DNA from: Methanosarcina vacuolata Z-761 | GTDB taxonomy: Archaea; Halobacteriota; Methanosarcinia; Methanosarcinales; Methanosarcinaceae | Length of the DNA stretch: 64,000 nt | Direction of reading: 5' to 3' | Assembly (NCBI RefSeq): GCF_000969905.1 | Contig: NZ_CP009520.1 | Coordinates: 3,534,001-3,598,000, forward strand | Shown: in pieces, positions 1-64,000 of the stretch | Layout of the letters: the number at the start of each line of letters is the position of its first letter | How positions within the stretch are numbered: the first letter of the stretch is position 1 | Translations under genes and position numbers: made by a program | The notes under the pieces: generated by a model | Databases searched by the model: none | What the model was told of the DNA's origin: nothing | What the model saw: the letters and a program-made list of their open reading frames with translations, nothing else

Positions 1-982
1 AGAGATATGGATTGAGAAGTACAGGCCTGTGCGGCTGGACCAGGTGGCGGGGCAGGAAGAAACAATCGAACGCCTGAAGTCCTATGTTGCAATGAAAAAT
101 CTTCCTCATCTGCTGTTTTCCGGGCCACCGGGAGTCGGAAAAACCGCCTCTGCAGTTTCGATTGCAAGAGAGATTTTCGGGGAAGACATGTGGCGTGAAA
201 ACTTTACCGAACTTAATGCGTCGGATGAGAGAGGAATTGACGTTGTCCGGACAAAGATCAAAAACTTCGCAAAAACTGCCCCTATGGGAGAAGCCGAATT
301 CAAGATTATCTTCCTGGATGAGGCCGATGCACTGACCTCAGATGCCCAATCTGCACTCAGGCGGACAATGGAGCGTTTCAGCAATAACTGCCGGTTTATC
401 CTATCCTGCAATTACTCTTCCAGGATTATCGAGCCTATCCAGTCCCGCTGTGCAGTCTTCAGGTTCAGGCGACTTTCCGAGGAGGCTATCAGGAAACGCC
501 TTGAATACATAGCTAAAGATCAGGGGCTGTCCGTTACTGAAGACGGATATGAAGCTCTTATTTACGTAGCCCAGGGAGATATGAGAAAAGCCGTGAATTC
601 ACTCCAGGCTGCTGCTTTCGTTGAGCCGAATAAATCTATATCCAGGGAAACAATCTATAGAACTACCGCAACCGCAAATCCGGAAGATATCAGAAACCTG
701 ATTGAAACTGCCCTGCGTGGAAACTTCAGGGCTGCTCGAAAGGAACTTAACAGATTGCTCTACGAAGAAGGGCTCTCTGGAGAAGATATAGTTGGACAGA
801 TTTACAGGGCAATCTCCGAAATGGATAACCGGATGATTCTGGACCTTGAGCTTTCTGAGAAGCGTATTGTTGAACTCGTAGACTTAATAGGTGAGATTGA
901 TTTCAGGCTCACGGAAGGAGCAACTGAAAAGATCCAGCTTGAAGCTTTACTCGCACATTTTGCGCTTTCTAGCTCAGATTAA
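1..982 (+). CDS. rfcS: Replication factor C small subunit, 5' end cut by window edge
   Basis: This is the AAA+ small subunit of the clamp loader that opens the PCNA ring onto primed DNA. The reading frame is open from base 2 (E-I-W-I-E-K-Y-R-P), so the real start is just off the left edge and the GTG at 29 is not the start. Visible motifs are Walker A GPPGVGKT (bases about 122-145), Walker B FLDEADAL, and the SRC box around bases 430-450 that carries the arginine finger. The C-terminal collar domain is complete, and the visible 325 or so residues fit the usual length of about 320-340. Identification is certain at family level. Confidence 0.96.
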   Translation, partial: EIWIEKYRPVRLDQVAGQEETIERLKSYVAMKNLPHLLFSGPPGVGKTASAVSIAREIFGEDMWRENFTELNASDERGIDVVRTKIKNFAKTAPMGEAEFKIIFLDEADALTSDAQSALRRTMERFSNNCRFILSCNYSSRIIEPIQSRCAVFRFRRLSEEAIRKRLEYIAKDQGLSVTEDGYEALIYVAQGDMRKAVNSLQAAAFVEPNKSISRETIYRTTATANPEDIRNLIETALRGNFRAARKELNRLLYEEGLSGEDIVGQIYRAISEMDNRMILDLELSEKRIVELVDLIGEIDFRLTEGATEKIQLEALLAHFALSSSD

Positions 983-1100
983 AGGTTTTAACGACTCGGA
1001 AAAATCTTCTCCCCACCAGGTATCTCTAGAACTGTTAAAATGGCTTGAATTCGGCCATTTTTAAAATATGAACATACGGAATTAATAAATTCTGATTACC

Positions 1101-1613
1101 ATGTCTGTTGAAATAACATTAGTAGAAATGTTGGGGTCTGTTCCCCACTGGCTTGCAGTTTTGATCATGGGAGCTATACCTATCTCTGAACTGAGAGCGG
1201 CAATCCCTGTTGCAATAGGCATCTATAAAATGAGCCCATTTGAGGCCTTCTTCTTCTCAGTGCTTGGAAACCTCCTTCCTGTAATTCCTCTTCTGCTCTT
1301 TCTTGAGCCGGTCTCAAACTATCTCAGACGTTACTCGATCTTTGATACTTTCTTCACCTGGCTCTTCTCAAAGACTCGCCGGAACCATACCGAGAGCTTT
1401 GAAAAGTACGGACTCCTTGCCCTAACCATCTTTGTAGCCATCCCCCTGCCGGCTACCGGGGCCTGGTCTGGCTGCGCAGCAGCATTTGTATTTGGGGTCA
1501 AGTTCAGGCATGCCTTACCTGCAATTGCTGCAGGAGTGATGATAGCAGGAATTATAGTAACGGCAGTTACTGTAACAGGAATAGGTCTCGTTGATATGAT
1601 AATGGGAGCATAA
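1101..1613 (+). CDS. Small integral membrane protein, COG2426 (putative small multidrug export) family
   Basis: The 170-residue protein is very hydrophobic, with about four to five membrane segments. The first is near residues 15-40 (GAIPISELRAAIPVAIGIY) and the last near residues 138-165. The signature ISELRAAIP and the paired IPLPATGAWSG loop match the family annotated as putative small multi-drug export protein (PF06695). The transport role is only an annotation tradition for this family, and no substrate is known. The ATG at 1101 follows an AT-rich stretch with no strong ribosome site. The gene stands alone between rfcS and a tandem-repeat spacer. Confidence 0.8.
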   Translation: MSVEITLVEMLGSVPHWLAVLIMGAIPISELRAAIPVAIGIYKMSPFEAFFFSVLGNLLPVIPLLLFLEPVSNYLRRYSIFDTFFTWLFSKTRRNHTESFEKYGLLALTIFVAIPLPATGAWSGCAAAFVFGVKFRHALPAIAAGVMIAGIIVTAVTVTGIGLVDMIMGA

Positions 1614-1689
1614 TTTCCCTTTTTATCAAAGATCTGCCCTGTAGAATCCCTAACCGCAACAAATCTGGAAAACGTAGCTGTATAATAGA

Positions 1690-1815
1690 GTCGCACGTAA
1701 AAAGTAATAGAGTTTCACGTAAAAAGTAATAGAATCTCACGTAAAAATTAAGAGAATTTCACGTAAAAAGTAATGGAGTTTCACGTAAAAAGTAATAGAA
1801 TCTCACGTAAAAATA
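1690..1815. repeat. 22-bp tandem repeat, about 6 copies
   Basis: The core CACGTAAAAA recurs at 1694, 1716, 1738, 1760, 1782 and 1804, an exact 22-bp period. The variable part reads like GTAATAGAGTTT. It lies in the spacer downstream of the membrane-protein gene and next to a terminator-like hairpin. No reading frame of interest runs through it. Function unknown. Confidence 0.9.
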
Positions 1816-1817
1816 GG

Positions 1818-1840
1818 AAAATGCTGGGTACCAGCATTTT
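1818..1840. terminator. Perfect hairpin between convergent genes
   Basis: AAAATGCTGG (1818-1827) pairs with CCAGCATTTT (1831-1840) around a 3-base loop, with T-rich sequence after it on the plus strand and A-rich sequence before it. It sits between the plus-strand membrane-protein gene and the minus-strand histone gene, so it may end transcription from both sides. Confidence 0.55.
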
Positions 1841-1911
1841 ATTTTCTGTTTCGTCCCGTAAAGTAAGATGATACCACTGGTGAATAGCGTTAATGGGTGG
1901 TCAGTCTTAGT

Positions 1912-2121
1912 TTACAGCATTTCTTTTGCTAATTTTATGTCTTCAGCTTTTACAGTTTTTCTACCTGCATGTTCTGCGAGTTTTATTGCTTCTCTTGAAA
2001 TCTCAAGTCCATATTCTTCCAGAATTTCTGTAAGGGCCATTCCTGCACTCTCACTAACTCTATGAGCACCTGCAGTTCTTATTAAACGCTCAATTGGTGC
2101 AAATGGTATTACTTTTGCCAT
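1912..2121 (-). CDS. Archaeal histone
   Basis: The product is a 69-residue histone-fold protein (HMf type) that wraps DNA as dimers. The sequence MAKVIPFAPIERLIRTAGAH begins helix 1. The rest shows the helix-loop-helix-loop-helix plan and ends KAEDIKLAKEML, where the charged pair of the final helix is typical. The ATG at 2121 was chosen over the one at 2133 because GGAGG lies six bases upstream of it on the minus strand. The gene is monocistronic. Confidence 0.95.
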   Translation of the reverse strand: MAKVIPFAPIERLIRTAGAHRVSESAGMALTEILEEYGLEISREAIKLAEHAGRKTVKAEDIKLAKEML

Positions 2122-2464
2122 ATTATCCTCCATTCTTCTTTATTTGTTAATATATATCCTTATAATTCCTGATTTTGTAATCAGATTCTATAAATAACTT
2201 TGCTTATGTTGGGGTTTTTACTTCCTTTCCAGCTTTTAATACCTTTTTCTCCTTTATTTTACTTTCCAGAGCCTCACTATTTGTTTTTTATTTATAGCAT
2301 AAATTACGCTTCGGAGACTCCTGTCCGTTTTGCTCGCTTCGCCTGCTCAAAAAGACTGATCCACCCAAGTACTGATGGGAGCACAGAAAATCGAAAATTT
2401 TGTGAGAGTTGTGATATGTAATTTCAATAACTATGCCCTGCGAGAGAGTTGCGGCTTTATAGCA

Positions 2465-2505
2465 ACCGTTGCGCCGGTTGATCACGCCGATAGGGTTAGG
2501 GGACA
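2465..2505. repeat. Dispersed repeat family A, unique block
   Basis: The block CCGTTGCGCCGGTT plus ATCACGCCGATAGGGTT recurs at about 36020-36058 with only a few differences. In both places it is followed by a GGTTTTCG(G/A)TCAA segment and TTTTTTGAAAAGG-type sequence. This marks 2425-2810 and 35970-36150 as two copies of one dispersed element. No coding signal is credible here. Confidence 0.75.
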
Positions 2506-2540
2506 AAGTTGTCAAATACAAATATTGGCTCATGGTTTTC

Positions 2541-2810
2541 GGTCAAGCCTTTTTTGAAAAGGGTTGCGGTCAAGCCTTTTTTGAAAAGGGTTGCGGTCAA
2601 GCCTTTTTTGAAAAGGGTTGCGGTCAAGCCTTTTTTGAAAAGGGTTGCGGTCAAGCCTTTTTTGAAAAGGGTTGCGGTCAAGCCTTTTTTGAAAAGGGTT
2701 GCGGTCAAGCCTTTTTTGAAAAAGGTTGCGGTCAAGCCTTTTTTGAAAAAGGTTGCGGTCAAGCCTTTTTTGAAAAGGGTTGCGGCCAAGCCTTTTTTGA
2801 AAAGGGTTGA
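2541..2810. repeat. 27-bp tandem repeat, 10 copies
   Basis: Ten units begin at 2541 and then every 27 bases to 2784. The unit contains TCAAGCCTTTTTTGAAAAGG followed by GTTGC, and copies differ at one or two bases. Because 27 is a multiple of three and the unit has no stop in several frames, long but meaningless frames (for example GQAFFEKGC repeated) run through both strands. The unit includes the self-complementary piece CCTTTTTTGAAAAGG. Confidence 0.95.
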
Positions 2811-2938
2811 GGGTTAAGAGAGGGGTGAATTATGGGGGAGAATAACTGTTTTAATTTACGGTTATTGGGTGGGGAGTAAACCCAGTTTAGATCTCTTTTT
2901 CGAAATCTTGATATGAGATTATCCGAATCTAAACAGAT

Positions 2939-3892
2939 ATGCTTTTACAGGAACTCCTTGGCATTAATGAAGACGTCTATTTTGTAGAGGAAAGCTATCT
3001 CGCCCAGAGGACTATTGAGCGTACACTTGATTATCTTAAAGGGGTCCGGAGGTTTGCAGAGGCAAGGAAGGTGCGGCTCCTGAGAGTTTACGAAGGGAAG
3101 TACACACTTGGGCTTTTTCTTTTTAATTCGGCAGACGAGGAAGTCCCTGTAGATTTCTGGTCGGTTTTTACGGGAGCTCTTGCAGGAGCTAGCTCTAAAA
3201 AGGATTTTGAAGCCATTACAGACTCTCTTTTTACTTTCAATGTCCCTGAAAAAGAAATTGAAGTTTCTTCGGAAACCTGGCGAGACGCCGTTAATGAGTA
3301 CTATTCGCTAATGCTTGTAAACCGGAATCTCTGCCCGGGCTGTGCGGTTAAATCCGAGTCTTACGGGAGTGTCTTTTCGGAAAATCGTGTGCAAAGGGTC
3401 GCAGAAATCTTCGATGTTCTTCAAAAAAAGGGGATTTACCCTGAAGGCAGGCTTCTTGAAGTCTGCTGTGGAAATGGGATGTCCACACTTGCCCTCTACA
3501 GACTTGGGCTTAACCCACTGACTGTAGAAATTAACAAATGTACAGTCTGCCAGGGGCTTGAACAGGGAGTTTTAAACCCTCGAAGAACGGTTGTAATGGA
3601 TGCAACGGCTCTTTCCAGATATTTCGAGCCGGGAAGTTTTGATGCCGTGATGGGATTTATGCTGGGGCTTGTCTATGAATTCAATAAAGAGCTCTGGATA
3701 AATATTGTAAGAGAGATGGCCTCGGTCGCAAATGAGGGTGCTCTCATGCTTTTTACAGTTAGCAGCAAGCCGGAGGCTGAAATTCTTGCCGGAACCCTTC
3801 TCAGGTCGGGAGTCAAAGGTGAGATCGTAGATAACACCGACTCTGAAGGGACTTACGATCAGTGGTTTTTTGTGGGAAGAAAACAAAAATAA
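2939..3892 (+). CDS. SAM-dependent methyltransferase-like protein
   Basis: The 317-residue protein has a Rossmann-type methyltransferase core in its second half. The SAM-binding motif I is LLEVCCGNGMSTLAL near residue 177, and an acidic residue follows the next strand (PLTVEINK). The first half is family-specific and includes a CPGC pair before the core. The substrate cannot be told from sequence. There is no strong ribosome site before the ATG at 2939. The gene is probably chromosomal core, with the integrase directly downstream. Confidence 0.6.
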   Translation: MLLQELLGINEDVYFVEESYLAQRTIERTLDYLKGVRRFAEARKVRLLRVYEGKYTLGLFLFNSADEEVPVDFWSVFTGALAGASSKKDFEAITDSLFTFNVPEKEIEVSSETWRDAVNEYYSLMLVNRNLCPGCAVKSESYGSVFSENRVQRVAEIFDVLQKKGIYPEGRLLEVCCGNGMSTLALYRLGLNPLTVEINKCTVCQGLEQGVLNPRRTVVMDATALSRYFEPGSFDAVMGFMLGLVYEFNKELWINIVREMASVANEGALMLFTVSSKPEAEILAGTLLRSGVKGEIVDNTDSEGTYDQWFFVGRKQK

Positions 3893-3934
3893 TGACCTAT
3901 ATTGTTTATCAGGCATGAACCCATTTATGTTAGC

Positions 3935-5071
3935 ATGAGTAACCAGAAGATCCTAAAGGACTATTTAAGAAAGTGCAAAGCCGATGGACTTAAAGAAGCA
4001 ACTATCAAAACGGCTGAAGTTACCCTTACACCATTTATTGATTGGTGTGATGACAAGGATCTACAAGCGTTTACACCCGATGATATATACGACTACCTGG
4101 ACTTTATAGACAATTACAAACGGACAACCAAAGCTGGTAAAGTCATAAAGTATTCCCCAAATACAAAACAGCGGATCAGGATCGTACTCAAGAAGTTTTT
4201 AAGTTACGTAAATCCTGATCTCGGAGCGGTCATTAAACTGCGAAAATTAAAGGATGGGAAAATCCCAGAGGACATACTAACACAAGACGAAATAGAGAAA
4301 CTTATCGAGGCTAGTAGAAGCACTAGGGATAGAGCCATTGTCGCTACTTTTTACGAAAGCGGGGCACGAAGAGGAGAATTATTGGAGGTACGATTAAAGC
4401 ACGTAACATTCGATGAGAAGGGTGCTGTACTGAATATTCAAAAAGGGAAAACAGGCAGTCGCCGCATTAGACTCGTTTTGGCTTCTCCTTATTTAAGGCA
4501 GTGGATAGAAACCCATCCTTTGAAAAATGACCCCGATGCTTACCTCTTTTGCTCTAACAAGTCACCATACAATGTTATTACTTATGTGGGATTGGCTAAA
4601 CAACTTCATGAAATCGCGAAAAGGGCAGGAATACAAAAACAAAGAGTGCATCCACATGCCTTCAGGCACGCAAGAGCAACCCATCTCGCAGAACTCTTGC
4701 CAGAACAACTTTTAAAAGAGTATTTGGGCTGGACTAAATCCTCTACAATGGCTAGTGTATACGTCCACCTCTCAGGCCGTGACATGGATAATGCAATACT
4801 GAAGCTTCATGGTATTGAGACCGACGACGCACCAAAAAAGCTAACAGTAAGTAAATGCCCCAGGTGCCGGGAAATCAACCCTGAAAATGCAGTATTTTGT
4901 CTAAGGTGCGGTTTACCACTCACACAGGAGGCGGCAATGACTGTCGAAACAACGAAAACAGAATACATGCAGGTTGCAGAGCTAGACGAAATACAGGAAA
5001 TGAAAAATGAGTTACAACAACAGCGTGAAGAGATCTCTAAACTAAAGGAAACGATAAAACACGGGAAATAA
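3935..5071 (+). CDS. Tyrosine recombinase / integrase with C-terminal zinc ribbon
   Basis: The product is a site-specific recombinase of the phage-integrase family, about 378 residues from the ATG at 3935 (an ATG at 3902 is also in frame). It has an N-terminal SAM-like core-binding domain. The catalytic domain shows the first Arg in YESGARRGELLE, the HxxR box in HPHAFRHARATH and the nucleophile Tyr in MASVYVHLSG. A zinc ribbon CPRC...CLRC and a short coiled coil follow. It marks the left side of an accessory block. No tRNA gene or matching attachment repeat was found beside it. Confidence 0.93.
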   Translation: MSNQKILKDYLRKCKADGLKEATIKTAEVTLTPFIDWCDDKDLQAFTPDDIYDYLDFIDNYKRTTKAGKVIKYSPNTKQRIRIVLKKFLSYVNPDLGAVIKLRKLKDGKIPEDILTQDEIEKLIEASRSTRDRAIVATFYESGARRGELLEVRLKHVTFDEKGAVLNIQKGKTGSRRIRLVLASPYLRQWIETHPLKNDPDAYLFCSNKSPYNVITYVGLAKQLHEIAKRAGIQKQRVHPHAFRHARATHLAELLPEQLLKEYLGWTKSSTMASVYVHLSGRDMDNAILKLHGIETDDAPKKLTVSKCPRCREINPENAVFCLRCGLPLTQEAAMTVETTKTEYMQVAELDEIQEMKNELQQQREEISKLKETIKHGK

Positions 5072-5105
5072 CTGCTTTAAAACAGATTTACAGGGCAGTT
5101 GAGGG

Positions 5106-6179
5106 TTAGTGAGTCTCTGTTTTCTCCCTCAATTTTTCGAAATACTGAATATAAAAATCGTCATATGCTTTGAGTTTAGAGAATAGGTCTATTTCCGGAT
5201 TCGCTTTATAATAAGCATGCATCTCTTTTGTTTTATTCACAAATTCTATTTCTTCAGGAGAAATAGTACCCTCATAAATGTCTTTCTCGACACAGAAATC
5301 AAACATTCTTTCAATCAGTACCGGACCTATGTAGAGTGGAAGCTTCATTTCGAACAGCTCACCTGACTTGTCCAACTGATAATAGTAAGACATAAGTTCT
5401 GAGTTTTCATCCTTTATTTTCTTTAGCCCTGCTGCAAACTCTGTCTTTATGATTTCTGTTATTGATATTTCTACTCTTTTAGAAATATTAAGCTGGGTTA
5501 TCAGCGTTTTTGATTCTTTGTCCTTTATTTTCTTTGCCTCGGTCTCAAGCACTGTCGTTAATATTTCTGCCTGGTTTGGAATATTCAGCTTTGTCATTAT
5601 TCTTTTCATCATTTCCGTGAACAGACCTACAGCGCCTCCTAGAAACATGTCTTCCAAAATCCTTTGCTCCCATTCAGGATAGTCCTTCCCCCATTTATCA
5701 AAATCATGCTTGTAAAGCTCGTAAGCTATGGTATCTACAGTTTCAGGGTAATATTTTATGCAAGTATCAAAAAATGAACTTGACAGGAAGAGTTGAATGC
5801 GAAATTTATTGGCCATAGGGGAATCTGGGTGAAGAAGAAAAAACCGTTTGAGAACGATCTTTAAAGTTTTTTCATATTTTTTCAGTTGTATTTCAGGGAA
5901 ATGAAGTCTGATGTTTTTTACATGTTCGATTTTCCCTATGTCCCAATTATTTGGTAATCCTGACTTCTTCGGTGGAACTTTCTCAATACACAAATAGGGC
6001 TCGTGTTGTAAATCTTTTAGATGTCTTTTCATGTTTCTTATATCGGTTATCCCATATTTTTTTTCTAAATGTTTTCTTATATATGGCTCTGGAACAGTAT
6101 CGTTCTGACCTATAATGAACTCGATTATTCCAGCCTTTACTTCATTTCGCTTTAGGTGATCACTTGCAGTTATCTCCAT
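5106..6179 (-). CDS. Hypothetical protein, helical, possible N-terminal winged helix
   Basis: I do not recognise this 357-residue protein. The first 70 residues (EPYIRKHLEKKYGITDIRNM and on) look like a winged-helix DNA-binding region. The rest is charged and helical, with no catalytic motif that I can see. It is convergent with the integrase, 34 bp away, which suggests it belongs to the same mobile element. No ribosome site precedes the ATG at 6179; a weak TATA-like CCATATAGC about 25 bases upstream would fit a leaderless mRNA. Confidence 0.7.
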   Translation of the reverse strand: MEITASDHLKRNEVKAGIIEFIIGQNDTVPEPYIRKHLEKKYGITDIRNMKRHLKDLQHEPYLCIEKVPPKKSGLPNNWDIGKIEHVKNIRLHFPEIQLKKYEKTLKIVLKRFFLLHPDSPMANKFRIQLFLSSSFFDTCIKYYPETVDTIAYELYKHDFDKWGKDYPEWEQRILEDMFLGGAVGLFTEMMKRIMTKLNIPNQAEILTTVLETEAKKIKDKESKTLITQLNISKRVEISITEIIKTEFAAGLKKIKDENSELMSYYYQLDKSGELFEMKLPLYIGPVLIERMFDFCVEKDIYEGTISPEEIEFVNKTKEMHAYYKANPEIDLFSKLKAYDDFYIQYFEKLREKTETH

Positions 6180-6224
6180 ACGTTCTAAAGTATGCTATAT
6201 GGTTTAATAGGTTTTGTACAGTTT

Positions 6225-6302
6225 TGAGAAATGACATAGGACCTAATTTTTGAGAAATGACATAGGACCTAATTTTTGAGAAATGACATAGGACCTAATT
6301 TT
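6225..6302. repeat. Three 26-bp direct repeats, iteron-like
   Basis: TGAGAAATGACATAGGACCT plus AATTTT is repeated at 6225, 6251 and 6277 with an exact 26-bp period and essentially no differences. The repeats lie between the divergently placed hypothetical gene and the replication operon, next to AT-rich DNA. They resemble plasmid iterons, so a replication origin is possible; this is inference from position. Confidence 0.8.
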
Positions 6303-6513
6303 CATCAAATACCACTTTTTATTATTTATAAAATAGTTACGGATTAATTATCGGTGATTAAAAGCGAAATTCAGTTTTGAAAATCGAAAAATCCAGAAAG
6401 TTAAGTATTCATTCCTAATATCGCTCCCAATTCGATGGGCAAAGAGCATGAAGTTCTCCAAGGGCAACTCCTTGAGAATAGAAGTGCAAGACAATTGCAA
6501 TTTAAGGGTTAAA

Positions 6514-6551
6514 CCGGTTCCACAAACCCGACAAGATTCTGAAGGAACCGG
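6514..6551 (+). promoter_or_regulatory. Inverted repeat in the leader of the replication operon
   Basis: CCGGTTCC (6514-6521) and GGAACCGG (6544-6551) form an 8-bp perfect stem with a 22-base loop. A smaller stem-loop using AAGG and CCTT lies at about 6455-6476. Both sit 40-140 bases before the first small gene of the replication operon, so a leader-RNA control element or a protein-binding site is possible. The rest of 6303-6590 holds no gene. Confidence 0.45.
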
Positions 6552-6590
6552 AACCGAAGCCCCAAGCTAACTAAAAGAAGAGGTATCGGT

Positions 6591-6752
6591 ATGAAAACAA
6601 TGACTTTAGAGAATAAAGACTTTGCCGCATGGGCAAAAGAAAAGTGCGCCCGTTATCCGGAAATCATAAAGTATATGCGAAATAGCTTTGACCCGTTGGA
6701 AAGGGCAATCGCGATCAGAATTATGAAAAACGCAGGAGTGGACCAGCTATGA
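6591..6752 (+). CDS. Small hypothetical protein of the integrated element
   Basis: This 53-residue protein begins MKTMTLENKDFAAWAKEKCA and ends MKNAGVDQL. GAGG lies eight bases before the ATG. Its stop overlaps the next start (ATGA at 6749-6752), so it is translationally coupled to the next gene and is likely real despite its size. It has no known domain and is mostly helical. Confidence 0.7.
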   Translation: MKTMTLENKDFAAWAKEKCARYPEIIKYMRNSFDPLERAIAIRIMKNAGVDQL

Positions 6753-7390
6753 CTCCTTCTCAGAATACTTCAAGAACGCTATCAGTAAAGAAAACTCTCT
6801 ATGCTCAGGAAATGAGTAACAAGGGAACTACAGATGGTCCACAAAGCAGAAGCCCCCCGAAAAATGGTTTGAAGTATATTCCCATGAAAACTGATCCAAT
6901 CCTGACCGCAGACTATCCATACGACTATAGGATGGAGCTGCTGGACAGATTTACTCAGGTTAGTGAACCCGATGAAAAACTCGTAAACGAGATGTTCCAA
7001 GCCTTTGAAACATTAATTGCAGTGGGAATTGGCGATGAAGTCTTCGTTAGGAGGTGCTACAAATGGCCCTACGAGCGAATACATGGGGGGAGGAGGTCAG
7101 TAATGACCACATTCTACGTAGACACGATCTCTTATGTTCGTGTAACTAAGGACCCTCATGGGAATGGTTTCAAAATCGTTCCACTGACGGCCGGCCAAGT
7201 TCGAGCTTCACGTCACTCCTCCAATTATGAGAGGGATCTGCGAGATCTCTATTGTGAAGTTACACTGAACAGGAACGCAGACGAACAGGTCGCAAATGAA
7301 CTTTTCCAAGAATTTGGGGCACTAATTGCAGTTAATTTCAAAAACGGCAGTTTCACTAGGAACGGCGGTTTCACCAGGAGGGGTACATAA
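6749..7390 (+). CDS. Hypothetical protein with an internal duplication
   Basis: The 213-residue protein has no family that I recognise. Two segments resemble each other: residues about 62-100 (LLDRFTQVSEPDEKLVNEMF and on to LIAVGIGDEVF) and about 165-203 (LRDLYCEVTLNRNADEQVAN and on to LIAVNFKNGSF). This points to an internal duplication of a roughly 40-residue helical module. It overlaps the gene before by four bases and the primase-helicase gene after by one base (TAATG), so the three form one operon. Confidence 0.65.
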   Translation: MTPSQNTSRTLSVKKTLYAQEMSNKGTTDGPQSRSPPKNGLKYIPMKTDPILTADYPYDYRMELLDRFTQVSEPDEKLVNEMFQAFETLIAVGIGDEVFVRRCYKWPYERIHGGRRSVMTTFYVDTISYVRVTKDPHGNGFKIVPLTAGQVRASRHSSNYERDLRDLYCEVTLNRNADEQVANELFQEFGALIAVNFKNGSFTRNGGFTRRGT

Positions 7391-9666
7391 TGCCCCTCCC
7401 CGCGAATATCGACTCTATTATTCCTTTGGAAATGGTAGTTTATAATCAGTGGGTTCTCTGGAAATATGAAGAGGTAGACGGCAGGATGACAAAAGTCCCA
7501 TATCAAACCAATGGGAAAAAAGCCGCTTCCACAAGGCCAGAAACTTGGACGACATTAGGTGACGTATTAAAAGTAGCTGATAACTTTGATGGTATCGGAT
7601 TCGTATTTACTGAGGACTCCGGGATAGTAGGACTGGATTTCGACCATGTAAAAAAAGGAGCCATTTGGGACCTTGAGGCTCTCTACGAGATTCGAAGCCT
7701 CAATTCATACTCCGAATTATCTCCGAGTGGCGAAGGTGCTCACGTTTATGTATTTGCGAAATCCCCAGGCAACGTAAGAAAAAAAGGCAATCGGGAAATG
7801 TACAGCTCTGGTAGGTACTTCACAGTTACGGGAGACAAAATTCCTAATACTCCAGACAGCATAAATGAAAATCAGGAAGCTGTAAATGCACTTTACAAAA
7901 AGTGGTTCACTGAAGACAACAAGGAAAATACACGGATAAAGCACCCTGAGAGCGACAACCCCGATGAAGATATTATAAGCTTCTGCAAAAAATCGAAGAA
8001 CGCGCAGAAGTTTGAAAAACTGTATGCTGGAAACGTCGAAGGATATCCGTCGCAATCTGAGGCTGATCTGGCTCTGTGCTCTATTATTGCCTTCTATACG
8101 CAGGATAAGGAACAGATCCAGAGAATATTTTCAGGATCGGGGCTATATCGGCCGGAAAAATGGGGACGTCGGCAAGACTATGTAGAAACCACGATTAAAA
8201 AAGCTCTCTCTGGCCTTACGGACGTGTATACAGGCGAAAAGAAAAAAGACCAATCTGCAAGGCAGAAAATAGAAGTTCCATTCGATGTCGTGGGCAACAG
8301 AATAATGCAGAAATTCCACATAATGACCTTGGACGATACGAAGGAAATTTTCCTTTATGAGAACGGCGTTTATAAAGCCGAAGGCGCGGAAACTAAAATA
8401 AACAAAGAAATCCGCGAGGAGTATACCAGGGTATACATAGATGAATGGAACGAAAAAATAGGAACTGATTTGCCTGAGCATCTGCCTGTGGGAAACGGTG
8501 TATATGTCAATGAAGTGATGAATTATATAAAAATATACACCGCGAAAAACAGGGTCGAAATAGACCAAGGGCAGGAGGATCTCATCAATCTGAAGAATGG
8601 AATCTTCAATTTCGAGACACTCAAACTTGAGCCGCACGATCCGGAAAAGTATATGATTCGACAAATTCCGGTCATTTATGACCCTGAAGCACAATGCCCC
8701 CAAATCTCCAAATTCCTATCGAGTGTTGTCCACGAAGAGAACGTAAAAGTCTTAATCGAGTTTGCAGGGTACGCTTTACTTCCAACCACTAGGATGCAGA
8801 AAGCACTCATGCTGTATGGAAACGGCGGGAACGGTAAGTCCATATTCCTGAGATTTCTAATCGCTTTTGTAGGCGAGGCAAACACCAGTAATGAGAGTTT
8901 GCAGCGATTGGAAACTGACAAATTCGCCGTATCAAACTTATATGGGAAGCTTTTAAATGTTTTTCCTGACCTCAGTGACCAAGCCCTAGGTCATAACGAT
9001 ACATTTAAAGCACTGGTCGGCGGCGACAGGATGAGGGCGGAAAAGAAGTACAAAGACGCCTTCGCATTCTATAATATAGCTCGCCTGGTATATTCCGCAA
9101 ACAAGATACCACCAGCCAAGGATGATACAAGGGCATACTACCGAAGATGGATTCTGGTCGAGTTTCCGAACGTGTTTGAGGGCAGCAACGAAGATAAAGA
9201 CTTAATCCGTAAACTGACCACAGAGGATGAACTCAGTGGATTTTTAAATCTCGCAATCGAGGGTGTATTTGAGGCTGTATATGTAAATGAGAAGTTCTCA
9301 TACTCTCGCTCAATCGGTGATGTTGAAAAGCTATATAAAAAGAACAGCTCTCCGGTTGAGGCTTTTGCAGAGCAGTGCTTAATACCTTCGGATTCAAACA
9401 CAGAGAAAACGACTATGTACGATGCATTCATGACGTGGGCTAAGAACAACAATGTGAAGGCACTCAGTTACATTGGCTTTTGCAAAAAAATGAAATCGCT
9501 TGGATACACAGATGCAAGGCCGTGGGGTGATAGGCATGAGTCAAGGGGGAATGTTTGGGCGGGTATCAGCATCGACATGGGAAAGGTTGAGAAAACACAG
9601 CCTGTCTCAAAAGAGACTACGGGAGACATCTGGGACGGGATGACAGGGTTTAAACCCCCACTGTAG
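7390..9666 (+). CDS. Primase-polymerase / SF3 helicase replication protein of plasmid-virus type
   Basis: The 758-residue replication initiator-like protein has two parts. The N-terminal part resembles primase-polymerase domains: an acidic VGLDFDH motif at residues 80-86, then SPSGEGAHVYVF at 111-122 and SSGRYFTVTG near 140. The C-terminal part is a D5/P4-type superfamily 3 helicase with Walker A GNGGNGKS near residue 480, LLNVFPDL as the Walker B region, and sensor Asn in LVYSANKIPP. Such fusions copy plasmid or viral DNA. Together with the integrase and the iteron-like repeats it defines an integrated replicon. Confidence 0.88.
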   Translation: MPLPANIDSIIPLEMVVYNQWVLWKYEEVDGRMTKVPYQTNGKKAASTRPETWTTLGDVLKVADNFDGIGFVFTEDSGIVGLDFDHVKKGAIWDLEALYEIRSLNSYSELSPSGEGAHVYVFAKSPGNVRKKGNREMYSSGRYFTVTGDKIPNTPDSINENQEAVNALYKKWFTEDNKENTRIKHPESDNPDEDIISFCKKSKNAQKFEKLYAGNVEGYPSQSEADLALCSIIAFYTQDKEQIQRIFSGSGLYRPEKWGRRQDYVETTIKKALSGLTDVYTGEKKKDQSARQKIEVPFDVVGNRIMQKFHIMTLDDTKEIFLYENGVYKAEGAETKINKEIREEYTRVYIDEWNEKIGTDLPEHLPVGNGVYVNEVMNYIKIYTAKNRVEIDQGQEDLINLKNGIFNFETLKLEPHDPEKYMIRQIPVIYDPEAQCPQISKFLSSVVHEENVKVLIEFAGYALLPTTRMQKALMLYGNGGNGKSIFLRFLIAFVGEANTSNESLQRLETDKFAVSNLYGKLLNVFPDLSDQALGHNDTFKALVGGDRMRAEKKYKDAFAFYNIARLVYSANKIPPAKDDTRAYYRRWILVEFPNVFEGSNEDKDLIRKLTTEDELSGFLNLAIEGVFEAVYVNEKFSYSRSIGDVEKLYKKNSSPVEAFAEQCLIPSDSNTEKTTMYDAFMTWAKNNNVKALSYIGFCKKMKSLGYTDARPWGDRHESRGNVWAGISIDMGKVEKTQPVSKETTGDIWDGMTGFKPPL

Positions 9667-9722
9667 TTATAATTTTGAAATTATTGTGTATATACCATAT
9701 AAGCATACAATACGCGTGGATA

Positions 9723-9932
9723 TTAAATTGGCCATAATAGTTTTTGGCAACCATCCTGTCTCCCGGCCTCAATGGTAAAAACGTCATCATGTGAGCTCAT
9801 AGCCTGGAACAGGATGGCTTTTTTATCCTGTACCAATTCGCTGCCAATGCACAGAACCGTTTCAAAGTTGCTCCCCTCGGATCTTGTTGACACTGTGTTT
9901 AAAACGATAGCGTCAATAAGTTCTTGAACTCT
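9723..9932 (-). pseudogene. Possible C-terminal remnant of a protein gene
   Basis: An open frame on the minus strand translates into protein-like sequence (ending in FTIEAGRQDGCQKLLWPI and a stop) but has no start codon near its beginning. An in-frame TGA lies directly upstream, and the neighbouring frame continues as HTEEFKNLL, which suggests a frameshifted, decayed gene. I do not recognise the family. The rest of 9667-10164 holds no gene that I can support, apart from a TATA-like AATATATATC near 10118. Confidence 0.3.
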
Positions 9933-10164
9933 TCAGTATGCGACGCGCTAGCCCCGACATGTCACGGGTGTTTCTGCAGGCTTCCTAGGAGATCTTTTTC
10001 TATCTATGTTAATTAAATCCTGAGACTGAATCAAATGATGTCAGAGAAGAATGTCGGAATCTAAAGACTATTTTGAGGTTCAACCCGTTGAGTTATACTT
10101 AAAATATATAATAATGTGAATATATATCATTAGGGATCTGTATATTGAATATTGGTGATAAATT

Positions 10165-10446
10165 ATGTCCTTTGATTATGATGGAACGAAATGGTTTGTC
10201 GCTGGTTTTGAGGGTGGAATAGCTGGGGAATATCATGATGTACCATGGGAATTTGAGGGATCAACGGTGCGTGCCGGATTTCTCTGGAAAGGCGACTTGT
10301 CGCCCTGTGGTCCCGATCGGATCAACTGTTCTATCATGCATTCTCATGGGGGCATAGATAGTTTTGACATTGTTTTTTTGTCTCCCGGTTGGTTCGTTGC
10401 AATGAAGGGAGGTGAGCCTTACAGGTTAGGTAAGCGTATTGTGTAA
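10165..10446 (+). CDS. Small hypothetical protein
   Basis: This 93-residue protein is unrecognised. It begins MSFDYDGTKWFVAGFEGGIA, is rich in Gly, Trp and Phe, and looks like a small beta-rich fold. A GGTGAT ribosome site precedes the ATG, and a TATA-like AATATATATC lies about 45 bases upstream, so it is probably expressed alone. It sits between the replication operon and the structured intergenic region. Confidence 0.5.
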   Translation: MSFDYDGTKWFVAGFEGGIAGEYHDVPWEFEGSTVRAGFLWKGDLSPCGPDRINCSIMHSHGGIDSFDIVFLSPGWFVAMKGGEPYRLGKRIV

Positions 10447-10509
10447 CAAACAAAACAAATAAGACTTATCCAGAAAACGCTGTACTGTCTAAATCCTATT
10501 TATTATGAT

Positions 10510-10552
10510 GGGACTTACGTACTTGATTTGGGATCTCAAGTGTATAAGTCCC
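10510..10552. other. Long imperfect inverted repeat
   Basis: A 17-base left arm (10510-10526, GGGACTTACGTACTTGA) pairs with the right arm (10536-10552, TCAAGTGTATAAGTCCC) at 14 of 17 positions, around a 9-base loop. It lies 60 bases after the stop of the 93-residue gene. It may be a terminator or the end of a mobile element. TATA-rich DNA (about 10563-10605) follows it and could be a promoter for the structured region downstream. Confidence 0.6.
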
Positions 10553-10624
10553 AAGATGATAACCTAACTATATAGATATATAATCTTTACCTTAACTATA
10601 TACCAATCTGCTTTTAACATGTTG

Positions 10625-11210
10625 CCTGCACAATCAAATCAGCCTGTAAAAACAGTATCGTTTGGGCGCGTCTAACTAGCGAAATGATGTCCATAGAAAA
10701 GCGAACCACCCTGCCGGTCCGAAAAGTCATTCGGTTCTAGCTACCCCCAGGGCTTCCGTTGTTGTTTCTCGTTCGGATTGGATGTACGACGGTCAAGATT
10801 TATATTGTGCATGTTTTCAATTTGCCAGAACTACCGGATATGTTCACGCTCGACCAAAACGAGGTGGTACTTTCCACAGGCTCTAGTAGTTTTTACATAA
10901 ACGCTTACTGACGCACTCGCATAATACTCTTATCTCAGCAGGGTCTGGTCAATATGTCCTGCTAAGCTCAACGGGCTACAAGCTATAAGATAGAACAGGG
11001 CTAGAGGCAAAAGCAGACGTAATTTCACGGTGTCAGCCTTATATTCAGGGTTGGCACCGTGAATGACTGATTGCTGCGTTGACGAGACGCAGCGATAGAA
11101 ACGACGGGTTGACGAAACCCAACAAGGTGACTAAGCACGAGTGCACGGACGCACGCGGGCGAAGTGCAGTATTGACGATGTACTGCACCCCTATATTATC
11201 TCGTGAGTAT
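10625..11210 (+). ncRNA. Candidate large structured noncoding RNA
   Basis: No protein frame is convincing here, but stable inverted repeats follow each other. They include CTGT/ACAG at 10644-10655, CCGAA/TTCGG at 10719-10734, a nested stem around CTCG/CGAG at 10832-10869, and AGCAGG/CCTGCT at 10937-10963. TTCACGGTGTCA/TGGCACCGTGAA pairs at 11024-11063. Three more hairpins at 11070-11096, 11106-11120 and 11164-11188 all carry TGACGA in the loop. AT-rich TATA-like sequence at 10563-10605 would suit a plus-strand promoter. Ends, strand and function are inferred; a DNA-level role (origin, protein-binding hairpins) is the alternative. Confidence 0.42.
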
Positions 11211-11315
11211 TTAGCGTTTAAGAATTCCTCGGACTTTTTTCCAAATGTAAACAGTTGGCCCAGACTCCCTCCTGAAATCTTGTCTGTTTTTGCCAGAGAC
11301 GAACACAACTTGGCG

Positions 11316-11330
11316 TGGGGGCTACCCCCA
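11316..11330. other. GC hairpin at the distal edge of the repeat array
   Basis: TGGGGG (11316-11321) and CCCCCA (11325-11330) form a 6-bp stem with a 3-base loop. The sequence GCTACCCCCAGGGC here (11321-11334) is an exact repeat of 10740-10753. It could end transcription of the array on the minus strand or belong to the structured region. Confidence 0.5.
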
Positions 11331-11342
11331 GGGCGTCGCCTG

Positions 11343-12205
11343 AATTCCGCCGCAACAAGCTCAGGACCCCGTGGGCGGGGCAAGGGTCACAGTCGTCATG
11401 CAGGTCTAACCCGACCGTCACAACAAGCTCAGGAACATCGAGTACGTTGCTCGCGAGTCCGGACACGTTGGGGTCTAACCCTAGTTCCGTCACAACAAGC
11501 TCAGGAACAATCTGAACGAGCGATTTCATGGTCCGTTTCTGGGGGTCTAACCCTAGTTCCGTCACAACAAGCTCAGGAACTCGTTTAGTCTGGTCTTTGC
11601 GTTCTTGTGTTCCTGAAGGTCTAACCCTAGTTCCGTCACAACAAGCTCAGGAACCCTGCAGGTCGTGGCCGGTCTTATCGCGATGGCGGCAGGGTCTAAC
11701 CCTAGTTCCGTCACAACAAGCTCAGGAACAACACCTAGAGGCACAGGGGGCATTTGTGCTTATGCCCCCCGCAGTCATGCTTTTTTCAAAAACGGGTCTA
11801 ACCCTAGTTCCGTCACAACAAGCTCAGGAACCTGTCTTACATTGTGAAATGCTATCGGATGTCTCTTTTGGGGTCTAACCCTAGTTCCGTCACAACAAGC
11901 TCAGGAACATGAACGTACATGATAGGGACGCGCTTGAGATTTTTGGGTCTAACCCTAGTTCCGTCACAACAAGCTCAGGAACATTGATCTTGGCGATCTG
12001 GCCATTCATCCTTTTTGAGTGGTCTAACCCTAGTTCCGTCACAACAAGCTCAGGAACTCAGGTGCAGGCCACTATCAACCAGTGCCCGAAGGCAGGTCTA
12101 ACCCTAGTTCCGTCACAACAAGCTCAGGAACCCCGTTTGCTTTACCATATACAATTTCAGATAATTTAGGTCTAACCCTAGTTCCGTCACAACAAGCTCA
12201 GGAAC
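11343..12205 (-). CRISPR. CRISPR-like array: eleven 37-bp repeats and one degenerate repeat, next to tnpB
   Basis: Ten identical 37-bp repeats start at 11472, 11544, 11618, 11693, 11795, 11872, 11946, 12021, 12095 and 12169. An 11th (11403-11436) has lost three bases, and a degenerate 12th (11343-11368) lies at the left edge. Read on the minus strand the repeat starts GTTCCTGAGCTTGTTGTGAC and ends CTAGGGTTAGACC, with GTTCC/GGAAC able to pair inside it. Spacers are all different and 34-40 nt, except one of 65 nt (11730-11794). The decayed end is at the left, so the leader side is at the tnpB gene, whose stop codon lies inside the first repeat. No cas1 or cas2 is present. Confidence 0.85.
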
Positions 12206-13451
12206 AGGGCAAAAATTCCCTCTTTTCGTTCATCTGAGCTATTTTAGAACTGGATTGTTTGAAAGACAGTATTTCATGCCTTTTTGGATGTAACCCGACA
12301 TCCTCTATCCCGTCTGCAAAAGCTTCCGGGATTGCCTTTTTGATTATATTGAGCGCCCCGTTCAAATCTGCGTTTATGATAGTTCCGCTGGCAGACCTGA
12401 ACTGTCCTCTGTTTATCCGTTTTCCTACGTATGACTCGTGGTGTTTCACAGGTTCGTTATCCAGGAAACTGCATTTCGAGGTATGACTTTCCTCATTGAC
12501 TATGACGTCAATTCCGACTTCTTCGGCCTTGTACTTGATCATCTGAATCAGCGTGGCAAACGGGATGTTCACGAAGTTCTGGTTATTTCGCTTCCCGTGG
12601 TTGATTTTCTGTTTCCAGTCGGGATTGTTTCCGATCACGATCGTTTTGACCTCGTTTGATCTGGCATACTCGATAACGTCCCTGCTCAACTTATGGAAGT
12701 AGTCTTTGATCTTGTTATTCCGTTTCCAGTCAAGTTTAGCAAGCTTCTTGCCGTATTTGAGACCGGACTTATCGTAAACGCTCTGGACCCTTGCCTTCTC
12801 CTTATTGTAGAACTGGTTCATGCTTTTCACAACGCCGCCCTTAACGACAATCGGGTCTGCCCCGAAGTTGTTTCCGATAGTTACGACGTTAGATACACCT
12901 AAATCAATTCCGATTACCCGCGTGGAATCCAGCTCACAGGGCGTGACTTCCTTCTCGTAAACGATCTCACAGACGTAGTTGAACCGCCTCGGGATTATTC
13001 GTACCTGGCACAGCTTTACGTCCTTCAGCCTTGTTTTAAATTCCAGGTCGATCTTTCCGGGGAATTTCAGGACACCATCTTTGATTTTGCACTGCTGATT
13101 CGTGAAGACCAAAATGTTCTCCCCGTCTTTCGGCTTGTACTTTGGTGGGTTCGGCTCACCCTGAAACTTCGAATGATCCTTTTTCCATTCCTTGATGGCC
13201 CTGAAAAAAGACTTCCAATTCTTATCGAGGAGTTTTAAGATCTGCTGAGATGTTTGTGCAGGGAGCTGTTTGTACTCATCTGTGTTTTTCAACGTTGAGC
13301 ATAACTCAGAGTACCTAATCCATTTCTGGCTACGTTTGAGTTCCTGCTGGATCCGATAATTCGCTGCGTTGTACAGGTTTTTTGAAGCGTGGCACGTAGC
13401 TGATATGGACTCTGATTTGAATTGTATCTGCTCAGTCCGTGTGACTGTCAT
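12198..13451 (-). CDS. TnpB-like RuvC nuclease (candidate compact type V effector)
   Basis: The protein belongs to the TnpB/OrfB (IS1341-type) family: 417 residues from the ATG at 13451, chosen for GGGAG at 13461-13465 and a TATA-like box at 13486-13496. RuvC I is VIGIDLGVSN (Asp183) and RuvC III is NADLNGALNI (Asp362). The usual RuvC II Glu position reads IVIGNNPDWKQ; Glu residues are instead in NEESHTSKCSFLD (320-321), a layout I associate with a rearranged TnpB subgroup. The zinc-ribbon cysteines are missing. No tnpA is nearby. The last codons and stop overlap the first array repeat, so one transcript could carry mRNA and guide RNA. Confidence 0.88.
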   Translation of the reverse strand: MTVTRTEQIQFKSESISATCHASKNLYNAANYRIQQELKRSQKWIRYSELCSTLKNTDEYKQLPAQTSQQILKLLDKNWKSFFRAIKEWKKDHSKFQGEPNPPKYKPKDGENILVFTNQQCKIKDGVLKFPGKIDLEFKTRLKDVKLCQVRIIPRRFNYVCEIVYEKEVTPCELDSTRVIGIDLGVSNVVTIGNNFGADPIVVKGGVVKSMNQFYNKEKARVQSVYDKSGLKYGKKLAKLDWKRNNKIKDYFHKLSRDVIEYARSNEVKTIVIGNNPDWKQKINHGKRNNQNFVNIPFATLIQMIKYKAEEVGIDVIVNEESHTSKCSFLDNEPVKHHESYVGKRINRGQFRSASGTIINADLNGALNIIKKAIPEAFADGIEDVGLHPKRHEILSFKQSSSKIAQMNEKREFLPCS

Positions 13452-13485
13452 ACCCGAGTTCTCCCGCAGTATAAAATCTGACCCC

Positions 13486-13496
13486 ATATATATAAT
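13486..13496 (-). promoter_or_regulatory. TATA-like box for the tnpB-array unit
   Basis: The minus strand reads TTATATATAT here, about 35 bases before the chosen ATG. An archaeal start site about 24 bases downstream would give a very short leader holding GGGAG. A second, weaker box (TTTTATAC, about 13472-13479) would give a leaderless mRNA. Confidence 0.45.
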
Positions 13497-13565
13497 TAGC
13501 AAGGAGATATATTAAATCAACTAATACTGAAAATTGACGTTGTGACGTCTCAGTTATATTGCATT

Positions 13566-16559
13566 TCATTCTTTTTTGCTGTCGTCCCAGGTCAGCGAAA
13601 ATAGTGTGTCCAGCACGGCACGGCGGAAAGATTCGTTATCACTAAACTGCTTGAAGAACTCAGTCTCGATACTCATGCGTGCAATTGCTGCACGTTGAGC
13701 AGCCTTGTCAAGTTCAATGCGAGCGTTTTGTTTGTCCGAGTTTTTTCGGGCATTCTGGTAAGCGGTGTCTGCCAGTACCGCTGCCGGAAGTTCTTCAGTT
13801 ATCAGGTGGATAATCCTATCGGAATCAGTCCAGTGGATGCCGCCAAACTGGTCGTTAAAACTCTTGATGATATTACTGAGCCGGTCTAATTCAGGTTCAG
13901 ATTTGAACCCACCACTGCTTGCAGGCACAGGCTCGATTTCGGCATCTGAATCCGGAAGCTGGATTTTTACCACAGCCTGTTTTTCAACTCTGTAACTGTC
14001 CATATCTATGGCTTCGAGAATGCCTTTCGAGAGATCTTCTTCGATAGGGGCTGGCAGTTTGGGTACCAGGAAGTTAAGGAATATTGAGAGCTTTTCCCAT
14101 TCGGCATCTGTATATGGAAGAATCGATGCAAGGAAACCATAGGTACGGTTGAAAGCTTTTGCTTTGCCTTTGAAATCAACCTGTCCGTCTTCATCAAGCT
14201 GTTCTTTATAAACGGCTACACATACGTCAAGAATGGGATCGAGTTTATCGCGGTCAGAGCCATTGAGATAAAGTTCAACTAACTGCTCTATATCCTTAGG
14301 CGCATAGACCTGGTAGTTATCAAGGTCGGCCTTCAGGTCATGGAGCTTGTTGGGGTCAGTCTCGTCACTCAGAATTGTAGTACGGTAGTAATTTGAGAAA
14401 GCAGCCTGGATTGTATCAGTGGTATTCATGAAGTCCAGAACAAAAACGTCATGCTTCTGAGGGTGTGCCCGGTTAAGCCTTGAGAGTGTCTGAACAGCCT
14501 TGATATCAGATAGTACCTTGTCCACGTACATCGTATGCAGGAGCGGCTCGTCATAGCCGGTCTGGAATTTATCGGCACAGATTAGGAACCTGTAAGGGTC
14601 TTCTTTGATCTTTTCTTCGATCTTATTTGATGGGAAATCGTTGATCAAGGCCTCGGTAACTTTTACACCACCATATTTGCGCTCTCCTGAAAAAGCGACA
14701 ATTGCCTGATACTGGCTTTTCCTCTCGATGAGATAGTCGTGGATAGCATAATAGTACTGAATTGCGCGTTCTACCCCGTCCGTAACCACCATCGCCCTTG
14801 CCTGCCCGCCAATTTTTTTAAGCGCGATCACTTGCTCCTGAAAATGATCAACCATGATCTCAGCTTTGAGCTGGATAGCGTAGTTATGACCTTCAACATA
14901 CTTGCGGAGTTTCTTCTTCGCTTGCTTGGTATCGAATTCCGGATCGTTTTCCACAGTTTTGATAAGTTTGTAGTAACTGTTAACAGGAGTATAATAACTG
15001 AGAACGTCCAGGATGAATTCTTCCTGAATCGCCTGTTTCATGCTGTAGGTATGGAAAGGCCGGTGTTTAACCTGTTCATCTTCTTGATAAGGTTCCCCGA
15101 AGAGTTCCAGGGTTTTGTTCTTAGGAGTTGCAGTAAACGCAAAGTAGCTGGCATTTGGAAGCATTTTGCGGGCCTCCATTCGTTTTTCCAGTGCATCGTT
15201 TATGGTATCTTCGGGATCAAAAAGGGCTTCGTTCATTGCTGCCGATGTGCGCCCTCCCTGGCTGGAGTGAGCTTCATCAATTATGATTGCGAATTTACGA
15301 CCACGGTGATCCGTTCCAATTTCATCGAGGATGAACGGAAATTTCTGGACCGTGGAGATGATTATCTTTTTTCCGCCTTCAATGAACTTCCTGAGGTCGC
15401 CTGAGTGGTCGGCGTGCCCTACTGTTGAGCTTACCTGAGCAAACTGCCTGATTGTATCGCGGATCTGCTTATCGAGAACACGCCGGTCAGTGATGACAAT
15501 AATAGAGTCGAAGATTTCTTTGTCATCTTTTTTGAGGCCAATAAGCTGATGTGCGAGCCACGCAATGGAATTGCTTTTGCCACTGCCAGCCGAGTGCTGG
15601 ATAAGATATCGATTGCCTGCTCCGTGTTGACCTGCATGAGCAAGAAGTTTCCTGACTACATCGAGCTGGTGATATCGAGGAAAAATCTGCACTACCTTTT
15701 CGATTTTTTTTGTTTTCGCGTTTTTATACTCCACTACCTGCGCGTAATTTTCAAGGATATTGGTAAGGCTTTTTGGCGTGAGAATGCGCTTCCACAGGTA
15801 ATCGGTCTTGATACCATTTGGATTTGGAGGGTTGCCTGCACCGTCATTGTAGCCCTGGTTGAAGGGAAGGAACCAGGAGCTTTTGCCGCTCAGTTGTGTG
15901 CAGAACTTTACCTCCTGGTCATCCACAGCAAAATGAACCATACAACGCCCGAACTGGAAAATAAGCTCTTTTGCATCACGATCTCGTTTGTACTGTTCCA
16001 CTGCGTCTTCTACTGTCTGCTTCGTGAGGCTGTTTTTGAGTTCAAAAGTGGCTATAGGCAGCCCGTTGATGAAAAGCGCAAGGTCGAGGGCAAGTTTTGT
16101 TTCATCCCGGCTGTACCTGAGCTGTCTGGTTACGCTGAAGCGGTTCAGAGCATTGTTCACTTCGGCTTTTGTGTTTCCGGGCGTGGGAGTTCCGTAGAAG
16201 AGATCTATATTGTGAGGCCCGTGCTTTATGCCTTTGCGCAGAACGTCGATTACGCCTCGCTTAGTGATTTCCCCCTGCAAGCGGAAGAGGAATTTCTGTC
16301 GTGTTGGGCTGGAGTTCCCGAGGTCAAGGGATTCTGCCAGTTCGGGCTGTGTTGATTTCAGGAAAGCAGTCAGTTGGACAAGATCCACAGAGTACTCGCG
16401 GTTATAATCCTGCCATCGCCCGAGTATCCAGCCGGTACCACCGTAAAGAGCGCATGGTTCTCTGCCTATGTCTGTCTGTGCCTGAGAAGTTGCCGGCTTT
16501 CCGGCCATCGCTTCAACAATAAGGGTTTCGAGACCTTTTTCAGTGGTATCGGTTGGCAT
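13566..16559 (-). CDS. hsdR: Type I restriction enzyme, R subunit
   Basis: The 997-residue motor-nuclease subunit of a type I restriction-modification complex cuts unmethylated foreign DNA after ATP-driven translocation. The N-terminal PD-(D/E)xK nuclease shows ATFELKNS near residue 173. The superfamily 2 motor has Walker A SAGSGKSNS near 325, the DEAH box IIIDEAHSSQ near 426, and motif VI QTLSRLNRAHPQK in the second RecA domain. The C-terminal part is helical. It is the last gene of the operon, two bases after hsdS. All key residues are present, so it is probably active. Confidence 0.95.
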   Translation of the reverse strand: MPTDTTEKGLETLIVEAMAGKPATSQAQTDIGREPCALYGGTGWILGRWQDYNREYSVDLVQLTAFLKSTQPELAESLDLGNSSPTRQKFLFRLQGEITKRGVIDVLRKGIKHGPHNIDLFYGTPTPGNTKAEVNNALNRFSVTRQLRYSRDETKLALDLALFINGLPIATFELKNSLTKQTVEDAVEQYKRDRDAKELIFQFGRCMVHFAVDDQEVKFCTQLSGKSSWFLPFNQGYNDGAGNPPNPNGIKTDYLWKRILTPKSLTNILENYAQVVEYKNAKTKKIEKVVQIFPRYHQLDVVRKLLAHAGQHGAGNRYLIQHSAGSGKSNSIAWLAHQLIGLKKDDKEIFDSIIVITDRRVLDKQIRDTIRQFAQVSSTVGHADHSGDLRKFIEGGKKIIISTVQKFPFILDEIGTDHRGRKFAIIIDEAHSSQGGRTSAAMNEALFDPEDTINDALEKRMEARKMLPNASYFAFTATPKNKTLELFGEPYQEDEQVKHRPFHTYSMKQAIQEEFILDVLSYYTPVNSYYKLIKTVENDPEFDTKQAKKKLRKYVEGHNYAIQLKAEIMVDHFQEQVIALKKIGGQARAMVVTDGVERAIQYYYAIHDYLIERKSQYQAIVAFSGERKYGGVKVTEALINDFPSNKIEEKIKEDPYRFLICADKFQTGYDEPLLHTMYVDKVLSDIKAVQTLSRLNRAHPQKHDVFVLDFMNTTDTIQAAFSNYYRTTILSDETDPNKLHDLKADLDNYQVYAPKDIEQLVELYLNGSDRDKLDPILDVCVAVYKEQLDEDGQVDFKGKAKAFNRTYGFLASILPYTDAEWEKLSIFLNFLVPKLPAPIEEDLSKGILEAIDMDSYRVEKQAVVKIQLPDSDAEIEPVPASSGGFKSEPELDRLSNIIKSFNDQFGGIHWTDSDRIIHLITEELPAAVLADTAYQNARKNSDKQNARIELDKAAQRAAIARMSIETEFFKQFSDNESFRRAVLDTLFSLTWDDSKKE

Positions 16560-16561
16560 GT

Positions 16562-17959
16562 TTATTCTTCCTCTGGCTCACTTTCAAGCTCTTCTTCAGC
16601 CGTTTCTTCGTCTCCGGCAAATTCGTCTTCGAGAACTTCTGTTTCATCGGTTTCTTCAGGTAGATTCGCCGCTGCCTCTCTCACGTCTAGTTTGCCAGTT
16701 ACAACGTCAGCTATCAGGCGGGTGCGGTATTCACGTAAAAGAGAAATTCCTTGGTTATACGCATGAATTGCATGTTCTAGTTCACTAGTTGCATTGTAAA
16801 TTTTATCAAGAATCGCTTGCTGTTCAACAATTGGAGGCCGAATAATAGGTATGCTAAGGAATTGTTCGGGATACAAGCGGAGGCGTGAAGAACGGATACC
16901 AGTTGAACGACAAACATACTCAGCTACATAAGGCTTTATTCGCAACAATAAGTCTATGAACTGAGGAAGAAATGCATCTTTTTGAATAGGCCTGTAAACT
17001 GCATAGGAAGGGCTTACGATACCAGTCTGTCGTGCAATACCAAGTGCCGCCATCCAAGCCCACATAGTGTTAATAACAAGATCGCCTTCTCTACAAAGCT
17101 TATGACCCACATAAGACTCGGCCATAAACATCGTTATGTTCTTTTCAGATCTTGGTGTAACACCTGTAATATGTGAGACGGAAAGCAATTCTTCAGAGCC
17201 CGTAGAAGAACGCTCGTCAACTTCTCGATAATACCACTTGGCTGGTTTTACTTCCCAATGCTCTGGTATCTCCCCTAACCACTCTATCCCCGAAGGCTTG
17301 AGCTTAACATTGGGATCAAGCCCACGGGTGACAGCTTGATGGATAATTGCCTGCTTCTGCTCCTCCAGCAGCTTGATTAATTTCTTTTTTGCAAGGATAT
17401 AGTGCCGAATGCGTCGGTCTATGTGATCTAGATACCGGACGATGGCGGATTGTTCGGAGAGAGGAGGAACCGGGCATGGAAGATACTTGAAATCACGCCA
17501 ATCAAGATTTTGACGAAGCCCAGAACCACGTCCATAGAAAATTTTCATCAGGTCATAAGTGTGAAGAAGGAGATGACCATACTCCGGTATTAGAAGCTTC
17601 TGTGTTTGAAAACACATATATGCAGAAGTGATTATGCCTTTCGTCTTAGCAAAACCAAACCTCAGGCTGTTTTGATCGTTTTGAAGATCAGTCGATCGGA
17701 TTATGATATCATTTGGCTCAATAATTTGATATGTCTCAAATGATTCAGGAACTAGACCATGCAACTTCTCAGGAGGTTTGATAACTATCTGTCCATAGCT
17801 GAGGGAAAGTACTGTTTTTTCTAGAAGCCCGATATTAGGCACTTTCTTTTCAGTAAAGCATGCACGTCCAGGCAGTTGTTTCCAATGCTCCGGCACATCT
17901 CCTATCCAAGGTATGCCTGAATCTTTGTATGCTGGATAGGGTTTGAGGGCGTGGATCAT
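16562..17959 (-). CDS. hsdS: Type I restriction-modification specificity subunit
   Basis: The 465-residue DNA-recognition subunit sets the two half-sites of the target. Two target-recognition domains start with the same kind of motif: GIPWIGDVPEHWKQLP (near residue 15) and GIEWLGEIPEHWEVKP (near 225). Each is followed by a conserved helical spacer (PPLSEQSAIVRYLD and RPPIVEQQAILDKI). The last 35 or so residues are unusually acidic (ending EEELESEPEEE). It overlaps the DUF262 gene by four bases (ATGA) and abuts hsdR. Tail function is unknown. Confidence 0.93.
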   Translation of the reverse strand: MIHALKPYPAYKDSGIPWIGDVPEHWKQLPGRACFTEKKVPNIGLLEKTVLSLSYGQIVIKPPEKLHGLVPESFETYQIIEPNDIIIRSTDLQNDQNSLRFGFAKTKGIITSAYMCFQTQKLLIPEYGHLLLHTYDLMKIFYGRGSGLRQNLDWRDFKYLPCPVPPLSEQSAIVRYLDHIDRRIRHYILAKKKLIKLLEEQKQAIIHQAVTRGLDPNVKLKPSGIEWLGEIPEHWEVKPAKWYYREVDERSSTGSEELLSVSHITGVTPRSEKNITMFMAESYVGHKLCREGDLVINTMWAWMAALGIARQTGIVSPSYAVYRPIQKDAFLPQFIDLLLRIKPYVAEYVCRSTGIRSSRLRLYPEQFLSIPIIRPPIVEQQAILDKIYNATSELEHAIHAYNQGISLLREYRTRLIADVVTGKLDVREAAANLPEETDETEVLEDEFAGDEETAEEELESEPEEE

Positions 17960-19791
17960 TTATCCACTTCCCGTAGAAGATCTTCTGGAGTCCAGATGCG
18001 CTTGGCGAGTTGAAGGTAAAGCGCTCCACGTTCATCAAGATCTTTTTTCTTGAACTGCACATGTGCCTTAAACGGCAAGCCGCTATCTTGCACAAAACGC
18101 AGGAAACCTGAATTATGATCATAGCACTGAGGATGCAAAGAGCGAGCGAGAAGGTTTAATTCTTGGGTGTTATAATGTGGCAGTTTTTCCTCATAAGCTA
18201 AGTCACCATAACTGGCGTTAAAACTCTTAGGTAGAAGTAACAGCCCACCTATGCGGTTGCGGTACTCGGCGAAATCAGCGTACTGGCTGAACTCATCAAT
18301 ATGCCTCTCGTGATGGTCAGCCCATATGTGTTCTATTTCATAGCGTTCCTTTCCTTCTTTAACATACTCAATGTAACGCGAGGTTTTTCCGGACTGTATT
18401 TCCACATAGTCAGTCAGGCGGGCTAAAACACGGTGCAGAGAACGACGATTCTGCTGATGAACACGTAAAGAAGTATTGCTCTCAAAAGTTTCTTTCTCTT
18501 TGCACAGGATTTCATAGAGCTTGCATGCCAGCGGTTCAGGGTCCAACCCACGTATATCACGCATGATGAGGAACATAGAATACTGCATGGTGGAATAAGC
18601 AATGCTTCGGAAGTTCCACAAGCGCCAAGTGAGCAGAATATCTAAGAAGCGACTTACAATACGTAGCTTTCTTCTCACAACTTCGTCTTTGTCACTGGGA
18701 CGAAGTGGAGCAAGTAACAGCATATATTGTAGTGTGAATCCATTCTGGGCATTATAGAGAACGCACTCCAGTCCATCAACTGACTTGTGTGATGCCTCTA
18801 AGAGACGCAGGTATTGACGGCTGTAAAAACCAAAATCTATTTCTATGAATCGATAAAAATCAGAGCTTTGCTTGAGCCCAATTGATTCTCTTGCATCATG
18901 CAGCCAGCGATGAAACTCAGTGCCTATGCGGTCGAAGTCTTCGGACTTTGCACCTTTCTTGCGTTCACGAATCTTGGTAGCGTACTGGCTACGCAGCCAG
19001 GCTTTAAAACAGTCCGATTCTACATCCTTGCCTGCTTCGTTTAGCTCGCGGATTCTTTCACGCCAACGGTCGTTGGCAGAAATACGTTTGGATGTATTAT
19101 CGATGTTAGCCAACAGGTATCCCTTGAGCATTTCCGTATTACTGAGAGACAGGCCGCGGTCATTCATTGTCTCAAAAATTGTATAAGCATCATCGTCGGA
19201 GTAAGCAGTTATCTCAACAAGATGCACGTTTTCCAGCAACCAGTCTATGAAGTACGGCAACGCATTATCACACAACTCTTCGGGGAAGCAAGCCTCAAGA
19301 TCTTGATAGCGCTGATAAAGATTCTGCACTGACTCTGTGCAGTCAGTGACGTCAAAGGGCTGTCCTTCGTATAGAGCTTCCATGCAAGCTGTCCGATCTT
19401 CAACATAAATATTGAAAGATTTTTGGCCGAATTTCTCGGAAACTATCATCTCATCTACATTAACTTGGTCTTTACGGCCATTTTGTAGATTACGCAACAG
19501 GATGAGTAGCAATGTGAGGCTAGTAAGGCGTTGCTGACCATCAACGATGTAATTGAGATTGTCCTTCTTGCTGATAATAATTGAACCAAGAAAGTAGTGT
19601 GGGTATTCAGCGACTTTGTCGCGTGGGTGATCTGGCTGATATTCTTCAAGGAACTTCCCGCTCAAGTCAGCAACCAATTCTTGTATATTCTTTTCACGCC
19701 AATTGTACTCCCGCTGGTAATAGTCGATAGAGTACTTTACTCCCTTGAGCAGACTGCGGACTGTTTTGGCATCTCCTCTTATTTCTCTCAT
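17956..19791 (-). CDS. DUF262 / DUF1524 (GmrSD-like) protein embedded in the type I operon
   Basis: The 611-residue protein carries the DUF262 signature YIVDGQQRLTSLTLLL near residue 83; this ParB-like motif is linked to nucleotide hydrolysis in the GmrS half of GmrSD. Near residue 480 it has a His-containing nuclease motif EIEHIWADHHE followed by NRIGGLLLLPKSFN, typical of the DUF1524 HNH-like nuclease. GmrSD enzymes cut modified phage DNA. It lies between hsdM and hsdS with four-base overlaps on both sides, so it is translated with the R-M genes. A supporting or backup defence role is inferred from this nesting. Confidence 0.88.
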   Translation of the reverse strand: MREIRGDAKTVRSLLKGVKYSIDYYQREYNWREKNIQELVADLSGKFLEEYQPDHPRDKVAEYPHYFLGSIIISKKDNLNYIVDGQQRLTSLTLLLILLRNLQNGRKDQVNVDEMIVSEKFGQKSFNIYVEDRTACMEALYEGQPFDVTDCTESVQNLYQRYQDLEACFPEELCDNALPYFIDWLLENVHLVEITAYSDDDAYTIFETMNDRGLSLSNTEMLKGYLLANIDNTSKRISANDRWRERIRELNEAGKDVESDCFKAWLRSQYATKIRERKKGAKSEDFDRIGTEFHRWLHDARESIGLKQSSDFYRFIEIDFGFYSRQYLRLLEASHKSVDGLECVLYNAQNGFTLQYMLLLAPLRPSDKDEVVRRKLRIVSRFLDILLTWRLWNFRSIAYSTMQYSMFLIMRDIRGLDPEPLACKLYEILCKEKETFESNTSLRVHQQNRRSLHRVLARLTDYVEIQSGKTSRYIEYVKEGKERYEIEHIWADHHERHIDEFSQYADFAEYRNRIGGLLLLPKSFNASYGDLAYEEKLPHYNTQELNLLARSLHPQCYDHNSGFLRFVQDSGLPFKAHVQFKKKDLDERGALYLQLAKRIWTPEDLLREVDK

Positions 19792-21932
19792 CTACTATCT
19801 CTCCCTATGATTTCATCCAGCAGCCCATCGGTCTCTTTCTCAAGCGCTAGAATATCTGCACGGATTTCCTCAAGAGAACGCAACGGCTGAGGCTTGTAGA
19901 AGTAACGGGTAAAACTGATCTCATACCCGGTTTTTATGCTGCTCTCTTCGATCCAGGCATCCGCAGCATATGGGAGTACCTCGCGCTGGATAAAAGCCTC
20001 TATGCCTCCTTCCTCCAGCAACGGCACCTGTTCAGTATCGCGAAGTTCTGTATCAGGCTCATATTCTACCACACAGAGCTTGCCGTTCACAGTTGCCTCA
20101 AAACGACCATGCAGAGGGTCAGCCTCAGCTTTTCCGGGTTTATACACCTTTTTGATAACAGGTACAGCCAGCTCGTCTTTCCTGGCAAGGCTGTTCTGTA
20201 GAATTTTGAGCCGTTTGGATGTGAGTTTGACTCCGGCCTTGCTCGCCAGGGTCTCGACAGAAGAGAGGAAAGTATTGAAATCATTATGTGGACCTGGACC
20301 AAGCTGAACTGCAGCCATATCGATAAGTGTGGCAAGATGCTCTTCCCCGACCTCTATACAGGTCTTTCTGAAGTTGGCGGTCGCATCTAGTGTCAGATCA
20401 ATAGCAAGACGTAATGGCCTTTCGACTGTCACTTTCCAGTACCCAAAAGCAGCATTTGGGAAAATTTTAGATTGCTCGGATTCTTCAAAAGCGAGAAAGG
20501 TATCACAGATCTTCTGGACATCCTCATCAGACAGCTCACAGTTTTTCTTGCCCAGGTTCTTGCGAAGAGATACGTACAACTGCGTTGCATCGATAAGCTG
20601 AACTTTACCCTGTCTGTGTTCTGGCTTGCGGTTTGTTAGAACCCATATATAGGTCGCAATGCCGGTGTTATAGAACATATTCAGAGGCAAGGCGACAATC
20701 GCTTCCAGCCAGTCATTTTCAATGATCCACCTGCGAATGTTACTCTCACCCTGGCCTGCATCGCCAGTAAAAAGTGAAGAACCATTGTGAACTTCAGCGA
20801 TTCGGCTTCCGAGTCTAGTATCATGTTTCATTTTCGAAAGCATGTTGACCAGAAATAGCATCTGCCCGTCACTAGAACGTGTGAGTAACGAATATTCTGG
20901 ATCGTCTGCATGTTCTATAACAAACCGCAGGTCTTTAATGCCATCTTTTCCACCCATCCTTTCAAGGTCGCTCTTCCAGCTCTTACCATAGGGCGGGTTT
21001 GAAAGCATAAAGTCGAACTCGCGGGCCGGAAAAGCATCGTTGGATAGGGTCGAATACTCAGGTCCTCCAACAAGGTTGTCTGCTGCGTCGCCTTCGCCCT
21101 TGAGCAGAAAATCAGCCTTAGCAATAGCATAGGTTTCGGCGTTGATCTCCTGGCCATACAGATGTGTTGCAACCTGTTTTTCGTGTTCTTCTGCGAGCTG
21201 TTTCAGTTCTTCTTCAGCCACGGTCAGCATACCGCCGGTTCCACATGCCCCGTCGTAAAGCAGGTATGTTCCTGATTCAATCCGGTCGGCCACAGGAAGG
21301 AAGATCAGCCTTGCCATAAGCTTTACAGCATCGCGTGGAGTCCAGTGCTCGCCGGCCTCCTCGTTATTTTCCTCATTGAAACGCCTTAAAAGCTCTTCAA
21401 AGATCGTACCCATACCGTGGTTGTCAAGACCAGGATATTTCACTGAGTCGTCGCCATTCATAACCGGATCTGGACTCAAGTTTATCGACGGGTCAAGAAA
21501 CTTTTCGATTAACTTGCCGAGCACATCAGCCTTGGAAAGACGTGGAATCTGGTTTCTGAACTCAAAATTGTCAAGAATATCCTGGACGTTAGGAGAAAAA
21601 CCGTCAAGGTAAGCTTCAAAGTCGGCCTTTAGCTGCTGCTGGCTTGCTCTGGAACGCAGATCCCTCAGGGTGAATTTCGATGTGTTATAGAAAGCCTGCC
21701 CTGCAGCCTCGCGTAATGGCTGGTCCTGGTTTTTGATGTCTGCCCCATCGAGAAGTGATTTCATATCGAGAACAGATTGTTTTGTAGGTTCAAGCACCGC
21801 ATCCAAACGTCTCAGAACAGTCATAGGTAGGATTACATCACGGTACTTACCACGGACATAGAGATCTCGCAGCACATCGTCTGCAATTCCCCAGATGAAA
21901 TTAGTGATCCAGTTTAAGTCGTTTTCAATCAT
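19788..21932 (-). CDS. hsdM: Type I restriction-modification methyltransferase subunit
   Basis: The 714-residue N6-adenine methyltransferase subunit protects host DNA and is needed for restriction. The N-terminal helical HsdM domain (TNFIWGIADDVLRDLYVRGK) is followed by the SAM-binding motif DGACGTGGM near residue 225 and the catalytic NPPYGKSW near 311. A C-terminal extension continues to residue 714 and ends with a helical tail that likely contacts hsdS. It is the first gene of the four-gene minus-strand operon. A TATA-like AAATATAAAC at about 21958-21968 lies 25-35 bases upstream, suggesting a short leader. Confidence 0.95.
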   Translation of the reverse strand: MIENDLNWITNFIWGIADDVLRDLYVRGKYRDVILPMTVLRRLDAVLEPTKQSVLDMKSLLDGADIKNQDQPLREAAGQAFYNTSKFTLRDLRSRASQQQLKADFEAYLDGFSPNVQDILDNFEFRNQIPRLSKADVLGKLIEKFLDPSINLSPDPVMNGDDSVKYPGLDNHGMGTIFEELLRRFNEENNEEAGEHWTPRDAVKLMARLIFLPVADRIESGTYLLYDGACGTGGMLTVAEEELKQLAEEHEKQVATHLYGQEINAETYAIAKADFLLKGEGDAADNLVGGPEYSTLSNDAFPAREFDFMLSNPPYGKSWKSDLERMGGKDGIKDLRFVIEHADDPEYSLLTRSSDGQMLFLVNMLSKMKHDTRLGSRIAEVHNGSSLFTGDAGQGESNIRRWIIENDWLEAIVALPLNMFYNTGIATYIWVLTNRKPEHRQGKVQLIDATQLYVSLRKNLGKKNCELSDEDVQKICDTFLAFEESEQSKIFPNAAFGYWKVTVERPLRLAIDLTLDATANFRKTCIEVGEEHLATLIDMAAVQLGPGPHNDFNTFLSSVETLASKAGVKLTSKRLKILQNSLARKDELAVPVIKKVYKPGKAEADPLHGRFEATVNGKLCVVEYEPDTELRDTEQVPLLEEGGIEAFIQREVLPYAADAWIEESSIKTGYEISFTRYFYKPQPLRSLEEIRADILALEKETDGLLDEIIGRDSR

Positions 21933-22557
21933 TTTGTAGCCTTGAAGTTGTGCTCAGTTTATATTTCCAAGAGAATTTCGGTTAGCCCTTTATCTTACTG
22001 TTTTCAGGATTTTCTATTCAAGTATGTATAGTAACCGTTTTAACTTTTTCTTTTCGGTTTTGAAGTTCCACAATAAGCGGGGTTTCCGTGTGAAGCTGAA
22101 ATGACACGGATTTCAAATGTGCGATGAAGTTGCCTCGCCCACAAGCCAATATTTATTTAAAAGAAAAACGAGAACTTTATGAGATAAATATAACAGAAAA
22201 TACTAAATAGTAGCCCACCATGTTAATCTATAGACACATAGCACAATTTTTCATGGCTCTAAATATCGAATTTTTTTCTAGCGGTGAACTTCCCTCTATC
22301 TATCAGTCTTATAACTATATAATAAATATGATGGTGAACAGTATAGAAAATTTTACTGGTTGGAAGAAAACAAAAAGCTTAACCTGGAAGCTGCAAACTC
22401 AAGGAAATTGCTATTTTCCGGTTCAGACAAGTATATTTTTTTCGACTTTCAAAAAACTTTAGTTTTCTAATTTCTAATTTTTAATTTATGAAATGGCTTT
22501 TAATTTGTACCATGAACCTGGAACTTTTTAAAAGCTATACCCTTAATGTTAACAGGC

Positions 22558-22740
22558 GAAAAGTATATACTTGTTAACAATTGTATATTAAAGAATTCTT
22601 ATCAACGCAGATCGATTAAGTACTGCGTTCACATCTGTAAAATTAATATCCTCTGGTTGCGGTTCTGGAAAGTCGGTTAAAAGTCGGTTAAATATGACCG
22701 GAAATCCCTCTTTCCGGCAAAACCGCAGAAAATCACATCA
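22558..22740 (+). promoter_or_regulatory. Structured spacer upstream of pycB with promoter-like sequence
   Basis: The gap 21933-22900 has no credible gene. AAGTATATAC near 22561 looks like a TATA box. After it come a 7-bp hairpin AACGCAG/CTGCGTT (22604-22610 with 22623-22629), a short direct repeat AGTCGGTTAA (about 22671-22690), and a hairpin CCGGAAA/TTTCCGG (22698-22717). This could be a long pycB leader or a separate small RNA. A second TATA-like AAGTATACTA lies close to pycB, near 22841. Confidence 0.4.
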
Positions 22741-22900
22741 AAACCACAACCTGAGGACTTATACATTTTACTCAAACGGATCAAAATCTTAACCCGGATA
22801 ATTCCGGAATATCAAAAGAAACCCCGAAAATAATCGTTCAAAGTATACTATCAAGAATATTAAATCCGGTTATTTTGATTCGACTTTAAGAGGTTCATCC

Positions 22901-24622
22901 ATGAGTGTAAAAATTACCGAAACCATCCTCCGGGATGCACATCAATCTCTCCTGGCAACCAGAATGCGGACAAGAGATATGCTCGAAGTGGTTGAACAAC
23001 TGGACCAGATAGGGTATTTCTCCCTTGAAATGTGGGGAGGCGCCACCTTTGACAGCTGTATCCGCTACCTTAATGAAGATCCCTGGCAGCGCCTGAGGGA
23101 TATCAAAAAAGAAATGAAAGACACATACGCTCAGATGTTGCTCAGAGGCCAGAACCTTGTAGGGTACAGGCACTATTCGGATGACGTAGTCAAGAAATTC
23201 GTTACAAAATCCTACCAGAACGGAATTGACATCTTCCGGATTTTTGATGCTGTCAATGATGTCCGGAACATGGAATTCTCTATCAAAGTGGCAAAAGGTC
23301 TTGGTGCGCACGTACAGGGTACAGTCTGCTACACCATAAGTCCGGTACATACCGTTGAGAAATATGTTGAACTTGCAAAACAACTTGAAGGACTGGAGTG
23401 CGATTCCATCTGTATCAAAGATATGGCAGGCCTTCTTTCCCCAAATGACGCCACACATATAATCAGTGCCATGAAAAAAGAAATCTCCATTCCAATTTCT
23501 CTGCACTGCCACTGCACTTCTGGAATGGCTCCAATGAGCTATATGGCAGCCTGTGAAGCAGGAGTCGATATTCTGGACACTGCACTTTCTCCCCTGGCCT
23601 GGGGAACTTCTCAGCCTCCAACCGAAACAGTCGTAGCCGCCCTCAAAGGTACTCCTTACGATACCGGGCTGGACCTGACTGCTTTTGAAGAAGCCGTAAA
23701 ATATTTCAAAGTATTAAAAGAGAAATACCGGGGCATACTTGACCCTATTTCCGAACAGATCGATACTAACGTGCTCATCTACCAGATCCCTGGCGGAATG
23801 CTCTCTAACCTTGTATCTCAACTAAAAGAACAGAACGCTCTTGACAAATATGATGCCGTACTTAGTGAAATGCCCAGAGTTAGAAAGGAGCTTGGATATC
23901 CGCCTCTTGTCACCCCTACAAGCCAGATCGTGGGCACCCAGTCGGTTCTTAACGTGCTCATGGGCGAACGCTACAAGGTTATTCCAAAAGAAGTTAAGGA
24001 TTATGTGCGCGGCCTATACGGGCGCCCTCCTGCTCCCATAAGCCCGGAAATAATAGGCAAGATAATCGGGGACGAGGAACCTATTCACTGCCGTCCTGCC
24101 GATCTCCTTAAGCCTGAATACGAGAAAAGGAAGAAAGAAGCCGAAGAAATGGGTATTGCTAAATCTGAAGAAGACATACTTACCTATATTCTCTATCCGG
24201 CTATCGCCCCCAAGTTTCTGAAGGGAGAAATGGAAGAAGAAGCTCTTGCAGTAGTTGCCCCTGCCCCTGAAGTACAGCAGGAATATAAAGTCCCGACCCA
24301 CTTCAAGGTAGAAGTGGATGAAGAAATATATGAAGTTAGGATTGAACCTCTTGGCGGGGAAGTTTCCATATCTGAGGCTTCTCCCAAAAAGCCGAGTGCT
24401 AAGGCTGTTAAAGGAGCGGTGAGCGTCTCAATGCAGGGCATGGTCCTCTCTCTTAAGGTCAAGGTCGAAGACACTGTAGAGGAAGGCGATACAATCGCTG
24501 TCATCGAAGCTATGAAAATGGAAAATGCTGTTCATGCTTCCCATTCAGGCACTGTAAGAGAGATTTTTGTTTCCGAAGGAGATACTGTATCTCCTGGCGA
24601 CATAATAATGTCAATCGACTAA
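22901..24622 (+). CDS. pycB: Pyruvate carboxylase subunit B (carboxyltransferase plus biotin carrier)
   Basis: Subunit B of the two-subunit archaeal pyruvate carboxylase transfers CO2 from carboxybiotin to pyruvate, giving oxaloacetate for biosynthesis. The 573-residue protein has an N-terminal carboxyltransferase TIM barrel ([15 protein letters not shown]; metal-site [10 protein letters not shown] near residue 205). The C-terminal biotinyl domain has the lysine in EAMKMENA near residue 538. It is followed 22 bases later by pycA and then by the biotin ligase gene, so the complex and its modifying enzyme are encoded together. Confidence 0.95.
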
Positions 24623-24644
24623 ATGTAACGAGGTGGAAGGCATT

Positions 24645-26126
24645 ATGTTCAAAAAAGTACTCATTGCAAATCGCGGTGAGATTGCAATCAGGGTTATGCG
24701 TGCCTGCCGTGAACTTGGGATTTCCACGGTTGCGGTCTGCTCGGAAGCTGATAAAAATGCCCTTTTTGCCAAATATGCAGACGAGGCCTACCTGATAGGC
24801 CCGGCCCCTTCCAGCCAGAGCTATCTGAATATGGAAGCTATCCTTGCAGTTGCAAAAAACACAGGAGCTGAAGCAATTCATCCGGGCTATGGTTTCCTCT
24901 CCGAAAACCCGGTCTTTGCAAAACGCTGTGAGGAAGAAGGAATTGTTTTCATAGGCCCTCCAAGCCATGTGATTGCCGAGATGGGAAGCAAGATAAGGGC
25001 CAGAAATCTTATGATGAAGGCTGGTGTTCCGGTTGTGCCCGGGACGAAAGATGCAGTTGAAGACCCGGTCGAGGCTGTAAAAATTGCAGAAGAGATCGGC
25101 TATCCTGTTTTGATTAAAGCTTCGGCAGGCGGCGGCGGAATTGGGATGAAAGTGGTTAATTCCAGCGACGAACTTGCCGCTTCACTAAGTTCTACCAGGC
25201 AAATGGCTGGCTCAGCTTTTGGGGACTCTTCGGTTTTCATTGAAAAATATGTGGAAGAACCCAGGCACATAGAGATCCAGATTATGGCAGACGGGTATGG
25301 AAACACGATTTACCTCTCAGATAGGGAATGTTCCATCCAGAGAAGGCATCAGAAACTTATTGAAGAAGCTCCTTCACCTATTATGACTCCTGAACTCCGG
25401 GCCCAGATGGGAGAAGCCGCAGTCAGGGTAGCAAAGACGATTGGTTACGTAAATGCAGGGACAGTGGAGTTTCTTTATTCAAAGGGCAACTTCTATTTCC
25501 TTGAAGTCAATACTCGCTTGCAGGTCGAACACGGGATAACTGAGATGGTCACAGGTGTCGATATTGTAAGAGAGCAGCTCAGGATAGCCTGGGGAGAAAA
25601 GCTTGAATTTAATCAGGAAGATATCATTATTAACGGGCATTCTATTGAGTGCAGGATCAATGCGGAAGATCCGTTAAATGATTTTGCTCCTTCTCCCGGA
25701 AAGATCCGTGGATACCGGTCAGCAGGCGGGCCTGGAGTCAGGGTGGACAGTGGAGTACATACAGGTTACACCATTTCTCCTTACTACGATTCAATGATTT
25801 CGAAACTCTGCGTCTGGGCAAAGACAAGGGATGCAGCGATTGCCAGGATGGAAAGAGCTCTTTACGAGTATGTGGTCGTTGGAGTAAAAACCAATATACC
25901 CTTCCATAAAGCAGTCATGCGTAACCCGGTCTTCCGCAGGGGCGACCTGACAACGGCCTTTATCGAAGATAATAATATTATGGAAGCCGTCGAAGAGGTT
26001 GTCAAAGCAGATGCTGAAAAAGGGGCTACTCTGGCTTCGGCTCTTGAAGCAAAAGACAAAAAAGTTGCGGCCATTACAGCTGCCGTGCACGCCTATGTGA
26101 GCATGGCCCAGAAAACACAGCGGTGA
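24645..26126 (+). CDS. pycA: Pyruvate carboxylase subunit A (biotin carboxylase)
   Basis: The ATP-dependent biotin carboxylase makes carboxybiotin for PycB. Of the 493 residues, the N-terminal domain begins [20 protein letters not shown]. The ATP-grasp glycine-rich loop is [12 protein letters not shown] near residue 159, and the catalytic [10 protein letters not shown] is near 287. The ATG at 24645 was chosen over the GTG at 24633 because GAGGTGG lies 10-16 bases upstream and homologues start at this methionine. The tail after residue 450 is longer and more charged than in bacterial biotin carboxylases. Confidence 0.95.
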
Positions 26127-26236
26127 CATGTGTCCTCCTGAGAAACAGGAACAGGATTCAGGTCAGTTTGACATGAAACAATTTAAGCTAAAAAAATATA
26201 TACGGTTGAACGCATACATTTGTATGGGGTACGAGG

Positions 26237-27214
26237 ATGGGAGATAAAAGATCTCGAATTATCAAGGCACTTAAAGATGCACAGAAAGGTCCTGTTTCCG
26301 GCGAGGAATTGGGGCTCAAGTTGGGGATCTCGAGGACAATGGTCTGGAAATATATCAAGTCCCTTCAGGCTGATGGTTATGAGATAGAATCATCTCCGAA
26401 AAGGGGATATGTCCTGAAATCCGTACCTCAACTCCTGTACCCGGAAGAAATCCAGATGGGTCTCAAAACTACTCTTCTAGGGAAAAAAATCCATTATTAC
26501 GAAGAGGTAACTTCTACAAATAGTACTGCAAAAGACATCGCGGCATCGGAAGAAGAAGGTACGCTTGTTATTGCCGAAGTGCAGAAAGGAGGCCGGGGCC
26601 GTCTGGGCAGGGAATGGGTCTCCCCTCATGGTGGGATCTGGATGTCCGTGATCCTGAAACCCGGGATCCCTCTGAGGCATGCCTCAAGGCTTACTCTGGT
26701 TGCAGGGCTTGCAGTTGCAAACGTTATTCGCAATATGGGCCTTGATGCTCGCATTAAATGGCCAAATGATGTCCGAATTAATGGAAAAAAGGTTTGTGGG
26801 ATTCTTACCGAGGCAAAGGCCGAAGTGGATAGAGTAGATTATGTTGTGCTGGGAATAGGGATTAATGTAAACATGGATTTGAAAGATATCCCTGAATCGT
26901 TCCGTGCGGGTTCCACAACTTTGAAAGCCGAGCTTGGAAGCCATATAAAAAGGGTCTCGTTCCTTCAAGATTTCCTTTTTGAGCTTGAGCAACAGTATAT
27001 ACTCTTCAAGACCCAGCCTTTCTCGCACATTCTTAATGACTGGCTTGCCCTCTCCGATACCATAGGAAGAGAGGTAAAAGTCACGACACCCTCACGAATT
27101 ATAGAAGGCAAAGCTGTAGGAATAACCCCAGACGGAGCTCTCGTAATAAGAAAAGCCGACGATACCAAAGAAGAAATTATTGCAGGCAGATGCATTTATG
27201 CGCGTTCCAAATAA
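26237..27214 (+). CDS. birA: Biotin-protein ligase with N-terminal repressor domain
   Basis: BirA attaches biotin to PycB and, through its N-terminal winged helix, can act as a biotin-sensing repressor. The helix-turn-helix is at residues 15-60 (VSGEELGLKLGISRTMVWKY). The ligase core shows the ATP/biotin loop KGGRGRLGREWVSP near residue 117 and the Lys of IKWPNDVRING near 173; a C-terminal SH3-like domain ends the protein. A TATA-like AAAAATATATAC (about 26192-26203) and a GTACGAGG ribosome site precede the ATG. Pyc genes lie 110 bases upstream in the same direction. Confidence 0.94.
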   Translation: MGDKRSRIIKALKDAQKGPVSGEELGLKLGISRTMVWKYIKSLQADGYEIESSPKRGYVLKSVPQLLYPEEIQMGLKTTLLGKKIHYYEEVTSTNSTAKDIAASEEEGTLVIAEVQKGGRGRLGREWVSPHGGIWMSVILKPGIPLRHASRLTLVAGLAVANVIRNMGLDARIKWPNDVRINGKKVCGILTEAKAEVDRVDYVVLGIGINVNMDLKDIPESFRAGSTTLKAELGSHIKRVSFLQDFLFELEQQYILFKTQPFSHILNDWLALSDTIGREVKVTTPSRIIEGKAVGITPDGALVIRKADDTKEEIIAGRCIYARSK

Positions 27215-27878
27215 ACAAAGAAGAAAGGAAATTAAGAAGACAAACCTTGTTTCTGTATTTTTCTTTTTTTTCCTAATTTCCTTGTGCTTCTCAGTCTTTT
27301 ACTCGATATCACCTGCTTTAGCTGCCACCGATAAAGAAAAACTTTCCATTATTCCTGCAGATGAAGAAAAACTTTCCATTATTCCTGCTGATAAAGACAG
27401 CCTTTCTATTATTGCTATCAATGGAGAGGAAATTTATATCAGGTCAGGTTACTCCCACAACTTTTTACAGGATTATCAGCTTTACATAAAAGGTACGGAT
27501 ACCGAAGGCAAAAGAGTCTGGATTGAACTTAGCAGAAACGGAGTTTCCCTTCAGGATAGTATTGTTACTGAAGGCTCTCAATTTGTGTATTCTTATAACT
27601 CTACGGAAATCCTTAATCTTACTGTGGATACGATATACGAAGGAGCAGATGGAGTGCTTGTGAAGTTTTCACCTGTATACCAGTATCTTGACCCCAGGCT
27701 TCCTGTGCCTCAAACGCCAACCGAATCTTTTGACAATGCTTCGAATAATACATCCTCTTCCGCTGCCCCTGAACTGGAAACTCACGCTGAGGGCTTTGAT
27801 ATGCCCCTCTTCCTTCTTGGGCTTGGAGCCGTGCTTCTGGTAACAGGTTTCTTTGCAGGAAAAGGGAAGAAAAAATAA
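27198..27878 (+). CDS. Single S-layer-domain protein with signal peptide and membrane anchor
   Basis: This secreted cell-surface protein has about 226 residues. The ATG at 27198 gives an N-terminal basic stretch and a hydrophobic signal segment (LVSVFFFFFLISLCFSVFYS). Three copies of a KLSIIPAD-like octamer follow. The central domain (FLQDYQLYIKGTDTEGKRVW to QYLDP) matches the Methanosarcina S-layer duplication domain (PF07752), normally found twice in S-layer proteins but only once here. A Ser/Thr/Asn-rich linker leads to a C-terminal membrane helix and a KGKKK tail. It overlaps the end of birA by 17 bases. Confidence 0.75.
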   Translation: MRVPNKQRRKEIKKTNLVSVFFFFFLISLCFSVFYSISPALAATDKEKLSIIPADEEKLSIIPADKDSLSIIAINGEEIYIRSGYSHNFLQDYQLYIKGTDTEGKRVWIELSRNGVSLQDSIVTEGSQFVYSYNSTEILNLTVDTIYEGADGVLVKFSPVYQYLDPRLPVPQTPTESFDNASNNTSSSAAPELETHAEGFDMPLFLLGLGAVLLVTGFFAGKGKKK

Positions 27879-27910
27879 AATTTTTAACGATACAATGGAA
27901 AAATCGTTCC

Positions 27911-28025
27911 TTAGTTATGAATCATTATAATCCTTAGTTATGAATCATTATAATCCTTAGTTATGAATCATTATAATCCTTAGTTATGAATCATTATAAT
28001 CCTTAGTTATGAATCATTATAATTA
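27911..28025. repeat. 23-bp tandem repeat, 5 copies
   Basis: TTAGTTATGAATCATTATAA plus TCC recurs at 27911, 27934, 27957, 27980 and 28003 with an exact 23-bp period. The copies are nearly identical. The array starts 33 bases after the S-layer-domain gene. No function can be assigned. Confidence 0.92.
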
Positions 28026-28123
28026 AGAAAAGAACTACGGACGGGGCGTTGTCTATGTATCAACGTATCATAATTAAGTTGCCATGACACCAGTTTCGGT
28101 CTCCGGCTTCCTGAGTTTTCAAG

Positions 28124-28203
28124 TGGCTCTTCGCCATTTCCTATGGATAAGACGATTTTCAGTTCAAGACCGCATTGTTTTTATGAGCGCATTATGAGGA
28201 TAT
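28124..28203. repeat. Dispersed repeat family C, copy 1
   Basis: The stretch from GGCTCTTCGCCATTTCCTAT through GTTCAAGACCG to ATTATGAGGATAT aligns with 62671-62757 in the same strand direction, with most bases matching over about 80 positions. In the second copy the TTATGAGGAT motif is expanded into a long tandem array. This explains most of the non-repeat part of the 28026-28232 spacer. Confidence 0.7.
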
Positions 28204-28232
28204 CCATATAAAACATCGAAGAGCCTTCCAAC

Positions 28233-29192
28233 TTACTCGTTGGAGAATTTAACATCCCCTTTTTCGATAAGGAGTTTAAGATCTTCAAGGCTCAAACGAG
28301 CGTTTTTCTGAAGCTTTTCGCGGGCATCACTGTGTTTTTGGTTTACTTTAGTTTCTTCTTTCGTAAGCTGCAGGTCTTTTAACCTGTCCAGATATAAGGA
28401 AAGTTCCTTCCGGTTATTAGCAATACCATTCTTAAGCGGGTCAATTTTTTCTTTAATGGAGTTTATGTTTGTGATTTTATCCGTAAGCTGGGCATGATAT
28501 GTATTTGCTTCTTTTCGGATTTCGTCTGCAGACTTGAAATTTTCGAGCATTTCCAGGTGGCAGGCCTGAGATCCGTCTGAGAGTGCCTGGATCTTTTCGT
28601 GGAGTTCGTCTCCCCTCTTATGGATTCCTTTTGACTCTTTATAACTTTCCTGGATTTGCGCGTGCAGTTCATTTGCCTTCTTTGCAGCTTGCAGACGTTT
28701 ATTGAGATCGTTCAGCTTCTGGAAGATTTTAATTTCCACTGCAAGAGGCAGTTCTTTATTAATAAAAGCGTCAATTTCGGCTTCATAAGCCTTTGTAAGG
28801 GAGTCCACACTTCCGTGGGAACATTTATTGTATTCGTCCCGCTGTTCCTTGAGTCCCGCAATTCCTGAAAACAGTTCTTGCGTCTTTGAGTTCACGTCAC
28901 TTCTTCTTCCCTTATACTCACCGATTTCTTTGTTAATCTCGTCCCGCTTGTCTCTTAGTTCCTGTGCTTTTGCAACCTTTTCCTTAACCTGATGGTTCAG
29001 AGAGTCTCTCTTTTCTTTCAGCTCGTCGATATCGGTCCTGTTAATCTTCAGTTCCTTAAAAATCGATGCCAACTGCCTTTCGCTTTTCTCTATCTTGCTC
29101 CTGAGCTCGTTTACCTTGCCCTTCAGCTCCCGTTCGCTAAGGTTTGAAAGGTCGGCCGTTGCAATTTCTGTGCTTGAAACGTCGTTGGTCAT
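28233..29192 (-). CDS. Archaeal coiled-coil protein, COG1340 type
   Basis: The 319-residue protein is almost entirely coiled coil. Heptad-like patterns of Leu, Lys and Glu run from about residue 15 to 125 and 150 to 300, with a short break around a lone Cys (NKCSHGSVDS). It resembles the conserved archaeal coiled-coil family COG1340, whose role is unknown. No enzyme motif is seen. A second coiled-coil gene lies 31 bases upstream on the same strand, so the two are probably co-transcribed and may form a complex. Confidence 0.75.
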   Translation of the reverse strand: MTNDVSSTEIATADLSNLSERELKGKVNELRSKIEKSERQLASIFKELKINRTDIDELKEKRDSLNHQVKEKVAKAQELRDKRDEINKEIGEYKGRRSDVNSKTQELFSGIAGLKEQRDEYNKCSHGSVDSLTKAYEAEIDAFINKELPLAVEIKIFQKLNDLNKRLQAAKKANELHAQIQESYKESKGIHKRGDELHEKIQALSDGSQACHLEMLENFKSADEIRKEANTYHAQLTDKITNINSIKEKIDPLKNGIANNRKELSLYLDRLKDLQLTKEETKVNQKHSDAREKLQKNARLSLEDLKLLIEKGDVKFSNE

Positions 29193-29223
29193 GTACTATC
29201 ACCCGCGTGTTTTTGAAAAAGGG

Positions 29224-29847
29224 TTATATTTTCAACTTTTCCCAGTAATTTAGAGCTTCTTCGTGGTTCTTTATCTTGGTACTGAGCCATTTATGCTGGG
29301 ATTTACCTTTAGAAATATCTTCACCTTTACTGCCATCATCCTCTGCAAGCTGTTTTTCAGACTTTATTATTTCTTTAAATTCAAGATTTGAATTCCTGGC
29401 TTCATCCATTCTGGAACCCACTAGCGAGAGAACATTTTCTCCAGGTCCGGCTGCCTGAATAGTTTCACGCAGTTTTTCCATAAATGAGTCTTTAAGTCTC
29501 TGCTCCTCTTCAGGTTCGATCTGCCCTTTGATTCTTTTAAACTCTTCCTTAAGTTTGTTTGCAGTAATCGGGTCCAGCTTAGGAAATATTTCTTTTTCAA
29601 GGAGTGCTTCGGTCTGATGGTAAAACTGCTGGCGTTTCTCCTTGAGGACTTCTTTTCTCTCCTCCATCTGGATTCTGAAATTCTTTACGTTTTTTACATT
29701 TTCTTCGACCTGGCTCAGCCTGCTGTCCAGCTCTCCAAATTCTTTTTTATATTCTTCCAGAAACCGTCTGTGTTTTTCCACAACTGCGGAGATCAGCTCC
29801 TCTTCTACCAGCACTCTGATTCCGGCTTCGTCAATGTTCTCAGTCAC
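29224..29847 (-). CDS. Coiled-coil hypothetical protein
   Basis: This 207-residue charged helical protein has coiled-coil patterns at about residues 30-85 (FLEEYKKEFGELDSRLSQVE and on) and 100-150. No family motif is recognised. It is the upstream partner of the COG1340-type gene on the minus strand. It ends with a helical segment (HEEALNYWEKLKI). Functional guess withheld. Confidence 0.65.
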   Translation of the reverse strand: MTENIDEAGIRVLVEEELISAVVEKHRRFLEEYKKEFGELDSRLSQVEENVKNVKNFRIQMEERKEVLKEKRQQFYHQTEALLEKEIFPKLDPITANKLKEEFKRIKGQIEPEEEQRLKDSFMEKLRETIQAAGPGENVLSLVGSRMDEARNSNLEFKEIIKSEKQLAEDDGSKGEDISKGKSQHKWLSTKIKNHEEALNYWEKLKI

Positions 29848-29969
29848 TGTATCACAATCTGCATTTTAGTTTATACATATGTTATCTATTCCGGTATATA
29901 ATCAGCCCTGAAAACCAGTGGTTTGGCTTTCACTGACTCAGCCTCTCAAGGGATTAATTCACAACTGCA

Positions 29970-30260
29970 TTAAACCCTGAAGATCTGGGCGTGAGGTACG
30001 CCGTCAATTATTATTACTGAATCCGGATCAATTAACCCGCATTTAATACCAAATTTGATTGTTTTTTCTCCAAAGATATTTGCAGTCGTAGCTTCTTCAA
30101 GGGCTTTCTTGAGTTCTTCTTCGGGAACGTGTTCCCCTTCATAAAAAGCCCTGCTGATCTCGACTACAGTACTGCCGTGTTTCAGGGTCTTTCCGAGCAC
30201 TTCCTTATCGCAGGCTGCAACAAGCACATGCTCCCCATTTTTATAGATCTTTATATACAT
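29970..30260 (-). CDS. DUF424 family protein
   Basis: This small conserved archaeal protein has 96 residues and starts MYIKIYKNGEHVLVAACDKE. The pattern matches the DUF424 family (PF04242), in which no function is established. The GGGAGAG sequence 6-12 bases before the start serves as a ribosome site. The gene stands 150 bp from the mcm gene on the same strand; the spacer between them carries a 17-bp tandem repeat. Confidence 0.82.
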   Translation of the reverse strand: MYIKIYKNGEHVLVAACDKEVLGKTLKHGSTVVEISRAFYEGEHVPEEELKKALEEATTANIFGEKTIKFGIKCGLIDPDSVIIIDGVPHAQIFRV

Positions 30261-30409
30261 ACTCTCCCTTTTAAATAGTATTGCCCTTTTAGTATTTACA
30301 GTTTAACCGTCCTCATATAATTGCTATGTATGTGTTATGTAGGTTTTTTTCGCGTTCCAAGGATCCGAAAAACAGATTCTGGAACTTTCAGCGCTTTGCT
30401 TCTTTCAGT

Positions 30410-30539
30410 TTAAACAAACCTTAAACTTAAACAAACCTTAAACTTAAACAAACCTTAAACTTAAACAAACCTTAAACTTAAACAAACCTTAAACTTAAAC
30501 AAACCTTAAACTTAAACAAACCTTAAACTTAAACAAGCC
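30410..30539. repeat. 17-bp tandem repeat, 8 copies, running into the mcm stop codon
   Basis: TTAAACAAACCTTAAAC recurs at 30410, 30427, 30444, 30461, 30478, 30495, 30512 and 30529 (17-bp period). The last copy contains the mcm stop codon (TTA at 30529 on the plus strand) and its final two codons, so the array looks like an expansion of the gene's own 3' end. Confidence 0.93.
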
Positions 30540-32631
30540 TTATATGGTTCTGATCCGGAGAAAGCAAGTCTCCTCTTTGCTTCATTTTCTTAATATTCTC
30601 TTCAGCATGAACCCTGTTTATTCCGTGTTCGTTTTCAGCTATAGCATAAACCTCTTCGAGAGGAGCTTTAGCTCCCGGATGCTTCTCACTTACCTTCTTA
30701 ATTATATCTCTCAGGATTTTTATCTTGTTTCTCTGGCTCATGCTTGTACCAGATGCAAGTATATCTGCATCAAGGGCTCCGGTTTCGGGGTCAACACCTA
30801 CGTTTTTCAGGCAATTCATCACAATTTTGATAGTTCTTTTTGCATCTTCAAGCGTGACTGTATTGCTCAGGCGGATTCTTGCACTTGCTTCCGAGAGGCG
30901 GACAAGCGCTTCAAGTTGCCTCGCAGTTACGGGCACAGGGGTGTTTTTGCTCTCTCCGGTTTTTCTGAGATCCGTATAGAAATTTATGAGATGAGCTCTT
31001 GCATCCTCCTCCATTACAGGAAACACATTTTTCCGGGAATATGCAACGTATTTTCTCATGATTTCAGGCTGTATGACAGGTTCGATTACTTCCATTTCGG
31101 CTTCGACAATATCTTCCGTAATAGGGGATCCAGGAAGGTTTTCCCGCTGCTCGAAGAGTTCTCCTGCATAGTGAGACTGCAGGATATGGTTCGCAATTTT
31201 GGTGTCGAGGGTATGGTCAGGAGTATCGAGCAAAACAAAGATAAGATCAAAACGGGAAAGCAATGCAGGAGGCATGTTTATTTGTTCTGCAAGGCCTTCA
31301 TACCGGTCAAAACGTCCGTATTTTGGATTTGCAGCCCCCAGGAGAGCACAGCGGGACTTAAGCGTAGCAATAATTCCCGCTTTGGCAATACTTATGGTTT
31401 GCTGTTCCATTGCCTCGTGCAGGGCACTTTTATCCTCAGTTTTCATTTTGTCCATTTCATCAACCGCAGCAATCCCCATATCAGCCATAACAAGGGCACC
31501 TCCTTCTATTGTCCATCTACCGTCATTGAGGTCATCTTTTACGGCAGCCGCAGTTAAACCGCTTGCTGATGCACTTCTCCCTGAAGTAAAAACGCCTCTC
31601 GGGGAGAGTTTGACAACATAGCGCAGGAGCTGGGATTTTGCAATTCCAGGGTCTCCTACAAGCATAATATGTATATCGCCTCTTATTCTGGAACCGTCAG
31701 GAAGGTTTTTCACAACTCCAGAAAACAATTGAAGGGCAAGAGCTTCTTTTATGTCCTCGTAGCCGTAGATAGAAGGCGCAACAGAACTAACAATTTTGCC
31801 ATATATTTCAGGATCACGGGAAAGTTCAAGGATCTCTTCTTCGTCTTCAGTAGTTATTTCAAGTTCGTCGTAATCCTTATCCAGTTGCTCTATGGAATTT
31901 GCTTCAAGCACAAGGTCATAAAAGGTAGATTTCCCATCTTTCAGAGTGCGCTGCCTTGATTTCAGAATTCCGTTAATTATAACCCTGTCTCCGGGGGTGA
32001 CATTTCCTGTCAGGTCATCTTCAGAGTCCACCTCAAGGCTCTGGGGCTGTGAACCTCCTTTCAGGTTTTCGGGTGATTCCTGGATCTGCAGTTTCTGCGC
32101 ATCGATAAAGGTAGACTCTTCTATCCTTATCTTAAAGGGCCCTTTCTTTCCACAACTCTCGCCTTCACAACCTGCGAAGGGCTCCTCGAATCTGAAGCTG
32201 TTTTGGTCCACAAAAGTAATATATCCACACCTGAGGCACTCAAAAGCAGCTTTAGTAATTCTTGGCCTCACCTCGGTTGCTTTCCTTATCATACCCTCAA
32301 TTGCAATAAAGCGCGCGAGGTGCTTGCTTCTTAACTCTCTTATAGGTATTCGGTTTGGGATTCTTATTACCCTTACGTGAGCCTCTTCCAGGCTTTTTTC
32401 TACAGGAAGGTCAATTTCTTTCAGGGCAACTTCAGCTGCCTTTATAAGTTCTTCTGGATGGTCAAGAAACTCTTTTGAAAGCTCTCTGTCAAACTTCTCT
32501 ATATCCGTAAAATCTACGCTAAGGCTTCGCTGATCCGGATATTCGTTTGCAAGCTGGAGGATTTCATTCCAGTAGTAGTCTTTAAAAAACCTCTTTAGCT
32601 TTTCATCCCACTTGCTTTCTGTTTCGGTCAT
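30529..32631 (-). CDS. mcm: Replicative helicase MCM
   Basis: The 700-residue minichromosome maintenance helicase unwinds DNA at the replication fork as a hexamer. The N-terminal domain carries a zinc site with CLRCGY and CEGESC (near residues 133-160). The AAA+ core has Walker A GDPGIAKSQ near 325, Walker B MAAVDEMDKM-like IAAVDEMDKM near 385, and the arginine finger in LLSRFDLIF near 440. A C-terminal winged helix (HGINRVHAEENIKKMKQRGD) ends the protein. Length and motifs are standard. The minus-strand start at 32631 gives MTETESKWDEKLKRFF. Confidence 0.96.
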   Translation of the reverse strand: MTETESKWDEKLKRFFKDYYWNEILQLANEYPDQRSLSVDFTDIEKFDRELSKEFLDHPEELIKAAEVALKEIDLPVEKSLEEAHVRVIRIPNRIPIRELRSKHLARFIAIEGMIRKATEVRPRITKAAFECLRCGYITFVDQNSFRFEEPFAGCEGESCGKKGPFKIRIEESTFIDAQKLQIQESPENLKGGSQPQSLEVDSEDDLTGNVTPGDRVIINGILKSRQRTLKDGKSTFYDLVLEANSIEQLDKDYDELEITTEDEEEILELSRDPEIYGKIVSSVAPSIYGYEDIKEALALQLFSGVVKNLPDGSRIRGDIHIMLVGDPGIAKSQLLRYVVKLSPRGVFTSGRSASASGLTAAAVKDDLNDGRWTIEGGALVMADMGIAAVDEMDKMKTEDKSALHEAMEQQTISIAKAGIIATLKSRCALLGAANPKYGRFDRYEGLAEQINMPPALLSRFDLIFVLLDTPDHTLDTKIANHILQSHYAGELFEQRENLPGSPITEDIVEAEMEVIEPVIQPEIMRKYVAYSRKNVFPVMEEDARAHLINFYTDLRKTGESKNTPVPVTARQLEALVRLSEASARIRLSNTVTLEDAKRTIKIVMNCLKNVGVDPETGALDADILASGTSMSQRNKIKILRDIIKKVSEKHPGAKAPLEEVYAIAENEHGINRVHAEENIKKMKQRGDLLSPDQNHIRLV

Positions 32632-32752
32632 ATCATTCTCAATCTGGCTTTAAGCAAAATTTTTATTTGTCGTTACGGTTTTCTGTCTAAAAAAGGATGA
32701 AAAAAAGTAATAATATGTATCACAAATTCTGATGTAAAAACAGGGTTTATTC

Positions 32753-33544
32753 TCATATGAACTTTTCTATGCTGGCCGAAGCTTCTGTTTCCTGGCCCTC
32801 AGGCTCGTTTAATTCGTATCCCATTTTTCTTTCGGTTTTTCTTATTATGCCCCTTAAAGTTTGAACTTCCCTGGGGGTTAACCCTGCCCTTCCGAATATT
32901 CTCCGCAACATCAAAAAAGTTTTGTCTTTTTTATGAGGGGGATAATCGATTTCCTCCAGCAGTTTTTCCATATGCTCGTATAAAAGCTGGAGATCAAACC
33001 CATCAGCAAGCGGACTGTTACCTCCTTCCAGCTCCGAGAGTTCGTAAAGCACCACTGCAACGGCATGTGATAGATTCATAATCGGATATATTTCAGAAGT
33101 TGGAATCGTAAAAAGCATATCAAAACTTTTTAGCTCATCGTTCCGGAACCCTGTGTCTTCGCGCCCGAAAAGAATTGCAATCGTGCCGCTGCAATCTTTC
33201 AGCCTCTCTTTGAGCTCTCTGGAAGTATAGAGTGGAAGACGGATGTGTTCCCCGGTTTTCAGGCTTGCTACCCCTGTAGTTCCTATCCTCAGGTTTGCGC
33301 CTTTCACAGCCTCTTCAAGCGTTGAGACAATTCTTGCTCCTTCAAGGACATCTCTTGCATGCGATGACATGGCTCTTGCTTCTCCTTCGAGTTTACAGGG
33401 ATTTACAAGCACCAAGTCACTATATCCAAAGTTCTTCATTGCTCTTGCAACAGATCCGACATTTCCCTGATACATGGGCTCTACAAGTACTACACGAATC
33501 TTAAGTGACAAATTTCTCAATCCTTTTTTAAAGTCAGTTTTCAA
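32753..33544 (-). CDS. trmJ: tRNA 2'-O-methyltransferase of the TrmJ (SPOUT) family
   Basis: The 263-residue SPOUT methyltransferase is expected to methylate the ribose at position 32 of tRNAs. Motif 1 is QGNVGSVARAMKNFG, motif 2 is LFGREDTGFRN, and motif 3, the knot region, is IPTSEIYPIMNLSHAVAVV. A C-terminal helical extension includes FLMLRRIFGRAGLTPREV. The start is uncertain: the ATG at 33544 adds about 12 residues before the conserved KIRVVLVEP, and TTG codons nearer the core are possible. Confidence 0.9.
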   Translation of the reverse strand: MKTDFKKGLRNLSLKIRVVLVEPMYQGNVGSVARAMKNFGYSDLVLVNPCKLEGEARAMSSHARDVLEGARIVSTLEEAVKGANLRIGTTGVASLKTGEHIRLPLYTSRELKERLKDCSGTIAILFGREDTGFRNDELKSFDMLFTIPTSEIYPIMNLSHAVAVVLYELSELEGGNSPLADGFDLQLLYEHMEKLLEEIDYPPHKKDKTFLMLRRIFGRAGLTPREVQTLRGIIRKTERKMGYELNEPEGQETEASASIEKFI

Positions 33545-33915
33545 GTGTGATTACATCTTCCACACAGACAGTCACACACATTCTGCATTGCGTTTTCACA
33601 CCCTGTACATTTTTCTCATCAATATATATTTTCATGCAGATTATTTTCCGTGTGTTTCGGTTTCATATGGTGTGCTTTGGCCTTATTATATTTTGGTTTT
33701 ATTATCTTCTGTTTTATTGTTTTTCGGTCTCATTGTGGTTATTTCGTTTTTATTGTCATTTCTTTTTTCTATTTCAGTCCTTTCCTGTTTTAGCTCTTGC
33801 TTTTTTGTTTCTTCCTTCTTTGTAGTTTCTTCACTGTTTGAATTCAGAAATATTATCTTTCCTCACGTTAATCCTAAATATATTAGTCTTAAGTTCGATT
33901 AGCCTTAAGTTCACT
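33545..33915. other. T-rich spacer without a supported gene
   Basis: The spacer between trmJ and the ferritin-like gene is very T-rich on the plus strand and gives only low-complexity Phe/Ser/Leu frames. A CACACAGACAGTCACACACA stretch lies near 33557. I see no RNA gene or clear promoter. Confidence 0.5.
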
Positions 33916-33917
33916 GA

Positions 33918-34000
33918 TGAGACCGAAAGACGAGATCGAAAGACGAGATCAAAAGACGAGATCGAAAGACGAGATCGGAAGATAAGATCGAAAGATCAAA
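33918..34000. repeat. 13-bp tandem repeat, about 6 copies
   Basis: Units like GAGATCGAAAGAC repeat with a 13-bp period, with scattered changes (GAGACCGAAAGAC, GAGATCAAAAGAC, GAGATCGGAAGAT). The array lies about 110 bases upstream of the ferritin-like gene. Confidence 0.85.
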
Positions 34001-34111
34001 TCACCGGGTCCATTCTGGTATTGACATCAACTGTGGCTAAACCTTAAATTCAAAGACTGCTCTATGTCTAAACTATAAAAATGGTTATTTTTAAAAAGAA
34101 ATGGTGATTCA

Positions 34112-34495
34112 ATGACTCTTGAAGAAATTCTAAAAAACACATTTAAAGGAGAGACTACTGAAGTTGGCTGGTATCTCGCAATGTCAAAGGTTGCTGAGCG
34201 GGAAGGATTTCCGGATGTCGCGGTTTACCTACGCCAGATCGCCATGGACGAAGCCTGGCACGCTACCGAGGTAGCTGAAATCCTGGGACTTGTAAAAGAA
34301 ACAACTCTTGAAAATCTGGAAATGATGTTTGACGGGGAGAGTAAAGCCGAAATTGAGAAAGCTGAAGCTGCAGAATTAGCCAGGAAGGAAGGCAATACAA
34401 AAGCTGCCCTTTTCTTTGAAAAGGCATCTCTGGACGAAGCCAGGCATAAAGCAGGGCTTAATGGATTTCTGGAAAGAATGAGAAAACAGCAATGA
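34112..34495 (+). CDS. Rubrerythrin-like ferritin-fold protein without rubredoxin domain
   Basis: The 127-residue four-helix protein has diiron ligand motifs: Glu in GETTEVGWY, ExxH-like DEAWHATE, Glu in NTKAALFFEKA, and DEARHKAG. It corresponds to the N-terminal half of rubrerythrin and lacks the C-terminal rubredoxin, so it needs an outside electron donor if it is a peroxide reductase. The oxidative-stress role is inferred from the family. The gene is monocistronic and is followed by a hairpin terminator. Short direct repeats of ATGAGAAAACAGCAA cover its stop codon. Confidence 0.8.
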   Translation: MTLEEILKNTFKGETTEVGWYLAMSKVAEREGFPDVAVYLRQIAMDEAWHATEVAEILGLVKETTLENLEMMFDGESKAEIEKAEAAELARKEGNTKAALFFEKASLDEARHKAGLNGFLERMRKQQ

Positions 34496-34515
34496 GAAAA
34501 CAGCAATAAGAAAAT

Positions 34516-34535
34516 AGGATCCTTTGATCCTTTTT
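34516..34535 (+). terminator. Hairpin and T-run after the ferritin-like gene
   Basis: AGGATC (34516-34521) pairs with GATCCT (34526-34531) around CTTT, followed directly by a run of T. It lies 20 bases after the stop codon. Confidence 0.6.
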
Positions 34536-35154
34536 CCATATTTTAAGTTATTGAACTGGTATTTTTAACTGCTAACTATTTTTTATCGCTAATTACTCTG
34601 CTTGTCGTCATCAGGTTGGTTAATTCGTCCAAGATTTTAAGATTTTATTCCAATTTTGTGAATTATATAAAGTTCTGTAGAGCTATGAAAAGCTGAATTA
34701 CGCCAGACATACTGTTTTTATATTTTCGGCAATATACATGAAGTTTTATATTATTTTGAGTAATATTACCTCTGGGTCTTAAATATGTTCCTGGATTCTA
34801 ACATATTTAGTCCAGAAAAATGGGGGAATATCGGATTCTTCACCTTCTGTATGGGGGTCTAATTTCAGGGGGAGCTGAATCAGGACTTGCTATGTCTGCC
34901 AATTGATTCAGTAATTGATCGGCTCTGATCTATGAATTTAGCTTTTGCTTCCGAGTTTCGACACCGGTCTCAGGTCAATTAGGTCAAATAATTCTATCAA
35001 AACCTCAGGCAAGTAGCAATAAAATTGTGAAACAGACATCGAATTAAACAAATTTTGAAAATAAATACAATCGAACAAATTTGAAGTAAAGATCAAACTA
35101 AACAATCCAAGTAAAATATGAATGAATCAGTGAAGTTGGAGGAGTGTATAATAT
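34536..35154. other. AT-rich spacer without a supported gene
   Basis: No reading frame or RNA signature stands out between the ferritin-like gene and the siroheme-reductase-like gene. The last 30 bases carry the TTGGAGGAG ribosome site of the next gene. Confidence 0.45.
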
Positions 35155-35832
35155 ATGGTAAGTCATGAGTATGTGAAAGGAGATCTTCCCGAAAAAGCTG
35201 CAATTCTGCAAAGAGATGGAGAAACATATGCAATTGCTCCACATATTCCCGGAGGAATCGTATACCCGGAAACTCTTAGAAAAATAGCTGACATTGCAGA
35301 AAAGTATGGAGCTGCAGCCCTTAAGATTACCTCGGCCCAGAGGATTGCAATTGTAGGGTTAAAAGAAGAAGATCTGGATGCAGCATGGGGAGAACTGAAT
35401 CTAAAACCCGGAGCTGCTATAGGACTCTGTGTCCGCAGCGTTAAAATTTGCCCTGGAACTACATTTTGCAAGAGAGGCAAACAGGACTCAGTCGGTCTTG
35501 GATTAAAACTTGATGAAAAATACCACGGGATGCAGCTTCCTTCCAAATTAAAAATTGGGGTTTCTGGCTGCCATAATTCGTGTTCCGAACCCATTATAAA
35601 GGATATAGGGCTAATGGGCACAGCAAAAGGCTTTACTTTATCCGTCGGGGGCAGTGCAGGGCCACGTCCGAGACTTGGTAGCGTAGTGGCAAAAGACCTC
35701 ACCGAAGAGCAGGCTCTGGATCTTGTTGAAAAAATAATTAACTTTTATAAAAAATACCCCAAGCCAAGAAGAATCGGAGAAGTTATTGACGAGATCGGGC
35801 TTGAGAAATTCAAAGAAGAAGTGGGGTTGTAA
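35155..35832 (+). CDS. Small nitrite/sulfite-reductase-like protein
   Basis: This 225-residue protein belongs to the small siroheme/[4Fe-4S] reductase-like family of methanogens. It contains one ferredoxin-like half-domain (residues about 15-80) and the cluster-binding pattern CPGTTFC near residue 104 with CHNSC near 144. That is the C-x5-C ... C-x3-C set that holds the coupled siroheme-iron-sulfur centre. True sulfite reductases are two to three times longer, so this short form may reduce another substrate. TTGGAGGAG precedes the ATG. It stands alone. Confidence 0.82.
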   Translation: MVSHEYVKGDLPEKAAILQRDGETYAIAPHIPGGIVYPETLRKIADIAEKYGAAALKITSAQRIAIVGLKEEDLDAAWGELNLKPGAAIGLCVRSVKICPGTTFCKRGKQDSVGLGLKLDEKYHGMQLPSKLKIGVSGCHNSCSEPIIKDIGLMGTAKGFTLSVGGSAGPRPRLGSVVAKDLTEEQALDLVEKIINFYKKYPKPRRIGEVIDEIGLEKFKEEVGL

Positions 35833-35846
35833 AAAGCCTTCTTAAT

Positions 35847-35916
35847 TTGGCATGAAAGTTCTTCCAAGTACTTTCATTTCTTTGTGCCTGTGATTAGAGA
35901 ATTTCATGTGCGTTTT
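35847..35916. repeat. Dispersed repeat family B, copy 1 (70 bp)
   Basis: Bases 35847-35916 match 60842-60911 at about 67 of 70 positions. The shared core includes CTTTCATTTCTTTGTGCCTG and TGATTAGAGAATTTCATGTG. The copy here starts 15 bases after the stop of the siroheme-reductase-like gene. A small inverted pair GAAAGT/ACTTTC lies inside it. Confidence 0.9.
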
Positions 35917-35969
35917 GAGAGGCGCTTTTTACATAAACCAATATTTTTCGACAAGCACTTTTTGAAAAT

Positions 35970-36150
35970 GGTTGGGACAGAACCGTTGACCCGCAACTGT
36001 CGCGCTGTTTGATCACAAACCGTTGCGCCGGTTTATCACGCCGATAGGGTTCGGGGATAAGGCAACCAAACTCAAATGTTTCGCGGGTTTTCGATCAACA
36101 TTTTTTTTAAAAAGGGTTGCGGGCAAGCAGTTTTTTGAAAAGGATTTTTG
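35970..36150. repeat. Dispersed repeat family A, copy 2
   Basis: The block at 36020-36058 (CGTTGCGCCGG, ATCACGCCGATAGGGTT) and the following GGTTTTCGATCAA and AAAAAGGGTTGCGGGCAAGC match the region 2465-2570 in order. Here the 27-bp unit is present only one and a half times instead of ten. The rest of 36151-36587 is T-rich and lacks a gene; TTTAAATATAATAG (about 36413-36426) may be the hdrED promoter. Confidence 0.7.
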
Positions 36151-36587
36151 AAAAGGATTATACTTTACTTTCCTTACTTTCCTTACTTTATTTACTTTCT
36201 TTTTTCTGCACTTTTACTTTTTACTTTTTTGTCGCTTAATTTCTTACTTTACCGTCCAAAAGAATTCTACGAATGTTTTGTATACTATTTGTTTTATAAT
36301 TTAACTATAATATATTATACTTTCACTTTTTACTTTCCCGTTTGATTACTTTCACTCAACTCATTTTTGCGACTCAGTGGGCTTTTTAATCTGTTGATTA
36401 ATAAAGATAATGTTTAAATATAATAGATACAAACACTAACAGACTATACAAACCTTATGTAGACAGTCGCTACGGCTATCATTCTGTCTTTACTATCATT
36501 GATGTTCTGTAACATGACAATTGTAAAAGCAGTATTAATTCCCAGTTTTTGGTCCATACATAGGAGGAATAAATTATCATTGAGGAA

Positions 36588-37367
36588 ATGCTTTATTTTT
36601 CTGGGCTCTCGGATGCACTAAGGCTGACGTTTGTCCAGGTAATGATAATGGCTACATTAGCCTTTGTTATTTTCATATACGGTCTGATTGTCGCCTTCCA
36701 AAAATGGGGAACAGGAGTCACAGGTTATGCTCTTGAGCCTCAGGAAGGAAAAAAAGGAAGTGCAATCACATTCTTAAAAACCTGGTGGAAACAGGTAACA
36801 GAAGAATCTCATCATCACGGAACGCCTATTCTGGAGATTCTTATACTTGATATTGTCTTCCAGAGAAGAATTCTCAAGAGAAGTCCTTTCCGCTGGATTA
36901 TGCATCTATGTATTTTTGGGGGTTGGATGACCCTCTTTGCCCTATCCGGACTCATGTTTACAGTTGAAATTACCGAAAAGATCGGAATTGAACTCCCGTT
37001 CACTCCTGACGTGTTTAGAGAGTGGCTCTCCATTCCGAACTATGTCTTCGGGTATATTCTACTTATCGGAGTCCTTATAGCAATAGTAAGAAGACTGTTT
37101 GTCTCTGAAGTCAGGGAAGCTTCAATTATGTATGATTGGGTCTTAATCGGAGTAATTTTCATAGTTACTATTTCCGGTTTCCTCGCCGATGGAATTCGAA
37201 CAGGCTTAATTTGGAGCTTTGGGCTTGACCCCGCAGCAGCACCACCGGCCGCTCTATTCCATTCCATATTTTCCCTGCTCTTCTGTATTGCATTTATACC
37301 ATACAGTAAATATATTCATGTAATCGCCATACCGCTTGCACTTCTTGCAAACAAAGGAGGCGAATAA
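36588..37367 (+). CDS. hdrE: Heterodisulfide reductase cytochrome b subunit HdrE
   Basis: HdrE is the membrane cytochrome b that takes electrons from methanophenazine and passes them to HdrD, moving protons. The 259-residue protein has about five membrane helices, with His residues suited to heme binding ([23 protein letters not shown]). The AGGAGGA ribosome site (36562-36568) is 20 bases before the ATG at 36588. An in-frame ATT at 36579 would be better spaced, so the true start may be three codons earlier. hdrD follows after four bases. Confidence 0.94.
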
Positions 37368-37371
37368 AAAG

Positions 37372-38601
37372 ATGGCAAAACGTACTCCTTCAATCGATAC
37401 GAAGAATCTTACCGCAGTCCAGCTCATGGAACTTGATGCATGCGTTCGCTGTGGTGAGTGTGTAAAATGGTGTCCGACTTATGCCGCTTCCGGCGGGAAA
37501 CCAGGATTAGCTCCAAGAGACAAGATCCTGCGCTGGAGGCAGTACATGAACAAATCCTATGGAATCAAAGCAAAAATCTTTGGTCCACAGGAAGTTCCTC
37601 AGTCAGAACTTGAAGAATTTAAAGATGATGTCCATGGCTGTACGACATGCGGTGTCTGTGCAACAGTTTGTGAAGCAGGTATTAACACTGTGGAACTCTG
37701 GGAAGCCATAAGGACAAATCTTGTAAAGAAAGGTATAGGTCCTTATGGGAAGCAGAATGCGTTCCCAAAACTTGTTGGTCAGTACCATAACCCTTATATG
37801 AAGGACCAGAAAGACAGACTTGCCTGGGTTCCCCCAGACGTGAAAATAGAAAACAAAGCAGAAATTGTCTATTTCACTGGCTGTACTGCAGGGTACAATC
37901 AGCTCGCTCTGGCCTTTGCAACATCACGTGTGCTCAACAAGCTGGGCATTAAGTTTACCATGCTTGGTGAAGAGGAATGGTGTTGCGGCTCAGCCCTTAT
38001 CAGGACAGGCCAGGTGCATGTCAACAATGTTGCCCGTGAACTTGCAAAACACAATGTGGAGTCACTCCAGAAAAAAGGTGCTAAAAAGGTTTTGTTTGCG
38101 TGTGCAGGCTGTTTCCGTGCTGCAAAGATCGACTGGCCCAGGCTTCTTGGCAAAGAACTGCCTTTTGAGGTTATTCACATTACACAGTTCCTTGCAGACC
38201 TTATAAAAGAGGACAAGATTAAATGGGAAAAGCCTATCAACAAGACGATTACCTATCACGACCCCTGCCACCTTGGCCGCCACGTTGGAGTCTTTAATGC
38301 TCCCAGATATGTGCTTTCCCATATTCCTGGTGTTAAGTTCGTTGAAATGGACAGGTCAAAGGAATTCCAGCGCTGCTGTGGAGCTGGCGGTGGTGTAAAA
38401 GCAGGAATTCCTGACCTTGCTGTGGCAATGGGAGAAGCCAGAGTTAAGGATGCTCTTGAAACCAATGCAGATATCCTCTCGAGTGCGTGCCCCTTCTGTA
38501 AGAGGAACCTCTCGGATGGTCGTGACGCCCTCAAATCTGATATTGTTGTAGAAGACATCATCGAGCTGGTTGCAGAGGCTCTTGGCCTTAGCACCTCATA
38601 A
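37372..38601 (+). CDS. hdrD: Heterodisulfide reductase catalytic subunit HdrD
   Basis: HdrD reduces the CoM-S-S-CoB heterodisulfide made in the last step of methanogenesis. The 409-residue protein has two [4Fe-4S] ferredoxin motifs ([12 protein letters not shown] near residue 25; [12 protein letters not shown] near 93). Two CCG cysteine domains follow: GCTAG...WCCGSAL...CAGC near 175-250, and DPCHLG...RCCGAGGG...CPFC near 300-380, the noncubane cluster sites. The ATG at 37372 follows GGAGGCGA. HdrED is the membrane-type enzyme of cytochrome-containing Methanosarcinales. Confidence 0.97.
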
Positions 38602-38612
38602 GCGTGAAGAGG

Positions 38613-38650
38613 AAGGCTGGATTTCCAGCTTTCTTTATTCTCTTTTCTTT
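38613..38650 (+). terminator. Hairpin and T-rich tail after hdrED
   Basis: AAGGCTGGA (38613-38621) pairs with TCCAGCTTT (38624-38632) with a minimal loop, and a T-rich tail follows. It lies 11 bases after the hdrD stop. Confidence 0.65.
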
Positions 38651-38708
38651 ATCTCTTTTTATTGGTATATAGCAAAACTTAAATATCGATACTTACCTCC
38701 CCTTGAAC

Positions 38709-39344
38709 ATGTATATTCCTTACGAATTTCTTGGAAAAATATTCATATATCTGGTTCTTTTTGCTCTCGCAGGAACAGGGATCGCCCTGCTCATAGGGGC
38801 ATATTCCTTTAAAAAACGCAGAATAATTTTTCCGGGGTTCGTGCTGTTTACACTTTATCTTTTTTATTCCCCTTCTAAATTATTGTGCAGATTTTTTAAA
38901 ATACGGGAAAATCTCGTAGATGATATTCTTATTGATTTAAGAAACGCCATAATGTTGGATCGCTTTGTTCACACAAAAGAGAACAGGGTTGTGTTCCTTC
39001 CTCAATGTATGAGACACCCGGAATGCAGGGCAAGGTGTGACCCAATCCATGGTTATGAGTGCAAACGATGCGGAAAATGTGACATTTCAAAGATATATGA
39101 AGCTGCAGATATGTACAATTTCAAGGTTTTTATAATCCCTGGGAGCAGCTTTGTCAAAAAGATCTTCAAGGAGTACAGGCCCCAATCTTGCCTTGGTGTG
39201 GCCTGTTACAATGAGCTTGCAGAAGATATGCAGGAAGTATCTTTTATCCCTGTGCAGGGTGTTCTTCTCCTTCGGGATGGTTGTTTCAATACCAAAGCTG
39301 ACGTGGAAGAAATTATCAGAAAAATGGAGATGTGCGATGTATAG
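38709..39344 (+). CDS. DUF116 family membrane-anchored cysteine protein
   Basis: The 211-residue protein starts at the ATG at 38709 (the TTG at 38703 is less likely). Two hydrophobic segments lie at residues about 8-30 and 40-60. A cysteine-rich DUF116 domain follows: CMRHPECRARCDP, CKRCGKCDIS and a later GVACYNEL and DGCFNT. The four-Cys cluster suggests metal or iron-sulfur binding. Function is not established in this family. It overlaps the next gene, its paralogue, by eight bases. Confidence 0.8.
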   Translation: MYIPYEFLGKIFIYLVLFALAGTGIALLIGAYSFKKRRIIFPGFVLFTLYLFYSPSKLLCRFFKIRENLVDDILIDLRNAIMLDRFVHTKENRVVFLPQCMRHPECRARCDPIHGYECKRCGKCDISKIYEAADMYNFKVFIIPGSSFVKKIFKEYRPQSCLGVACYNELAEDMQEVSFIPVQGVLLLRDGCFNTKADVEEIIRKMEMCDV

Positions 39345-39966
39345 TTTTATAGGAAAAGCTCTGTTTTTTACCATAATTTTTTCGGTTTTGATCTCGATAT
39401 CTGCTCTCCTGGTGAGTCGAATCAGCCTGAAAAGAAACGTATGGCTTGCAGGTTTCTTTTCAAATGTACTTGATTTTTTTTATTTACCTATAAAATATTT
39501 CTTCTGTAAGTTTTCGGATCCACGAATTCTGGACAAATGGATAGTATCTTTGAAAAACATAGCTAATGCATCAGATTTCTCAAAAACCAAAAATCGCATA
39601 ATTATTGTTCCGCACTGCGTGCGTTCATTAGATTGCCCTGCGCCGTCAACAATTTTTGGAATTCAATGCCGGGACTGCGGGAAGTGCATTGTATCTCAAC
39701 TGAGAAAAGATGCCGTAAAATATGGATACGACTTATATATTACCACCGGCTCTTCAGCTATCGGAAACATCCTTAAAAATAAACCTGCCGATGGTCTACT
39801 TGGAATTGCATGTAATTATGAAATAAACAAAGGAATGTGCGCTTTAAATGGGAAAAAAGTTGTGACTTATGGCGTCCCTCTGTTGAACGATGGTTGTTAT
39901 AATACGATAGTGGACTATGATAAAGTAATTGAAACGCTCAAACGTTTTGATAAAAAGAAAATCTAA
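39337..39966 (+). CDS. DUF116 family protein, tandem paralogue
   Basis: The 209-residue protein has the same plan as the gene before it: an N-terminal membrane segment (ALFFTIIFSVLISISALLV) and a second hydrophobic stretch. The cysteine domain has CVRSLDCPAP, CRDCGKCIVS, GIACNYEI and NDGCYNT. The ATG at 39337 overlaps the previous stop, so the pair is translationally coupled and arose by tandem duplication. Several cysteines differ between the two, so the copies may have diverged in cofactor binding. Confidence 0.8.
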   Translation: MYSFIGKALFFTIIFSVLISISALLVSRISLKRNVWLAGFFSNVLDFFYLPIKYFFCKFSDPRILDKWIVSLKNIANASDFSKTKNRIIIVPHCVRSLDCPAPSTIFGIQCRDCGKCIVSQLRKDAVKYGYDLYITTGSSAIGNILKNKPADGLLGIACNYEINKGMCALNGKKVVTYGVPLLNDGCYNTIVDYDKVIETLKRFDKKKI

Positions 39967-40020
39967 TTCAAATATTCAGCTCTGTAAAAAGAAAATCTAA
40001 TTCAAATATTCAGCTCTGTA
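39953..40020. repeat. 34-bp direct duplication
   Basis: AAAAGAAAATCTAATTCAAA plus TATTCAGCTCTGTA occurs twice in tandem (period 34), the first copy covering the stop codon of the second DUF116 gene. It ends about 45 bases before the insertion sequence. Confidence 0.9.
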
Positions 40021-40069
40021 AAAAGACAGTGCGCCCAATTTTATCAAAAATTTGCTCGATATCCTGTAT

Positions 40070-41789
40070 CCTAGATTCGGCAGGTTAACGCAACTATAGA
40101 TATATATTTTCATATTTCTCTCCCATGAGACTCAATATTTTCCAGTGAATTTCTTCCATATTCAGTATTTCTGACTTTGTTTTCCCTTTTTTCTGCGTTA
40201 TAAGTTCTGTAATTCCCTGAAACTTGAAAAATATCCATCTCATTGTTGGTCTTTTTGTTGGTTTCCCTTTTTGATCTGGAACCGTTTCATTTTCTTCTTC
40301 TAACTTTGTCCTTAATTTCCATTCTGCAATAGAATAAATCATTAAGCAGAGAACCATTATCATTGTCAACGCTTCAATTCTTGATTTATTCTTGAGATAA
40401 ACCTTCGATATGCTAAAGGCATCACTTTTCAAAAATCTGAATCCTTTTTCTACTTTATCCTGTCCTTTGTAATACTTCAGCATCTCTTCAGGAGAAAGAC
40501 TGATATCATTACTTGCAAGAATGAAAAGTCCCATTTTTTCCATTTCTTTTAAAACAAAAGCATCATTAACCTTTATAACCCCATCAATCTTATAATATGT
40601 CTTTAATTTTTCATTTTTTAAAGGTCTGCCTTTTTTACCTGCTTCGCGTTTTTTAATGGTTTTCAAATCTACTTTTTCAAAAAGAACGGAAGGGAAATCT
40701 GCAATCCATTTTTCTGCTGCTTTTAATGCATCTTCTTCACAGAAAAAGTCATCTCCTGCCAGTTTTTTAAGCGACTTTTCTGCTTTTTCAAGCTCTTTTT
40801 CAAGCTTCCTTCTGAGAGTTACCTCTTTTTTTTCTTTCATTTTATGAGAGAGTAACAAAACCCACTTTTGTTTAACTCCACCATAATCCACAAAGGTTTG
40901 ATAAAATGAGTATCTTTCGTCGCTTTTCAACGTTTTCAGGTTTAGATTTGCATTTAGCAGTTCCTTTGCCTCAGTAATTGTTGCAGGAACACGACTGATC
41001 CAGAATGACTTTCCTATGTTCTTGATATTATTATCAGTGTAAAAAGAACTATCAGCTACATAGTACACTTTGCTTTCAGGTCTTAAAGCTGATTTGAGAG
41101 ACTTGATTGCTTCCAGAATTGTGCTTTTGTCTGAAGCATTCCCTGAATGGGTGTTCATGAAAAGTGGTATTCCATGCTGATTAACAATCAAGCTCAAAAC
41201 AAATTGTTTGAGGTCCCATCTTCCGTTTTTGGGTATTCCAAAAGTAATATCAATATACTCAGTTTCTTCGTCTTCATAATCCCCATAAACGCTGACACTT
41301 GTAGTGTCAGCGTGTAAACAATGGACAGGAATAGGTAGACGATTCATAATGTGAAGAGTGATTTCAGTAAACAGTTTTGTAGGACCATACTTTACGATTC
41401 TGTCAAGAGTTTCTCCAATAGCATATTGATTCAGGTCTTCTCGTGTGACGCTGTCTCCAAAAAGTCTTCCTATAGAAATAGTCCTGAAATAATCAGGAAA
41501 AAGGTACAGACGTTGCCCTATGAAACCAAGACCATTGAGTACCATGGCAAGGATACAGACGGAGTGAGGAACCTTGTGATCTCGTTCTTTAGGAAGTTTC
41601 TCATCGATCAATTTGTCAACTTCAAGCTCTTGGAAAACTCCAGCAATAAGACCAAGGTGACCTAAGAAGCTTGTACGTTTTATTGAGGATTCAACTCTTC
41701 TACTGTTGTTTTTATCTGCCATGGAAGATCAAGAAAAGAAATATGAAAATTAATTATATTAACTTATATGTTTACCTGCCGAATCTAGG
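40070..41789. mobile_element. Complete IS1634-type insertion sequence with TIRs and 6-bp target duplication
   Basis: The element is 1,720 bp long. Its ends are inverted repeats: CCTAGATTCGGCAGGTTAA on the left (40070-40088) and the inverted TTACCTGCCGAATCTAGG on the right (41772-41789). The 6-bp sequence CTGTAT flanks both sides directly (40064-40069 and 41790-41795), as expected for target-site duplication. It carries one transposase gene on the minus strand. The clean ends and duplication point to a recent insertion. Confidence 0.93.
40094..41722 (-). CDS. IS1634-family transposase
   Basis: The 542-residue DDE transposase has its first catalytic Asp in HADTTSVSVYG near residue 138, the second in VADSSFYTDNN near 224, and the Glu in the YKGQDKVEKGFRFLKSD box near 435 (Y-(2)-R/K-(3)-E-(6)-K like pattern). 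An insertion between the second Asp and the Glu has the length usual for this family. The frame is uninterrupted, so the enzyme may be active. It fills most of the insertion sequence described above. Confidence 0.92.
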   Translation of the reverse strand: MADKNNSRRVESSIKRTSFLGHLGLIAGVFQELEVDKLIDEKLPKERDHKVPHSVCILAMVLNGLGFIGQRLYLFPDYFRTISIGRLFGDSVTREDLNQYAIGETLDRIVKYGPTKLFTEITLHIMNRLPIPVHCLHADTTSVSVYGDYEDEETEYIDITFGIPKNGRWDLKQFVLSLIVNQHGIPLFMNTHSGNASDKSTILEAIKSLKSALRPESKVYYVADSSFYTDNNIKNIGKSFWISRVPATITEAKELLNANLNLKTLKSDERYSFYQTFVDYGGVKQKWVLLLSHKMKEKKEVTLRRKLEKELEKAEKSLKKLAGDDFFCEEDALKAAEKWIADFPSVLFEKVDLKTIKKREAGKKGRPLKNEKLKTYYKIDGVIKVNDAFVLKEMEKMGLFILASNDISLSPEEMLKYYKGQDKVEKGFRFLKSDAFSISKVYLKNKSRIEALTMIMVLCLMIYSIAEWKLRTKLEEENETVPDQKGKPTKRPTMRWIFFKFQGITELITQKKGKTKSEILNMEEIHWKILSLMGEKYENIYL

Positions 41790-42035
41790 CTGTATCTTCT
41801 TTTTATCTCCTTGTAATTCTCTTCGTCATTTTTTGGCCTGATTGTTGTTCTCAGACACAATCAGTTTTTCAAGGTCAGCCTCAAATAAAGCACTGTAAAT
41901 CTATCTGAAAAAAGTACACTTTAAGCTCTTATTAACAACTAACTTTACACAGTTAGAGACTATTCGCATTTTTAGTAAAATCTTTGTAAGATTGATAACT
42001 ATTATATTCAAACTTCCACTTTTATAATGATTTAT

Positions 42036-43190
42036 ATGAAAAAATATGATGTGATTATTATTGGAGCAGGACCTGCAGGGTCGTCTGCAGCATATATGTT
42101 AGCTAGATCTAAAATTAATGTACTTGTTATTGACCGATATCCTTTCCCACGTTATAAACCCTGTGCAGGGGGCTTAACTGTAAAAACATTCAAATCTTTT
42201 GATTTTTCGATTTCAAAGGAAGTAAAATACAGTACAAACAATGTTGTAGCCTCATACAAAAACAAGATATTTCATAATATTTCAGGTAATAAAACACTTA
42301 CTAAAATGGTTGAGAGAAAAGAATTTGATAACTTCCTTATTAAAAAGGCTGTTGATTCGGGAGCAACGTTTCTTGATGGAACGAAGGTCACTGAAGTTGT
42401 TTGGAAGGATGGGGAATTCAGTGTCAAAACAGAGGAGCAGTTTTTCCAATGTAATTATTTGATTGGGGCTGATGGTACTAACAGTATTGTTAATAGAACA
42501 TTTAACATTGTTGAAAAAGATCTTTACGGTTTTGCAATCGAAATTAATTGCCCTTTAAGCAAGGATAATATTGGTAAATTTAATATGACTTTCGATTTCG
42601 GAACGATTCCAAATGGTTATCTGTGGATTTTCCCTAAAGACCAATATGCTTGTATTGGAGCCTATACAACAAATAGAAAAATGAAAGATATCCAAAAATA
42701 TCTTTTTGATTATATTGAGAGTCTTGGGTTGGTACCCGAATCTAAAGAACTTAAAGGGCATATTATTCCTTATTATGGAATCTACTATAAACAACCCGAT
42801 TTTCCATGTATTCTAGTCGGAGATGCTGCAGGCTTTGGAGAATATTGTACCGGAGAGGGTATTTATTATGCAGTAAAAAGTGGCATCATTGCTGCTGAGG
42901 TGATTTCTTCAAGTATTAAGTCGGGAATTTTTGAGTATCGAACACTACAAAGAAGATATCAAAAAGAAATTATTCGAGGTTTGAAGTTAGCATATCATAT
43001 AGGAAAATTTTTTTACAGCCATCTACCTCTCTCATTTAATCTTTTGATGTCTTATTTACTTGGAGGTATTCTGTATGAATCTGCTTCCAGAGGCTTTACG
43101 TTTGATCAATCATTTTCGAAAATCCATGTTATATTATCAAGCTTACTACTGAATAAATCCCATATTTCTAATAACAAGTATTATAAATAA
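42036..43190 (+). CDS. Geranylgeranyl reductase family flavoprotein (paralogue 1)
   Basis: This FAD-dependent reductase belongs to the family that saturates isoprenoid chains of archaeal lipids or quinone tails. Of 384 residues, the N-terminal dinucleotide motif is DVIIIGAGPAGSSAA, followed by the family box FPRYKPCAGG. A second FAD motif is LVGDAAGFGEYCTGEGI near residue 270. It is more distant from the three following paralogues than they are from each other. The ATG at 42036 was preferred because paralogues start close to the motif; the ATG at 42027 is also possible. Substrate unknown. Confidence 0.85.
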   Translation: MKKYDVIIIGAGPAGSSAAYMLARSKINVLVIDRYPFPRYKPCAGGLTVKTFKSFDFSISKEVKYSTNNVVASYKNKIFHNISGNKTLTKMVERKEFDNFLIKKAVDSGATFLDGTKVTEVVWKDGEFSVKTEEQFFQCNYLIGADGTNSIVNRTFNIVEKDLYGFAIEINCPLSKDNIGKFNMTFDFGTIPNGYLWIFPKDQYACIGAYTTNRKMKDIQKYLFDYIESLGLVPESKELKGHIIPYYGIYYKQPDFPCILVGDAAGFGEYCTGEGIYYAVKSGIIAAEVISSSIKSGIFEYRTLQRRYQKEIIRGLKLAYHIGKFFYSHLPLSFNLLMSYLLGGILYESASRGFTFDQSFSKIHVILSSLLLNKSHISNNKYYK

Positions 43191-43562
43191 ATTTAAAACG
43201 ATGAAACTGTCACATCAAATAAGACTAATGATTTTCACTGATTCCCCATTACAGAGGAATAAGCACAGAGTAGTTCTCAGATGTAAGTTTCATAACTTAT
43301 TATTTGGGAAGTTTCCATATTTAATTTATATATAGTATATTAATTATTTATATCTTTAAATATTTTCGAGACCTCATTGCTTTGAGCAATAGCAAGTCGT
43401 AAAAAGACAGTAGTTGATGAATTTTCTAGTATATCGATTCTCAAATATATACATAATAAGAAAATAAACATAGTTTATGACACAAATATTATTTTAAAGT
43501 CACATGGAATTTTGTAACACGGAAAACGCAGACGGTCGCAGAGTGATTCTATCTGGATATTA

Positions 43563-43643
43563 CAACCACGGAAAACACGGAAAGCACGGAAGAAACACAT
43601 CTTTACTACTTATTTCCGTGTCTTCCGTGCTTTCCGTGGTTTT
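43563..43643. repeat. Inverted repeat built from CACGGAA motifs
   Basis: The left arm (43563-43598) has CCACGGAAAACACGGAAAGC followed by ACGGAAG. The right arm (43617-43643) carries the reverse complement, TCTTCCGTGCTTTCCGTGG. About 10 bases present in the left arm are missing from the right. A further ACACGGAAAACGCAGACGG lies at 43518-43536. The spacer 43191-43793 otherwise holds no gene. Confidence 0.8.
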
Positions 43644-43793
43644 CAAAAAATTCATTTTGGACATACTTTGGAATCGATGCACTAGTTTATCAAATATATA
43701 TAGCTAAATGTAAACAATAAAATCAATTTTTATCGAATAATTAATATTGAATCCCGTATAATGGCAAAAATTACAGAATAATTATCCTGTTGC

Positions 43794-43925
43794 GTGACAG
43801 AGTAGTATAGCCGTCTGGTGTTTTTCATGACAGAGTAATATAGCCATCTGGTGTTTTTCATGACAGAGTAATATAACCGTCTGGTGTTTTTCATGACAGA
43901 GTAATATAACCGTCTGGTGTTTTTC
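43794..43925 (+). repeat. 33-bp tandem repeat, 4 copies, ending at a start codon
   Basis: Units begin at 43794, 43827, 43860 and 43893 and the next position, 43926, is the ATG of a reductase gene. Each unit ends in GGTGTTTTTC and begins (A/G)TGACAGAGTA(A/G), so each holds a mini-frame of start, Thr, Glu, stop. The array thus repeats the sequence just before the real start codon four times. Confidence 0.93.
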
Positions 43926-45050
43926 ATGTATGACGTAATCATTATTGGAGGTGGTCCTTCTGGATCTTCGGCCGGAAGAAGAGCAGGAAAACTTGGACTA
44001 AAGACACTGCTGCTTGAGAAAGAAAATTTTCCCAGATACAAACCCTGCGGAGGCGGGCTCTCAGAGCATGCTATGTCTTATCTCGATTTTGAACTTCCTG
44101 AGGATATTATTGAATGGGAAGTTACAGGGGCAAAGGTTATTTTCAAGGATCAATCAGTAAACGTACACAAAGGCCATCGGGTATTTGCGCTAGTATCCAG
44201 GAACACATTTGACACTTTCCTTCTTGAAAAAGCAAAAGAAACAGGAATTGAAGTCCATACCGGGGAAAAAGCTCTGTCTTGCAGAGAAATGTCCGACTTT
44301 ATTGAAGTGGATACCAGGGAGAAGACATACCAGGCAAAGTTTGCGATAATTTCAGAAGGTGCCCAGGGACTCATCAAAACCTGTGTGCGCCCCACGGATA
44401 ATAAAGACGAATATGGAATTTGCCTTGTTACTGAAATCCCTGCTGAAGAAAGAGAAATTGAAGAACGCCTGGGAAAAACCTTAGAACTTCATTTAGGGGT
44501 TGCAAGAGGTGGATACGGCTGGATTTTCCCTCACAAAACCTATTATTCTGTTGGAATCGGCGGAGTTGTCAAAGACTTCTCGCATCCTAAAGAATCCATG
44601 CTTGAGTTCCTTAAGAAAAATGGATTTTCCGGGGATTATAAACTTCACGGACACAAGATCCCCTGGGGAGGGCTTAAGCGCAAAGTGGTGGGTTCAAGGG
44701 TTCTTCTAAGCGGAGATGCTGCCGGATTTGTAGACGCGTCTTCAGGTGAGGGGCTTTCCTATGCGATTCGTTCAGGACAGTTAGCGGCTGAGGTAATTGC
44801 AGGAATTTGTCTGCAAGGCAAAAATCTGAAAGATTTGAACGAATATCAGGCTCTCTGCCGGGCTGAGTTCGGGACTCATCTTAAATATTCCCTTATTTTG
44901 TCCAAATTAATCCATAGTTTCCCAGAAAGATCTTTCAAAATGTTTATAGACAATAGAGAAATCCTGGATAAGTATCTTGAGGTTATGGATTTCAAGATTG
45001 ATTATAAGGATTACCTGCGCTGGGCACTCCTGAATTTTAAACTCAGGTAA
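43926..45050 (+). CDS. Geranylgeranyl reductase family flavoprotein (paralogue 2)
   Basis: The 374-residue FAD enzyme has the dinucleotide motif MYDVIIIGGGPSGSSAGRRA at its very start, the box FPRYKPCGGGLS, and the second FAD motif LSGDAAGFVDASSGEGLSYA near residue 265. The ATG at 43926 was chosen over the GTG at 43917 because the glycine motif should follow closely and the two other copies start the same way. It is followed by a close paralogue after 18 bases. The lipid or other isoprenoid substrate cannot be told. Confidence 0.88.
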   Translation: MYDVIIIGGGPSGSSAGRRAGKLGLKTLLLEKENFPRYKPCGGGLSEHAMSYLDFELPEDIIEWEVTGAKVIFKDQSVNVHKGHRVFALVSRNTFDTFLLEKAKETGIEVHTGEKALSCREMSDFIEVDTREKTYQAKFAIISEGAQGLIKTCVRPTDNKDEYGICLVTEIPAEEREIEERLGKTLELHLGVARGGYGWIFPHKTYYSVGIGGVVKDFSHPKESMLEFLKKNGFSGDYKLHGHKIPWGGLKRKVVGSRVLLSGDAAGFVDASSGEGLSYAIRSGQLAAEVIAGICLQGKNLKDLNEYQALCRAEFGTHLKYSLILSKLIHSFPERSFKMFIDNREILDKYLEVMDFKIDYKDYLRWALLNFKLR

Positions 45051-45068
45051 TTTCGAAGGTGTTTGGAT

Positions 45069-46193
45069 ATGTATGATCTAATAATAATTGGAGGAGGACC
45101 TTCAGGAGCCTCGGCTGGTAGGAGAGCAGGAAAGCTTGGCTTAAACACGTTATTGCTTGAGAAAGACGAATTTCCCAGATACAAACCCTGTGGAGGAGGA
45201 CTTTCAGCTCATGCTATTTCTTATCTTGACTTTGAGCTTCCTCGTGATGTCATCGAGTGGGAAGTCACTGGGGTGAGGGGTGTTTTCAAAGATAAGACAA
45301 TTGAAGTGCACAAGGACCACAATATATCTTCGCTGGTTTCTCGAGCTGTTTTTGATAACTTCTTGCTCAAAAAGGCAAAAGAAACCGGAATTGAAGTCCA
45401 TACAGGAGAAAAGGTTCTGAGCTGTAAGGAAAAAACTGAGTTTGTGGAAGTAATTACAAAAGAACAAACTTATCAGGCAAAATTTGCTATTGTTGCAGAA
45501 GGAGCGCATGGGCTCCTTAAAACCTGTGTCAGGCCTGCAGATACCAGGGAGGAATACGGGATATCATTAGTTGCAGAAATCCCTGCTGAAGAAAGAGATA
45601 TTGAAGAGTACCTGGGAAAAACCGTTGAACTGCAGTTAGGGGTTGCTAGTGGTGGATATGGTTGGATTTTTCCTCATAAAACATATTATTCCGTCGGAAT
45701 TTTCGGGGTTGCCAAAAATTTTCCTCATCCGAAAGCTACAATGATTAATTTCCTGAAGGATAATGGCTTTACCGGGGATTACAAATTGTCTGGACATAAA
45801 ATCCCCCTGGGTGGTATTAAAAGGAAAATTACCGGTTCCAGAGTTATTCTCATTGGAGACGCTGCTGGATTTGTAGACGCTTTTTCAGGTGAAGGATTAG
45901 CCTATGCCATTCGCTCAGGGCAGTTTGCTGCCAATGTGATTGCCGAGGTTTATCAGCAGAGAGGAAAAATAAAAGACCTTCATAAATACGAATCTGTTTG
46001 TAAGGCAGAATTCGGAACTCATCTTAAATATTCCCTTATTTTTTCCAGGTTAATCCATCGTTTCCCAGAAAGGTCTTTTAAAATGTTTATAAACAATAGC
46101 GAAATTCTGGATAAATATCTTGAAGTTGTGGATTTCACGATTGATTATAAGGACTACTTGCGTTGGTCCCTCCTGAATTTCAAACTCAGGTAA
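45069..46193 (+). CDS. Geranylgeranyl reductase family flavoprotein (paralogue 3)
   Basis: The 374-residue protein is very similar to the gene before it along its whole length (MYDLIIIGGGPSGASAGRRA, FPRYKPCGGGLSAHA, LIGDAAGFVDAFSGEGLAYA). It clearly arose by tandem duplication and is probably in the same transcript. The start is the ATG at 45069; the TTG at 45063 is in frame but less likely. No missing key residue is seen. Confidence 0.88.
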   Translation: MYDLIIIGGGPSGASAGRRAGKLGLNTLLLEKDEFPRYKPCGGGLSAHAISYLDFELPRDVIEWEVTGVRGVFKDKTIEVHKDHNISSLVSRAVFDNFLLKKAKETGIEVHTGEKVLSCKEKTEFVEVITKEQTYQAKFAIVAEGAHGLLKTCVRPADTREEYGISLVAEIPAEERDIEEYLGKTVELQLGVASGGYGWIFPHKTYYSVGIFGVAKNFPHPKATMINFLKDNGFTGDYKLSGHKIPLGGIKRKITGSRVILIGDAAGFVDAFSGEGLAYAIRSGQFAANVIAEVYQQRGKIKDLHKYESVCKAEFGTHLKYSLIFSRLIHRFPERSFKMFINNSEILDKYLEVVDFTIDYKDYLRWSLLNFKLR

Positions 46194-46323
46194 CAGATAA
46201 GATAACTTTTTCAGATTTTGTTCTTTCTGCGGTCTTTTTATCGCTCCAGCCTTAATATATTTTAAGGGCAGATTATTCTTATCTGTATATAGCTGCACTT
46301 ATTCCATAAGCGGGTGTCTTAGC

Positions 46324-47498
46324 ATGTATGATCTGATCATAGTAGGGGGAGGACCTTCAGGAGCATCGGCAGGACAGACAGCTGGGAAAAGGGGCCTTTC
46401 AACCCTTCTAATTGAAAAAGAAAATTTTCCGAGGTATAACCCTGTGGAGGGGCTCTTTCTTCTTATTGTTTATCTTGCCTGGATTTCAAGCTGCCTGAGT
46501 CCATAATCGAGAGAAATATCCCAAAGGTGAGAGTTTATTTCAGGGACCAATTTATTGAAGGAATAAAAGAAAATAACCTGGCCATGCTGGTTTCCAGAAA
46601 AGTCTTTGATAATTTTTTGCTTGAAAAGGCCAGGGAGACTGGAATTGAGATCCATACCAAAGAAAAGGTTCTTGATTTGATTGAAAAAGAAGATTGCGTT
46701 GAAGTCAGAACCACGTATAATACCTATCTTGGGAGGTTCGTTCTTATTTCAGAAGGTTCCGGTGGAGTCCTTAAATACAAGGTAAGGTCGAGAGATACAA
46801 AAATAGAATATGAACTGGGCCTGGTGTCGGAAATCCCTGATGACGATGAAATAATAAATAACAGGTTTCCAGGCACTATAAACATTCATTTTGGGATCGC
46901 GCAGGGAGGTTATGGCTGGATCTTTCCCCATGCCGGATATTATTCTGCAGGAATTGCAGGGACAGCTCAATATCTTGAGCATCCGAAAAAAATACTGCTG
47001 GATTTCCTGGAGGAAAATGGCTTATCAGGGGACTTTCCGGTTCGTTCCCATATTATCCCCACAGGCGGGATAAAAAGAAAAATCCTCAATTCAAGGCTGC
47101 TTTTGAGCGGGGATGCTGCCGGATTTGTAGATGCTTTTACTGGAGAAGGTATTTCATACGCTATCAGGTCAGGACAGCTTGCTGCGGAGACTATTGCAGA
47201 TCTTGTGATGTACAGCCAGAAGTTAAGTAGCCTTAAAGCCTATGAATCCGCCTGCAGGCTGGAATTCGGGAATTATCTTGCCAGTTCACTTAAATTGAAG
47301 AAAATACTGCATCGTTTTCCTGAAACTTCTTTCAAACTGGCTGTTAGCAACGGGGAGATCCTTGAAAAATATCTGGATGAAGTGATAACAAACAGGAATC
47401 ATAAAGACTACGTCCGCTGGTTACTGCTGAACTTCTGCCTGACTGAGCCTGTATCCAGAATAAAGTCTCTTACACTGGAAGGAAACGATAAGGATTGA
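46324..47498 (+). pseudogene. Geranylgeranyl reductase family gene (paralogue 4) with a one-base frameshift
   Basis: The first frame reads MYDLIIVGGGPSGASAGQTA through FPRYN and then goes wrong. The second frame (through 47498) continues the family sequence with GDAAGFVDAFTGEGISYAIR near 47110. Where paralogues read TACAAACCCTG, this copy reads TATAACCCTG (about 46436-46445); adding one A restores RYKPCGGALSS and joins both frames. So a single-base deletion near 46439 breaks the gene. Everything else is intact, so it is either a young pseudogene or a sequencing error. Confidence 0.85.
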
Positions 47499-47635
47499 TT
47501 TAATAAAATAGAGGCAAATAAAGGAAATTGGAGTAACAGAAGAGCGAATAAATAAATGAAAAATCACGGTAAAACAAATAAATAAACCGGATAAAGAAAA
47601 AACGAGTAGAAAAAAATAGAGAAAAGTAAGTTTAT

Positions 47636-47997
47636 GCGAGTGAGGCACGTAAGCTCCCTTCTGTTCCTGCAAAGATTTCCTGCCACCCATCAGTGGAGAA
47701 AATGGTCCTGATGACTCTTGCAGTGACGGCATTCGGCTATGCGTTTCCAAAAACAACCGGGAGAGTCCGGAATTCTCTTTTTCCCGATTTCCAACTTGCA
47801 CCCACGAGGATTCGCCGTTTCATCCATTTACCCTGAGACCTCAGCTTCCGCATCATCGCACTTTCAGGGGATGGTTCTCGTTTCTGTGCCAGGGCCCGGG
47901 CTCTCGCCCGACATCCTTTACAGATATTCGTGTATCCGGAGCGGTGGGGAGACTTTCCTCAGACCCAAAGGCCCGTCAGCCGTCCAGCCTCTCTCGC
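47636..47997 (-). ncRNA. rnpB: RNase P RNA
   Basis: The minus strand begins GCGAGAGAGGC and ends GCCTCACTCGC, which pair as the P1 helix with one mismatch. Inside are the conserved GAGGAAAGTC after the first helices, the ACAGAAAC-type segment in the middle, and GATGAAACGGCGAATCC followed by GGTGCAAG, all typical of archaeal type A RNase P RNA. The length of about 362 nt fits. It processes the 5' ends of tRNAs with its protein partners. Antisense and sense open frames across it are accidental. Confidence 0.93.
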
Positions 47998-48019
47998 ATA
48001 TTATCTTTTAGTGACCTCC

Positions 48020-48029
48020 ATATATTTTT
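48020..48029 (-). promoter_or_regulatory. TATA box of the RNase P RNA gene
   Basis: The minus strand reads AAATATATGG 23-32 bases before the 5' end of the RNA, the distance expected for an archaeal TATA box. A second AT-run (about 48031-48047) lies further up. Confidence 0.6.
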
Positions 48030-48321
48030 CTAATTATATATATTTTTGGGATGCCTGAGCTGAAAAATACTTTTATTTAATATTACGACATTTATTTTCT
48101 TTCTCCGGGCGGTTACAGGTATGCCCTTTCCTCATAGTTTATATAAATTTTGTGTGTTTAGAGTGCGTCCAAATATTAATATATATGCATTATAATTCGT
48201 AAGTAATGGATAGACTTTTTCCATCTTCAAGACTTGTCCGAAAAAAGCTTATCGGTAATTTAATATCGGGCAGTAGCTATAATTCTTTTCAGTTTGCAGG
48301 CTTATTTTTAAGAGGTAAAAC

Positions 48322-49461
48322 ATGAGTGATTGTTTGTTCGATTTGCATATTGGATATGTTCGTTTTAAAAACCCTATTGCACTGGCGCCTATGGCAGGAA
48401 CTGTCGATAGTGCTTTTGCCAACCAGTATGCAAGCAATGCCGGGCTGGTAATTCTTGGAGCCTTTAACCTTGATAAGGCTTCAATAGCTGTTGCTTCAGC
48501 CCTCGTAGCCCGGGGTAGAAAAGAGTTCATTTCCGATGAACCTATGGAGCTTATAAAAAAGGAAATCCGAGCAGTAACGTCCGGAAGTGCCGTAGCTGTA
48601 AATGTCAGGAGTACTACACTTGAACCCCTCATTGAAGCTGCAAAAATTGTCAAAGAAGAAGGAGCAATCCTTGAGTTAAACGCTCACTGCAGACAGCCCG
48701 AAATGCTCGAAGCCGGACTGGGAGAAGCTCTTCTCCACGACATTCCAAGGCTTTCGGCGTGGATCAAGGCAATAAAAGAAACCGGAGTTGTGCTTTCAGT
48801 AAAAGTAAGGGCAAACGTGGTTAATGATATCGAACTTGCAAGGATTATCGATAAGGCAGGTGCGGATATCATACACGTTGATGCCGAAATGGAAGGTTTC
48901 GGTACCGACCTTGATGCAATCCTTAATTACAGGGACGCTACAAGGCTCTTCCTTATCGGAAACAATTCGGTCAAGGACTTTGAGGCAGCAAAGGAGATGT
49001 TTACCCGAGGAGCCGATATGGTCTCCGCTGCCAGGGGAGTCCTTGAAAATTCCGGACTTATACAGGAACTGGTGGAAAACGTTACCTCTTACCAGCAGTC
49101 AATAGGCTGGTATAATGCTCCTAAGCACGTTTGCAGCGAAGGGGACTTCAGGGGACTGGCTTTCTGCTGCCTGCCTGTAAAACCCTGTCCTGTACATGAA
49201 AAGTTCCAAAAACTGGGATATACGGCAGAGGAGTTTGCCAGGACAAAGTTTGACTTTGCGAAAGGCACAATGCTTGAATACGGAGAGGACACGTGCTTTG
49301 GAAGCCTTGTATGGTGTTGTAAAATCACCAAACCCTGCTGGATCAGAGACGGAGTGTTAAACACAATTGGGCTCTCTGATTCAGAATACATGAAGCTTAA
49401 AAAGCAACTGGCAGATTACGTACTGGATCATGCCAGAATTCCGGTAAATGAATCCCATTAA
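48322..49461 (+). CDS. Methanogenesis marker protein 9
   Basis: The 379-residue protein has a TIM-barrel N-terminal half like dihydrouridine synthases and related flavoenzymes (NPIALAPMAGTVDSAF; HVDAEMEGFGTD; MVSAARGVLEN). Its C-terminal cysteine-rich part is LAFCCLPVKPCPVHEK and WCCKITKPCW. This combination is the methanogenesis-marker-9 family, found only in methanogens and of unknown reaction. GAGGT lies nine bases before the ATG. It overlaps the citG-like gene by 14 bases, so the two are co-translated. Confidence 0.88.
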   Translation: MSDCLFDLHIGYVRFKNPIALAPMAGTVDSAFANQYASNAGLVILGAFNLDKASIAVASALVARGRKEFISDEPMELIKKEIRAVTSGSAVAVNVRSTTLEPLIEAAKIVKEEGAILELNAHCRQPEMLEAGLGEALLHDIPRLSAWIKAIKETGVVLSVKVRANVVNDIELARIIDKAGADIIHVDAEMEGFGTDLDAILNYRDATRLFLIGNNSVKDFEAAKEMFTRGADMVSAARGVLENSGLIQELVENVTSYQQSIGWYNAPKHVCSEGDFRGLAFCCLPVKPCPVHEKFQKLGYTAEEFARTKFDFAKGTMLEYGEDTCFGSLVWCCKITKPCWIRDGVLNTIGLSDSEYMKLKKQLADYVLDHARIPVNESH

Positions 49462-50491
49462 TACTGGTTTTACCTGCCAGATACCTGGACTGGCAGAAAA
49501 CACACATATTTCAAATCTTATTGCCCGTTGTGCCCAGCTAGCTATGCTACTTGAGGTATCAGCCTCTCCAAAGCCAGGAAACGTCGATAGGGAGCATAAC
49601 TATCCGGATACCTGCTTTGAGCATTTTGTAGCGTCTTCGGTAAGTGTTTACCCTGTTCTCGAACTGGCTGCAAGAAGCAGGAATGGTATAGGTGCACTTA
49701 TCAGAAGTGCTGTTTGCGAAAGTTCTGCCTGGCAAAAAGGAGGGAATACTCATTTCGGCGCCTTTCTGCTACTTATCCCTCTTTCAATGGCTGCAGGCAA
49801 ACTCTGGAATTCCTGCGAAAAAACCCCTAAGCTCTTACCAGACGAATTCGAAGTCCTTGCTGCACATGCACATGCATTTGTTCAGGCAACAGATAGTGAG
49901 GACGCTGTCGAGTTCTACAGAGCTTTTGAAGTTGCAGGGGTCAGAGTTAACAGTGTGGATGAGTTCAGCCTTGGAGACCCGGAGTCAACATCTGAATTAA
50001 AGGCCCAGGAAGTCACCCTTTACGAGCTTATGGATATCGCCAGGGGATATGACCTGATTGCAAATGAATGGGTTACGGGCTTCGGACGCTGCCTTGAGGG
50101 AGCAAAAAGCATAACTGATTTCATGCAGGCTCAAAATCCTGGAGCCGAGAATTCAGTTTCGAACTGTTCAGGCACAGGTATCAACGAAGCTATAGTATAT
50201 ACCTTCCTGAAACTGCTGTCCCGGCACAGGGATACTTTCATTGAGACCAAATTCGATAAAGATACTGCGGATTATGTTTCATTCAGGGCAGGCGAGATTC
50301 TCTCGGCCTGGGAGGAGGCTTCAGGTAATGCTGAAGCTTCAGGTAATACCACCAGAGACTTTGCAGCTCTGCTCCCTGCTGTACAGGAGTTTGACTCCGA
50401 ACTTCTCAATAAAAGAATCAACCCGGGTTCAACAGCCGATATCATTATAGCCGGGCTTTTTATTGCCCTTCTGGGGGGCCTGCGCTTTTGA
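49448..50491 (+). CDS. CitG-family triphosphoribosyl-dephospho-CoA synthase-like protein
   Basis: The 347-residue helical protein has the family motifs EVSASPKPGNVDR near residue 38 and KGGNTHFGAFLLLIPL near 98, matching bacterial CitG/MdcB, which build the prosthetic group of citrate and malonate decarboxylases. Methanogens lack those enzymes, so it likely makes or uses a related phosphoribosyl nucleotide in another pathway (inference). It lies within a tight cluster with mmp9 and a DUF447 gene. Confidence 0.82.
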   Translation: MNPINTGFTCQIPGLAENTHISNLIARCAQLAMLLEVSASPKPGNVDREHNYPDTCFEHFVASSVSVYPVLELAARSRNGIGALIRSAVCESSAWQKGGNTHFGAFLLLIPLSMAAGKLWNSCEKTPKLLPDEFEVLAAHAHAFVQATDSEDAVEFYRAFEVAGVRVNSVDEFSLGDPESTSELKAQEVTLYELMDIARGYDLIANEWVTGFGRCLEGAKSITDFMQAQNPGAENSVSNCSGTGINEAIVYTFLKLLSRHRDTFIETKFDKDTADYVSFRAGEILSAWEEASGNAEASGNTTRDFAALLPAVQEFDSELLNKRINPGSTADIIIAGLFIALLGGLRF

Positions 50492-51135
50492 CCGGATTTT
50501 TTACTGAACGCAGAAAAAAAAGAAGCGAATCTTCATCTGTTGACTCTGTCGATTTATATTCCTTTGGGATCAAAGAAGGCATTTCCGAAACAATTATTAG
50601 CACCGGTCTGGAATCCCCCAATGCTGCCCCCATCGGAATAATCGTAAAAAACGGAAGGACTTTTGTCCGGCTTTTCAAAGGTACCCACACCTGGGAAAAT
50701 GTTTCTAAAGAAAAGCACCTTGCCGCAAACATAGTGTACGATCCCTTACTTTTTGTGCGTTCAACTTTTTTCGATCTTGAGCCATCTGAATTTGACCACG
50801 TGTCTGTCCACGGGATCAGTATTCCTATCCTGAAAACAGCTTTAGCCTGGGTCGTTTTCGAATGTACTGATCTTAATGATACAGATCATGCTCTTGTGGC
50901 CGACCTTATTCCTGTAAAAGCAGGTTTCAATGAAGCTAACTGGAAATGCCTGCCCGTACCTAACAGGGGATTCAACGCAGTGCTTGAGGCTACTGTCCAT
51001 GCGACCCGCTACCAGCTTACAGGAGAAGAAAAATATCTTGAGCTAATCCGTCACTATGAATCACTGGCTTCCAAATGTGGGGGAGAAAATGAGAAAAAAG
51101 CTATGAAGTTGCTTTATGAGGTACTGGGACTGTGA
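50488..51135 (+). CDS. DUF447 family protein, probable flavin-binding
   Basis: The 215-residue protein has the DUF447 (PF04289) pattern: ISETIISTGLESPNAAPIGI and a split-barrel FMN-binding style core, then PVPNRGFNAVLEATVHATR. Members are archaeal and of unknown reaction. The start is a TTG at 50488 that overlaps the previous stop (TTGA), so it is coupled to the citG-like gene. A later start is not excluded because the first 20 residues are not conserved-looking. Confidence 0.78.
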   Translation: MTGFFTERRKKRSESSSVDSVDLYSFGIKEGISETIISTGLESPNAAPIGIIVKNGRTFVRLFKGTHTWENVSKEKHLAANIVYDPLLFVRSTFFDLEPSEFDHVSVHGISIPILKTALAWVVFECTDLNDTDHALVADLIPVKAGFNEANWKCLPVPNRGFNAVLEATVHATRYQLTGEEKYLELIRHYESLASKCGGENEKKAMKLLYEVLGL

Positions 51136-51287
51136 ATCCTTTTTGCGGTTGCCAGCTCCTCAGATAAAATCCTCAAATAAAATTTATGCCTTCTTGTCTA
51201 CAGTTAAAGTTTGTGACTTCTCATTTTTATTATCCGGAATCTTTTTTTAGAAAATTATATTATCCACCTCTGGCATGACTTATTTCC

Positions 51288-52007
51288 ATGAGCTTTCAGA
51301 GAATTGCGTGGGGCATTACAGGTGCCGGGCATTTCCTGGACCGCAGTTATCAGGTCTTTAAGGAAATCAAGCTCAGAAACCCTGAAGTTTCCGTAAACAC
51401 GTTTGTTTCCAGGGCTGGAGAAGAGGTACTGCGCATGTACGGGCTTGAGCAAAACCTTGTTCAAATCTCCGGCGGGGACTACCTCGAAGAAATCTTCCGG
51501 GAAAGCGAGCAGGGTTCGAGTTCTCCTAAGGTCGGACGCTTCGGTCTTGACCGATATGATGTCCTATTTGTCACGCCTGCAACCTCAAATACGGTTTCGA
51601 AAATCGCTTATGGGATTGCGGATTCCCTTGTTACCAATGCCGTTGCCCAGGCTGTAAAAGGAAGAGTACTTGTTTATATCGTGCCTGTAGATATTGAAGG
51701 TTCAATCATATCCGAAATGCCCTATAATATTGACAGAAAACAGTGTAAGCATTGCGAGGACTGCCCTCCAAGAGAAAACTGCCCTCAGGGTGCAATTACT
51801 GAAAAAAACGGTCTAACAGACCAGATCGATCTTCTGAAGTGCAAAGGCTGCGGAATCTGCAAGGAACTCTGCCCCTATAAAGCCATCAAAGGCGGGCCTG
51901 TGGAAGTCCTTGTCCGGGATGTGGATATGCACAACGTTGAGATTGTAAAAAGCTTGCAGGGGATTACCGTGCTTGAAAGCCCTGAAAAAATTCTGGATTT
52001 CTTTTGA
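51288..52007 (+). CDS. Dihydromethanopterin reductase-like archaeoflavoprotein with two [4Fe-4S] motifs
   Basis: This 239-residue flavoprotein has an N-terminal FMN-binding domain (RIAWGITGAGHFLDRSY; FVTPATSNTVSKIAYGIADS). Its C-terminal ferredoxin part is CKHCEDCPPRENCP and CKGCGICKELCPYKA. This is the architecture of DmrX-type dihydromethanopterin reductase, which finishes tetrahydrosarcinapterin cofactor synthesis in Methanosarcina; the assignment is by architecture only. Its place after mmp9, citG-like and DUF447 genes supports a cofactor cluster. Confidence 0.8.
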   Translation: MSFQRIAWGITGAGHFLDRSYQVFKEIKLRNPEVSVNTFVSRAGEEVLRMYGLEQNLVQISGGDYLEEIFRESEQGSSSPKVGRFGLDRYDVLFVTPATSNTVSKIAYGIADSLVTNAVAQAVKGRVLVYIVPVDIEGSIISEMPYNIDRKQCKHCEDCPPRENCPQGAITEKNGLTDQIDLLKCKGCGICKELCPYKAIKGGPVEVLVRDVDMHNVEIVKSLQGITVLESPEKILDFF

Positions 52008-52015
52008 ATTTTTAT

Positions 52016-52096
52016 CAAGACTTTTCAAACAAGCCTTTTCAAAAAATGCTTGAGAGCAAACCTTTTGGAAAAAAGTTTGATCGAAAAACTACCAAA
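52016..52096. repeat. Dispersed repeat family A, copy 3, inverted
   Basis: Read on the minus strand this spacer gives TTCGATCAAAC, CTTTTTTCCAAAAGG, TTGC, CAAGCATTTTTTGAAAAGG and CTTG. This is the same order as the TCAAGCCTTTTTTGAAAAGG units near 2541 and 36100. It is degenerate and holds about two units. Confidence 0.55.
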
Positions 52097-52202
52097 GCAG
52101 CGTTTTAATTTGCGTTCAAAGATGAGTGATTTTACGTTATCCTGCGGCTTTATCTGTGTATGCCTAACAAAAGAATAATCCTACCAATAATGATTCCATT
52201 AC

Positions 52203-52250
52203 GATGGCAGAACATTAAGATGGCAGAACATTAAGATGGCAAAATATTAA
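52203..52250. repeat. 16-bp tandem repeat, 3 copies
   Basis: GATGGCAGAACATTAA recurs at 52203 and 52219, with a changed third copy at 52235. The third copy covers the stop codon and last codons of the nitroreductase gene on the minus strand. Confidence 0.85.
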
Positions 52251-52737
52251 GATACTCATCGTAAGCGATTATTTCTTCAAGAGATTTCCTTTGTCTGGCA
52301 GCAGGCGATTCGGCTGGGACCCCCACGGTCAGTAAAGCTACAACTTTTTTGTCCTGAGGAATCTTGAGTAGTTTTTTGACTTCGTCTTCGTTGAAAGCGC
52401 CAATCCAGCAGGTGCCCAGCCCTAGCTCGACAGCCTCCAGGACAATATGCTCAAGGGCAATGGCAAGGTCGACCTGGTGCCATTTTTGGGAGGGATCTCC
52501 AACGCCTGCAATGATGTTTGAGGCGGTACCCACGAATGACTGATTATTGCAAGCAGCAACAAGCTGTTTTTTGACTTCCTCACCCCCGACAACAATAAAT
52601 TTCCAGTTCTGCCTGTTTGCAGCCGACGGTGCAAGCCTTGCAGCCTCAAGCAGTTTCTCTAGCTTATCCTTTGGTATGCGCTCGTCTTTGTAAGTCCTTA
52701 TGCTTCTCCGATCCTTAATTGTGTCAAATACACCCAT
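52231..52737 (-). CDS. Nitroreductase family protein
   Basis: The 168-residue FMN-dependent oxidoreductase fold has the N-terminal RRSIRTYKDERIPKDKLEKL, APSAANRQNWKFIVV for flavin binding, and LGLGTCWIGAFNEDEVKKLL near residue 107. The size fits the compact nitroreductase clade common in archaea. Substrate is unknown. The C-terminal codons are part of a small tandem repeat, so the exact end has probably drifted. The gene is alone. Confidence 0.88.
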   Translation of the reverse strand: MGVFDTIKDRRSIRTYKDERIPKDKLEKLLEAARLAPSAANRQNWKFIVVGGEEVKKQLVAACNNQSFVGTASNIIAGVGDPSQKWHQVDLAIALEHIVLEAVELGLGTCWIGAFNEDEVKKLLKIPQDKKVVALLTVGVPAESPAARQRKSLEEIIAYDEYLNILPS

Positions 52738-52912
52738 ATTAGTCTCACCTGCGGTTAGAAGGTAATTGGTTATTTCTATAATATCACTGTAACTCTTATA
52801 AAGGATAATATGCAGCTCGTATAAAGGGTAATATGCAGCTTTACTTTTATAGCTGCATTTTCATGAACAAATGCAGGCTGAGAGGGTATCTTTGTAAAAA
52901 CTGTTTAAATAG

Positions 52913-53743
52913 TTACTTCCCAGGGTTCCTTCTTTTTCTTACATCATCTTGCTTCCCTATTCTATCTACTGCTCTCTCTAATTCCCGTACCTTTTTAGCA
53001 TCCCGTATCCATAGATTATCGTTGTCAGTCTTTGCGGTCAGAAGTATCAAACCCCATATCAAAGCAACAAATGCAAAAATAAGGAGATAAATACCCGATT
53101 CGTTTACATCTATAGCTCCCAGTGAATGTAGGATCAACAGTATTGCAGAGGCAAATAACAGGGAAACTCTGTATAAAAAAGGCCTGATATCCCTCTTTCC
53201 TTCGATTTTGTTGCCTGTGTAAATACTACCTTTTAACTCACGGGTTCCAAATGGAAATAACCAATTGATTCCTGAAATCGTACAGGAATCTTCGAGTAAA
53301 TGTAAAAATTGGCCAGATATCAAACCTAAAAATAAGAAACCTATAAGAGTAGCATTTATTCCATGGAAAATAAAATAGCCGATTATTGCTGTCAACAAAG
53401 TGAGTACAAAGGAGCTTATGAATACTCCTATAGGCGAATGCATTATGCCTCTATGCTGCTTCTCTACAACGTATTGAAGATTCATCTTTTCTTTTAAGTT
53501 AAAGAAACTGAAAGAAAAAACTATCAGCTTGTGAAGAGGAACCATAATGTCATAAATTATTTTGAAATCATAGTGTAACTTGGGCTTTTCGTCACTGTCT
53601 GCATCAGGTATCAGCGAGCCTATGACAGTAGCCGCAAGTAAACAGAAGGCGTATACAGGGTGGGAGTTCTCTGAAAATATCAGAGGAATCGTAAATGGAA
53701 ATATCGTTCCAAGTGTTATAGAAACGTGATCTTTCCCCAACAT
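52913..53743 (-). CDS. YdjM/DUF457-type membrane protein (predicted metal-dependent hydrolase)
   Basis: The 276-residue membrane protein shows the family motifs KDHVSITLG at the start, LLAATVIGSLIPDADSD near residue 40, HRGIMHSPIG near 97, and GQFLHLLEDSCT near 143. The His and Asp residues form the predicted metal site. About six membrane segments are visible. The family includes YdjM, known as a LexA-binding inner-membrane protein in bacteria, but the reaction is unproven. The last residues are basic (VRKRRNPGK). Confidence 0.8.
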   Translation of the reverse strand: MLGKDHVSITLGTIFPFTIPLIFSENSHPVYAFCLLAATVIGSLIPDADSDEKPKLHYDFKIIYDIMVPLHKLIVFSFSFFNLKEKMNLQYVVEKQHRGIMHSPIGVFISSFVLTLLTAIIGYFIFHGINATLIGFLFLGLISGQFLHLLEDSCTISGINWLFPFGTRELKGSIYTGNKIEGKRDIRPFLYRVSLLFASAILLILHSLGAIDVNESGIYLLIFAFVALIWGLILLTAKTDNDNLWIRDAKKVRELERAVDRIGKQDDVRKRRNPGK

Positions 53744-54016
53744 ATAAAAAATACAGGTCTAAATCTATATTAATTTATTTTATATGATATTTGAAAAAAA
53801 TCCCAAATGAATATTCATAGATAGAAAAATTCCCCGTGAACTCAGAATGGAATTCTCATTCTTCAGGCGAAGTTTTAAGCATATTTACGACTCATATTTA
53901 TCGCAGCTTACATATCTGATAAAGCTCTTTTCCTGGAGTACTTCAGGATAAAGCTGCTTTCTCATTTCATTTTTCAGGAGAAGGGCCAGAAATAAGTTTG
54001 AGATAGGGGATTTAAT

Positions 54017-54436
54017 ATGACGTCAAAATTGATGGACTACTTTAACAAACAACCGAGAATTGGGGTTCTCAGCACATCGAGTAAAGACGGGAAGGTAGAT
54101 TCGGCTGTCTTCGGCTCACCTCAGATGATCGATGAAAAGACCGTTGTGGTTGCAACTGGTAAGAACCGCACGTTCTCAAACCTTCAGGAAAACCCTTACG
54201 CAATGTTCCTGATTATGGAACCGGGAGAAGATATTATGGCATGGAAAGGGATCAGGGTCTATCTGAAGCTGAAGGAATCTGCAACGTCGGGGGAGATGCT
54301 TGATATGATCAAAAGCCAGATCGCAAAAATAGCCGGCGAGGAGGCGGCAAAGATGATATACGCAACTGCCACCTTTGAGATTATTGAGATGAGACCTATC
54401 GTTGATATGGGACAGGGCTGGGAAAAATCAATCTGA
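54017..54436 (+). CDS. Pyridoxamine 5'-phosphate oxidase-like FMN-binding protein (copy 1)
   Basis: The 139-residue split-barrel protein begins MTSKLMDYFNKQPRIGVLST and has the strand-turn pattern of PPOX-type flavoproteins (VVATGKNRTFSNLQENPYAM). Its role is unknown; family members bind FMN or F420. It has a close paralogue about 1 kb downstream (55091) with the same start, so this is a tandem duplication. The two differ by a small deletion (PGEDIMAWKG against DTDWKG). Confidence 0.82.
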   Translation: MTSKLMDYFNKQPRIGVLSTSSKDGKVDSAVFGSPQMIDEKTVVVATGKNRTFSNLQENPYAMFLIMEPGEDIMAWKGIRVYLKLKESATSGEMLDMIKSQIAKIAGEEAAKMIYATATFEIIEMRPIVDMGQGWEKSI

Positions 54437-55090
54437 GTTCTCAAAGTTGTAGGCATCAAAATCGGAAATCAAAACCAAAGTTGTGGTGACGCACCCGGCT
54501 GTAAGTAGAGATATCGCGCTGCTGCTCCGGTTAAAGTGGCTATTCAAAATCAAGAATTTTTATATCCGACATTTTTCTTTTTTCCAATCGCTATCTTTTC
54601 CAAATATGCAAGTTTAACTTTGCTGCCCAGCGGTTCCCGCCTGAACTCCTGATACCCGGTTTATGATTAAGAACTGATATCCATCCCGTGCTTGAGAACA
54701 GTTGAAAATACTCATACCAGGTAGGAGGACTCGTTTTGTATTCAATACCTTTCATTCTTTATTCCTGTAACATTTACTTTAACAACTGGAAACACAATCA
54801 ACATAAAAGAAATATATTCTTTTCTTTTATATTTGTAAATTTGTTTTTATTGAATGTCTTTAACTTATTAGTTACAAGTTTTAGTCATAGACTCATTAAT
54901 AGAGTATCGAAGTTCTTGATGGGATGTACATTAGCAGAATAAAAAGTTTTAAACATAATTAAGACGATTATTGATACAGTCTGCTGATTAATTATATTTT
55001 TTTATGACAATATTTTGTGACCAGGCAGCTTCGCAAACTCAACTCTTAAAGGAAAGAAAGCTAAAACAGGCTATAAGAGGAGGTTTAGAT
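54437..55090. other. Spacer between the duplicated PPOX genes
   Basis: No supported gene lies here. The only sizeable frame (54736-54942) is low-complexity Phe/Asn-rich and has no ribosome site. TTATATTTTTTTATG near 54991 may hold the promoter of the second copy. Confidence 0.4.
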
Positions 55091-55501
55091 ATGGCATCAA
55101 AATTGATGGACTATTTTAACAAGCAACCGAGAACTGGAGTTCTCAGCACAGCGAGTAAAGATGGAAAGGTAGATTCAGCTCTTTTCGGCTCACCCAATAT
55201 GATTGATGAAAAGACCGTTGTAATTGCAACAGGTAAGAACCGCACGTTTTCAAACCTTCAGGAAAACCCTTATGCGATATACATGATAATGGAACAAGAT
55301 ACGGACTGGAAAGGGATCAGGGTTTATCTGAAGCTGAAGGAATCTGCAACGTCAGGGGAGATGCTTGATACGATTAAAAGCCAGATCGCAAAAATGGCCG
55401 GGGAGGAGGCCGCCCAGATGATGTATGCAACGGTTACCTTCGAGATCACTGAGCTGAGACCTATCGTTGATATGGGACAGGGCTGGGAGAACTCGATCTG
55501 A
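55091..55501 (+). CDS. Pyridoxamine 5'-phosphate oxidase-like FMN-binding protein (copy 2)
   Basis: The 136-residue protein is nearly the same as copy 1 (MASKLMDYFNKQPRTGVLST). The ATG at 55091 was chosen because GAGGAGG lies about six bases upstream and the homologue starts there; a frame from 55004 adds 29 unrelated residues. It is the downstream member of a tandem duplication, followed by the convergent hdrB gene. Confidence 0.85.
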   Translation: MASKLMDYFNKQPRTGVLSTASKDGKVDSALFGSPNMIDEKTVVIATGKNRTFSNLQENPYAIYMIMEQDTDWKGIRVYLKLKESATSGEMLDTIKSQIAKMAGEEAAQMMYATVTFEITELRPIVDMGQGWENSI

Positions 55502-55609
55502 GTATTCAGAAGTGATGTGAATCAAAATAAAAAATTAAAAAATCGGAATAAAAAGATCAAAAGAAAAAATGACCGGCTAAAACCTTAAAATGGAGATTAA
55601 CTCAGGTTT

Positions 55610-56554
55610 TTAGATTATGCCGGTCTTTTCCAGAAACCCTTCAAGAGGCACGGAGTGAGTCTGGAAGCCGCACACCTTGTAAGGGTCAGCGCCCATTGAA
55701 AGGGCTACGAACTGGGCAATGTTCATGTGCACCATATCATATTTTACGCCAAACTCCTTTTCGATAACCGGCTGGTAGCGGTCATACTGGATCTGGCAAT
55801 TCGGGCACATGTGAAGCATAAGCTCTACGCCTGCTCTTTGAAGGCTGTCGAGTTTTGTCTTTGTCACCTGAAGCGAGGTACTTTTGTTAAGGTGAAGCTG
55901 GGAAAAGCCCATTCCACAGGTAAGAGTCCGGTCTTCGTACCAGCGCACAGGGTCGGCTCCGCAGGCTGCGGCTATGTTATCTATCAACTGGGGGTTTTCA
56001 GGGTTTCCGAGGACATCGAGATATTTAACTTTATAGTAATGGCAGGCGTGATGGGATGCAGTTTTAACCCCTGAGAAGTCGAATTTCTTCTGCTCCTGGA
56101 TTTTATCCACCTTGCTTAAAAGAATCTCTACTGCATGGTAGAAGTTTGTCCTCGGATTCATATCGTCTTTTTCGTAAACAAGATTATCAAAGCCCTTTTC
56201 TCGGAAGATAGAGTTGATTTTTTCCCGGACTTCGGTATTGGTATTCAGGGTTTCACAGGCTTCCTTATTTATGGCATAACAGGTTGAACAGAGGCAGGTT
56301 ATATTGGGATAGCCGCATCTTCTTGCAACTGCAAAATTTCGGGCCGCAATGGCTGCTGTTGTCAGTCCTTCAAATATATCAGTATAATGGCCTATTCCTG
56401 TGCAACATGACTGCTCATCATTTATACAGTAATCTACTCCAAGCCTGTCAAAGACATAACAAGTGGAGGTTTCCACTCCTGGGTACTCTTGCCCGACCAT
56501 GCAGCTTTTAAATAATAAAAGCTGGCTGTCCGGGATATCTTTTATCGCTTTCAA
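55610..56554 (-). CDS. hdrB: Soluble heterodisulfide reductase subunit B
   Basis: HdrB carries the heterodisulfide-reducing noncubane clusters of the cytoplasmic HdrABC enzyme. The 314 residues include two CCG domains: SCMVGQEYPG...QSCCTGIGHY...CLCSTC, and HACHYYK...CGMGFSQLHL...CPNC. The second set reads TCGMG where HdrD has RCCGAG. The start is taken as the TTG at 56554, with GGAG about ten bases upstream; it lies inside the end of hdrC (47-base overlap). Frames starting earlier would add residues unlike the family. It is the last gene of hdrA-hdrC-hdrB. Confidence 0.88.
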   Translation of the reverse strand: MKAIKDIPDSQLLLFKSCMVGQEYPGVETSTCYVFDRLGVDYCINDEQSCCTGIGHYTDIFEGLTTAAIAARNFAVARRCGYPNITCLCSTCYAINKEACETLNTNTEVREKINSIFREKGFDNLVYEKDDMNPRTNFYHAVEILLSKVDKIQEQKKFDFSGVKTASHHACHYYKVKYLDVLGNPENPQLIDNIAAACGADPVRWYEDRTLTCGMGFSQLHLNKSTSLQVTKTKLDSLQRAGVELMLHMCPNCQIQYDRYQPVIEKEFGVKYDMVHMNIAQFVALSMGADPYKVCGFQTHSVPLEGFLEKTGII

Positions 56555-57218
56555 AGCCGAAATCTCCGCTTCTGTTTTCTCTCTTGATGCACTGGTTCTC
56601 CAGGAGCTGATGCAAAAGTTTTTCCTGTATTTTTGCTTTGATCCATTTTTCCCTTTCAAAATAGCCTGTGGCCTCAAGAATAGACTGAACTTCCCCATGG
56701 GTGTTCCTGACATCCTTTGAACTCAACCCCAGTTCAGTCCGGATTGACTCAAGATCCTTTTTGAAACTGATCCAGCGTTCTCCGAGGTCTCTTTCCATAT
56801 TTTTAACTCCAGCCCCCGGGACCTTGCTAGCTCCGTTTTCTGCAAGATATTCTCCGATCTCAAGGAAGTAGGCCAGCTTTTCAACTCCGATACCCTCGTT
56901 AATAGCCATCTGCCTGAGTACCTGTACGATTGTTACAGGGCTATTATTTCTGGGACAGCGCACATTGCAGGAATAACAGTAGAAGCAGGACCAGATCATT
57001 TCAGACTCAAGCACACTGCGGTCATTTTCCAGCACTTTTTTTATAATCTGGCGCGGGCTGTAATCCGTAAAGCGGGCTGCAGGACAGGAAGCTGTGCAGG
57101 CTCCGCACTGGATGCAGCGGTCAAGCCCCAGAGAAACAGGTGTCCGGATGCTTTTCTTTGCGGTTTCTGCAAGGGTTTTACATTCCGGGGTATCGTATTC
57201 GTTTACATATGGAATCAT
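56508..57218 (-). CDS. hdrC: Soluble heterodisulfide reductase subunit C
   Basis: HdrC is the electron-transfer subunit linking HdrA to HdrB. The 236-residue protein has two [4Fe-4S] motifs, CIQCGACTASCP near residue 35 and CFYCYSCNVRCP near 82, and a helical C-terminal half that is longer than in HdrC of hydrogenotrophs. It overlaps hdrA by four bases (ATGA) and hdrB by about 47 bases, so the three are translated as a unit. Confidence 0.92.
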   Translation of the reverse strand: MIPYVNEYDTPECKTLAETAKKSIRTPVSLGLDRCIQCGACTASCPAARFTDYSPRQIIKKVLENDRSVLESEMIWSCFYCYSCNVRCPRNNSPVTIVQVLRQMAINEGIGVEKLAYFLEIGEYLAENGASKVPGAGVKNMERDLGERWISFKKDLESIRTELGLSSKDVRNTHGEVQSILEATGYFEREKWIKAKIQEKLLHQLLENQCIKRENRSGDFGFESDKRYPGQPAFII

Positions 57219-59647
57219 TTGATCATCTCTCCTTCCTTGGCAAGGCTGGTAAAAGTGCCTGCAAGCCCTCTTGTGTTTGGAACATAAGCTTTTTTGAAAT
57301 AGAGCCGGTTTCCTGAATCTCCAAGTTCTTTCTTCAATTTCTCGAAATGGCTGACAGTTAGAGGATATATAATCTCAGCTTTTGGGCTGTCTGGAGGGTC
57401 CTCTATAAAAAGGACAGCCGATACCCCGTTTTTGAAGGCGTGAAGTAACAGGTCTTTATCAACCACGAGGTTTGTGGGTACTTTGATTAACTTGACATTT
57501 GAAGGATAGGTCAGTGCACTATTTCCTATATTGTCGCAGGTTAAGGACGCGATCCCGCTGTTTACAAAGCCCAGCAGGTCTCCTTCTTTGGCTACCCCTT
57601 CAACTTCGGCTTTTAGCTGGCTTTTTGTAAAGCCTTCAATCTGAATAGCTCCGTTCTGACAGAGTTCAGTACAGTATCCGCACCCTGTACAGACAAGCGG
57701 GTCTACGATAATCTTTCCATTCTCATTCAAGGAAAAAGCCTCGAACGGGCACTTGAGACATTCCTTACACTGATTACAGAGAAGCTGGTTGATAGTTGGA
57801 ATTTCGTTTACCAGGGCTTTTGGGCTGTCGGCAATAAAGGCCCTTGCTCTTACAGATGCAAGTCCTGCCTGGGAAATAGTATCTGTAACATCCTTAGGGC
57901 TCTGGGCAGTGCCACAGACAAAGATCCCGTCCAGTGAGCTGTCTACAGGCCTCAGTTTCGAGTGCCTTTCCTTGATAAAGCCGCTTTCATCCTGGCTGAT
58001 ATTCAGTATACTGGCAATTTTTCGGGTTCCCTTTGAAGGGACCATGGCCGCAGAGAGTACAACGAGATCAGCAGGCAGCTCTGTTATTTTCTGGTTAAGG
58101 GTATCTTCGAGTCTGACAAGAAGGCTTTTATCCGGTTTCTCGACAATTTCGGCAGGTCTTCCCCTTACAAATCTAACTCCCATATCCTGGACTGCGCGAT
58201 AGTAGTTTTCGTAAAAGCCAAGAGCCCGCAAATCGACATAACAGATCGTGACCTCCGTACCTGGATATTTTTTCATTATCAGGTTAGAGTGTTTTAAGGC
58301 TGCCATGCAGCAATACCTTGAACAATAGCGGTTTCCACTTTCTTTTTCGTCCCTTGAGCCCACACACTGGATCATAACTATCCTTTTAGGAGTTCCCGGA
58401 ACGTTCTCTGAAAAATTATCTGAAAAATTCTCTGAAGAATTCTCTGAGGAGATTTTACTACCGCAGGTGCCTGTTGAGCTGACAGCATCAGGGTCCAGGC
58501 TGAAATCAGAAGGCCTGACCAATCCACCTTTTGTAGGGCCATTAATCCCAAGCATTCTGGCAAGTTCCATTTGAGTCATAACATTTTTGAAAATTCCATA
58601 CCCGTACTGGGGTTTCTGGGATGCGTCATACTCCTCAAACCCGGTAGCAACAATAACTGCACCTACATTGAGTTCAATGATCTCTTCCTTCTGTGAAAAG
58701 TCAATCGCTCCAGATTTACAGACCTCTGCACATTTTCCGCAAGTCTCGCCCTTGAATTGCAGACAGTGGTCAGGGTCTATGCAGTAGATTTTTGGAACGG
58801 ATTGGGAAAAACGCAGGGAAATTGCCTTTTTGTCTATGTACCCGCAGTTGAACTCGTTTTCAACCAGGACCGGACAGATGCGGCTGCATCGGCCACAGCC
58901 TGTACAGTTATCATGTACGTATCTCGGTTTTTTCCTTAGCCTAACTGTGAAGTTGCCGGCACTTCCGCTTAAACGTTCCACCTCAGTCCAGGTTAAAAGG
59001 TTTATTTTCGGGTTAGCTACTACCTCATTCATCAGCGGGCTTAGCGAGCACATCGCACACTCTTCCGCAAGCTTGTCAGGAGAAAAAACTTTGCCGATTT
59101 TTGCCATATTTCCACCTATACTGGAATCTTTTTCGACCAGGTAAGTGGAAATTCCGTTATCTGCAAGGTTAACTGCCGCAGTTATCCCTGCAATTCCTCC
59201 ACCAATAACGAGGGCCTGCGGAACGATATTTACTTTTAGTTCTTCAAGTGGCTCATGATTTTCCAGGCGGTTAATTTTTCCCCGAAGAAGTGAAAGAGCT
59301 TTTTCAGTCGCTCCGGCTTTGTCCGGATGCACCCAGGCACACTGCTCCCTTAGATTTGCGATTTCAAGCATTGCCCGATTTAAGCCTGCTTCCTGAATAC
59401 ACTTTTTAAAGAGAGTGCCGTGTTTGGAGGGTGTGCACGAACCTATTACTATCCGGTCAAGGTTCCCTTCCAAAATCTTATTTTTAATAAGTGTCTGTCC
59501 CTCTCTTGAACAGAGATACTCATAATCAAAGACCGGGACCCCTTCTGCCTTAAGGGTTTTCTTAAGTGAATTAATATCAATACGTTCGGAAATGTTCCCA
59601 CTGCAATGGCAGATAAATACAGCGGTTTTGTCCAGGGCAGCGTTCAT
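57215..59647 (-). CDS. hdrA: Soluble heterodisulfide reductase subunit A with degenerate C-terminal MvhD-like domain
   Basis: HdrA is the FAD-containing subunit of the cytoplasmic reductase. The 810-residue protein starts with a CHCSGNISERID domain, then the FAD motif VIGGGIAGITAAVNLADNG near residue 150. Ferredoxin motifs include CTGCGRCSRICP, CGKCAEVCKSGA, CNQCKECLKC and CTGCGYCTELCQ. The last 120 residues align by eye with MvhD (FVNSGIASLTCDNIG, YPSNVKLIKVPTNLV, AFKNGVSAVLFIEDPPDS) but lack its [2Fe-2S] cysteines. In Methanosarcina an A-C-B operon of this form is the ferredoxin-linked type used in methylotrophic growth. Confidence 0.92.
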   Translation of the reverse strand: MNAALDKTAVFICHCSGNISERIDINSLKKTLKAEGVPVFDYEYLCSREGQTLIKNKILEGNLDRIVIGSCTPSKHGTLFKKCIQEAGLNRAMLEIANLREQCAWVHPDKAGATEKALSLLRGKINRLENHEPLEELKVNIVPQALVIGGGIAGITAAVNLADNGISTYLVEKDSSIGGNMAKIGKVFSPDKLAEECAMCSLSPLMNEVVANPKINLLTWTEVERLSGSAGNFTVRLRKKPRYVHDNCTGCGRCSRICPVLVENEFNCGYIDKKAISLRFSQSVPKIYCIDPDHCLQFKGETCGKCAEVCKSGAIDFSQKEEIIELNVGAVIVATGFEEYDASQKPQYGYGIFKNVMTQMELARMLGINGPTKGGLVRPSDFSLDPDAVSSTGTCGSKISSENSSENFSDNFSENVPGTPKRIVMIQCVGSRDEKESGNRYCSRYCCMAALKHSNLIMKKYPGTEVTICYVDLRALGFYENYYRAVQDMGVRFVRGRPAEIVEKPDKSLLVRLEDTLNQKITELPADLVVLSAAMVPSKGTRKIASILNISQDESGFIKERHSKLRPVDSSLDGIFVCGTAQSPKDVTDTISQAGLASVRARAFIADSPKALVNEIPTINQLLCNQCKECLKCPFEAFSLNENGKIIVDPLVCTGCGYCTELCQNGAIQIEGFTKSQLKAEVEGVAKEGDLLGFVNSGIASLTCDNIGNSALTYPSNVKLIKVPTNLVVDKDLLLHAFKNGVSAVLFIEDPPDSPKAEIIYPLTVSHFEKLKKELGDSGNRLYFKKAYVPNTRGLAGTFTSLAKEGEMIK

Positions 59648-60201
59648 TATATTAAATCTTTCAGGGATTCATATTTAAGACTTGCCGGAATGCCCAAATA
59701 GTTATCCTAATTGAGACAGAACGTATAGAATAATTGCAAAATACGGATAATTTGTGAGTAAAAAAGTGAACTTTAACGTTTCTTTTGCGTTGTTCGCACT
59801 ATAATTCAATTTCATTGGCAAATGAAACTACAATCAAAATGCGTTTATCCTATATATAAGAAAGCTTGCAGAACCTATGGGTATAAATTGTCCTTCTGTC
59901 TGGAAATTCAAAGCCCTCTGCCCACAAAAAAATAAAATGTAAAATTGTCGAGAAGTTTTTATATGCGCATAATTATATATATGGAGAAAGTATTATTATT
60001 TAAATCAACAGAGAAAAACAGATTTTGTTAGATACTCCCACAGATCAGAAACTTGTATAAATAGAAATGTATTTAATAAAAGTAATAAAAATGTTGAAAA
60101 TATAACAAATCTAAAATAATATGTTTCTATTGATCTGAAATACTGGACGGGAAACTAATATCGGAAGCAATCACACTCTGTTCTTTCGGTATAATCGGTA
60201 G
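59648..60201. other. Spacer between divergent hdrA and regulator genes
   Basis: This 554-bp AT-rich divergent spacer holds no gene. TTTTTATATGCGCATAATTA (about 59956-59975) and TTATATATATGG after it are TATA-like and contain the palindrome ATATGCGCATA-like core. It could drive the regulator gene, hdrA or both. Confidence 0.45.
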
Positions 60202-60603
60202 ATGATAGTTGTGGCAGATAATGAGTTTACATCAGAGGATAATGACTTTAGGATGGGAGAGGTTGAATACGAGATGGTGGAGCTTTTAAGAAAGCTTAAT
60301 ATTAACAGGCCAATTGCTCTCACCCTTGCATGCCTCTCTAAAGGAGAGGAAATTTCTTCCCAGCGCATCGAAATGGTATCAGGCTTGAGACAACCGGAAG
60401 TTAGCATTGCAATGCGCTATCTCCGTGAAAATGACTGGGTAGACATGCGGGAAGAAAAGAAGAATCAGGGAAAAGGCAGACCGGTTAAATTGTATAAACT
60501 GACGGTCCAGATGGAAACGATTATCAATTCAATAGAAGAAGACGTAATGACTGAAAGTAAGGCCGTGCTCCAGAACATAGAACGCCTCAAGAACCTTTCC
60601 TAA
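60202..60603 (+). CDS. Winged-helix transcriptional regulator (copy 1)
   Basis: The 133-residue DNA-binding protein has a helix-turn-helix at residues about 48-75 (EEISSQRIEMVSGLRQPEVS) followed by a wing (MREEKKNQGKGRPVKLYKL), as in MarR/TrmB/ArsR-like archaeal regulators. A C-terminal helix may dimerise. A very similar paralogue is at 62056. It is divergent from hdrA, so control of hdrACB is possible but unproven. Confidence 0.82.
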   Translation: MIVVADNEFTSEDNDFRMGEVEYEMVELLRKLNINRPIALTLACLSKGEEISSQRIEMVSGLRQPEVSIAMRYLRENDWVDMREEKKNQGKGRPVKLYKLTVQMETIINSIEEDVMTESKAVLQNIERLKNLS

Positions 60604-60841
60604 ACTAATTTTAGAGCAGAAATATCACAAACTTTTTTCACAAATTCTCAGAAAACTTAATTCTTAGTTATAAAGTCTGGGTTTTATAACCCGGATTCGA
60701 CTTCTTATTTGTTAAACGTCTATTATACGGCAGGATAGTTGAGGAAAGTTTAGCTTTTCCTTGAAATTAGGTCATTTTTTTCAATTCTTATGATCTCACT
60801 TTTGCTTCTTGTGACCTCTTTATTCCATTTTTGCAATATCT

Positions 60842-60911
60842 TTGGCGTGAAAATTCTTCCAGGTACTTTCATTTCTTTGTGCCTGTGATTAGAGAATTTC
60901 ATGTGCGTTTT
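60842..60911. repeat. Dispersed repeat family B, copy 2 (70 bp)
   Basis: This is the second copy of the 70-bp element at 35847-35916, about 67 of 70 bases equal and in the same strand direction. Here it is directly followed by a 16-bp tandem repeat. Confidence 0.9.
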
Positions 60912-60916
60912 TTCGG

Positions 60917-61040
60917 TTCTTTTGATACTGGTTCTTTGGATAGTTGGTTCTTTGGATAGCTGGTTCTTTTAATAGCTGGTTCTTTGGATAGCTGATTCTT
61001 TGGATAGCTGATTCTTTTGAGATCTGGTTCTTTTGATACC
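60917..61040. repeat. Tandem repeat of about 16-bp units, 7 copies
   Basis: Units like TAGCTGGTTCTTTGGA recur with small changes (TTCTTTTAA, TTCTTTTGA). On the minus strand the frame reads as repeated SKEPxxKRTSYPKNQ-like sequence, an artefact of the repeat. Confidence 0.85.
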
Positions 61041-62055
61041 TCTTTTTCCACTTGAATCTGAATTTTTAAGACGACAAAAGAGCAGCAATTATTAGGATAT
61101 AAGATCCGGATTTCGCGCTTGAAACACAAAATTAAACAAAATAGACTCTCCAGTTAGACTTGTAATTTATAAAGTTAAAAATCCAGGTTATCGATTTTCT
61201 TAGTTCAACTGTACAATTTCTACAAAACAGAATATATAAAGGATACAAGGAGTAAACATCTGAATATAGGTCAGGAGGGCATATCGTGAGCTTTAGCAAT
61301 TTTTAGTATAAAAATATCCTGCAAATTCTTTTTACACTTATATAAATTTAAAAAACTCGGGTTTAAAAAAAGTAGAGTTTGACGTAAAATTTGAATTTTA
61401 AAAAAGTTAAAGTTAAGACAAAGTTTGAGTCATAAAAAAGGTCAGAAATTAAGATTCTGTCATAGTTTGAAAAAGGACCCTGGTTGAGACGGAAGAATAT
61501 TAAACTTCGATATTTTCAGGAAATTTTTAAGTTTTTAGAACATCGAAGCAAAATCCCTGCGTTTTCAAACGTGGAATGAATGCGTAATCGGCCTCAGCAT
61601 CACGTGTTCAACTTTGAGAAAATAGTGGTATTGTTGTGTTTTATATATATTGTTAAGTTTTGTCTTGGAAGCTGGAAATGCTACAAGAGCCGCTTAACTT
61701 TGCTACTGGACTTAAAATAGAAGGTTATACAGAGTAATTCTGTAGGTAAAAATTTGAACGTTGATGGCGAGAACCGGAATAACAATTGCCCTGGGGCAGT
61801 ATGGCATCGGTTGAAATTCCGTAGGTGCCCGTCAATTCATTACCGGGAGCTGTCACAAGATTTTAAAGTCAAAGAATACGAAGAGAAGAGTTATAACCTG
61901 CGCCGAAAAGGAAAAACAGTATCATCTGGACATTTTTTGAATAAATGAACATCAAAAACACTTAAAGAATTATTAGTTAGTAGTATATATTAAAAAGAGA
62001 AACATAAATAAATATTTATATTAATCAACTATATAATGGTTCTTTGGGTGATTAA
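61041..62055. other. Long AT-rich spacer before the second regulator
   Basis: I see no supported gene. A frame at 61754-61948 (64 codons) has no ribosome site and no recognised motif. TTTTATATATATTG (about 61639-61652) is a good TATA-like box with no gene within 380 bases downstream, so a small RNA starting near 61675 is conceivable. TATATTAAAAAGAG before the regulator gene may be its promoter. Confidence 0.4.
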
Positions 62056-62469
62056 ATGGTAGATGAAAGTGGTCCAGTTATGGATATTTCGGACACAAAA
62101 GAAGAGGTTCCGGTAGCTATGGGACCAAACGAACATGAAATGATAGAACTATTTAGAAGAATTAACGTTAGCAGGCCAATCGCTCTGACACTTGCATGCC
62201 TTGCAAAAGGCAGAGAGATCTCATCTCAGAGCATTGAAATGGTATCAGGCTTGAGACAACCTGAAGTCAGTGTTGCAATGCGGTATCTCCGCGAAAATAA
62301 CTGGATTGATATCCGGGAAGAAAAGAAATCAAAGGGTAAAGGCAGACCGGTAAAGTTATACAGGCTAACAGTCCCAATGGATTATATTGTCAGCAAGATC
62401 GAAGAAGATATTGTAGCTGAGAGTACAATCGTGCTTAGAAATATTGAACGTCTGAAACACATTGCTTGA
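62056..62469 (+). CDS. Winged-helix transcriptional regulator (copy 2)
   Basis: The 137-residue paralogue of the regulator at 60202 has nearly the same recognition region (EISSQSIEMVSGLRQPEVSV) and wing (REEKKSKGKGRPVKLYRL). The N-terminal 20 residues differ. The near-identity of the recognition helix suggests both bind the same DNA site or form mixed dimers. They are 1.45 kb apart in the same direction. Confidence 0.82.
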   Translation: MVDESGPVMDISDTKEEVPVAMGPNEHEMIELFRRINVSRPIALTLACLAKGREISSQSIEMVSGLRQPEVSVAMRYLRENNWIDIREEKKSKGKGRPVKLYRLTVPMDYIVSKIEEDIVAESTIVLRNIERLKHIA

Positions 62470-62670
62470 AATTGTTCATGGGGATTCATCCCCACTATAA
62501 TTTTTCCCTAAAGATTAATTCTTTTGTTACAGAGGTATTTAATTTCCGAGACTTTTGCTTATTTTAATTTTTTGAAATATGTAGGCCAACATCATCGGAA
62601 TTAATGCTAAATTTTGGTGATCCCAGAAGATATTAAAAAATCTCTAATTTCCTAAATTAATTCTCTTATT

Positions 62671-62963
62671 TTGGCTTTTCGTCATTCTCTATGGATAATA
62701 CTATTTTTAATTCAAGACAGTGCTGGATTTTATGAGGCTTATGAGGATTTTATGAGGATTTTATGAGGATATTATGAGGATATTATGAGGATATTATGAG
62801 GATATTATGAGGATATTATGAGGATATTATGAGGATATTATGAGGATATTATGAGGATATTATGAGGATATTATGAGGATATTATGAGGATATTATGAGG
62901 ATATTATGAGGATATTATGAGGATATTATGAGAATATTATCAGGTAAGCTTCATAAAATCCAG
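62671..62963. repeat. 11-bp tandem array (about 16 copies) between inverted arms; dispersed repeat family C, copy 2
   Basis: Bases 62671-62757 match family C copy 1 (28124-28203). From about 62761 to 62935 the unit TATTATGAGGA repeats with an 11-bp period. The array is enclosed by CTGGATTTTATGAGGC (62723-62738) and its near-perfect inverse GCTTCATAAAATCCAG (62948-62963), so the whole block is a large stem with a repeat loop. Confidence 0.88.
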
Positions 62964-62991
62964 AGCTGTGCTGGATGAAAAGTAGTATTGT

Positions 62992-64000
62992 TCATGAAGA
63001 ATGGCGGAAGGCCAACTGAGGATCGACTGAGGACCTATGAGAATCCTGACTTCCGCTTTTTAAGCGCATAAATTCAATTTTCCCATAATTTCTTTTGCTT
63101 TCTGTGAGTTCTGTAACTATTACCTCTCCATTTTGCAGTTCTACTTTTCTGATCTTCTCAAGCTCTAAAAGTAAACTCTCTACTGTATAATCCTCAATAA
63201 TTTTTGTTTCCTTCATCATACTCAGTAGCTTCATTCTAATAATTAGTCCGATAAAGCAGACAAAAATGAATCCCTTTGTTGTTGAATCTTTGTTTGTGTT
63301 TAGTGGAAGCGACTGAATATCATTTTTCATTACTTTGAATCCTTTCTCAACAATATCTCTTTCTCTGTAGTAAGTGAGACATTCTACCCAATCACGTTCT
63401 CCATAATAAAAAAGGAAAAACTTCCCCATTCTGTTTATTCTCTGCGATACTGCATTTTTCTTGATATTGATTTTGAAATGGTCATCTATCTTTTTCCACG
63501 AATAGAAACTTGCCATTTCCCTTGCTCTCTCTTTGAACACCTCTGCCGCATTTCTCCATCCTGGTATTGCTGTTTCTTCCAGTTTTTCCTTCATATCATA
63601 AAGACGGGAGTAAAATGTGCTTTTTTCTTCCATTTCTCTCTTTGGATCATAGAAACAGTATCCATTGATCTTGAATTCCTTTTCCTCAAGAGTCACTGGC
63701 TTTACAAATATTGGTTTTTTGTGAAACTTATGAAGATATTCCGGACTTTCGATGTCTTTTTGTACTGAACTCATAAGCTCTTTGACACTTTTAAGTGCCA
63801 TTGTAGCTGGCATAATAAAAGGAATCTTTTCCCTTACTAATTCCTCAATGTTTCCCTTGCTGAAAAAGCCTCTATCCATTACCAGTGTATAGTTTTCCAT
63901 TCCATGAGCTTCTATCTTTTTTAGAGTATTTTTAAGAGTTGTAACGTCTACAATACTTCCAGGATAGATGTCATACATCACCGGAATTCCTTTTTCCTTA
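62992..64000 (-). CDS. Transposase of the IS1634/IS4 superfamily, N-terminal part beyond the window
   Basis: The frame is open to the right edge (KEKGIPVMYDIYPGS), so the GTG at 63981 is not the start. The visible part has the second catalytic Asp in LVMDRGFFSKGN and the Glu in a YYRERDIVEKGFKVMKND box, both matching DDE transposases of this group. It differs clearly from the copy at 40094, so it is another element. No terminal repeat was identified near 62965-62991, so completeness is unknown. Confidence 0.85.
   Translation of the reverse strand, partial: KEKGIPVMYDIYPGSIVDVTTLKNTLKKIEAHGMENYTLVMDRGFFSKGNIEELVREKIPFIMPATMALKSVKELMSSVQKDIESPEYLHKFHKKPIFVKPVTLEEKEFKINGYCFYDPKREMEEKSTFYSRLYDMKEKLEETAIPGWRNAAEVFKERAREMASFYSWKKIDDHFKINIKKNAVSQRINRMGKFFLFYYGERDWVECLTYYRERDIVEKGFKVMKNDIQSLPLNTNKDSTTKGFIFVCFIGLIIRMKLLSMMKETKIIEDYTVESLLLELEKIRKVELQNGEVIVTELTESKRNYGKIEFMRLKSGSQDSHRSSVDPQLAFRHSS

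Follow-up and report, generated by a model that had tools for sequence, protein, structure and literature searches.

A cluster of hairpins sharing a loop beside a likely TnpB-CRISPR locus in a Methanosarcina integrative element

Small RuvC nucleases that take their guide through a repeat:anti-repeat duplex are familiar from Cas12f (type V-F), which works with a tracrRNA. Transposon-CRISPR intermediates, termed TranC, bring together a TnpB-like nuclease, an array and a split reRNA, the scaffold of which is divided into tracr and crRNA parts. In the IS200/IS605 transposons TnpB comes with an omega-RNA, and the splitting of this omega-RNA into tracrRNA and crRNA has been proposed as a step on the way from TnpB to Cas12 (PMC10097598). 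The V-U or TnpB-CRISPR systems ('baby' type V) have a nuclease of the size of TnpB and strongly similar to the transposon enzyme, lying by an array in the absence of adaptation genes (PMC6452270; PMC12669027), and about 50 independent associations of TnpB with CRISPR have been inferred in the literature (PMC12669027). It is for this last reason that the locus described here, at 11330-13451 of the window (the whole stretch of DNA that was analysed, 64 kb long, C2:3534001-3598000 of a Methanosarcina genome), joins a kind that is already known. With a TnpB-family nuclease in the range of 400-600 aa, an adjacent array and no adaptation genes in the locus, it is likely a V-U-like TnpB-CRISPR, with the look of a transposon nuclease on its way to a small CRISPR system, and likely a more valuable find than the hairpins at its side, which were the subject of an earlier note. 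The stretch treated there, running to 11330, stops at the degenerate first CRISPR repeat, which was not recognized as one, and the array abutting the nuclease was not named. The parts of the locus, and of the element that carries it, are as follows.

3902-21932: integrative element, coding for an integrase, a P4-type primase and type I restriction-modification
7390-9666: primase-helicase of the phage/plasmid P4 type, upstream of the hairpins
11330-12205, minus (putative crRNA strand): CRISPR array, abutting the nuclease gene
11330-11366: degenerate repeat, at the left end of the array
11403-11436: variant repeat of 34 nt
11472-12205: ten identical repeats of 37 nt
12198-13451, minus: TnpB/Cas12f-like RNA-guided nuclease, 417 aa, its start codon set by comparison with relatives
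12227-12268, minus: anti-repeat covering the whole repeat, within the 3'-terminal part of the nuclease gene, between the omega-RNA stems and the first repeat
12286-12303, minus: omega-RNA hairpin B, GGATGT-CGGGTT-ACATCC, covarying across TnpB relatives
12307-12332, minus: omega-RNA stem A, ATCCCG...CGGGAT, covarying across the same relatives

The nuclease, the stop codon of which falls within the right-most (first) repeat of the array, reaches 186.5 bits with the NF040570 guided_TnpB model (cut-off 100) and carries the Pfam domains OrfB_IS605 and Cas12f1-like_TNB. The aspartates of RuvC-I and RuvC-III are retained, where RuvC-II usually has its glutamate the sequence is IGNN, a feature shared with most of the clade, and an EESHTSK motif is conserved. 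Its best PADLOC match is Cas12f (5e-22); it differs from Cas12f in matching guided_TnpB while remaining below the NCBIfam Cas12f2 cut-off (66.4 vs 450 bits), and in having its tracr-like part within the nuclease gene. It is present in a single copy, and its nearest relatives are multi-copy TnpBs of other Methanosarcina genomes, 62% identical, which have no array alongside and share one right end in their flanking sequence. With IS200/IS605 the locus shares stem A and hairpin B, and possibly the strand of the guide-adjacent pseudoknot, whereas a repeat array stands in place of the transposon right end, the gene is single and no signs of mobility were seen. In contrast to the described V-U systems, the nuclease gene here still contains omega-RNA stems together with a putative anti-repeat, and the array is followed at its far end by a further structured, non-coding stretch. 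The likeness to TranC was judged from the make-up of the locus, the lineage of which is archaeal.

As far as sequence can tell, the tracrRNA-like scaffold of the nuclease appears to lie inside its own gene, at the opposite end of the array from the hairpins. When the relatives are set beside the window gene, the two stems that lie shortly before tnpB ends have pairs changed on both sides in 5 cases out of 12, a figure reached by none of 500 shuffles. In the relatives, the loop of hairpin B changes in concert with the bases immediately preceding the guide (AACCT accompanying GGGTT, AGCCT accompanying GGGCT), which agrees with the guide-adjacent pseudoknot known from the structure of TnpB (PMC10097598); in the window, the repeat read on the minus strand ends in GACC, and could pair with the loop GGTT over 4 bp, one of them a wobble. 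The anti-repeat at 12227-12268, sought within the 85-nt linker, is moderately supported. Its duplex with the repeat has an energy of -26.7 kcal/mol (P = 0.008), lenient Smith-Waterman scoring gives P = 0.002 and the hairpin formed with the repeat P = 0.003; a stricter Smith-Waterman scoring gives P = 0.09, duplex energy places it just 69th among 3150 segments of the window, and all these tests bear on short regions, with modest P-values. Because the degenerate repeats stand at the left end while the stop codon of the nuclease falls in the right-most one, because the nuclease gene appears to contain scaffold and anti-repeat, and because GACC is adjacent to the guide, there is moderate support for crRNAs made from the minus strand. 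This 3'-terminal stretch of the gene, with its omega-RNA stems and anti-repeat, would then serve the crRNAs of the array in trans, as if the omega-RNA of TnpB had been split in two parts, a tracrRNA and a crRNA.

Apart from one of 65 nt, the spacers are 35-40 nt long, and they are unique. The exception, at 11730-11794, contains on the plus strand a strong hairpin followed by TTTTTT, reminiscent of an intrinsic terminator. A search for the repeat in 186 genomes of the order gave no other array, just scattered single partial matches. Protospacers were found neither in 31 Methanosarcina genomes, phages and plasmids nor in IMG/VR, where exact matches were sought with three spacers; 15 matches to 18 bases of one spacer were discarded, as none extended. 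No Cas1 match is present in the window, and the genome has a full-length one at C2:743523 together with a match of 46 residues at C2:1881156. The array beside the full-length match has a different repeat (I-B), and the idea of an orphan array belonging to the host's type I system was therefore dropped.

We may now come to the hairpins. Some 14 other Methanosarcina genomes contain relatives of the integrative element, and its own genome holds a second element of the kind, near C2:965000. A sister element in another Methanosarcina genome, G150, has an integrase 82% identical to that of the window, a 357-aa protein 50-60% identical and a primase 38% identical over its first part, and it differs by a type I-E CRISPR system and other hsd genes. 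Among the element relatives found through the 357-aa protein, G150 alone carries the region that concerns us here; relatives of the primase sought in IMG/VR gave none. Between the primase and this region lies an ORF of 93 aa (10165-10446) that Pfam, NCBIfam, PHROGs and PADLOC assign to no family. Elsewhere in the window the archaeal RNase P RNA was recognized at 47638-47995 on the minus strand (196.7 bits). The region itself has the following features.

10640-10746, plus: conserved block 1, 73% identity over 156 bp to the minus strand of G150:C16 (E 1e-19)
10811-10873, plus: conserved block 2, 79% identity to G150
11024-11063, plus: H1, long stem-loop, folding with 17 bp, of which 3 are G-U on the plus strand
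11069-11096, plus: H2, hairpin with a GACGA loop core
11106-11120, plus: H3, hairpin GGGTT-GACGA-AACCC, seen in the sequence and in the fold
11164-11188, plus: H5, hairpin with a TTGACGA loop core
11235-11240, plus: T6 run, from its sequence the likely archaeal terminator of a plus-strand RNA

The earlier note had described the whole of 10625-11330 as a structured region. This holds for 11009-11250, where the plus strand folds at -84.9 kcal/mol (z = -4.8), no shuffle out of 200 doing equally well, and it fails for 10625-10900, where folding is that of shuffled sequence (z = +0.3 on the plus strand, +0.5 on the minus) and where no perfect stem of at least 6 bp is present; the 626 nt of the region taken together give z = -2.4. 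Only the 3' half being structured and the 5' half being shuffle-like, the region is made of two unlike halves. The three hairpins with unlike stems and the same TTGACGA/TGACGA core (11073-11093, 11106-11120 and 11164-11188) were correctly seen: two hairpins sharing a loop 6-mer occurred in none of 300 dinucleotide shuffles of 11009-11250, and three of the five copies of TTGACGA on the plus strand of the window fall in the 100 bases of these hairpins. The long stem, noted as 12 bp, is also there and longer, and it was fair to say that no protein frame occupies the region, as ORFs of 112 and 169 aa merely run mechanically through the hairpins, one of them through the CRISPR repeats as well. In IMG/VR the hairpin motif gave 66 matches to a 16-mer, which were taken as chance.

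The same domain on the minus strand gives z = -2.4, and the local stems have 7 G-U wobbles when read on the plus strand; it is this asymmetry of the fold, together with the wobbles, that makes a plus-strand RNA the favoured reading. A structured RNA, as had been suggested, is accordingly plausible for the 3' half, where the T6 run agrees with it. The selection on structure that the earlier note read from unlike stems and equal loops stays a conjecture, the sole sure homologous locus, that of G150, having no hairpins in which compensating changes might be counted. The opposite strand has been considered too: the hairpins, followed at the 3' end by an anti-repeat at 10956-11006, could make a stand-alone minus-strand tracrRNA in the manner of Cas12f. 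They adjoin the array and the nuclease, and are missing from the sister element that has neither; the anti-repeat forms on that strand a duplex of 33 bp with the repeat (-35.3 kcal/mol, P = 0.02), and a TATA-like ATAATATA is found at 11199 on the minus strand. Yet both the fold and the wobbles speak for the plus strand, the nuclease gene already has a scaffold with tested covariation, and a P of 0.02 is weak once several strand combinations have been tried, so that such a tracrRNA seems somewhat unlikely. Its plus-strand counterpart was rejected, as the region shows no significant anti-repeat there (P = 0.23-0.6). The earlier proposal of a trans-acting RNA for the neighbouring nuclease thus finds no backing on the plus strand, the scaffold apparently lying at the other end of the array, where the nuclease gene ends; with that scaffold in place a guide role for the hairpin region is unneeded, and the region is probably not the guide RNA of the nuclease. 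It was also considered as a copy of the omega-RNA, to which it has no similarity. Rather unlikely, in our opinion, is an arrangement where the omega-RNA inside the gene is the tracrRNA of the array, the first repeat and its spacer still form a one-piece guide, and the hairpin cluster is a second RNA of the system, tracrRNA or regulator.

The hairpins might also act at the DNA level or as a set of binding sites, be it a replication origin, iterons or extruded cruciforms, recognized by a protein of the element such as the primase-helicase. They are downstream of the P4-type primase, and TTGACGA can be read as three direct repeats as well; G-U outnumbers A-C in the stems, however, which speaks for RNA, and in the sister element, where the primase has diverged (38%), the hairpin domain is unmatched. 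We consider this improbable.

Both blocks of the 5' half find their match at G150:C16:25079-25402, in the same order and on the same strand, with a variable middle between them, and the mean column identity of block 1 is 88%. A TATA-like CTATATACC stands at about 10596, upstream of block 1, and a TATA-like sequence precedes the G150 copy too. In the window the blocks sit between the primase and the CRISPR array, and in G150 between hsdR and csa3/cas3 of the type I-E system, the cas genes of G150 and G153 being named from their translations. The G150 locus has neither the hairpins nor the nuclease, nor any match to the 3' half of the window's region. It could be imagined that a single large plus-strand RNA, extending over about 10620-11240, has the two blocks as conserved core and the hairpins as variable arms: in G150 a middle rich in hairpins is enclosed by the blocks, after which comes a T6 run, and the TATA-like sequences are upstream in both genomes. 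Against this, a T5 run is present at 10890, 10625-10900 folds neutrally, and the comparison of window and G150 block sequences gave no reliable compensatory pairs, all of which makes so large an RNA quite unlikely. Rfam covariance models found no family in the region or in its G150 homologue, with a single chance miRNA at E 2.2, and an exact 21-nt pattern taken from block 1 was absent from IMG/VR. A profile search of 112 genomes of the family gave one borderline third match, G153:C2:2020174-2020278, with E 0.006 in one genome, roughly what chance would give over the 112, located some 290 nt past a type I-G array, on its degenerate (trailer) side; none of the other 33 loci with noise-level matches has an array. 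Its score being at noise level, we do not accept it as a homologue of block 1, and it is notable solely by its position. With this array near the G153 match, and the I-E locus near the G150 block, block 1 is possibly a CRISPR-associated non-coding element in Methanosarcina. A direct repeat of 17 nt, GCTACCCCCAGGGCKTC, 16 of 17 positions identical, occurs at 10740-10756, where block 1 ends, and at 11321-11337, where it overlaps the beginning of the array's degenerate first repeat.

We may therefore understand the region, tentatively, as the seam of two things. The 5' half would be a conserved non-coding block of the element backbone, probably with its own promoter, and the 3' half (about 11009-11240) would give a separate plus-strand structured RNA, ended by the T6 run and placed tail to tail with the minus-strand array. 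The same GACGA pentaloop, carried by three hairpins, would most simply offer repeated docking sites to a single partner, either a protein or an RNA receptor. To this separate docking RNA we give a probability of about 0.42; its transcription and termination, the docking role and indeed any function of the hairpins are what we infer from the folds and motifs just described. The hairpin domain, found in one genome only, and the minus-strand anti-repeat candidate at 10956-11006 count against it.

The hairpin cluster may be kept as an orphan RNA candidate, the worth of which hinges on a transcript. The nuclease, being 62% identical to transposon copies and having a putative scaffold that overlaps its gene, would make the step from TnpB to Cas12 testable in a cultivable archaeal genus.
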